Virus record (IMG/VR): IMGVR_UViG_3300030060_007507
Span: 1-32,193 of that record
Direction: 5' to 3' (one strand)
Length of the DNA: 32,193 nt
From: a virus
In this document: in pieces, positions 1 to 32,193 of the stretch
How positions within the stretch are numbered: position 1 is the first letter of the stretch
How the letters are laid out: the number at the start of each line of letters is the position of its first letter
The notes under the pieces: model-generated
The model's database searches: none
Told to the model about the DNA's origin: nothing
What the model saw: only the letters and a program-made list of their open reading frames with translations
Program-made: the position numbers and the translations under genes

Positions 1-18
1 TACTTTAGGAGAAACCAA

Positions 19-141
19 ATGGCACAAGTCACATATCGTGGTGTCGCTTATGACACTAATGACAAAAAAAAGTCTGTTAAGTCAGCATCACAACTAACTT
101 ACAGAGGAATACAGCACAATAACGAAGCAGTTAGTGCTTAA
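19..141 (+). CDS. Small DUF4278-like protein (YRG motif)
   Basis: A 40-residue ORF starting MAQVTYRGVAYD and ending at TAA 139-141. AGGAGA lies just upstream at 8-13, a good ribosome binding site that fixes the start. It carries two copies of a T-Y-R-G motif, one near residues 5-8 and one near residues 27-30. That pattern is typical of DUF4278, a family of tiny proteins from cyanobacteria and T4-like cyanophages with no known function. It is directly followed by a strong terminator, so it is the last gene of an upstream transcript not seen here. The family match is recalled from the YRG pattern and not searched. Confidence 0.75.
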   Translation: MAQVTYRGVAYDTNDKKKSVKSASQLTYRGIQHNNEAVSA

Positions 142-145
142 TTAC

Positions 146-172
146 AAGGAGGGTTGCAACCCTCCTTTTTTT
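146..172 (+). terminator. Rho-independent terminator after the DUF4278 gene
   Basis: A perfect inverted repeat spans 146-167, with arms AAGGAGGGTTG and CAACCCTCCTT. A T run covers 166-172. The innermost bases TTGCAA probably form the loop. It sits 4 nt after the stop codon at 141. The hairpin is GC-rich in an AT-rich region, so the call is strong. Confidence 0.9.
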
Positions 173-182
173 ATGTTATAAT
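154..182 (+). promoter_or_regulatory. Sigma70-type promoter with its -35 inside the terminator hairpin
   Basis: A perfect -10 box TATAAT lies at 177-182. Exactly 17 nt upstream is TTGCAA at 154-159, which matches the consensus -35 in four of six positions. The -35 box is the loop region of the preceding terminator. The promoter would drive the 202-369 ORF and the thyX-phoH block. A host-type sigma70 promoter is what T4-like cyanophages are expected to use for early genes. The -10 is perfect and the -35 is weak. Confidence 0.6.
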
Positions 183-201
183 TAGATGAAAGAATAGTTT
201 T

Positions 202-369
202 ATGGATAAAGAAAAACTCAAACTATTAGTTCGTCAACTAGAATTATCTGTAGATGCAATAAAAGCAGAAATTTATTCTGACGTAGACTCATATCGTAAT
301 TCACCTGCTTTTAAGCAAGTAAGTGATTATGATGAACTTCATGATGATGACGATGGCTACCCAGACTAG
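202..369 (+). CDS. Small hypothetical phage protein (55 aa)
   Basis: The reading frame runs from ATG 202 to TAG 367-369 and encodes 55 residues starting MDKEKLKLLVRQLELSVDAI. The first half looks like an amphipathic helix. The end is acidic (ELHDDDDGYPD). It is the first ORF after the promoter at 154-182, and its last 17 nt overlap the next gene in another frame. That tight overlap, common in this phage block, supports it as real. I do not recognise the family. Confidence 0.6.
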   Translation: MDKEKLKLLVRQLELSVDAIKAEIYSDVDSYRNSPAFKQVSDYDELHDDDDGYPD

Positions 370-520
370 AGCGAGAAAACTAATCAAATTGCTTGAACGA
401 TTATTAAAAAAAAGAGAACTTTTTGATGATGATCAAGTTAAATTGATTAAAGAACAATTAAAAGTTGCCAAAGATGAATTGGCACGGATTGAAGAACAAA
501 CATCAAAAGGATTTGGTTAA
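353..520 (+). CDS. Small basic helical protein upstream of thyX (55 aa)
   Basis: I place the start at ATG 353 (MATQTRARKLIKLLERLLKK) and not at the upstream in-frame ATG 323. The extra residues from 323 are a Met-rich run (MIMMNFMMMT) that reads like out-of-frame sequence inside the previous gene. The product is about 55 aa, highly charged and predicted helical, possibly a short coiled coil (residues about 5-50). Its TAA overlaps the thyX ATG by one base (TAATG), suggesting translational coupling. Function is unknown. Small ORFs in this position are common in cyanomyoviruses. Confidence 0.6.
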   Translation: MATQTRARKLIKLLERLLKKRELFDDDQVKLIKEQLKVAKDELARIEEQTSKGFG

Positions 521-1155
521 TGGAAGTTAAACTCATTAGTGTATCACCTGATGCTGAACAGCATATGGCATATTGTGCTCGTGTTAGTAATCCAAATAAT
601 CAGGAAAATGAAAAATATGCAGGTCTTTTAAGATATTGCATCAAGCATCAACATTGGTCAATTTTTGAGCAAGCGTTTATGACACTTGAAATCAATACAA
701 CAAGAGGTCTTGCTGCTCAAATTTTAAGACATCGTTCTTTTACATATCAGGAGTTTTCTCAAAGATATGCTGATAGTAGTTTATTGGGGAATAAAATACC
801 ATTACCACAACTTCGTAAACAAGATGAGAAAAATCGTCAAAATTCAACAGATGATCTAGATCCAATGCTTGTTCAAGAATTAGAAGTTAAAATGCAAAAA
901 TATTTTGCAGATGGTATGAAATTGTATAAAGAGATGTTAGATGCTAAAGTTGCAAAAGAATGTGCTCGATTTGTTCTGCCACTAGCAACACCAACTCGTC
1001 TTTACATGTCAGGTAGTGTTCGCTCTTGGATACATTATATTGAACTTCGTTCTGGACATGGAACACAGAAAGAGCATATGGATATTGCAAACGCTTGCAA
1101 AAATATCTTTACCGAACAATTCCCAACTGTTGCAGAGGCAATGGAGTGGGTCTAA
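520..1155 (+). CDS. thyX: FAD-dependent thymidylate synthase ThyX
   Basis: This enzyme methylates dUMP to dTMP using methylene-tetrahydrofolate with FAD and NAD(P)H, supplying thymidine for replication of AT-rich phage DNA. The hallmark ThyX motif RHRx7S is visible at about residues 70-80 (RHRSFTYQEFS), followed by QRYAD. A C-terminal region (RSWIHYIELRSGHGTQKEH) fits the conserved ThyX flavin/dUMP-binding segment. At 211 aa it is a normal family length. The start codon overlaps the previous stop by one base. ThyX is frequent in T4-like cyanophages and lies here next to phoH and the replication genes, consistent with early expression. Confidence 0.97.
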   Translation: MEVKLISVSPDAEQHMAYCARVSNPNNQENEKYAGLLRYCIKHQHWSIFEQAFMTLEINTTRGLAAQILRHRSFTYQEFSQRYADSSLLGNKIPLPQLRKQDEKNRQNSTDDLDPMLVQELEVKMQKYFADGMKLYKEMLDAKVAKECARFVLPLATPTRLYMSGSVRSWIHYIELRSGHGTQKEHMDIANACKNIFTEQFPTVAEAMEWV

Positions 1156-1158
1156 ATA
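1152..1158 (+). promoter_or_regulatory. Possible late-type promoter box CTAAATA
   Basis: CTAAATA overlaps the thyX stop codon and ends 23 nt before the ATG at 1182. This is nearly the same box and spacing (24-27 nt) seen before gp4, gp48, gp54 and gp26. It lies in one of the few gaps in an otherwise overlapping block. A seven-base AT-rich word can occur by chance, so this is tentative. Confidence 0.35.
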
Positions 1159-1181
1159 ACTTTACATAACTTTATATTGAT

Positions 1182-1436
1182 ATGGCAACGTACCCCGTAG
1201 TAAACACAAAAACTGGTGAACAAAAAGAAGTTGTGATGAGTGTCACAGAATGGGATCAGTGGAAAGAAGATAATCCTGATTGGTTGAGAGATTATTCAGA
1301 TCCATCAACGATGCCAGGTGTAGGAGAGGTCGGTGAATGGAAAGACAAATTAAGAAAAACAAAACCTGGTTGGAATGAGATACTCAAGAAAGTCAAAAAA
1401 TCTGCTCCAAGAAACCCTAACTTAAAAACACTTTAG
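1182..1436 (+). CDS. FmdB-like small phage protein without cysteines (84 aa)
   Basis: An 84-aa protein starting MATYPVVNTKTGEQKEVVMS. The opening M-x-T-Y-x-V and the downstream layout recall the FmdB-type zinc-ribbon family often annotated in cyanophages. However, no cysteine occurs anywhere in this protein, so it cannot bind zinc in the usual way. It contains an aromatic and acidic middle (WDQWKEDNPDWLRDYSDPST) and a basic C-terminus. It sits between thyX and phoH, 26 nt after thyX and 4 nt before phoH, and is probably co-transcribed with phoH. The function is unknown and the FmdB relation is only a resemblance. Confidence 0.75.
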   Translation: MATYPVVNTKTGEQKEVVMSVTEWDQWKEDNPDWLRDYSDPSTMPGVGEVGEWKDKLRKTKPGWNEILKKVKKSAPRNPNLKTL

Positions 1437-1440
1437 GAAA

Positions 1441-2199
1441 ATGCCTAGAAAAAAGAAGACCAATGGAGATAATCCAATTGGTATTGGATATACGTCCAAG
1501 CAAATGAAGAGAAAGAAACCAATAAGTAATACATATCTGATTGACATAGAACCAATTACAGATAATCAGAAAAAACTTTTTGATTCATATTCTGCAGGAA
1601 AACATTTAGTTGCATATGGCACAGCAGGTACTGGAAAAACTTTCATTACCTTATATAATGCACTTTCTGATATTCTTGATGAAAGTACACCATATGAAAA
1701 AATTTACTTGGTGCGTTCTTTAGTATCAACTCGTGAAATTGGTTTTTTACCTGGTGATCACGAAGATAAAGCAGATATTTACCAAATACCATATAAAAAT
1801 ATGGTGAAATATATGTTTCAGATGCCATCTGATGCCGATTTTGAGATGTTATATGGAAATCTGAAGGCACAGGACAGCATTAAATTCTGGAGTACATCGT
1901 TTATTCGTGGAACAACATTAGATAATGCTATCATCATAGTCGATGAATTTCAGAATTTAAACTTCCACGAATTAGATAGTATTATCACTCGTGTAGGTGA
2001 AAATAGTAAGATTATTTTCTGTGGTGATGCAAGTCAAACTGATTTGGTCAAAACAAATGATAAGAATGGTATACACGATTTTCTTAACATCTTGCGTAAA
2101 ATGCCATCCTTTGATATAATAGAGTTTGGGATTGATGATATAGTTCGTTCAGGACTTGTCAAAGAATATATTATTGCAAAATTAGAAGCTGGTCTTTAA
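1441..2199 (+). CDS. phoH: PhoH-like P-loop ATPase
   Basis: PhoH-family proteins are NTPases related to the core of superfamily 1 helicases. They are very common in marine phages; their role there is unsettled despite the historical link to phosphate starvation. A Walker A motif GTAGTGKT lies at about residues 60-67 and a Walker B segment AIIIVDEFQN at about 163-172. A later CGDASQTDL segment matches the conserved PhoH sensor region (about residues 197-205). At 252 aa it has the usual phage length. The basic start MPRKKKTNGD is short. The stop overlaps the next start by one base, so it is coupled to the nuclease gene. Confidence 0.95.
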   Translation: MPRKKKTNGDNPIGIGYTSKQMKRKKPISNTYLIDIEPITDNQKKLFDSYSAGKHLVAYGTAGTGKTFITLYNALSDILDESTPYEKIYLVRSLVSTREIGFLPGDHEDKADIYQIPYKNMVKYMFQMPSDADFEMLYGNLKAQDSIKFWSTSFIRGTTLDNAIIIVDEFQNLNFHELDSIITRVGENSKIIFCGDASQTDLVKTNDKNGIHDFLNILRKMPSFDIIEFGIDDIVRSGLVKEYIIAKLEAGL

Positions 2200-2882
2200 T
2201 GTTTAATCATGTAGATATTGATCTTCCGAAGTTATCAAGAGAAACGATTGATGGTGTACGTTATTATAATGTACCTGACGAAGATGAATTACTTAAATTA
2301 GTTTCAATCACATCCATTACAAGTCATTTCAATAAACAGATATTTCTGGATTGGAGAAAGAGAGTTGGTAATGAGGTGGCAGACAAAATTACGAAGGCAG
2401 CAACCACCCGTGGAACTGACTTTCACACCCTTACTGAAAACCATCTATATAATCATGAGGACGCACCAAAGGTTCCTCCGATATCGAGTTTTCTGTTTAA
2501 GGTCGCTAAAGCAAAAATCAATAACATAAATAATATTTACGCTTTAGAGGGTGCTCTCTATAGTAAGCAACTTGGAATTGCTGGAACTGTTGATTGTATC
2601 GCTGAATACAACAATGAATTAGCAATAATCGACTTTAAGACTTCTAAAAAACCAAAACCAAGAGACTGGATTGAACATTATTTTGTCCAGTGTATGGCAT
2701 ACGGTTGTATGTTATATGAACTAACAGGTATTTCTGTTAAAAAATTAGTAATTATCATGTCCTGTGAAAATGGAGAATGCATCGTCTATGAAGAGTACAA
2801 CAAAGCAAAGTATATCAAACTCCTCGGAGAATACATTAATAAATTTGTTCAAGATAAACTGGAACTCTATGGAAACAAGTAA
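2199..2882 (+). CDS. PD-(D/E)XK exonuclease, MGME1/RecB-like
   Basis: A 227-aa nuclease-like protein. The core motif is visible as GTVDCIAEY (Asp132) followed by IIDFKTSKK (Asp145, Lys147), the D...(D/E)xK pattern of the PD-(D/E)XK superfamily. Upstream, TRGTDFHTLTE resembles the RG-x-x-H-x-x-x-E helix of the MGME1/RecB-nuclease group. Downstream, QCMAYGCMLYE matches the QxxxYxxxL motif of RecB-type nucleases. It is likely a DNA end-processing exonuclease for replication or recombination, as cyanophage relatives are annotated. It is embedded between phoH and gp33. The family call is firm; the substrate is inferred. Confidence 0.85.
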   Translation: MFNHVDIDLPKLSRETIDGVRYYNVPDEDELLKLVSITSITSHFNKQIFLDWRKRVGNEVADKITKAATTRGTDFHTLTENHLYNHEDAPKVPPISSFLFKVAKAKINNINNIYALEGALYSKQLGIAGTVDCIAEYNNELAIIDFKTSKKPKPRDWIEHYFVQCMAYGCMLYELTGISVKKLVIIMSCENGECIVYEEYNKAKYIKLLGEYINKFVQDKLELYGNK

Positions 2883-3132
2883 AGAACTAGAACAGGCAAT
2901 CGAGAACAAATTCTTGACACCTTCCAAATTTGCAATGGAGATCGAAAAGATTGTCGCTGCAGAACAAGATTTCAATTATATCGATGCCATTTGCTACTAT
3001 TGCGAAACTAACAATATTGAGGTAGAATCAGTATCAAAGTTAATCTCAAAACCATTAAAGGAAAGACTGAAGTGGGATGCAACGAGACTTAACTTTATGA
3101 AACCTACATCAAGAGCAAAATTACCTTTATAA
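2869..3132 (+). CDS. 33: gp33-like late promoter transcription accessory protein
   Basis: I choose ATG 2869 (METSKELEQAIENKF), which gives 87 aa and a 14-nt overlap with the nuclease gene. The in-frame extension to 2764 would overlap that gene by over 100 nt. In T4, gp33 is the coactivator that bridges RNA polymerase and the sliding clamp at late promoters. The cyanophage form ends in a conserved stretch, seen here as KLISKPLKERLKWDA and RLNFMKPTSRAKLPL. The position just before gp59 and gp32 fits T4-like cyanophage order. Recognition is from memory of the C-terminal pattern, so moderately high confidence. Confidence 0.75.
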   Translation: METSKELEQAIENKFLTPSKFAMEIEKIVAAEQDFNYIDAICYYCETNNIEVESVSKLISKPLKERLKWDATRLNFMKPTSRAKLPL

Positions 3133-3338
3133 TGCCCAAACAATCTGAATTAATGCATTATCGCTTACAAGCGATGTTGCGTGAACATACATTCCAAAAT
3201 TTAGAATATCTTGGAGTGAGACCTGATAGTATCGGTGTTGATCAACATTGGTATCGCATCGGAGAAGCAGAAGTTCCTGTCGATGCAATTGAAGAACTTG
3301 GTAATATGGAAGAAGTTGATGAAAGTGACACCATTTGA
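3132..3338 (+). CDS. Conserved cyanophage hypothetical protein (68 aa)
   Basis: A 68-aa protein with the run MPKQSELMHYRLQAMLREH followed by LGVRPDSIG and HWYRIGEAEVPVDAIEELG. It has an acidic end. The pattern looks like a small conserved protein that sits between gp33 and gp59 in T4-like cyanophages. Its start overlaps the gp33 stop by one base, and its end overlaps gp59 by 20 nt, so it is embedded in a translationally coupled string. No catalytic motif is visible and the function is unknown. Confidence 0.75.
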   Translation: MPKQSELMHYRLQAMLREHTFQNLEYLGVRPDSIGVDQHWYRIGEAEVPVDAIEELGNMEEVDESDTI

Positions 3339-3915
3339 AACGTATCAGTCATATCTATCAATGAAAAATCATTTTACAAATCGTAAGTATGATTTCTTTA
3401 GATATGGTGGAAAATCCAGTGCTACAGTTACTTCTTTTAATAAGAGGAAAGACAAGTATTGGTTTGAGAAAACATCAAGAAAATACTCTGATGATGAGAT
3501 TGTTAATTTTTTATTGGCAAACTTTGTGACTACAGATAATCCGAAAAATTTGTGGATTGGAGAGATTATTAATTCAGGAGAAAGAACATATTCTGATTGG
3601 ATGAGAAGACAGCAAAGTATATCATACTTATTCAAGGAACAGTCAAATGAACTATTAGATAATAATAGTTTAGATAAGGTATTAGAGTGTAAGAAAGGGC
3701 ATCCAATTATATTGAAGAGATTTTTAGGTGGAGATATATGTTTAGAGACATTTGTTATATTCGATATTATTTTTGCATTTTCAGAAAGGTTTGATAAAAA
3801 ACTCAAAGATCCTGTATGGGAAACCGTCAGTCTCAAAATTAAGAAGTACAAACCTTTCCTAAATATTAATGTGTTCCAATTTAAAAAAATCTTAAGGGAA
3901 ATTATTCATGAGTGA
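3319..3915 (+). CDS. 59: gp59 replicative helicase loader
   Basis: In T4, gp59 binds forked DNA and gp32 and loads the gp41 helicase. I place the start at ATG 3319 (MKVTPFETYQSYLSMKNHF), giving 198 aa, close to the T4 length of 217. The in-frame ATG at 3235 would add an unrelated stretch overlapping the previous gene. The opening TPFETYQSYLSMKNHF and RKYDFFRYGGKS segments match the N-terminal HMG-like part of the family. The protein is basic and aromatic, as expected for a DNA-binding loader. It lies one gene before gp32, its direct partner. Confidence 0.88.
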   Translation: MKVTPFETYQSYLSMKNHFTNRKYDFFRYGGKSSATVTSFNKRKDKYWFEKTSRKYSDDEIVNFLLANFVTTDNPKNLWIGEIINSGERTYSDWMRRQQSISYLFKEQSNELLDNNSLDKVLECKKGHPIILKRFLGGDICLETFVIFDIIFAFSERFDKKLKDPVWETVSLKIKKYKPFLNINVFQFKKILREIIHE

Positions 3916-4240
3916 ATTTTTTGATTCCAATATTGTCAAAGAAGGATTAGAAGATATCCAAAGCTTACAAGCTGAGATATATGCGAAAGCCTTCAAGTTT
4001 GGCACCATGAGTCGTGAAGACAAACTTGATCACATTGAAAAACTCACTAATTTACTAGAGAAACAAAGATTAATGTATACACGCATTAGTCTGTCAAAAG
4101 ATCCAGAAGCAATTGAACTAAAGGAGCACCTAGAACAATCAGTTCGACTACTTGGTTTTCCAGAGGGAACTGACATGACATTATTATTTTCTGGAATGTC
4201 ACATACAATTGACAATCTTAAGACACAACTTGACTCTTAA
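3908..4240 (+). CDS. DUF1825 family protein
   Basis: A 110-aa, largely helical protein. Segments such as EFFDSNIVKEGLEDIQ, LQAEIYAKAFKFGTMS, LLEKQRLMYTRISLSKDPEA and LGFPEGTDMTLLFSGM match my memory of DUF1825, a cyanobacterial family also carried by T4-like cyanophages. Its function is unknown. It overlaps the gp59 end by 8 nt, so it is co-translated with gp59, and it is followed by the gp32 promoter. The 3' end of the gene contains the -35 box of that promoter. The phage copy may mimic or modulate the host protein, which is speculation. Confidence 0.85.
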   Translation: MSEFFDSNIVKEGLEDIQSLQAEIYAKAFKFGTMSREDKLDHIEKLTNLLEKQRLMYTRISLSKDPEAIELKEHLEQSVRLLGFPEGTDMTLLFSGMSHTIDNLKTQLDS

Positions 4241-4258
4241 GCATTTATCTGATATAAT
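4230..4258 (+). promoter_or_regulatory. Early sigma70-type promoter for gp32
   Basis: TTGACT at 4230-4235 (five of six consensus bases) and a perfect TATAAT at 4253-4258 are separated by exactly 17 nt. The -35 box lies in the last codons of the DUF1825 gene and the -10 in the intergenic leader of gp32. The spacing and sequence fit host RNA polymerase recognition and would give gp32 an independent transcript. Confidence 0.85.
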
Positions 4259-4297
4259 CCAATTATCCAACGTATCCAATTTATCCGAGGTATCCAA
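4257..4297 (+). repeat. Nine-nt periodic leader repeat before gp32, possible autoregulatory operator
   Basis: The word ATCC recurs at 4257, 4265, 4274, 4283 and 4292, with spacings of 8, 9, 9 and 9 nt. Each copy sits in a TATCCAA-like unit. The array runs to the ATG at 4298 and spans the likely Shine-Dalgarno GAGG at 4287-4290. The stretch is AT-rich and looks unstructured. In T4, gp32 represses its own translation by cooperative binding to an unstructured leader, so this periodic array is a candidate operator. The regulatory role is inferred. Confidence 0.5.
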
Positions 4298-5194
4298 ATG
4301 TCTTTTAAAGACCTTAAAAAGCAGTCTAAACTTGGCTCTTTAACAGCAAAACTAGTTAAAGAAGTTGAGAAGATGAACAACACAGGCGGTAACACAGATG
4401 ACCGCATATGGAAATTAGATGTTGACAAAGGTGGTAACGGTTATGCTGTTATTCGGTTTTTACCAGCACCAGAAAATGAAGATCTACCATTTGTAAAACT
4501 ATATTCACACGCATTCCAAGGACCTGGCGGGTGGTATATTGAGAACTCACTTACCACACTAGGACAGAAAGACCCTGTTTCTGAGTACAACTCTTTACTC
4601 TGGAATAATGGAACTGATCTTGGGAAAGAAACTGCAAGAAAGCAGAAGCGTAAGTTGACATATGTATCTAACGTCTACGTAGTAAAAGACCCTGCAAATC
4701 CTGAGAACGAAGGTAAAGTATTCTTATTTAAGTATGGGAAGAAAATCTTTGACAAACTTACTGCAGCAATGCAACCTGAGTTTGAGGATGAAGAAGCAAT
4801 CGATCCATTCGATTTCTGGCAAGGTGCAAACTTTAAGTTAAAAGCAAAAAATGTTGCAGGTTATAGGAATTACGACAGTTCTGAGTTTGCTGCTGTTAGT
4901 CCACTTCTTGATGATGATGACGCTCTTGAGTCACTCTGGAAGAAGCAATTCTCTCTTGCTGAACTTGTTGCGAACGACCAGTTCAAGACTTATGAAGAGT
5001 TGAAGACTCGTTTAGACTACGTTCTTGGTAACAAGAAGACAGCAACTCCATCATTTGAGGTTGCTGATGAAGATAATGATCGTGGTGCTGCAGAGGAGTT
5101 AGTTACCGCTGCTGTATCAACAACACCATCTTCAGTTAACGAAGATGATGATGACGATGCATTATCGTACTTCCAAAAACTAGCGGAAGAATAA
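4298..5194 (+). CDS. 32: gp32 single-stranded DNA-binding protein
   Basis: gp32 coats ssDNA and organises replication and recombination. This 298-aa protein has a basic N-terminus (MSFKDLKKQSKLGSLTAK) for cooperativity. The central OB-fold core includes KLYSHAFQGPGGWYIEN (about residues 67-83). The acidic C-terminal tail (NEDDDDDALSYFQKLAEE) normally contacts partner proteins. In T4 the core binds zinc through one His and three Cys. Here the His of the SHAF segment is present but the Cys positions read IENS and DPVSEY, so the zinc site is gone. The length matches T4 gp32 (301 aa). It has its own promoter and a terminator 7 nt after the stop. Confidence 0.95.
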   Translation: MSFKDLKKQSKLGSLTAKLVKEVEKMNNTGGNTDDRIWKLDVDKGGNGYAVIRFLPAPENEDLPFVKLYSHAFQGPGGWYIENSLTTLGQKDPVSEYNSLLWNNGTDLGKETARKQKRKLTYVSNVYVVKDPANPENEGKVFLFKYGKKIFDKLTAAMQPEFEDEEAIDPFDFWQGANFKLKAKNVAGYRNYDSSEFAAVSPLLDDDDALESLWKKQFSLAELVANDQFKTYEELKTRLDYVLGNKKTATPSFEVADEDNDRGAAEELVTAAVSTTPSSVNEDDDDDALSYFQKLAEE

Positions 5195-5200
5195 TTACAT

Positions 5201-5224
5201 GGGGGTCAAACGACCCCCTTTTTT
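5201..5224 (+). terminator. Rho-independent terminator after gp32
   Basis: The stem GGGGGTC (5201-5207) pairs with GACCCCC (5212-5218) around an AAAC loop, followed by T5219-T5224. It lies between the convergent gp32 and gp53 genes. The T run is only on the + side, so it should stop the gp32 transcript but not the opposing one. Confidence 0.92.
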
Positions 5225-5945
5225 ATGGGATTAAATTAGTGGGTTCAGTTGATATAATTGAACCAGAAATATATCTAGAACTTTTACTATATTTTACAAC
5301 TTCTCTTAAATCATTTACAAAGGTTTGTACATAATCTGGTCGTAGGACATCTATTTTTCTTAACTTATCATTTTCAATTACTTCATTTTCTAGATTTGTC
5401 ACAGGATATGCAATATTATCAGTTACTACGGAATATTCATTTTTATCATCTAACTGTTTATTTCCTAATTGACTGATCACTGTGAAGCGATTTCCACCAA
5501 AACGCAATGCACTCCCGTCTATCTTGAAGTCTTTATCAACAATTAAATCTGGTGGAAGTATTTGACGATTCTCACTATCTAATATTTCATAAGTTTGATA
5601 ATGATGTATTGCATTCATTTTTTCTTCACTTCCATACTTTTCCAATGAAAGATTGTAAACTTGAAAGTCCTGTATAGGCCATTGTTGCGTAATGTTTGTT
5701 ATACCAGCTATCAATACAACAACATAGTCTAACTTAGAATTTTTATATAATCTTTCTGCAACTGTATCTGGTCTTTCTCCATCTTCAATTACATACTTAT
5801 TAAATAAGGATACATTGTCACTCAAATAATCAAATAACTTTGTACGACGAAATATATTTTTTATCGCAATATAATCAATGCTAGATTTTTTATGTGGTAA
5901 GGGTGACTGATAGAATATATCAGGTAATTCTCTAAAATATCCCAT
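5223..5945 (-). CDS. 53: gp53 baseplate wedge protein
   Basis: gp53 links neighbouring baseplate wedges to the hub during assembly. This 240-aa product starts MGYFRELPDIFYQSPLP and continues with NIFRRTKLFDYLSDN and a YVIEDGERPDTVAERLY segment. The last segment is the LysM-like part (about residues 48-75) seen in gp53 relatives. The T4 protein is 196 aa, and this one has a longer C-terminal extension. Its ATG overlaps the gp48 stop by one base, so the two are translated together. It is the last gene of the minus-strand block and ends against the gp32 terminator. Confidence 0.85.
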   Translation of the reverse strand: MGYFRELPDIFYQSPLPHKKSSIDYIAIKNIFRRTKLFDYLSDNVSLFNKYVIEDGERPDTVAERLYKNSKLDYVVVLIAGITNITQQWPIQDFQVYNLSLEKYGSEEKMNAIHHYQTYEILDSENRQILPPDLIVDKDFKIDGSALRFGGNRFTVISQLGNKQLDDKNEYSVVTDNIAYPVTNLENEVIENDKLRKIDVLRPDYVQTFVNDLREVVKYSKSSRYISGSIISTEPTNLIP

Positions 5946-7138
5946 TAGTATCCAACTCCTGGTAAACCTGGATCAGTATAATCCTCAAAGTATAATGGAT
6001 TTAATTCCTTGAATGTCAAATTCATCTGGATACTCACAGGCACACCAGTGTGATATGTTGCATATGTTCCAGAATTTGTATAATTAACGTTCATACCAGT
6101 TAAAGCACAATCTTTTATACTATTTAAAAATGGATGATCCGAACCTTTATGTATATACCGAAGTTGGAATACATCAGGAGCTCTTAAAAATATTCCACCC
6201 TGTCCACCTACGTCTGCATTTTTCTTCGCTGCCATTGAACTTTTAAGTGCTTTAATAATAAGTAAAACCTCTTTAGACTCCTCTTCAGTTCTTGGTGAAA
6301 AATTAATTGAAAAAGGAAACGTTCTTAAATTTACTCCACCAAATAATAACTCAAGATTGGAATTTAATATTACACCTGCAGATCGACCAAGAACACTATT
6401 TGGTCTTACATTACCTCCTAACGCATCGATTGCTCTACCTGCGATTGCAGCAGAGATTGCCCTTTGAGCTACCTCATCAATACCACCTAAGAGATTATCA
6501 GCATCTGCAAAAACTTCTTTTGCAGCTTTAAATGATTGCAAAGGATTTCTCATCACTTCAGAAGCTGCTGCCACACCAGCAAGTTGAAATATATTCATAT
6601 TATCTTCGCCCCATGTCACAACATTTGAGTCATTTACATCTTGGGGAATGGGTAGTTGAATATAATAAATTGCTTTTTGATTTTTCTGCCTATCAACTGC
6701 ACCTTGATTCTTTAATCTAGTAGTGCCTTTAATTGGTTGTGTAAGAAATGAACCCTTACCATCTGCAATTCTGTCCCCTGCATTAACTTTTTTTTCTGTT
6801 AGTGGATTGACACCATCAACTTTTGAGTAAACAAATTCTCTTTCAGAATCTAAACCAATTGAAGGATTAACATATTGAATACATTTAATAAGTAAATTAT
6901 CTCCTGTATCATTACTGGGACCTCTTGCTAAAGGGTATCCCATTTTCATTTTTACACCTGGAATCTCACCTGCTGATCTTGTTCTTCTTGCTGTTTGTTT
7001 TTTATTGTCTAGGGTTCTACCTGAATTTAAATCTACGCTACCAAATTTGACATTATCATTTCTCTCGTTATTAGTACCCTTTACCTTGGGTTTCGACATT
7101 TCAACAGCTTCTTTTACACCTAACGGACCAAATCCCAT
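5945..7138 (-). CDS. 48: gp48 baseplate tail-tube cap protein
   Basis: In T4, gp48 sits on the baseplate hub and, with gp54, starts tail tube polymerisation. This 397-aa protein begins MGFGPLGVKEAVEMSKPK. Its C-terminal half has FGGVNLRTFPFSINFSP, DVFQLRYIHKGSDHPFL and CALTGMNVNYTNSGTYATY, segments typical of tube-like proteins, ending in SIQMNLTFKELNPLY. It is similar in length to T4 gp48 (364 aa). A middle Ala-rich helix region (AAASEVMRNP, residues about 190-250) is present. A CTAAATA box 27 nt upstream suggests its own late promoter. It is coupled to gp53 downstream. Confidence 0.88.
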   Translation of the reverse strand: MGFGPLGVKEAVEMSKPKVKGTNNERNDNVKFGSVDLNSGRTLDNKKQTARRTRSAGEIPGVKMKMGYPLARGPSNDTGDNLLIKCIQYVNPSIGLDSEREFVYSKVDGVNPLTEKKVNAGDRIADGKGSFLTQPIKGTTRLKNQGAVDRQKNQKAIYYIQLPIPQDVNDSNVVTWGEDNMNIFQLAGVAAASEVMRNPLQSFKAAKEVFADADNLLGGIDEVAQRAISAAIAGRAIDALGGNVRPNSVLGRSAGVILNSNLELLFGGVNLRTFPFSINFSPRTEEESKEVLLIIKALKSSMAAKKNADVGGQGGIFLRAPDVFQLRYIHKGSDHPFLNSIKDCALTGMNVNYTNSGTYATYHTGVPVSIQMNLTFKELNPLYFEDYTDPGLPGVGY

Positions 7139-7160
7139 TATCGACTTATGTATACTTGTA

Positions 7161-7508
7161 TCAACTATTTAGTACGATTCTTCCAAAAGGAATAGTTCTT
7201 AAGTCACGCAACTCCATTTCATCTACTTGATATAGACCTCCAACTATTTCAGCAAAGGTATATTGTCTCATTTCACCCCAATGAAAGTTAAGACCCTTGA
7301 ATCCCCATTGAAATACATCAGTCACTGCGACTAATGGATGTAAATCATATCTTATACCTGGTGTTTTTGCACGATATACAAAAACATAGTAGTTCCCCTC
7401 CTCTGGTATGTTACTACCTTCTGTTAATACTCCTAATATATCTGTTGCTAAATCATCAGGATTTTCATTCCCGACTAGATTTTTCATTATGGGATCGATA
7501 CGACTCAT
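7161..7508 (-). CDS. Conserved T4-like cyanophage morphogenesis-block protein (115 aa)
   Basis: A 115-aa protein starting MSRIDPIMKNLVGNENPDD with a compact, mostly beta middle (NYYVFVYRAKTPGIRYDLHP, GFKGLNFHWGEMRQYTF) and a short end LRTIPFGRIVLNS. It lies between gp4 and gp48 on the same strand and overlaps the gp4 end by 4 nt. I recall proteins of this kind in the same place in cyanomyoviruses but cannot name a function. A virion assembly role is inferred only from position. Its 3' end contains the candidate gp48 late promoter. Confidence 0.75.
   Translation of the reverse strand: MSRIDPIMKNLVGNENPDDLATDILGVLTEGSNIPEEGNYYVFVYRAKTPGIRYDLHPLVAVTDVFQWGFKGLNFHWGEMRQYTFAEIVGGLYQVDEMELRDLRTIPFGRIVLNS
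7166..7172 (-). promoter_or_regulatory. Late-type promoter box for gp48-gp53
   Basis: CTAAATA on the minus strand (7172 to 7166) lies inside the last codons of the 115-aa gene and 27 nt before the gp48 ATG at 7138. Box and spacing match those found before gp4, gp54 and gp26. It is the cyanophage counterpart of the T4 late motif TATAAATA. Confidence 0.6.
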
Positions 7509-7939
7509 ATTCCTAACTCTTTTTCTGTGACTACCTTAAACTCCCACTGACGATCAGCACAGAACTCCCGTGCCATCTTCCATTTTGCTTGATTCTTTGC
7601 ATATTCATACGCTTCACGAATATATCCTTTCGTCTGTCTTTTTGGTTTGATTGGTGGTTTTGTTTGTTTTGCTGGTTTAACTTCAATTACATATCTTTTT
7701 ATTTTACCACCTCTCTCCTTGACTTTCATATAAAAATCTGGAAAGTAACGATGCACACGATTATCGACTGGTGAGCGATATGGTATTGCGATTTCTTCAC
7801 TTGCCCACTCTAAAATATTATCATTTTTATCACAATAGACCATGAATTTTCTCTCCCACAAAGATCTATAGATGATATTTGTTGGATCACCTTTATACTT
7901 TCTTGGAAAGGAGGGATAGTATTTTCCCTTATAAGACAT
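7505..7939 (-). CDS. 4: gp4 head completion protein, endonuclease-like fold
   Basis: T4 gp4 (also called gp50/65) is needed to complete filled heads so that tails can join. This 144-aa protein starts MSYKGKYYPSFPRKYKGD and has SLWERKFMVYCDKNDNILEW. RYFPDFYMK is followed by YVIEVKPAKQ, an FPD...ExK arrangement that matches the PD-(D/E)XK/TnsA-like fold seen in this family. The C-terminus is KWKMAREFCADRQWEFKVVTE. The length equals that of T4 gp4 (about 150 aa). It is the first gene of the minus block, with a CTAAATA box 24 nt upstream facing the gp54 promoter. Confidence 0.9.
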   Translation of the reverse strand: MSYKGKYYPSFPRKYKGDPTNIIYRSLWERKFMVYCDKNDNILEWASEEIAIPYRSPVDNRVHRYFPDFYMKVKERGGKIKRYVIEVKPAKQTKPPIKPKRQTKGYIREAYEYAKNQAKWKMAREFCADRQWEFKVVTEKELGI

Positions 7940-7946
7940 CTAAATA
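7940..7946 (+). promoter_or_regulatory. Late-type promoter box for the gp54 operon
   Basis: CTAAATA on the plus strand starts one base after the gp4 start codon and ends 25 nt before the GTG start of gp54. It is the plus-strand half of a facing pair with 7964-7970. The odd palindrome ACATATGATATGT lies at 7946-7958 between them. Confidence 0.65.
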
Positions 7947-7963
7947 CATATGATATGTAATTT

Positions 7964-7970
7964 TATTTAG
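7964..7970 (-). promoter_or_regulatory. Late-type promoter box for the gp4 operon
   Basis: TATTTAG on the plus strand reads CTAAATA on the minus strand. It ends 24 nt upstream of the gp4 ATG at 7939. It faces the plus-strand box at 7940-7946, so the two initiation regions overlap head-on. Confidence 0.65.
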
Positions 7971-7971
7971 A

Positions 7972-8829
7972 GTGCCAGCACCAAGACCAAGACAAATATC
8001 AGATATATTGCCAAGATTGCAGAACGTAGCTCAAACATCACAATACCTTGTTAAATTTCAATTGCCTGTTAGCAGTCTCCGAAGTTTTTTAAGAAGGAAG
8101 GGAGTTAATGATCGTTTTATAGCAGACGATATTGGATTGTTATGTAGCGAAGCATCTTTGCCTGGCAGTGCTTTAGCATCGGTTGATACTCGTGGTGATT
8201 ATCAGGGTGTGATAGAGAGATTTGCTCATACAAGAAATTTTACACAGATAAATCTACAATTTTATGTTGATAATAGTTATAAATCAATGAAATTTATTGA
8301 GCACTGGATGGAATATATTACTGGTGCTATTGAAGATCCTTCAAGAGATACTTATCATTTTAAGTTGCATTATCCAAGTGAATATAAATCAAATGAAACT
8401 CGTATTGTTAAATTTGAGAGAGATCATAATCGATTTTTAGAGTATAGATTTGTAGGATTATTTCCTTTATCATTATCATCAACGAAAGTATCATATCAAG
8501 GATCTCAAGTATTAAAAGCATCAGCGAGTTTTAGTTTTGACAGATATATTTGTGGTGAGTCCAACTCATTATCAAGAGCATTAAGAACCGCATTTAATGA
8601 GATATTTGGTAGAGGTAATCCTGCCAGAGATGGATTTTCAGTAAGTGATAATGAATTAGCAGCAGTTTTTAGAGCACGTAATCAAGTTTCTGAAAGTAAA
8701 AAAGATAATTTAACTGATTTATATAATGGTGGTGCTTCGTATCCAGTACAAACTTTAAGTGGAAATGGTTTGGGAATCGGTATGATAAATCCAGGTGGAG
8801 GTGGTTCAGAGACAAATCCATTTAGATAA
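7972..8829 (+). CDS. 54: gp54 baseplate tail-tube initiator
   Basis: gp54 caps the baseplate hub and starts tail tube assembly. The 285-aa product begins at GTG 7972 (MPAPRPRQISDILPRLQN). No in-frame ATG lies closer, because the ATG at 7955 meets a stop at once. Characteristic tube-fold segments are QYLVKFQLPVSSLR, LCSEASLPGSALAS and the internal beta strands INLQFYVDNSYKSMKF. T4 gp54 is 320 aa. The Gly-rich end (GNGLGIGMINPGGGGSET) is flexible. It opens the long hub operon from a late-type box 25 nt upstream. Confidence 0.87.
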   Translation: MPAPRPRQISDILPRLQNVAQTSQYLVKFQLPVSSLRSFLRRKGVNDRFIADDIGLLCSEASLPGSALASVDTRGDYQGVIERFAHTRNFTQINLQFYVDNSYKSMKFIEHWMEYITGAIEDPSRDTYHFKLHYPSEYKSNETRIVKFERDHNRFLEYRFVGLFPLSLSSTKVSYQGSQVLKASASFSFDRYICGESNSLSRALRTAFNEIFGRGNPARDGFSVSDNELAAVFRARNQVSESKKDNLTDLYNGGASYPVQTLSGNGLGIGMINPGGGGSETNPFR

Positions 8830-8833
8830 CCCC

Positions 8834-8841
8834 TATAAATA
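8834..8841 (+). promoter_or_regulatory. T4-style late promoter box TATAAATA before gp26
   Basis: A perfect TATAAATA, identical to the T4 late consensus, lies in the 37-nt gap after gp54. It ends 25 nt before the gp26 ATG at 8867. The same spacing is seen for the CTAAATA boxes at gp4, gp48 and gp54. Confidence 0.75.
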
Positions 8842-8866
8842 GTGACACTGAAGTGTTTAGCATATT

Positions 8867-9583
8867 ATGCCTTTACCAAAAATTTCGACTCCTACTTATG
8901 AGTTGGTTCTACCATCATCTGGTAGAAAAATAAAGTATAGACCATTTCTTGTTAAGGAAGAAAAGATTTTAATAATAGCATTAGAATCTCAAGATCAAAA
9001 ACAAATTGCAACAGCAATTAAACAGATTTTATCAGCATGTATCTTGACAAAGGGTACAAAAGTAGAAAAACTTTCTACATTTGATATTGAATATCTATTT
9101 TTAAATGTAAGAGGTAAATCTGTAGGTGAACAAATAGAAGTGATGGTGACTTGCCCTGATGATGGCAAAACACAAGTTCCATTGACAATTAACATTGATG
9201 CAATCAAAGTCAAAAAATCAAAGGATCACAAGACTGATATTAAACTTGATGAAAAATATACAATGAAAATGAGGTATCCTTCTTTAGATGAATTTATTAA
9301 AAGTAATTTTAGTGTTGACCAAATGAAGGTAGATGATACTTTTGATTTAATAGCATCTTGTATAGATCAAGTTTACTCTGAAGAAGAGTCATGGACACAA
9401 GAAGATTGTACACAAAAAGAATTATCTGAATTTTTAGAGCAACTTAATTCTGGACAATTTAAGGAAGTGGAGGAGTTCTTTAACACAATGCCCAAGTTAA
9501 CGCATACTGTTAAAGTAAAAAATCCGAATACTGGTGTAGAGAGTGATGTTCTATTGGAGGGATTGCAGAATTTTTTCGGGTAA
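8867..9583 (+). CDS. 26: gp26-like baseplate hub protein (T4_baseplate family)
   Basis: A 238-aa protein starting MPLPKISTPTYELVLPSSGR, followed by KYRPFLVKEEKILIIALES and LSTFDIEYLFLNVRGKSVGE. These segments are the familiar signature of the T4 baseplate/hub assembly family, annotated gp26 in cyanophages (T4 gp26 is 208 aa). CPDDGKTQVPLTINI is also typical. In T4, gp26 acts with gp28 and gp51 in hub assembly. The gene has a consensus late box upstream and is followed 2 nt later by a small ORF and the tape-measure-like genes. That layout resembles the tail chaperone position in other phages. Confidence 0.87.
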   Translation: MPLPKISTPTYELVLPSSGRKIKYRPFLVKEEKILIIALESQDQKQIATAIKQILSACILTKGTKVEKLSTFDIEYLFLNVRGKSVGEQIEVMVTCPDDGKTQVPLTINIDAIKVKKSKDHKTDIKLDEKYTMKMRYPSLDEFIKSNFSVDQMKVDDTFDLIASCIDQVYSEEESWTQEDCTQKELSEFLEQLNSGQFKEVEEFFNTMPKLTHTVKVKNPNTGVESDVLLEGLQNFFG

Positions 9584-9585
9584 GT

Positions 9586-9765
9586 ATGGCACATGAAGAT
9601 CTAGTGTCATACTATAAATTGAATTTTGCCTTGATGCAGCACCATAAATATAGTTTGACGGAGCTTGAGAACATGATACCTTGGGAGAGAGAAATTTATG
9701 TATCTCTACTCCAACAATATATTGAAGAGGAAAACTTAAAGGCACAACAAGAAAGAAATGGATGA
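9586..9765 (+). CDS. Small protein between gp26 and the tape-measure gene (59 aa)
   Basis: A 59-aa ORF from ATG 9586 to TGA 9763-9765 starting MAHEDLVSYYKLNFALMQHH. It contains SLTELENMIPWEREIYVSLL, which resembles the PWERE-type helical segment of small tail assembly chaperones. The C-terminus is charged and helical (EEENLKAQQERNG). It begins 2 nt after gp26 and overlaps the next gene by 8 nt, so it is clearly in the coupled operon. By position, just before a tape-measure-like protein, it could be an assembly chaperone or a hub assembly factor of the gp51/gp28 kind. The function is inferred and not recognised with certainty. Confidence 0.75.
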   Translation: MAHEDLVSYYKLNFALMQHHKYSLTELENMIPWEREIYVSLLQQYIEEENLKAQQERNG

Positions 9766-11410
9766 GGAACAGACTCTAGAATCGCCATTAGCGGGAAGTC
9801 TTCGAGGTATTAGAAGAAGTGTGTCTTCTAGTGTCTTTAATCCAGTGTCTCGTCCACAAACTCCAGAAACAGATGCAACATCAAATAATTTATTACAACA
9901 AAATCAATTAGCTCTCAGTAATATATCAAATCAATTAGAGGGAATAACAAAAACTGTCACATCACTTAATTTTTCTCTTCAAGGAATAAAAGAAAATTTA
10001 GCTGTAAGTGATACATTAGAAAAGCAAAGAGAGAATGAAAAGCAAAGAAGAGAAGATATATTAGCAGAACAAGGATTAAGAGAGGGTAAAGAGAGTGCCC
10101 TAGAGAAGAAAATACAATCATCTTTACAAAAACCTTTACAGGGAATCGCTGGAAAAACACAAAAAGCTTTATTTTCTTTACAAAGATTCTTTTTAATACT
10201 AGCAGGTGGATGGTTAACAAATGTAGGAATTGATTTACTACAAGCAATCGCAGAGGGAAATCAAGAAAAAATAAAGAAATTAAAACTTGTATTTACAGCA
10301 GGACTTGTAGGACTTGGTGCGACTGTCACAGCTATTAGTATAGGTATTGGAAATACTCTTAGAATCATTACAAGATTTGCTGCTAGTGCTGGAAGAATTG
10401 CGTTCGGTGGTTTCTTAAAAGGAGTTTTTACTGGTGTCAGAGCATTATTCTCAAAAACACTTGTACTTGTAGCAAAATTAGCACCAATATTATTGAGATT
10501 AGCAAAGATTCCATTTGGATTGATTGGTAAATTATTAGCAGGTCTTGGTATCTTTGCTGGAGCAGAGGTTAGTAGAGTAACAACTAAAAAAGGTGCAGAA
10601 GGGTTGTTAAATATGAAAAGAGTGAATATAGATGGTAAAGAAAAAATTATTACTGGTGCAGCTGATGACATAGCAATAGAGGGAACAAAAAAAGGAAAAG
10701 GATTCTTTAAAAATTTAAAAAATCCTTTCAAGGGTTTATTTAATTTTGGAGCAAAAGAAACAGTAAAACAAAGCACTAAGAATATTGCAAACAAGGGGTT
10801 AAAGGGTTTATTACAAAAATTAGCAGCACCTTTCAAAGGAAAGGGTGGATTCATTGGTGCCTTTTTAATTGATTTTTTAATATTTGGAGAGGATTTTGAT
10901 AAAGCTCTTGCAGGTGCAGCTGGGTTTATAGCAGGTGCAAAACTTGGTGCTGCTCTGGGTGCTTTTTTGGGTGGATTTATTGGTGGTATAGGTGCTGTAC
11001 CTGGTGCTGCGATTGGTGGTATAATTGGTGGATTGTTAGGTCCGAGCATTATGAAAAATTTATATGAAGGTGTTAAAGGCATGTTCGGATTTGGTAAGAA
11101 TAAAAAAAATAAATTATCAGATCCAGATTTAAGAGAATTGACAGGAGATGATCTTGTTGGAGAAAGAGAGGCAGTTGAATTAGGATTAATTGAACCAGTG
11201 CAAGTTGATAATTCATCAAGAGCAGACTTAATATCTCAAGATCCAGATGACACTCCAAATATCCTCAGTTTTAATCAAGCACAAAAAATGGGTGGTTTAA
11301 CTGGTAACATGCCAGTAGAGGGTGAGTCAAGTCAAATCCCATTTATACCATTTGATGAGGAAAATACTGCAGCACTTTTTGCAACATCAACATTTGGAGC
11401 ACCAGGTTAA
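9758..11410 (+). CDS. Tape-measure/hub-like protein, gp29-type (550 aa)
   Basis: The 550-aa protein has three parts. Residues 1-130 are helical and coiled-coil-like with many Gln, Glu and Lys. Residues about 145-290 contain several hydrophobic helices, including FFLILAGGWLTNVGIDLL. Residues about 365-440 form a Gly/Ala-rich membrane-like stretch (KLGAALGAFLGGFIGGIGAV). The C-terminus is acidic. This build is typical of tape-measure proteins, which set tail length and exit through the tube. T4 gp29 is 590 aa, close to this length, and the position before gp27 and gp5 fits. It shares a helix pattern with the next gene, so the two look paralogous. Confidence 0.65.
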   Translation: MDEEQTLESPLAGSLRGIRRSVSSSVFNPVSRPQTPETDATSNNLLQQNQLALSNISNQLEGITKTVTSLNFSLQGIKENLAVSDTLEKQRENEKQRREDILAEQGLREGKESALEKKIQSSLQKPLQGIAGKTQKALFSLQRFFLILAGGWLTNVGIDLLQAIAEGNQEKIKKLKLVFTAGLVGLGATVTAISIGIGNTLRIITRFAASAGRIAFGGFLKGVFTGVRALFSKTLVLVAKLAPILLRLAKIPFGLIGKLLAGLGIFAGAEVSRVTTKKGAEGLLNMKRVNIDGKEKIITGAADDIAIEGTKKGKGFFKNLKNPFKGLFNFGAKETVKQSTKNIANKGLKGLLQKLAAPFKGKGGFIGAFLIDFLIFGEDFDKALAGAAGFIAGAKLGAALGAFLGGFIGGIGAVPGAAIGGIIGGLLGPSIMKNLYEGVKGMFGFGKNKKNKLSDPDLRELTGDDLVGEREAVELGLIEPVQVDNSSRADLISQDPDDTPNILSFNQAQKMGGLTGNMPVEGESSQIPFIPFDEENTAALFATSTFGAPG

Positions 11411-12697
11411 ATGTCAGTTGAACAAAAAAGAGACATATTAGGTAAAACATCTCTAAACATAGATGGGATACGTAATTCAATTGGTAGATTCGGTGAAACT
11501 CTAAAAGGTCTCCGAAAAACTTCTGATGATTTAGTTAAATCAACCAAAGAAAGAAATTTATTCAAAAAGAAAATAATAGGAAAAGATAATACATTTTTTA
11601 GAAAAAGAAGAGAGAATGTGAGAAGAAAACAACGTGAAGATGAATTAGAGGCACAAAATATAAAGGGCACCACAAAGAGACAAGGTAATTTATTTCAAAA
11701 AAGCACAAGAGGTTTCTTAGGGAGAATTTTAGATTTTCTTGGTATTTTATTAATTGGATGGGCAGTTAATAATTTACCTAAAATTATTGAAGCAATATCG
11801 GGTCTTATAAAAAAAATAAAAAAAGTAGTGGCAGTGTTAACTGGATTTTTTAATTTTGCAAAAGACTTTGTAATAGGAATAAAAGAAAGTATTGAAAAAA
11901 CATTAAATGTATTTAAAAGATTTGATTTTAAGAAAAATCAAAAAGAGGTCAATGATTCCTTTGATAAATTAGGAAATAATTTTTTGGCATTGAATCAGGA
12001 TTTTATTTCTTCGATGAGGGATATAAACATAGACCCTGACTTTAAACAAGTTCCTGAAATGAATCAAATGATGGATCAAGCCTTAAGAGATATGGCAGAT
12101 TCTGAAGCATCCACTATGGACGATAATGATGATAAAACTCTTAAGAGTGAGGATGTAGGAGGAAAAAGTGAAGAAGTGCAAGTTGAAGGAAGAGCGTCTG
12201 GTGGAAGAATGCCTGAAAGTCCTTTTTTAGTGGGTGAAAATCGTGACGGAACCATTAATGATACAACTGAATTGATTGTACCAGACCAATCTGGTGAGGT
12301 TGTAAATAGTGAGAACACACAGGATTTATTAAATACATTATTAGGAGATGACGGAGTAGAACCGACAAAATCACAAAAAGGGTCAGGATTAATAGCAGCA
12401 TCGGGAGGTATAGATTTACCAGAATTAGAAACACCTGATAATGGACAAAATAATTTATTAAGTGTAAATAGAGGTAACACTGTTGAAAATATTCAACCAG
12501 TACAAAAAACATTTACAACTCCGTTGTCAACAGGTAAAAAAAGAAAGAGAAGCACAATCGTGATTTTAGAAAAACCATCAATGCAACAACCTGTTTTACA
12601 ATCTACAACAAATGGCATATCACTCCGTCGTGGTGGTGAGTCCACAAAATCAATGTTATATAAATTACAAAGCGTAAGTTCACTTAAGTACACATAA
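11411..12697 (+). CDS. Second tape-measure-like virion protein (428 aa)
   Basis: Residues 1-100 are very basic and helical. A hydrophobic helix with LLIGWAVNNLPKIIEAISGL follows at about residues 112-133, and it aligns with the ILAGGWLTNVG region of the preceding protein. Around residues 260-297 is GRASGGRMPESPFLVGE, then TTELIVPDQSGEVV. This is the GG...P..LVGE..PE.IVP motif commonly found in tape-measure proteins. The C-terminus is Ser/Gln-rich. The gene starts immediately after the previous stop and ends overlapping gp27 by one base. I infer a tail-lumen or hub-associated structural role; its exact T4 counterpart is unclear. Confidence 0.65.
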   Translation: MSVEQKRDILGKTSLNIDGIRNSIGRFGETLKGLRKTSDDLVKSTKERNLFKKKIIGKDNTFFRKRRENVRRKQREDELEAQNIKGTTKRQGNLFQKSTRGFLGRILDFLGILLIGWAVNNLPKIIEAISGLIKKIKKVVAVLTGFFNFAKDFVIGIKESIEKTLNVFKRFDFKKNQKEVNDSFDKLGNNFLALNQDFISSMRDINIDPDFKQVPEMNQMMDQALRDMADSEASTMDDNDDKTLKSEDVGGKSEEVQVEGRASGGRMPESPFLVGENRDGTINDTTELIVPDQSGEVVNSENTQDLLNTLLGDDGVEPTKSQKGSGLIAASGGIDLPELETPDNGQNNLLSVNRGNTVENIQPVQKTFTTPLSTGKKRKRSTIVILEKPSMQQPVLQSTTNGISLRRGGESTKSMLYKLQSVSSLKYT

Positions 12698-14019
12698 TGT
12701 CAGCAATATCTCCAAGTATATACGAACAATTTGAGATATCATCTTTAGATGGTACACGAAAAGTGGACATAGCAGCTGGTGTGGTTGCTTTTAGTTTTTT
12801 TGAGAATTTATTCTCACCCCATATAACAGCAAAAGTAATAGTTGCTAATACAGCAGTTCCTTCTTTAGGTGATACAGTTTATCATGGTCTACCACTAAAG
12901 GGAGGTGAGAGAGTGAATATAAAAATAGCATCAAATTCAGAAAATAATGCTATATTAGATTTAACAGGAGAAAATGCATTATATGTATCATCAATAAGAA
13001 ACGTTTTTTCAGAGGCAGAGAGTGAAACATTTGGTCTTAATTTAGTATCAAGAGAGGCTATATCTAATGAAACTTCAAGAGTCGGTAAGAAATTCTCACA
13101 AAAAATATCAACGAGTGTTAAAAAAATTATAGAAGAATTTTTATTAACAGAAAAAAATATAAACATTGATGATACAGAAAATGATTATGCATTTATAGGT
13201 AATTTAAGAAAACCATTTACAATACTAACTTGGTTAGCATCAAAATCAGTGCCAGCATCAAGTAAAGAGGGAGAAGTCGTGGGTGGTAAAAGTTCAACTG
13301 CTGGATATTTTTTCTATGAGACAAGAGATGGATTTAACTTTAGATCTATCGATGCATTATGCACTCAAGAACCTGTAGGTCAAAAGTACATCTACCAACC
13401 AGGAATATTAAATGTTGATGACCCAAATAAAGATTTTAGAATAATACAATATTCAACAACACGCAATAATAACTTTGTAGATAATCTTGAACGTGGTGCT
13501 TATTGTACACATCGGATGTATTATAATCCTCTATATGGAACTTTCACTACACAAGCACAAGGAACTTTTACAACAAAACAATTTGAAGGTAAATTAAATA
13601 ATTTAGGGAGAGATTTTAAGGTTGAAACACCACAATATGATAAAAGTGGGAAGACAGTTGGTGAACTACCTAGTCGTGTTGTTACTGGTGTATTAGATTT
13701 TGGCACACTTGAAAAGAAAAATAAAAATTCATTCAAACAAAATGCTGATCCAATGGAGTTTCACTCACAGGCAATGATGAGATATAATTTAATTTTTAAT
13801 ATTCAACTAGTTGCTACAATACCTCTAAACACAAATTTGGTTGCTGGTGCTCTTATAGATTGTGTATTTCCTAAGATAACAACTGAAGAGCAAAAAGAGG
13901 TGGATCAGGAGCAAAGTGGTCTATATATGATAAAAGAATTAACCCATCATTATGAGTCAGATGGTTCCTTCACAAAATTAAAGTTAATTAAAGATACTCT
14001 TGGTAAGAAAGATAAATGA
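12697..14019 (+). CDS. 27: gp27-like baseplate hub protein
   Basis: gp27 is the trimeric hub that joins the tail tube to the gp5 spike. This 440-aa protein opens with SIYEQFEISSLDGTRKVDI and FFENLFSPHITAKVIV, a beta-rich start typical of gp27/VgrG-type hubs. It then has KIIEEFLLTEKNINID with a following NLRKPFTILTWLASKSVP segment and GYFFYETRDGFNFRSIDAL. The end, GLYMIKELTHHYESDG followed by TKLKLIKDTLG, is the final hub barrel strand pattern. T4 gp27 is 391 aa. Its gene is placed directly before gp5, as expected for the hub-spike pair, with a 4-nt overlap (ATGA). Confidence 0.82.
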   Translation: MSAISPSIYEQFEISSLDGTRKVDIAAGVVAFSFFENLFSPHITAKVIVANTAVPSLGDTVYHGLPLKGGERVNIKIASNSENNAILDLTGENALYVSSIRNVFSEAESETFGLNLVSREAISNETSRVGKKFSQKISTSVKKIIEEFLLTEKNINIDDTENDYAFIGNLRKPFTILTWLASKSVPASSKEGEVVGGKSSTAGYFFYETRDGFNFRSIDALCTQEPVGQKYIYQPGILNVDDPNKDFRIIQYSTTRNNNFVDNLERGAYCTHRMYYNPLYGTFTTQAQGTFTTKQFEGKLNNLGRDFKVETPQYDKSGKTVGELPSRVVTGVLDFGTLEKKNKNSFKQNADPMEFHSQAMMRYNLIFNIQLVATIPLNTNLVAGALIDCVFPKITTEEQKEVDQEQSGLYMIKELTHHYESDGSFTKLKLIKDTLGKKDK

Positions 14020-16487
14020 TTGAAAATAATTTATTAAAAAGTAATTTTCTGGGAAGAGATGGAATGAGATGGTGGATCGGACAAGTTCCACCTGGTAAAT
14101 CTTGGGGATTACAAAGAGAAAAAAAACCTGAATCATGGGGTAATCGTGTAAAGGTTCGTATAATGGGGTATCACCCCCAAAATACAGTTGATTTACCCGA
14201 TGATGATCTACCTTGGGCACAAGTAATTTTGTCACCACAATGTGGTTCAGGAAAGGCAGGTAAATTTAAACCAATTCGTATTGCACCTGGTGATGTTGTA
14301 GTTGGATTTTTTCTTGATGGTGATGATGCTCAACTTCCAGTAATATTTGGATTAATTGGAAATTCCAAGTATGTAGTATCAGGTAAGGAAGGACCTTTCA
14401 AACCATTTACAGGATTTACACCAGAAGATGCTGCCGAGGGGAGCACTATAGCAGGTAATGAATCTGGCGAAGATAGTACAGATAGTAATCCTTCACCAAG
14501 AATGGTAGATGAAAAACTTGCGAAGGATATTTTTAGTAGTACTGGTAAAGATACAACTGTAGTGTCTAAAGGTGTTGGATTTGAGGTTTCTCTTGCTGGT
14601 GGATCTGATACTCAAAAGATAAGTACATCATTAAATAATGCTATAAAATATTCAGAGTTTGCATCACCATTTAAGAAAAATAAAGTGATATCTGATGAGG
14701 CAAAAAATATTGCAGGATTTGCTGGTGGTTTGACTAGAGATATGACTGCCTCTAGCTTTAAAAGTTTAAGTAAAAATTTAAATACTGGTAATAAAAATTT
14801 ATATAATAGGGTTTATAATATAACATTAGCAGCGACTAAAAAAACCTCAATCGCTAAAAGAGCAGGAACAGCAGCTATTGCTGCGATGGCTGGTGGAATA
14901 GGTAATTTACAAGGAAAAATCCCATGTGTGGTTGAAAAAATAGGTAATAGTATGTTACCTGATGTCACCTCACTACTTTCTTCATTTTTGGGAAATGTAC
15001 AAAGTTTTACACCATGTATTGCTGATCAGTTCACGGGTGCTTTATTTAATAAGATAATAGACAATATTGGTAGCGAATTAGCTCCTGATCTTGGTGCAGT
15101 TGGTAAGATAATGGGTGGATTTGATTTAGTTAACGATTTAAGAGGAAAGGCAGAGGGTTTACTGGGTGTGCAAAATATTGTAGATTGTGTTGCACCAGGT
15201 GGTAAATTAGGTGGAGGTGACGTATTTGTATTGGGAAAGGGTATAAAGGATCTTCCCGCTGTATCTGCTGGAAAAATTATGAGTGTTGCAAATGCTGCTT
15301 CAGCTTTACGAGATGCTTCAGGTGCACCAGGTGGAATACTAGGTGGATTATTAGGGCAGTTTGATTTTCTTAATCCAGGCGTGAGCACACAAGGGTTTAG
15401 TAGTGCGTTAGGTGAATGTTACACAGGTCCACCACTTAATTGTAAAGGGTTAGAGGTTAAAGTTTTTGGATCAGATGGTGAGGGTTCGATTGCTAAACCA
15501 ATAATTGGGGCGTTAGTTGGAGACACATTTGCCGAACAAACAGGAAGTTTAATTGGTATAGAGTTAGTTGATCCAGGTAGAAATTACACCGTGCCTCCAA
15601 TTGTTGAAATTGTTGATACTTGTAATAAAGGTTATGGTGCAAAGGCAGAGGCAGTCATTGATTATGATCCAACATCTCCAACTTATCAGCAAGTCACAGA
15701 CATTTATATTGTAGTGCCTGGTGAAAATTATCCAGTCGTAGAGGAGAATACAACAGATGGTTATATTGTTGATCATGTAGTTGTGGTTGAATCAGGTGAT
15801 GGATATTCTAATGAGGATACAATTGTAGATAACGAAGGTAATGAATATATTAAGTTTTTAGATGAGGATGGTAGGATATTAAATGTTATACCACCTAATC
15901 CTGTCACCACAAATGTTGTACCAATTAATGATTTACCAATATTAACCATATCTACAGACACTGGTAGAGGTGCAATAATTAAAGCTCAACTAGCACCAAG
16001 ACCAACTTATCAAGGAGAGATTAAACAAATTATTGATTGTATTACACCAAGAGACGGAATCGTTGGATTCGTTAATGGTGAACCTTATTATGGACCGTTC
16101 CATATTCTTAATGGTATTAAGATGGTTGGTGCTGTGCATATTGATGATGCACATCCAGTCATCTATGATACACCAGCAGAGAGTAGACAAGCAAGAATAT
16201 TACCTAACAGAGCACGATCCACTAATGCATCAGTATCATCAGTGACCTACGGATCTACAACTGCTGGTCCAGTTGGTTCAGTAAGCACACCAACATCTAC
16301 TTCTACTTCATATTCAACTCCAAGTAATATGGGACCTCCTGCAAGTCCTGCATCACCACCTAGTTCGCCAAGCAGTCCAAGTTCGCCAAGCAGTCCTCCT
16401 CCTGCATCACCTCCACCTGCGTCACCTCCTCCTGCAAGTCCACCACCTGCATCACCACCACCAAGCGGTGGGTATGGTGGATACTGA
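14016..16487 (+). CDS. 5: gp5 baseplate hub protein, OB-fold, no lysozyme domain
   Basis: The 823-aa protein starts with a gp5-type OB domain (residues about 10-125): GMRWWIGQVPPGKSW, WGNRVKVRIMGYHPQ, LPWAQVILSP and PGDVVVGFFLDGDDAQLPVI. Residues about 200-470 are Gly/Ala-rich and helical. Residues about 510-680 hold repeated beta segments (LVDPGRNYTVPPIVEI). A PYYGPFHILNGIKMVGAVHI domain lies near 690-710. The end is Pro/Ser-rich (residues about 770-823). T4 gp5 is 575 aa and carries a lysozyme, and I see no lysozyme-like region here. The beta-helix needle seems to be in the next gene. It probably forms the hub collar and spike base. Confidence 0.82.
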   Translation: MIENNLLKSNFLGRDGMRWWIGQVPPGKSWGLQREKKPESWGNRVKVRIMGYHPQNTVDLPDDDLPWAQVILSPQCGSGKAGKFKPIRIAPGDVVVGFFLDGDDAQLPVIFGLIGNSKYVVSGKEGPFKPFTGFTPEDAAEGSTIAGNESGEDSTDSNPSPRMVDEKLAKDIFSSTGKDTTVVSKGVGFEVSLAGGSDTQKISTSLNNAIKYSEFASPFKKNKVISDEAKNIAGFAGGLTRDMTASSFKSLSKNLNTGNKNLYNRVYNITLAATKKTSIAKRAGTAAIAAMAGGIGNLQGKIPCVVEKIGNSMLPDVTSLLSSFLGNVQSFTPCIADQFTGALFNKIIDNIGSELAPDLGAVGKIMGGFDLVNDLRGKAEGLLGVQNIVDCVAPGGKLGGGDVFVLGKGIKDLPAVSAGKIMSVANAASALRDASGAPGGILGGLLGQFDFLNPGVSTQGFSSALGECYTGPPLNCKGLEVKVFGSDGEGSIAKPIIGALVGDTFAEQTGSLIGIELVDPGRNYTVPPIVEIVDTCNKGYGAKAEAVIDYDPTSPTYQQVTDIYIVVPGENYPVVEENTTDGYIVDHVVVVESGDGYSNEDTIVDNEGNEYIKFLDEDGRILNVIPPNPVTTNVVPINDLPILTISTDTGRGAIIKAQLAPRPTYQGEIKQIIDCITPRDGIVGFVNGEPYYGPFHILNGIKMVGAVHIDDAHPVIYDTPAESRQARILPNRARSTNASVSSVTYGSTTAGPVGSVSTPTSTSTSYSTPSNMGPPASPASPPSSPSSPSSPSSPPPASPPPASPPPASPPPASPPPSGGYGGY
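16332..16473 (+). repeat. Pro/Ser-rich low-complexity repeat at the end of gp5
   Basis: In-frame short repeats encode a PASPASPPSSPSS stretch and then four rounds of a PPPAS unit, ending PPPSGGYGGY. Synonymous codons alternate between copies. The region would form an extended polyproline-type tail and could change length by slippage in steps of whole units. Confidence 0.8.
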
Positions 16488-16493
16488 TAAATA
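16486..16493 (+). promoter_or_regulatory. Possible late box before the spike gene
   Basis: GATAAATA overlaps the gp5 stop codon and ends 18 nt before the ATG at 16512. It differs from the T4 late consensus only at the first base, and the spacing is shorter than the 24-27 nt seen elsewhere. Confidence 0.4.
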
Positions 16494-16511
16494 TTACAGA
16501 GGTTTTCATAT

Positions 16512-17294
16512 ATGGTACAGGAAAGACCAAATCAAAATGTAGGACCAACGAATTGGATTAAAAGAAACTTTGAATCCTTTGGTTCACATTTTAGAATTGA
16601 TACATCAAATCCAGAATATGGATTTTGTGGTGGAACAGCGTCAACAATTTTATCTGAATTAAATGGTAAATCAACTTCTATAACACAGACGGAAGATGGT
16701 CAGTATCATATTCTTGTTGATGAGACTGTGACAATGGCAGGTGGAATGACAAAAAATAATGCAAAACCCAGTGTAGTTATAGTTGGTAGAGAGGGAGATG
16801 TAACAATAACTGCCACTGGTGATGGATCAGTTAAAATTCAAGCTAAAAGGATTGTCATGAATTGTACAGAAAATATGGATTTAACTACATGTAAAGCACT
16901 TAACCTAAAGGGAAATCATATTATGCTAGATGCCCCCAGTATTAATACATCTGCACAAAATCCTGGTAAATTTGTTTTACGTGATTCTTTTGCACAAACT
17001 GCATACGCAGGTTTACCATTTGATCCTAATAATGTTGCAACTATAACTGGACCATTGACTAAATCAATGACATCGCTCACTGATAAATTAAAAGAAGCAA
17101 ATATAGCGAGTAAATTAGAAGATATGACTGGTGGTTTAACAGATCAATTGAGTAATATTGATACTGGTGCGATAAGTTCACAATTAGGTGATGTTGCATC
17201 AAATATTGATACTGGTGCTATCACAAGTTCACTAGGTAATGTAGGACAATCGATGGGTCAATTGAGTATTCCTGGTTTAGGAGGATTTGCATAA
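16512..17294 (+). CDS. Baseplate central spike / beta-helix needle protein (260 aa)
   Basis: Residues about 85-155 contain short alternating beta strands (GDVTITATGDGSVKIQ, KRIVMNCTENMDLTT, ALNLKGNHIMLDAPS). This resembles the triple-stranded beta-helix of the T4 gp5 C-terminus and related spike proteins. Residues about 190-245 repeat a short helical unit (SNIDTGAISSQLGDV then SNIDTGAITSSLGNV). It follows gp5 by 24 nt and precedes the long fibre gene with a 1-nt overlap. I infer that it provides the needle part that T4 fuses into gp5. It contains no PAAR-like tip motif I can see. The exact name is uncertain. Confidence 0.65.
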   Translation: MVQERPNQNVGPTNWIKRNFESFGSHFRIDTSNPEYGFCGGTASTILSELNGKSTSITQTEDGQYHILVDETVTMAGGMTKNNAKPSVVIVGREGDVTITATGDGSVKIQAKRIVMNCTENMDLTTCKALNLKGNHIMLDAPSINTSAQNPGKFVLRDSFAQTAYAGLPFDPNNVATITGPLTKSMTSLTDKLKEANIASKLEDMTGGLTDQLSNIDTGAISSQLGDVASNIDTGAITSSLGNVGQSMGQLSIPGLGGFA

Positions 17295-20200
17295 TGCCAG
17301 GTTTCAACAACGGACCAGTCCCTAATCCGTATTTTGGAGATGAGAATGTAGATCATTTTACGCAAAAAGTTGAATTTGCGGATGATGTATACATTTATGG
17401 TAAATTATATGCAGACATTGATGTATTAAGTGAAGGTAATGTAACCTTTGAGAATGATGTAACAATCAATAAGAAATTATTTGTATCTGGAGGTATAACT
17501 GCAGAAGGTACGAGCACTTTTGATTGTTTAGTTGCATTAGATAAATTTGATGTAGGACTTGCAGGTACTGTATTCACTGCAATTGTAGGAGAAAATTCTT
17601 GTGATAGTCTATCAAGTCCTGGTCGAGTTGGAATTGGTAGCACACAACCTGACGGTAGATTTCAGGTTGCAATTGGTGGTGAAACATTAGATCCAAGAGA
17701 CCCAGTTGATCCATTTAAGTCTGTTTTTATTGTTACTGATGATGGTCTGGTCGGTATCGGCACCACTATACCAGCACAAAACTTCCAAGTCAATACAGGT
17801 TCAGAATCATTTGTAGTTACGGGACTAGGTACAATCGGTGTTGGAACAGCGAGTCCTGGTGATTTTGGTATTGATAATGCAAATCAAGGTATATTAAGAG
17901 CAGATTTTGATGGAAGTATAAGAGTATCAAGAAATATTTACGACTCTACAGATTCACCTGGTGGAAATGGATTCTTTCTACAGAGAGATGCAACTGGAAT
18001 AAGATGGGTATCGTTTCAACCTAATTTTTCAGAGGGTGTGTTCATACAAGATGAGGGTACTTACATACCCACAACTGGTGTAGCACAGTCATTCACAGTT
18101 CTAAACTTTAGACAAGTCAATAGTGGTGGAAATGGTGTTGATAATGTGATACCAATTCCCAATGCTAGTAATCCTACACTCATAGCTGATATACAGACAC
18201 AAGATTTCTGGGGATATAATGGTGCTCAAGATATCTATAGAATGACAAAGGTTGGAATAAAAAATAATGCACCATCATATGATTTAGATATCACAGGATC
18301 ATTACATGCAACGAATAATGTTCAATTTGATAGTGACTTAAATGTAAACGGAACTACTCAACTTGGTGGGACACTTGACGTTGATGGGGCAACAACCTTT
18401 AATAGTACATTAGATGCGTCTAATATAAACAATGCTTCAGTTCAGATTGATGGTGGTGTTGGAATCGTTAAGAAATTATATGTGGGTGATGTTACTAGAA
18501 TTGTTAAAGATACTGATAGTACTAATAAAGATACAGGAGCATTAGTTGTAGAAGGTGGTGTTGGTGTTGAAAAGAGATTAAATGTTGGTGGAAAGACGAT
18601 TATTGAAAATATAACGTCTTCAACAACAAAAGATTCAGGAGCATTAGTTGTAGAAGGTGGTGTTGGTATTGAAGAAAATTTAAATATGGGTGGAAGTGCA
18701 GTCATAGCTGGTAGATTAGATGTTGATAACGGGCAACAATCTACATCAGTTACCACAGGTGCTGCAGTCATTGATGGTGGTGTGGGTATAGTGAAAAACT
18801 TAAATGTTGGACAGGATACAAAATTATTTGGAACTCTTGAACTAGAGTCTAGAATTGTTGATTTCTTCCAAAATAATGGTGTAGGAGTTTGTAAAACAGA
18901 TTATAGATTATCATCATTCGATGTGAGTGGAGTCGGTGCTGGTGTATCATGGAGACCATCTGGTGTGCAAACAAAGAGAACAATATGGGTAACAAAGAAT
19001 GGTTGTGATACGAATAGTGGATTATTGGAGGGTGATGCAAAGTATACGATAGGAGCTGCAGCAGCAGTTGCACAGGAGGGAGATACAATACGTGTGAGAT
19101 CTGGTACTTATGTTGAAGATAATCCAGTTGGATTAAGAACAGATGTTGCAATAAATGGAGAGGATTTAAGATTAGTTCTACTCATACCTAAAAATAAAAA
19201 TAAAGATTTCTTCCATGTAAGAAGAGGTTGTTTAATTGAAAATTTAAGTTTCACAGGTGCAAATATATCTGATGATCATTCAAATTGTGGGGCAGTCGCA
19301 TTTCCACCAACTCAAACAGATGTAAACATTGGATTTACACATCAAGCTGCCACTGGATTTACTGATCTTGGACCAGCAAATGAAGGTGCGTCTGGTAGAT
19401 GGAGATCACCTTACGTGAGAAACTGCACTAATTTTATGACAAAGAGTATTGGTATGAAAATTAATGGTGATCATGCCAACGCTAATTACACAGGTACGAA
19501 TGATTTAGGTCAGGATTTAAAGTCAATGGTCTGTGACTCATTTACACAATACAATGAAGCAGGTATAGGTGTATCATTATCAAATAATGCATACGCACAA
19601 CTTGTTTCAATATTTACGATTGCATGTGATATTGGAATTGCTGCAACATCTGGTGGACAATGTGATTTAACAAACTCTAACTCATCATTTGGTCGTATTG
19701 GTCTATTTGCAGATGGTTTTGGTGATATAGAATTTTTTGGAACTATTAATACACCAATAATTGCTGGTGGCGATTCAATTATATCAACAGGTACAACTGA
19801 TATTCTTCAGAGAACAAGAACTCCTTTTGATGGGCAAGGGACTTACTTCCATCTTGACATGAATAACTATGCTGATAGTACCTCAACTGAATTAATTACA
19901 CAACCACTTGAATTAGTTAGATCTTTGACTATTACAAATGGAGGTAATAATGGTGATTATACTTCTGCTGCACCACCAATTATAACATTAGATAGTCCAC
20001 CATTAGGACCTGAAGCAGTTTTACCAGAATTTTCAGCAAATGTGAGTGCTGCTGGCACAATTACTTCAGTAGATGTGATAAACAGTGGTCGTAATTTCTT
20101 ACCTACTCAAACATTGAATGTTAATATATCTGGTGGTGGTGCAGGAGCAGCGACTGTAAATATGGATCCAATATTATTCACAGTTAGTGAATCTACAAAA

Positions 20201-20569
20201 TCATCAAATAATCTTGGTATTTCAACTGTGACATTCAATGAATTTATACCTTATCCGATATTTGCTGGAACAAAAGTTGAGTTTGTGAGATTAAGTCGTA
20301 TCATTACAAGTTCACATTCATTCGAGTATATCGGTGCTGGTAATGACATAAATACAGCTAACCCATTCCAAGCAGGTAAACCAATACCTGAGAATGAGGT
20401 AGTAGCGATAAATGGTGGGCAAGTTCCGTTCACTAGCACTGATCAAAAAGGTAACTTCCGTATTGGTGACGGTTTGACAATTGACCAAACCACATCTACA
20501 ATAAGAGGAAGAGATTTTAACAGAGCAATACAAGCACAACTTACTCCACTGATATTAGCATTAAATTAA
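17294..20569 (+). CDS. Large beta-helical tail/baseplate fibre-like structural protein (1091 aa)
   Basis: The N-terminal half is built from short strands of the L-x-V-x-G type (YIYGKLYADIDVL, KKLFVSGGITAEG), common in phage fibres. Residues about 380-510 hold four copies of a roughly 34-residue repeat containing a GGVGI core. From about residue 560, WVTKNGCDTNSG and DTIRVRSGTYVED look like a right-handed parallel beta-helix of pectate-lyase style. Residues about 870-950 carry the GGNNGDYTSAAPPIITL type of repeat also present in gp5. The C-terminus (SSHSFEYIGAGNDIN ... TDQKGNFRIGD) looks conserved among cyanophage structural proteins. It could bind cell-surface polysaccharide. No function was confirmed. 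Confidence 0.75.
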   Translation: MPGFNNGPVPNPYFGDENVDHFTQKVEFADDVYIYGKLYADIDVLSEGNVTFENDVTINKKLFVSGGITAEGTSTFDCLVALDKFDVGLAGTVFTAIVGENSCDSLSSPGRVGIGSTQPDGRFQVAIGGETLDPRDPVDPFKSVFIVTDDGLVGIGTTIPAQNFQVNTGSESFVVTGLGTIGVGTASPGDFGIDNANQGILRADFDGSIRVSRNIYDSTDSPGGNGFFLQRDATGIRWVSFQPNFSEGVFIQDEGTYIPTTGVAQSFTVLNFRQVNSGGNGVDNVIPIPNASNPTLIADIQTQDFWGYNGAQDIYRMTKVGIKNNAPSYDLDITGSLHATNNVQFDSDLNVNGTTQLGGTLDVDGATTFNSTLDASNINNASVQIDGGVGIVKKLYVGDVTRIVKDTDSTNKDTGALVVEGGVGVEKRLNVGGKTIIENITSSTTKDSGALVVEGGVGIEENLNMGGSAVIAGRLDVDNGQQSTSVTTGAAVIDGGVGIVKNLNVGQDTKLFGTLELESRIVDFFQNNGVGVCKTDYRLSSFDVSGVGAGVSWRPSGVQTKRTIWVTKNGCDTNSGLLEGDAKYTIGAAAAVAQEGDTIRVRSGTYVEDNPVGLRTDVAINGEDLRLVLLIPKNKNKDFFHVRRGCLIENLSFTGANISDDHSNCGAVAFPPTQTDVNIGFTHQAATGFTDLGPANEGASGRWRSPYVRNCTNFMTKSIGMKINGDHANANYTGTNDLGQDLKSMVCDSFTQYNEAGIGVSLSNNAYAQLVSIFTIACDIGIAATSGGQCDLTNSNSSFGRIGLFADGFGDIEFFGTINTPIIAGGDSIISTGTTDILQRTRTPFDGQGTYFHLDMNNYADSTSTELITQPLELVRSLTITNGGNNGDYTSAAPPIITLDSPPLGPEAVLPEFSANVSAAGTITSVDVINSGRNFLPTQTLNVNISGGGAGAATVNMDPILFTVSESTKSSNNLGISTVTFNEFIPYPIFAGTKVEFVRLSRIITSSHSFEYIGAGNDINTANPFQAGKPIPENEVVAINGGQVPFTSTDQKGNFRIGDGLTIDQTTSTIRGRDFNRAIQAQLTPLILALN
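18430..18820 (+). repeat. Four in-frame repeats of about 34 codons
   Basis: The GGVGI-containing unit occurs four times with cores QIDGGVGIVKKL, VVEGGVGVEKRL, VVEGGVGIEENL and VIDGGVGIVKNL. The two middle copies share a 32-nt identical stretch at 18534-18565 and 18636-18667, 102 nt apart. This exact identity suggests recent duplication or ongoing gene conversion inside the fibre gene. Confidence 0.85.
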
Positions 20570-20570
20570 G

Positions 20571-22022
20571 ATGGCGATAGCACCAGTAAATAAATTTATT
20601 AATATTGCAGTACCTGTTTCACCTGGTAAACAGAAACTCTACGAAGTTCCTACTGGTACGTCTGCACTTTTATTATATCTCCAAGTTGCAAATGTTGGTA
20701 TTGGAACTACATTTCCTAAAGTAACATTTTCACAACAAAGAACTCAAAGAAGCACTGGTAATAAAAGAGAGGTAAGAGTAATTAAGGACGTTGAAATACC
20801 ACCAAATGATGCAGCGGTGATTGTTGATGGACGATTGGTTCTTGAAAAAACACCTTTAGTCATAGATAAAATTTTTGTAGAGGGAAAACAACAACAGGTA
20901 GGTATTATAACTTTTGTAGATTATCATGAACCCACAGGTATTGTAACGATTACCACAAAAGAAGCACACCCATTTAAGACAGGAGATCCCGTCACACTAG
21001 CAGGTATAGCTTTTACTTGTATACCAGGTCAAACTGGTATTACCACAAATGTTTTTCCTGATCCAATGCAATCATATGTTGTTGAAAGTATTGATGGTGT
21101 TGTTGGTACGTCAAAGACTTTTACATCGCATATTGGTGGATCAACACCACTTGGAGTTACTGGTAAAAATTACGCACATTTTTATAATTCTGCAATCCAT
21201 TATTATGAGAGATCAAAAAGATTACCGATTGAAGTTGCTACTACATCTGGATCATTAACAAGTTCGATTAAAAAATCCTCCGAGACAGGCACAACATATG
21301 ATCCTGCTACAGGTATTCTTACGGTAACGGTAACTGGACATGGATTCTCAACAGGTGATCAGATTCGTTTATTAAAAGAGGGTTTTGCATTCACTTGTAC
21401 AACTGATGGAAATAGTGTTGTTAAAAAGTATCCACGTAACACAGGTGAAAATCAAAATGTTGGTAAACCTGATTTTGCTTACGGTAGATTACTGGAAATA
21501 ACTGTTATTAATGCAAATCAATTTTCATTATTCATAGGCACATCATCTGATGCATCAACACATACATACGTTCAAGCACAGTCATTAGCAAATAATGTAA
21601 TTAAAATAGGTTCAAGATTTGATATACAAAGAGCAATCTACTATGGTGGTGGTAATAAAGATGTGGGTTATACAAATCAAGATGAAGCTGTAATTGAAGG
21701 TAAGTTATTAAGGGCAGGAGAGTTGCTAATACAAACTCCAACCGCACATAATTTACAATCAGGAGATACAATTAGAATCATAGACAATGGATTAATATTT
21801 ACATGTACAATGGATAATCGTGAAACCGAACATGCATATCCTCGTGTTACTGATCCAGCATCAGGTGCTGAATTAACTATAGGTGGTGGAAATGCAACAT
21901 CAACAAATCATCTAACTACAACTCAATTTGTTGTCAATGTCGGACCAAGTTATTCTGGTGGATTTTTTGCTCCATTAGAGATGGAATTAATTGCAAGTAT
22001 TCTTGAAAATAGCACTGCATAA
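20571..22022 (+). CDS. Virion structural protein with three repeated beta domains (483 aa)
   Basis: Starts MAIAPVNKFINIAVPVSPGK, and the first 110 residues look like a beta-sandwich attachment domain. Three related domains follow, each with a histidine-led turn and a single Cys: HPFKTGDPVTLAGIAFTC at about residue 133, HGFSTGDQIRLLKEGFAFTC at about 257 and HNLQSGDTIRIIDNGLIFTC at about 393. The pattern recalls HGF-x-TGD type beta domains of cyanophage structural proteins. It lies 1 nt after the large fibre gene and 2 nt before the collagen-like gene, so it probably connects fibres to the baseplate. The role is inferred from position. Confidence 0.75.
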   Translation: MAIAPVNKFINIAVPVSPGKQKLYEVPTGTSALLLYLQVANVGIGTTFPKVTFSQQRTQRSTGNKREVRVIKDVEIPPNDAAVIVDGRLVLEKTPLVIDKIFVEGKQQQVGIITFVDYHEPTGIVTITTKEAHPFKTGDPVTLAGIAFTCIPGQTGITTNVFPDPMQSYVVESIDGVVGTSKTFTSHIGGSTPLGVTGKNYAHFYNSAIHYYERSKRLPIEVATTSGSLTSSIKKSSETGTTYDPATGILTVTVTGHGFSTGDQIRLLKEGFAFTCTTDGNSVVKKYPRNTGENQNVGKPDFAYGRLLEITVINANQFSLFIGTSSDASTHTYVQAQSLANNVIKIGSRFDIQRAIYYGGGNKDVGYTNQDEAVIEGKLLRAGELLIQTPTAHNLQSGDTIRIIDNGLIFTCTMDNRETEHAYPRVTDPASGAELTIGGGNATSTNHLTTTQFVVNVGPSYSGGFFAPLEMELIASILENSTA

Positions 22023-22024
22023 TT

Positions 22025-24019
22025 ATGGTCAAGTATTTAAGTGGTAGAGTCAAAAGAACTCCGCAAGATCAACTAAAGGAGGATCGCTACGAATATCTTG
22101 GTCTGGAACAAGCAGAACCAAATTTAGCTGATCCACCCACTGCTTCTAATAGCATACCCACTGGTCAAAAATTTCAATTAATATCAATACCTGGTTTTCC
22201 TGGTAGAAGATATTGGGTGCCACTTGGTGGTGGTTTAACTCAAGGTTCAATCACTATACTTGATGAGGGAACACAAGTTAGTGGTACTAGTAGTATTACT
22301 GAACTTAATTTTGTTGGTGCTGCTGTTACTGCAGAGGCAAGTGTTCAGCATCCATCTGGACATCCAGGTATTGCTGCTACCATTACAGTTATTCCAGTCA
22401 CAGTTGGTGATAATCCACCTATAGGTGCTGGAGCAACAAATAATGGAGAATTATGGTGGGAGAGTGACACTGGAGACTTATATGTTTATTATGATGATGG
22501 TAACTCATCTCAATGGGTTATGGCAAATGCTGGTGGTAGAGGTGATAAAGGTGATAAAGGTGCTCCATCTTCTGTAGCAGGACCACCAGGACCAGCAGGT
22601 TCGCCAGGACCAGCAGGTAATCCAGGTGATAAAGGTGCTACAGGTTCTCCATCTACTGTAGCAGGACCACCAGGTCCAGCAGGTTCACCAGGTTCGCCAG
22701 GTCCAGCAGGTACGCCAGGTTCACCAGGTCCAACAGGACCAGTGCAAAAGGTTACAATTTCAGACACTCCTCCAACTTCTCCAACTCCAGCAAATGGTGA
22801 GTTATGGTGGGAGAGTGATACATTTGATCTGCACATTTATTACAATGATGGAAGTTCAGCACAATGGGTTTCTGTTACATCTAATGATGCATTAAAGGGA
22901 GAAAAGGGAGAACCAGTCACAGGACCACCAGGTCCAGCAGGTCCGCCAGGTGCAGCGTCCAACGTGGCAGGACCGCCAGGTGCAGCAGGACCACCAGGTT
23001 CACCAGGACCAGCAGGTAATCCAGCATCTAATACAACTTATGATTTAAGTGTACCTAATGCTACGACTAAAATTAGATTAGCAGGATCTGACTCCACAAA
23101 TGATGATGTCGAATTAGTCGGTGGTGGTGATATCTCTGTCACAAGGGATAATGCTAATAAACTTACAATTAGTGGGACAAATACACAATTGAGCACAGAG
23201 GATGTGCAAGATATTGTTGGAGGCATGGTTACTGGTAATACTGAAACAAATATAGCAGTTTCTTATGATGATACAAATGGAAAATTAGATTTCGTCTCCA
23301 CAGATACAGATACTAATACAGATACATTTACAGGATTAACTGATACCCCCAGTTCTTTCAGTGGTCAAGCTGGTAAAACAGTAAAGGTTAACTCTGGTGC
23401 AACTGCATTAGAATTTACGGATCTAGGTTCAGGACCACCAGGTCCAGCAGGATCACCAGGACCAGCAGGTTCACCAGGTCCAGCAGGATCGCCAGGTTCT
23501 GCGGGGTCTCCAGGTCCAGCAGGATCACCAGGTCCAGCGGGATCACCAGGTTCTGATGGAGATGATGGTTCAGCAGGTTCGCCAGGTCCAGCGGGATCAC
23601 CAGGTCCAGCAGGTTCGCCAGGTCCAGCAGGTAATCCATCTTCCGTAGCAGGACCACCAGGTCCAGCGGGATCACCAGGTTCAGCAGGACCACCAGGTCC
23701 AGCAGGTCCGCCAGGTGAATCTGGTATGGGTCTTAATACCAAAACATCAGCATATACTTTACAAATATCTGATGAACAAAAACTTATCACAACAACTGCT
23801 GCAATTACAGTTCCAAGTGGTGTATTCAGTGCATCTGATGCAGTTACGATATTTAATAATTCAGGCAGTGGTTTTTACATTTATCAAGGTTCAGGAACAA
23901 CCTTATATCTTGCAGGTACAGCAACGTCAGGAGATAGATTTTTAGCAGGTAGAGGAGTTGCAACTATAATATGTGTAGGAACTAATACTTTTGCAGTCAC
24001 GGGTGGAGGACTGACTTAA
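22025..24019 (+). CDS. Collagen-like tail fibre protein A with C-terminal knob (664 aa)
   Basis: The N-terminus ([33 protein letters not shown]) looks like a conserved cyanophage attachment domain. [15 protein letters not shown] module occurs twice, at about residues 140 and 260. Three collagen-like G-x-y blocks lie at residues about 183-239, 299-334 and 468-565, mostly of GPAGSP type. Between blocks 2 and 3 is a beta-rich linker ([13 protein letters not shown]). The last about 90 residues form a globular knob ([18 protein letters not shown]) that matches the end of fibre B at 25886-27292. It probably forms a trimeric stalk with a tip. The stop overlaps the next start by one base. Confidence 0.88.
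22573..23721 (+). repeat. Three GPAGSP-type collagen repeat blocks in fibre A
   Basis: Blocks lie at 22573-22741, 22921-23027 and 23428-23721. The commonest unit is 18 nt encoding GPAGSP, with alternating synonymous codons (GGA/GGT, GCA/GCG, TCA/TCG). Interruptions such as NPGDKGATG and [10 protein letters not shown] break the pattern without leaving the Gly-x-y register. They are GC-richer than the flanks. Confidence 0.92.
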
Positions 24020-25746
24020 TGGCAGTGGTCCAACAATACTTGTTTACAAGTAGTAGAGACTATGGTATTCTACACATAGAAAGTAATGGTAAAGCAAATT
24101 TATATATGCATCATTGTTTTGATGATGATGATAATTTATACGTAAGCACTCAAGATTATCAAGGATCACGTAATTATACTGGATATGGTGGTGGTAAAAT
24201 GACTCCCACTGCAATACTTAAAATTAATTCAAAAACTGGAGAGGTCATATGGCAGAAACACGTTGATATGTGGAAGGGTGGTGGAGATAATAGGGGCATA
24301 GACATCGATACTTCTGGAAATTTATATAGCGTTCACATGACAACTTCATTAATACCATACTCCGTATCTCAATTTAGTGGAGGTAATGGATATCAAGTAA
24401 TACTGCATAAGTGGAATGGGTCAAATGGTAATAATATTTGGAGTAGAGGATATGGTATATACAATTTAAATTATGCACAAACTGTAAATGGATATTATGT
24501 CTATCAGATTGATGATCTAGCTTGGACTCTTAATTGTATTGGGACATCATCAGTAACTATATTTGGTGAAAATAGAAAACCAGCACCAAATATTTACAGT
24601 CCTAGTGTGGGTTGTCAAAATTTAAACTTTGTAAACATTAGCAATTCAGGTTCATTAAATTCAGAGTATGAGTATACAAGAAGTTCTGCTTTTTGGGGTG
24701 GTGGTTATGTTTCAACTTGGTACGACTCAGTTATGGATGGTTCAGGTAATCATTATCTTGTAATGACAAGAAACAATTCAGTTGGTTACTATGGATTAGG
24801 AACAACTAATCAAAGAAATTCGAGTTTGGTCGTAATGAAATTAAATTCTTCTGGTGTTATTCAATATCAAAAACAATTTAGTTATATTAATTCTCTAATG
24901 GATAGTGGTGGAACAAGTCATGAAGGACAACGGATTGCAGTTGATGATAGTGGAAATGTTTATACAGGACATAGGGTCAGAAAAACACATAGTGGAGCTT
25001 ACTATGATCATTTTATAATCAAAAATAATTCCTCTGGCACTATACAGTGGGTTAGGAGATTGGGAGTTTCAACTCCCGTAAATACTCAAAATGAAAACAT
25101 AGTTGGTATCGTTGTTGATCCTGATGATAATAATTATTTCTATGTTTTAATCCAAACTAAAATAACCCTTAACAGCGTATGGGGTAGTAATAAAATAGCA
25201 TATGTTTTAGTGAAATATAACTCATCAGGAAGTATGCAATGGCAAAGAGTTATAGTTGGTCAGGCAACTAATGGTTCTGGACAGATGACTGTTACTAATA
25301 GTATGAGATCTCACGGTCACAGAAGGAGAGGTAGTTTTTACTTTAAGAAGAGGGGTATTTACATAAGTGTTCAATTTTATACAGGCACTAGCGGTTTAAC
25401 TGGTTATCATTGTGGATTTATTCATTTTCCAGTTGACACCTATCTGGTCGGTGATTGGACTATTCCAATGGGTTCTGCACAAACAAGTTACAAAATCTAT
25501 ATACGAGATATGTCTACTGGAATAGTAAGTCAAACTATTTCTTCATATGCATATTGGCAGAACATGGACTTTACTAGATATACTAACGTGGGTTCTGCAC
25601 CAGGTAAAACAAATTATAGTCCTACCAGTTACTCTGCTCAATATATGTCAAATCCAGTTAATGGTAATTCTACTAGCGATAGCATAGTATACGCTGCACC
25701 TTTTAACACATTTTCTGCATATACTGCAGGTTTACATACCGAATAA
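24019..25746 (+). CDS. Beta-propeller-like putative tip/receptor-binding protein A (575 aa)
   Basis: The protein begins [16 protein letters not shown]. It carries repeated blade-like segments of two kinds. One is the K-I/L-N-x-x-G-x-x-x-W/Y-x-K type: LKINSKTGEVIWQKHV, MKLNSSGVIQYQKQF, VKYNSSGSMQWQRVI. The other is the I-D-x-S-G-N-x-Y type: IDIDTSGNLYSV, VMDGSGNHYLV, VAVDDSGNVYTG-like. These recall SBBP/PQQ-type beta-propellers. The C-terminal 100 residues are Tyr/Ser-rich. It overlaps the collagen fibre stop by 1 nt and is followed by a 43-aa ORF. I infer a fibre-tip adhesin; no enzymatic residues are recognised. Confidence 0.75.
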   Translation: MAVVQQYLFTSSRDYGILHIESNGKANLYMHHCFDDDDNLYVSTQDYQGSRNYTGYGGGKMTPTAILKINSKTGEVIWQKHVDMWKGGGDNRGIDIDTSGNLYSVHMTTSLIPYSVSQFSGGNGYQVILHKWNGSNGNNIWSRGYGIYNLNYAQTVNGYYVYQIDDLAWTLNCIGTSSVTIFGENRKPAPNIYSPSVGCQNLNFVNISNSGSLNSEYEYTRSSAFWGGGYVSTWYDSVMDGSGNHYLVMTRNNSVGYYGLGTTNQRNSSLVVMKLNSSGVIQYQKQFSYINSLMDSGGTSHEGQRIAVDDSGNVYTGHRVRKTHSGAYYDHFIIKNNSSGTIQWVRRLGVSTPVNTQNENIVGIVVDPDDNNYFYVLIQTKITLNSVWGSNKIAYVLVKYNSSGSMQWQRVIVGQATNGSGQMTVTNSMRSHGHRRRGSFYFKKRGIYISVQFYTGTSGLTGYHCGFIHFPVDTYLVGDWTIPMGSAQTSYKIYIRDMSTGIVSQTISSYAYWQNMDFTRYTNVGSAPGKTNYSPTSYSAQYMSNPVNGNSTSDSIVYAAPFNTFSAYTAGLHTE

Positions 25747-25877
25747 TGATTACAACATCAGTCACAGTTGAAGAGTATATACCAGGTGGTAATCCTGATA
25801 GAGGAGAGACACCAGGATATATTAAAACGTCTAACGTCACAGTAGAATTACCAGAAAAAGAAGAGGGTTCTGAATAA
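25746..25877 (+). CDS. Small ORF of cassette A (43 aa)
   Basis: A 43-aa ORF reading MITTSVTVEEYIPGGNPDRG and ending LPEKEEGSE. Its ATG overlaps the previous stop by one base (TAATG), and it ends 8 nt before the next fibre gene. It is acidic with no membrane segment. It takes the same place as the 61-aa ORF after the second propeller gene, which supports it as a real cassette member. The sequences of the two small proteins are not obviously alike. Function is unknown. Confidence 0.6.
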   Translation: MITTSVTVEEYIPGGNPDRGETPGYIKTSNVTVELPEKEEGSE

Positions 25878-25880
25878 ATA
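25873..25880 (+). promoter_or_regulatory. Late-like AATAAATA box 5 nt before fibre B
   Basis: AATAAATA overlaps the stop codon of the 43-aa ORF and ends 5 nt before the ATG at 25886. The same box at the same distance precedes fibre C at 28799. If it were a true late promoter, transcription would start at about the ATG, giving a leaderless or nearly leaderless mRNA. Confidence 0.3.
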
Positions 25881-25885
25881 ATTCT

Positions 25886-27292
25886 ATGGCAGTAAATTTT
25901 CCCGACAGTCCCTCATTAAATCAGAATTTTACATCAGGTGGTGTGACATTCACATGGGATGGTTCTGCATGGAAGTTAAATTCTTCATCAGGAACGAAAG
26001 GGGATAAAGGAGATACTGGTGCAGGAGGACCACCAGGTCCAGCGGGTTCACCAGGTGCTGCATCAATAAACAATAATGCTGACAATAGAATAATAACTGG
26101 TTCCAATACCTCTGGTGAGTTAAATGCTGAATCAGATATAACTTTTGATGGAACTAAACTAAAATTAAATGATAATAAAAGGATTGACTTTGGTACTGAT
26201 AATGATTTACAAATATCTCATACTGATACTCTAGCAAGTCAAAATGATTCAAATGGAGACTCAATTGTCGATGGTGATACTTCATTTATAGAGGAGAGTG
26301 GAACGGGTGGTTTAATTTTTAAGACAAATGGTGGACCTGGTGATGGTGCGTATCAGTTCTTTGATGCAAGTTGGAGACCAATATTAAAATTATTCAGTGG
26401 TAATAGTGCAAGAGCTGCTTTATATCATGGAGGGATAGAAAAATTAATTACTGATTCAGCTGGTATTTCTATTACTGGTGGAATTAAAGATAAGGATGGA
26501 GATTTAGGAAGTTCAGGACAAGTTCTTTCTTCTACTGGTACTGCATTGAATTGGGTATCACCACAGACAGGTCCAACAGGATCACCAGGACCAGCAGGTT
26601 CACCAGGATCAGCGGGTTCGCCAGGTCCAGCAGGACCGCCAGGCAATAATACCTCAAACACATTTCTTACATTAACAGATACACCATCTTCGTATAGTGG
26701 ACAGACAGGTAAAACTGTCAAGGTTAATAGTTCAGGAAATGGATTAGAATTTACAGATCTAGGTTCAGGACCACCAGGTCCAACGGGGTCACCAGGTCCA
26801 GCAGGATCGCCAGGTTCTGGAGGATCACCAGGACCAGCGGGTTCACCAGGACCAGAGGGTTCTTCAGGTACAGCAGGACCACCAGGTGCACCAGGTGCAA
26901 CAGGATCGCCTGGTTCGTCTGGTTCACCAGGACCAGCAGGATCGCCAGGTGCAGCAGGACCACCAGGTCCAGCAGGTCCGCCAGGTAATGAAGGATTTTT
27001 AGCAAATAGTAGTAAATCAGGATCGTATACTTTGGTCGCTTCTGATGATCAAAAATTAATTAATACTAATAGTGGTGTTACAGTTCCTAGTGGAGTATTC
27101 AGTGCACCTGATGCAGTAACCATAGTCAATAATAGTACAGGAAACATCACAATAACTCAAGGAAGTGGAGTTACAATGTATTTTGCTGGTTCATCAACCA
27201 CAGGAAATAGAGTTCTTGCACAAAAAGGTATTGCTACTTTAGTTTGTATATCAAATAATAATTTTGTTATTAGTGGTGCTGGATTAAGTTAA
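25886..27292 (+). CDS. Collagen-like tail fibre protein B with C-terminal knob (468 aa)
   Basis: The N-terminus NFPDSPSLNQNFTSGG followed by FTWDGSAWKLN is a common phage fibre head module, also used by fibre C. Collagen-like blocks lie at residues about 40-57, 228-253 and 293-368. A DSNGDSIVDGDTSFIEES region and a beta linker lie between the first two. [19 protein letters not shown] is shared with fibre A just before the last block. The C-terminal about 90 residues ([20 protein letters not shown]) match the fibre A knob. It probably forms a trimeric stalk. It overlaps the second propeller gene by 1 nt. Confidence 0.88.
   Translation: MAVNFPDSPSLNQNFTSGGVTFTWDGSAWKLNSSSGTKGDKGDTGAGGPPGPAGSPGAASINNNADNRIITGSNTSGELNAESDITFDGTKLKLNDNKRIDFGTDNDLQISHTDTLASQNDSNGDSIVDGDTSFIEESGTGGLIFKTNGGPGDGAYQFFDASWRPILKLFSGNSARAALYHGGIEKLITDSAGISITGGIKDKDGDLGSSGQVLSSTGTALNWVSPQTGPTGSPGPAGSPGSAGSPGPAGPPGNNTSNTFLTLTDTPSSYSGQTGKTVKVNSSGNGLEFTDLGSGPPGPTGSPGPAGSPGSGGSPGPAGSPGPEGSSGTAGPPGAPGATGSPGSSGSPGPAGSPGAAGPPGPAGPPGNEGFLANSSKSGSYTLVASDDQKLINTNSGVTVPSGVFSAPDAVTIVNNSTGNITITQGSGVTMYFAGSSTTGNRVLAQKGIATLVCISNNNFVISGAGLS
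26567..26987 (+). repeat. GPAGSP-type collagen blocks in fibre B
   Basis: Two larger blocks lie at 26567-26645 and 26764-26987, and a short one at about 26003-26057. Units are the same [12 protein letters not shown] type as in fibre A. The second block begins with a 39-nt stretch (26744-26782) that differs at one base from 23408-23446 in fibre A. Confidence 0.9.
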
Positions 27293-28602
27293 TGGCATTT
27301 ACACAACAATTCATACCTAGTCCAAAAAGAGCAGATGCAGCTGGATTTCAACTGCGTCCAACTAATGCTTCTTTTGGTGGAACTGAGGTTGAGGGTAGCA
27401 CAACAGGTTATGGTATACCTCAACACTCATGGCAAAATAGTGGAACCACTATGGTTAGTGACGGAGTTGAATTATTAATACCTGATCATACAACAGATGG
27501 TAGATGGTTGGCAGTTCATCAAGGTTCGATGACTGGATCAGGTTTTTCATATCCAAGAGAATTAGCTGGTATGATGACCACAAATGGTGGAGATAATTGG
27601 AGTAGTGGTGCATTAACTTTTCCAACTTATAATTCAGGTGCTTTTACAAAGATGTATGATTGGGATACTAATGGAAGCACATCATCACCTAAGTGGATGA
27701 TAACTGGTGGTGCTTATCCAAATTACGATACAACTAATTCTGGTGGTAGTAATATTGCTTGTTATTTTTCAACAAATTTTACAACTTGGTCACGTATAAG
27801 TGTTGATAGAGATAATACTTTCGGAGGAAATACAATAAATCAATATATAAGTGCTGTTTGTTATAGTAATGGATATTGGGTTGTTGGTAATGGTAGAACT
27901 GGTAAAGTTAATAGATCAAATAATGATGGTTCATCTTGGGGTTCTTGGGTTTCAGGAGCAAATTCTTTCAGACCTGTTTACGCTTTAACATCAAATGATG
28001 GTGGAAGTCAAGTTGTATGTGCTGGACAGGGATATATGGCTTATTCCAGTAATAGTGGTCAATCATTTACTACATCAAGTTTATCTAACGGGAGTGATAG
28101 AATTCATAATTTAATTTACATACCTGGATATGTGTCTGTTGGAAATACACAAAAAGGTCCTGGCGTTTGGGTCGGTGGTGGTGGAAGATATAATACTGGA
28201 TATCAAAATATGTTTTCAAGTGTAGAAGTTTATTATTACTCAACTGATGGTCAAAATTGGACTTTTATTGATACGGCTAACGATACTAATTTAGCAACTA
28301 GAACTCCTACTTTTGGAAATAAATGGAGGATTGTTGACTCAAGGGATGGAAAATTATTTACTTGGGGAGACGATGGTAGTGGTGGTAACGGATATAAATT
28401 TTATATGAGTGACATGTCTCTTACAAACTGGACTGAAATTACAAGTCAAAACCCATTTACAGGGACTACAGGTAATTCTTACCCTCAAACATACGCTGAA
28501 AAAGGTGATAATTATAGAAATGGTAGATATATGGTTGGATCAGGAATGGGTAGTGCATATAGAAATGCTGCTGGAAGAATAGCATATCTCGACATACTAT
28601 AA
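27292..28602 (+). CDS. Sialidase-like (Asp-box) beta-propeller putative tip protein B (436 aa)
   Basis: It starts MAFTQQFIPSPKRADAAGF. Several Asp-box-like turns are visible: TTNGGDNWSSG, RSNNDGSSWGSW, YSSNSGQSFTTS and STDGQNWTFI. Each follows the S/T-x-D/N-x-G-x-S/T-W pattern of BNR/sialidase-type propellers. I see no convincing sialidase catalytic Arg triad or Tyr/Glu pair, so binding is more likely than hydrolysis. The N-terminal M-A-x-x-Q-Q motif resembles that of propeller A. The gene overlaps the fibre B stop by 1 nt and its own stop overlaps the 61-aa ORF by 1 nt. I infer a fibre-tip adhesin. Confidence 0.75.
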   Translation: MAFTQQFIPSPKRADAAGFQLRPTNASFGGTEVEGSTTGYGIPQHSWQNSGTTMVSDGVELLIPDHTTDGRWLAVHQGSMTGSGFSYPRELAGMMTTNGGDNWSSGALTFPTYNSGAFTKMYDWDTNGSTSSPKWMITGGAYPNYDTTNSGGSNIACYFSTNFTTWSRISVDRDNTFGGNTINQYISAVCYSNGYWVVGNGRTGKVNRSNNDGSSWGSWVSGANSFRPVYALTSNDGGSQVVCAGQGYMAYSSNSGQSFTTSSLSNGSDRIHNLIYIPGYVSVGNTQKGPGVWVGGGGRYNTGYQNMFSSVEVYYYSTDGQNWTFIDTANDTNLATRTPTFGNKWRIVDSRDGKLFTWGDDGSGGNGYKFYMSDMSLTNWTEITSQNPFTGTTGNSYPQTYAEKGDNYRNGRYMVGSGMGSAYRNAAGRIAYLDIL

Positions 28603-28787
28603 TGTATTATATTCAAAAATCAACAACTGAAAATAGTATTACCACATATCATTATTATGATGGGATTAGTTGGTCAACTAATTTTTATTCTAAAAAAGAA
28701 TATGAAAACTCAAGTGAATGTGATACAATTATTTCTGATGCAGGTGAAGATCCAGATTGGACTGATGTTGAAATTAAATCCATCTAA
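28602..28787 (+). CDS. Small ORF of cassette B (61 aa)
   Basis: A 61-aa ORF (MYYIQKSTTENSITTYHYYD) rich in Tyr, Ser and acidic residues, with no membrane segment. Its start overlaps the propeller B stop by one base (TAATG), and it ends 11 nt before fibre C. It occupies the same cassette position as the 43-aa ORF after propeller A. It could be a fibre assembly helper, but nothing in the sequence shows that. Function unknown. Confidence 0.65.
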   Translation: MYYIQKSTTENSITTYHYYDGISWSTNFYSKKEYENSSECDTIISDAGEDPDWTDVEIKSI

Positions 28788-28793
28788 TAAATA
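28786..28793 (+). promoter_or_regulatory. Late-like AATAAATA box 5 nt before fibre C
   Basis: AATAAATA overlaps the stop codon of the 61-aa ORF and ends 5 nt before the ATG at 28799, in the same arrangement as the box before fibre B. It may be a late promoter, or just AT-rich junction sequence copied with the cassette. Confidence 0.3.
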
Positions 28794-28798
28794 AGAAC

Positions 28799-31700
28799 AT
28801 GGCAATAGACTTTCCAAATAATCCAAATAGTGGTGACGTACACTCAGTCGGAGGTGCTTCTTGGAAGTATAATGGATATGCATGGACAAGAATACCAGAT
28901 CCTGGTGCAAAAGGAGAACCAGGTGATAAGGGAGCAACGGGCGACAAAGGAGACGCAGGACAAGACGGTAATCAAGGTGATAAAGGATCGCAGGGTGATA
29001 AAGGATCGCAGGGTGATAAGGGTAATACAGGTGATAAGGGTAATACAGGTGATACTGGAGATAAGGGATCGCAAGGAGAGAAGGCAGGTTTAGTTTATCA
29101 ATTTTCTAATGCCACATCAATGGTTGATCCAGGCATTGGTAAGTTTAGATATAACAGTACGACATTTTCATCAATAACAACTATAGCGATTGATATTGCA
29201 GATAAAAATAGTAATAGTGTATCAAATTTTATTGACACATGGAATGATTCTAATAGTGTTATTGATGGGGTACTAGAAATAAAGTCAAATGATAATAGTG
29301 ATACTACATTATCAATATTCCAAGTTACTGCTGTATCAAATAATTCAGGGTGGTTTTCTATTACTGTGCAGAATGGCACTGGAACCATACCATCAGACCT
29401 TGAAACATGTGTAATAAACTTTATAAGAACAGGAGATAAAGGTGCAAAGGGTGAGGTTGGACCTCAAGGTTTAGGTGGTGTAAGTTTTGAGTATAAGTTT
29501 AATGGCACAACTATAATTGACTCTGATCCTGGCAATGGTAAGATCATTATGAATAATTCGAGTGTGTCTAGCACAACTCAAATATACATTGATGATGTTG
29601 AAGGTGGGTCTACAAATACAAATATTGAAACTTTTCTCCGAACTATTGATGATTCTAATAGCACAATTAGAGGTCATTTACGAATCACAGATAAATTTAA
29701 TGGAAATAAATTTGTATTATACTCAATCACTGGATCAAGTGTTGAAGCAACTGGTTATCATAAAATAAATGTAACACATGTGACGGGTGATGTTGCTGGT
29801 AATGGTAATTTTGCAAACAATGATGATTTAGTACTAACATTTGCAAGAACAGGAGATAAAGGGCAAAAGGGGGAGATAAATGTATTTGAGATTGAAATTC
29901 AAGATGGTGATAATCCAGATGAAGAGAAATTAGTTTTAACTGGTCCGTCAAGTTCTCTTGATGATGAGGTTGTCTTTGAGGCAGGTACGGGATTAAGTAT
30001 AGCGAGAAGTGGTGATAAGATTACATATACAAATACTGTAGTTAATACACAATTATCCACAGAGCAAGTTCAGGATATTGTTGGTAATATGTTCTCTAAT
30101 AACACAGAGACAAGGATATCGGCAACCTATGAAGATTCAGATGGAACTATTGATTTAGTTGTTGATGATATGACATCTGATAATAATACAACTTATGGTA
30201 TTTCTGCTGCAGACGGTGACAGTGGTAATCAAGAAAAGATAGTATTGTCAGGAACAAATCCAACTACAACAGATGATGTTGTGCTTGAAGCAAGCACTGG
30301 ATTAAGTATTTCAAGGAGTGGAGATACGATTACATTTACCAACACTGATACTGGTTCGGGTACTCCTTCTTTAACTACAGAGGAAGTTCAGGATATAGTT
30401 GGTGATATGGTCTCTGGTAATACTGAAACTCGTGTCAACGTTTCTTATAATGACACTACAGGTAAATTAAATTTTGTTGTTGATGATATGACATCAGACA
30501 ACAATACCGAATACTTATTAAAGTCATTGCAAAATTCTGGATCAAATCAAAATCCCTTATTAACTCTACAGACAACAGGAGGATCAAACGCAGATACAGT
30601 TGAATTTGCAGGTTCTGATGGTGTTACTGTTAATAGAACTAATGATGGCAAGATAACAATTGGTGGTGCTGCTGTTGGTGGATCAAATTCAATTCTCACA
30701 AGACAAGATAGTGGTGATGCTGTGCATCCGATTGTGTATGTAGATTCTATTACTGATAATACACTTAAAACTTTAAAGACTGAAAACCAGAATAATAGGT
30801 TAGCATACAATCCATCTGGTAATCTACTTTACTCATACATTACACAAGTACATCAATTAAAAACATTCAACAGTGGTAGTGTAGGTAATGCTGGACAAGT
30901 ATTAGTATCTGGTGGTGGAAGTGCTGGATGGTCGTGGACTGATGCATCAAATGTTGGTGGTTCTGTTGATAACTATGTTGATAGTCTTTCATTCAATGGT
31001 AATACACTTACTGTAGGAAGAACTGGTAGTCTATCTGATTTAACAATTAATATATCAAGTGTTAATACAAATGATAATACAACTTATGGATTATCAGTAG
31101 TAAATGGAGCTTCAACAAACCAAGAGAATATAAGATTGACAGGATCAAATCCAAGTTCAACTGATGACATAATAATAGAGGTCGGTAGTGGATTAAGTAT
31201 TGCGAGAAGTGGAGATAAAATTACATTAACAAATACTGATGGTGGATCAACTGTTCAAGGAGTGCCGACTGGTACGATTATAATGTATGGTTCATCATCT
31301 GGTATACCCAGTGGTTGGTTATTATGTGATGGTCAATCAACATCCTCATATCCCGCTTTAGCAGCGATTGTCGGTAGCACCGTCCCTGATTTACGAGATA
31401 GATTCATTGTCGGTGCAGGAAGTGCTTATAGTCAGAACGCTAGAGCAGGAGCAAACACTGTCACTTTAACTGTGGCAGATATGCCTTCTCATAGTCATAG
31501 TACAAATAACCATGATCACTCACTTTCAGGAAAAGTTACAGGAAATCCAAATACAACACTTACTGGTTCTGCTACCTACATCGCAGAAACTTGGGCTGGT
31601 AATGGTCAAGCGACGGGTATTTTTGCTAAAGACGGTGGATATGCTGCAAGTTTAACACCAGGTAGACCTGATACAAGTCCAACAGGTAGATTAAGAATTG

Positions 31701-31831
31701 ATGCGACTCATACTCATAATTTAAGTGGACAGACAGGTTCTGCTAATCCTAATACTAATCCTGATGGTGGAGGTGGTGCTCATGAAAATAGACCTCCTTA
31801 TCATGCATTGACGTTTATAATAAAAACATAA
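28799..31831 (+). CDS. Collagen-like tail fibre C with tail-collar domain (1010 aa)
   Basis: Residues 1-30 (DFPNNPNSGDVHSVGG, SWKYNGYAWTRI) match the fibre B head module. A charged collagen-like block (GDK, GNT, GSQ units) spans about residues 35-95. Two copies of a roughly 120-residue domain follow, each ending in an F-x-RTGDKG motif (before about residues 211 and 350). Then come repeated beta modules containing EVQDIVGDMVSGNTET and the GLSIxRSGDxIT pattern. From about residue 820, PTGTIIMYGSSSGIPSGWLL is a tail-collar domain. His-rich motifs (MPSHSHSTNNHDHS, HTHN) follow, and the end is the classic RPPYHALTFIIKT. This resembles gp12-type short fibres with metal-binding tips. Confidence 0.9.
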   Translation: MAIDFPNNPNSGDVHSVGGASWKYNGYAWTRIPDPGAKGEPGDKGATGDKGDAGQDGNQGDKGSQGDKGSQGDKGNTGDKGNTGDTGDKGSQGEKAGLVYQFSNATSMVDPGIGKFRYNSTTFSSITTIAIDIADKNSNSVSNFIDTWNDSNSVIDGVLEIKSNDNSDTTLSIFQVTAVSNNSGWFSITVQNGTGTIPSDLETCVINFIRTGDKGAKGEVGPQGLGGVSFEYKFNGTTIIDSDPGNGKIIMNNSSVSSTTQIYIDDVEGGSTNTNIETFLRTIDDSNSTIRGHLRITDKFNGNKFVLYSITGSSVEATGYHKINVTHVTGDVAGNGNFANNDDLVLTFARTGDKGQKGEINVFEIEIQDGDNPDEEKLVLTGPSSSLDDEVVFEAGTGLSIARSGDKITYTNTVVNTQLSTEQVQDIVGNMFSNNTETRISATYEDSDGTIDLVVDDMTSDNNTTYGISAADGDSGNQEKIVLSGTNPTTTDDVVLEASTGLSISRSGDTITFTNTDTGSGTPSLTTEEVQDIVGDMVSGNTETRVNVSYNDTTGKLNFVVDDMTSDNNTEYLLKSLQNSGSNQNPLLTLQTTGGSNADTVEFAGSDGVTVNRTNDGKITIGGAAVGGSNSILTRQDSGDAVHPIVYVDSITDNTLKTLKTENQNNRLAYNPSGNLLYSYITQVHQLKTFNSGSVGNAGQVLVSGGGSAGWSWTDASNVGGSVDNYVDSLSFNGNTLTVGRTGSLSDLTINISSVNTNDNTTYGLSVVNGASTNQENIRLTGSNPSSTDDIIIEVGSGLSIARSGDKITLTNTDGGSTVQGVPTGTIIMYGSSSGIPSGWLLCDGQSTSSYPALAAIVGSTVPDLRDRFIVGAGSAYSQNARAGANTVTLTVADMPSHSHSTNNHDHSLSGKVTGNPNTTLTGSATYIAETWAGNGQATGIFAKDGGYAASLTPGRPDTSPTGRLRIDATHTHNLSGQTGSANPNTNPDGGGGAHENRPPYHALTFIIKT
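28907..29085 (+). repeat. Charged collagen-like GDK repeats in fibre C
   Basis: In-frame units encode GDKGSQ twice and GDKGNT twice with near-identical DNA, in contrast to the neutral GPAGSP units of fibres A and B. There is almost no proline, so stability would rely on charge pairing. Two short G-x-y linkers of the same kind recur near 29430-29470 and 29849-29876. Confidence 0.9.
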
Positions 31832-31860
31832 TTGACAAGTTATAAAATAACGATTATAAT
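31832..31860 (+). promoter_or_regulatory. Perfect consensus sigma70 promoter
   Basis: TTGACA at 31832-31837 and TATAAT at 31855-31860 are separated by exactly 17 nt, a full consensus host promoter. It starts at the stop codon of fibre C and lies 19 nt before the ATG at 31880. It should make the oxygenase gene independent of the late fibre operon, probably early. No convincing terminator is visible upstream of it. Confidence 0.9.
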
Positions 31861-31879
31861 TAATTGATTGAAAAATAAA

Positions 31880-32193
31880 ATGAATTTACCATCTGGTGTT
31901 CTAGTCAATGATAATTTTTTGACACAAGAGGATGCTAATGAAATAGAAAATTGGTTTATGGTATGGTGTGCATGGTCATATTGCCCTGTCATAGTTAGTG
32001 ACAAAGATCATCGTGATGATTTCCAATTTACACATACCTTCTTTGATAACAATCGTGGATTTGTATCTGACGGACCTCATGGTTTAAGAAGAATAATTGA
32101 ATCTATAAATCCACATGTTTGGATAAGAATCAAAGCAAATTTAAGATTTAGAACAGATAAAATACGAGTAAGTCAAATGCATACAGATAATAA
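31880..32193 (+). CDS. 2OG-Fe(II) oxygenase-like protein, 3' end outside the window
   Basis: The frame is open from ATG 31880 to the window end, giving 104 residues (MNLPSGVLVNDNFLTQEDAN ...). The segment VWIRIKANLRFRTDKI followed by MHTDN fits the phage 2OG-Fe(II) oxygenase family. H101 and D103 would be the first two iron ligands (HxD), and the distal His and Arg would lie beyond the window. Such enzymes use iron, O2 and 2-oxoglutarate to hydroxylate or oxidise a substrate and are abundant in cyanophages with unknown targets. It has its own consensus promoter. Its place after three collagen-like fibres makes proline hydroxylation a testable idea. Confidence 0.75.
   Translation, partial: MNLPSGVLVNDNFLTQEDANEIENWFMVWCAWSYCPVIVSDKDHRDDFQFTHTFFDNNRGFVSDGPHGLRRIIESINPHVWIRIKANLRFRTDKIRVSQMHTDN

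Follow-up and report, generated by a model that had tools for sequence, protein, structure and literature searches.

Each of two fibre-adhesin gene pairs in a T4-like marine myovirus probably encodes a two-protein tail-fibre tip, in which a knob at the C-terminus of the fibre serves as a socket, and a short N-terminal tag on the product of the next gene serves as the plug of an exchangeable adhesin. This reading builds on a conserved gene order, the C-terminal position of the knob, a tag common to otherwise unrelated adhesins, the reciprocal association of tag and knob, and swaps between near-identical genomes.

Two fibre-adhesin pairs in a marine myovirus

The window, by which we mean the whole stretch of 32,193 nucleotides that was analysed, belongs to a virus record of 48.6 kb, and the nearest relatives of its first 20 kb are Prochlorococcus and Synechococcus phages. 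The original prediction described two tandem sets (22025-25877 and 25886-28787), each made up of a collagen-like fibre with its knob, a propeller-like protein and a small ORF. The six ORFs are found at these positions, all on the plus strand, and TAATG with its one-base overlap occurs at all four internal junctions. The first fibre, fib1 (22025-24019, 664 aa; Pfam Collagen, 3.8e-23), resembles at its N-terminus PSSM2_023 of phage P-SSM2, a fibre gene in matching position, with synteny extending to the phrog_1276 gene just before it. Its last 100 residues form knob 1 (23717-24016; profile match E 2.0e-43), which is predicted to be all-beta. The second fibre, fib2 (25886-27292, 468 aa; Pfam Collagen, 2e-16), likewise ends in a knob (knob 2, 26990-27289; profile match E 2.3e-45). 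Both fibres are thus collagen-like with homologous C-terminal knobs, as had been proposed, the last ~100 residues being 52% identical.

The genes that follow encode the candidate tip adhesins prop1 (24019-25746, 575 aa) and prop2 (27292-28602, 436 aa). Both start at position -1 relative to the fibre stop and both begin with a QQ-containing tag that is common to partners with unrelated bodies: prop1 starts MAVVQQYLF (putative plug 1, ten residues, 24019-24048) and prop2 MAFTQQFIP (putative plug 2, MAFTQQFIPS, 27292-27321). They are followed by small ORF 1 (25746-25877, 43 aa) and the unrelated small ORF 2 (28602-28787, 61 aa), respectively.

The two adhesins had been assigned to different propeller types. 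For prop1 the match to SBBP lies just at the Pfam cut-off (20.6 against 20.5 bits), and a homologue in locus L066 matches SBBP clearly (6.1e-13); its closer relatives are found in L002 (96% identity) and in L003 and L051 (48-49%). For prop2 the pointer to a propeller consists only of three Asp-box-like motifs, compared with 0.19 expected in shuffled sequences (p=0.0005), and we regard it as possibly an Asp-box propeller. No relative of prop2 was found by Pfam family, in the PDB, in two viral scans or by tblastn. Structure prediction gave a confident all-beta model for the knob, whereas the single-sequence AlphaFold model of prop2 was unusable (pLDDT 29.7). The bodies of prop1 and prop2, SBBP and Asp-box-like with 10-14% glycine, are not polyglycine sandwiches; only some of the relatives' adhesins are glycine-rich.

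Several further features of the region were observed. A short N-terminal module is common to fib2 (25886) and the collar fibre (28799), and also opens many fibres in L002, L030 and L051; the N-terminus of fib1 is different. Two genes on the minus strand (5223-7138) are oriented opposite to the neighbouring structural genes, and one of them is a homologue of the baseplate tail tube cap. Just beyond the window's end, a run of undetermined bases (L150:381-743) lies within the ORF that starts there.

The knob family and the gene behind it

The knob, of about 100 residues, is found at fibre C-termini in unrelated podo-, sipho- and myoviruses. Searches by tblastn recovered it at the C-terminus of fibres from Synechococcus phages S-B28 (Autographiviridae) and S-CBS2, which we take to be a siphovirus, as well as from Sphaerotilus phage vB_SnaP-R1, Limnohabitans phage YIMV22061, an uncultured spring phage and marine single-cell viruses. 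Behind these fibres the next gene starts at -1 or -4 relative to the stop codon, with L056 (+11) as the sole exception. Scanning viral contigs with a narrower alignment, A3, gave 80 loci, and a gene start at -4 to +11 was present in all 78 with readable DNA. The final tally comprises 105 distinct knobs, 102 of them testable by virtue of readable downstream DNA, in a sample that was picked by similarity to the query from scans seeded by this family and that includes near-copies. The knob lies no more than three residues from the protein end in 100/102, and a downstream ORF starts between -8 and +50 relative to the stop in 99/102 (at -1 in 58, -4 in 14 and +1 in 14). The exceptions to the rule are L234, the second knob of L090 and the divergent L154; the L090 knob (5117-5416) has no adjacent tagged partner.

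The one-base overlap is commoner at this junction than elsewhere: after removal of redundancy it occurs at 42 of 63 knob junctions, compared with 106 of 837 other junctions of the same loci. Such conserved overlaps could also be explained if programmed frameshifting or readthrough made the adhesin the C-terminal part of the fibre. However, no single change of frame could account for the observed offsets (-4, -1, 0, +1, +11 and +18), an initiator codon always opens the tag irrespective of the offset, and a fusion of knob and adhesin in a single ORF was found in none of the 105 distinct knobs. We therefore consider this explanation very improbable and treat the adhesin as a separate protein.

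AlphaFold2, given 60 knobs, predicts a confident all-beta domain (pLDDT 97.3). The knob profile gave only chance matches against PDB sequences, and a fold search of BFVD returned 218 matches at E<=0.001. The best PDB fold match is the capsid spike of Pseudomonas phage Pa223 (9ny6, TMq 0.73), and a baseplate protein of Klebsiella phage KP1/Lilla1 also matches (9f4a, TMq 0.63), both with only 12-14% sequence identity to the knob. Divergent relatives of the knob fold, PSSM2_027 of P-SSM2 and ctGfd272, have no tagged partner, which suggests that the pairing is carried by the canonical knob family and not by the fold alone.

Unrelated partner proteins with a common tag

Clustering by body sorts the 71 distinct partner proteins into 29 unrelated groups. 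Their Pfam matches comprise SBBP, RCC1 (3.5e-57), FG-GAP, SPRY with DUF7483, Laminin_G_3 (LamG) and F5_F8_type_C, and further folds include fn3, a WD40-like propeller and Gly_rich_2; SBBP, RCC1 and FG-GAP are propeller types as well. DUF7483 forms the body of tagged adhesins in L070 and L131, which suggests that it is a phage receptor-binding domain. The proposal that a collagen stalk presents an exchangeable adhesin finds support well beyond the window; its restriction to propellers does not, as the partner can have almost any adhesin-type fold.

This diversity bears on the question of whether the downstream protein might instead act as an assembly chaperone of the tail fibre, released once it has folded the knob. 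Chaperone genes often lie directly behind fibre genes, as in Pam3 gp24-gp25 (PMC9608196), and the partner in L058 partially matches a "tail fiber assembly" PHROG. However, a chaperone for one knob of ~100 residues would be expected to belong to one family, and the 29 clusters of partners are unrelated and include lectin, propeller and glycine-rich folds. Neither of the window adhesins nor any of 20 partner proteins matches a chaperone or Tfa-family domain in Pfam, and the partners in L060 and L062 match "tail fiber protein; host specificity". A chaperone role is therefore quite unlikely, and the adhesin reading is preferred.

What most partners have in common is only the short N-terminal tag, which resembles MSIxQQMLL. 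A strict version of the tag occurs in 22/29 partner clusters, compared with 29/572 background gene starts, and position 5 is Q or N in 24/29 clusters; the tag is short, and Q or N is absent from positions 4-6 in 11/99 partners. Across unrelated bodies, knob similarity correlates weakly with tag similarity (r=0.21, p<0.0005; r=0.235, p=0.02 with one partner per cluster).

A reciprocal search, in which viral contigs were searched with the DNA pattern of the tag and the knob was not used, found 91 stretches, and the analysis covered the 80 loci listed from them. Among these 80, 48 are real ORFs, and 46 of the 48 lie directly after a knob. Of the remaining two, one (L209) follows a knob that is cut by the contig edge, and the other (L234) has its knob elsewhere on the contig, the only case of a knob and a tagged adhesin on one contig that are not adjacent. 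None of the 32 spurious short ORFs among the listed loci is associated with a knob. In 84,980 prokaryote genomes no relatives of the knob were found, and the tag gave 15 chance matches, none of them in an ORF longer than 47 aa. At the sensitivity of these searches, the module is viral and does not appear in prophages.

These results also bear on the notion that fibre and adhesin genes are merely co-inherited neighbours in a hypervariable host-recognition island, whose products do not touch, with the overlap reflecting genome compactness and the likeness of the N-termini a translation signal. Such islands are known (PMC3909814; PMC7029224), overlaps of -1 or -4 are common at other junctions of these loci (181/837), and a Shine-Dalgarno-like sequence is present in 16/33 knob ends. 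However, the amino acids of the tag are conserved beyond the start region, the tag recurs in adhesins that are placed behind another adhesin, a tag search made without the knob predicts a knob, and the pairing persists in podo-, sipho- and myoviruses. Mere neighbourhood is consequently unlikely, and a physical pairing of knob and tag accounts better for these observations.

Adhesins placed behind other adhesins occur in arrays. In L147 (G005; 1162-10700) and L151 (G004; 1002-10655, reverse strand) a knob protein of 169 aa is followed by three tagged proteins of 986, 1509-1549 and 502-503 aa. The corresponding knob protein in L148 (MH319765; 986-7739, reverse strand) is followed by two. Among 76 loci surveyed, three (L085, L088 and L094), which form one related group, have two tagged proteins in direct succession.

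Exchange between near-identical genomes

Comparison with L003 illustrates the exchange of adhesins. L003 is nearly the same virus as the window (99% identity in the upstream gene, 92% in fib1 and 89% in the collar fibre). In its first set prop1 is only 49% identical, yet knob 1 is 97% and small ORF 1 100% identical. At the DNA level the two genomes are near-identical on either side of prop1, and identity inside prop1 falls to ~40-85%, mostly ~50-60%. In the second set the knobs share 55% identity, the adhesin is a propeller of a different type (SBBP), and the small ORF, of 77 aa, is unrelated; here DNA identity with the window drops where the knob begins, at 26980, and recovers at 28780. In L002 the collagen part is ~50% identical to the window, and the stretch that comprises the knob, prop1 and most of small ORF 1 is 83-100% identical. 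The adhesin alone, or the knob together with the adhesin, has therefore been exchanged between fibres that are alike in other respects.

Origin of the two sets and the small ORFs

In a phylogeny of 60 knobs, knob 1 groups with L002, L003 and L051, and knob 2 is sister to the knob of L106, which is paired with an FG-GAP protein. Knobs 1 and 2 share one clade of nine sequences, to which L065, L066 and the second L003 knob also belong. The two knobs are not sisters, on which ground a recent tandem duplication was rejected; the placement in the tree reveals the two sets as relatives and not as a fresh tandem copy. The description of the second set as a duplicate was therefore abandoned, the N-terminal halves of fib1 and fib2 being different as well.

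Small ORF 1 travels with knob 1 and prop1, and is kept at 95-100% in L002, L003 and L051. No homology was detected among small ORF 1, small ORF 2 and the 77-aa ORF that occupies the position of small ORF 2 in L003. Of the 76 tagged adhesins surveyed, only 4, all from the lineage of the window, have a small overlapping ORF behind them, and on this ground the three-gene cassette was rejected as a general unit. The small ORFs being non-homologous and rare, the conserved unit comprises two genes, the fibre with its knob and the adhesin, and the small ORF is outside the general system. In relatives, the order of fibre-knob and adhesin that the original prediction had anticipated is conserved, and the third gene is not.

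Comparison with known systems

In phages T2, PP01 and Salmonella phage S16, a separate adhesin, gp38, sits on the tip of the trimeric fibre protein gp37 and contacts it via its N-terminus; the gp38 bodies are glycine-rich, and the N-terminal 113 residues of PP01 gp38 had to be exchanged to fit T2 (PMC12892980). As in T2 and S16, a separate adhesin gene lies directly downstream of the fibre gene here too. Unlike in gp38, the common part comprises only ~10 residues, and the bodies have many folds, not one. The knob profile, the window adhesins and three glycine-rich partners have no sequence match in the PDB that would indicate homology to gp37 or gp38. By analogy, the best reading is that the module works like gp37-gp38 without a relation in sequence, the knob presumably docking with the tag.

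The cyanophage Pam3 also combines a fibre that has a glycine-rich tip with an adjacent partner gene; however, there the fibre itself contains the glycine-rich domain, and gp25, a Tfa-type chaperone, was not detected in virions (PMC9608196). Unlike gp25, the window adhesins and the 20 scanned partners contain no Tfa-family domain. Metaviromic islands and host recognition clusters of marine phages contain hypervariable fibre and lectin-like genes, and in marine T4-like phages the host recognition cluster adjoins VrlC; in the sections available, these accounts address variability and domain content and do not describe a pairing of knob and tag (PMC3909814; PMC7029224). We found no description of such a pairing in the open-licence literature searched.

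A proposed socket and plug for exchangeable adhesins

In the mechanism that we propose, the collagen fibre would end in a small all-beta knob, the standard socket. The gene behind it, probably coupled in translation through the 1- or 4-base overlap, would provide a separate adhesin, whose first ~8-10 residues would dock on the knob as the standard plug. The body of the adhesin, be it a propeller, lectin-like or glycine-rich, would bind the host surface and could be replaced wholesale, leaving the rest of the fibre and virion unchanged. In this mechanism we infer the physical docking and its stoichiometry, a trimeric state of the knob, receptor binding and the presence of both proteins on the virion. 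The virus of the window would have two such tips with different adhesins; two receptor specificities per virion, as originally suggested, would fit the sequences of two different knob-adhesin pairs on fibres with differing N-termini. More tentatively, the docking might be a standard across unrelated lytic phages, such that any tagged adhesin fits one knob; phages with arrays might then produce virions with mixed or alternative tips, and obtain several host specificities from one fibre. We consider this extension rather doubtful.

It has long been asked how phages can alter host binding while leaving the fibre as it is. If the proposed mechanism is correct, a standard knob and a tag of ~10 residues would be a simple answer across podo-, sipho- and myoviruses, and a phage may change its host by changing one gene. 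Because tag and position identify them, adhesins would also become recognisable in the genomes of uncultured phages, even where their folds are new.
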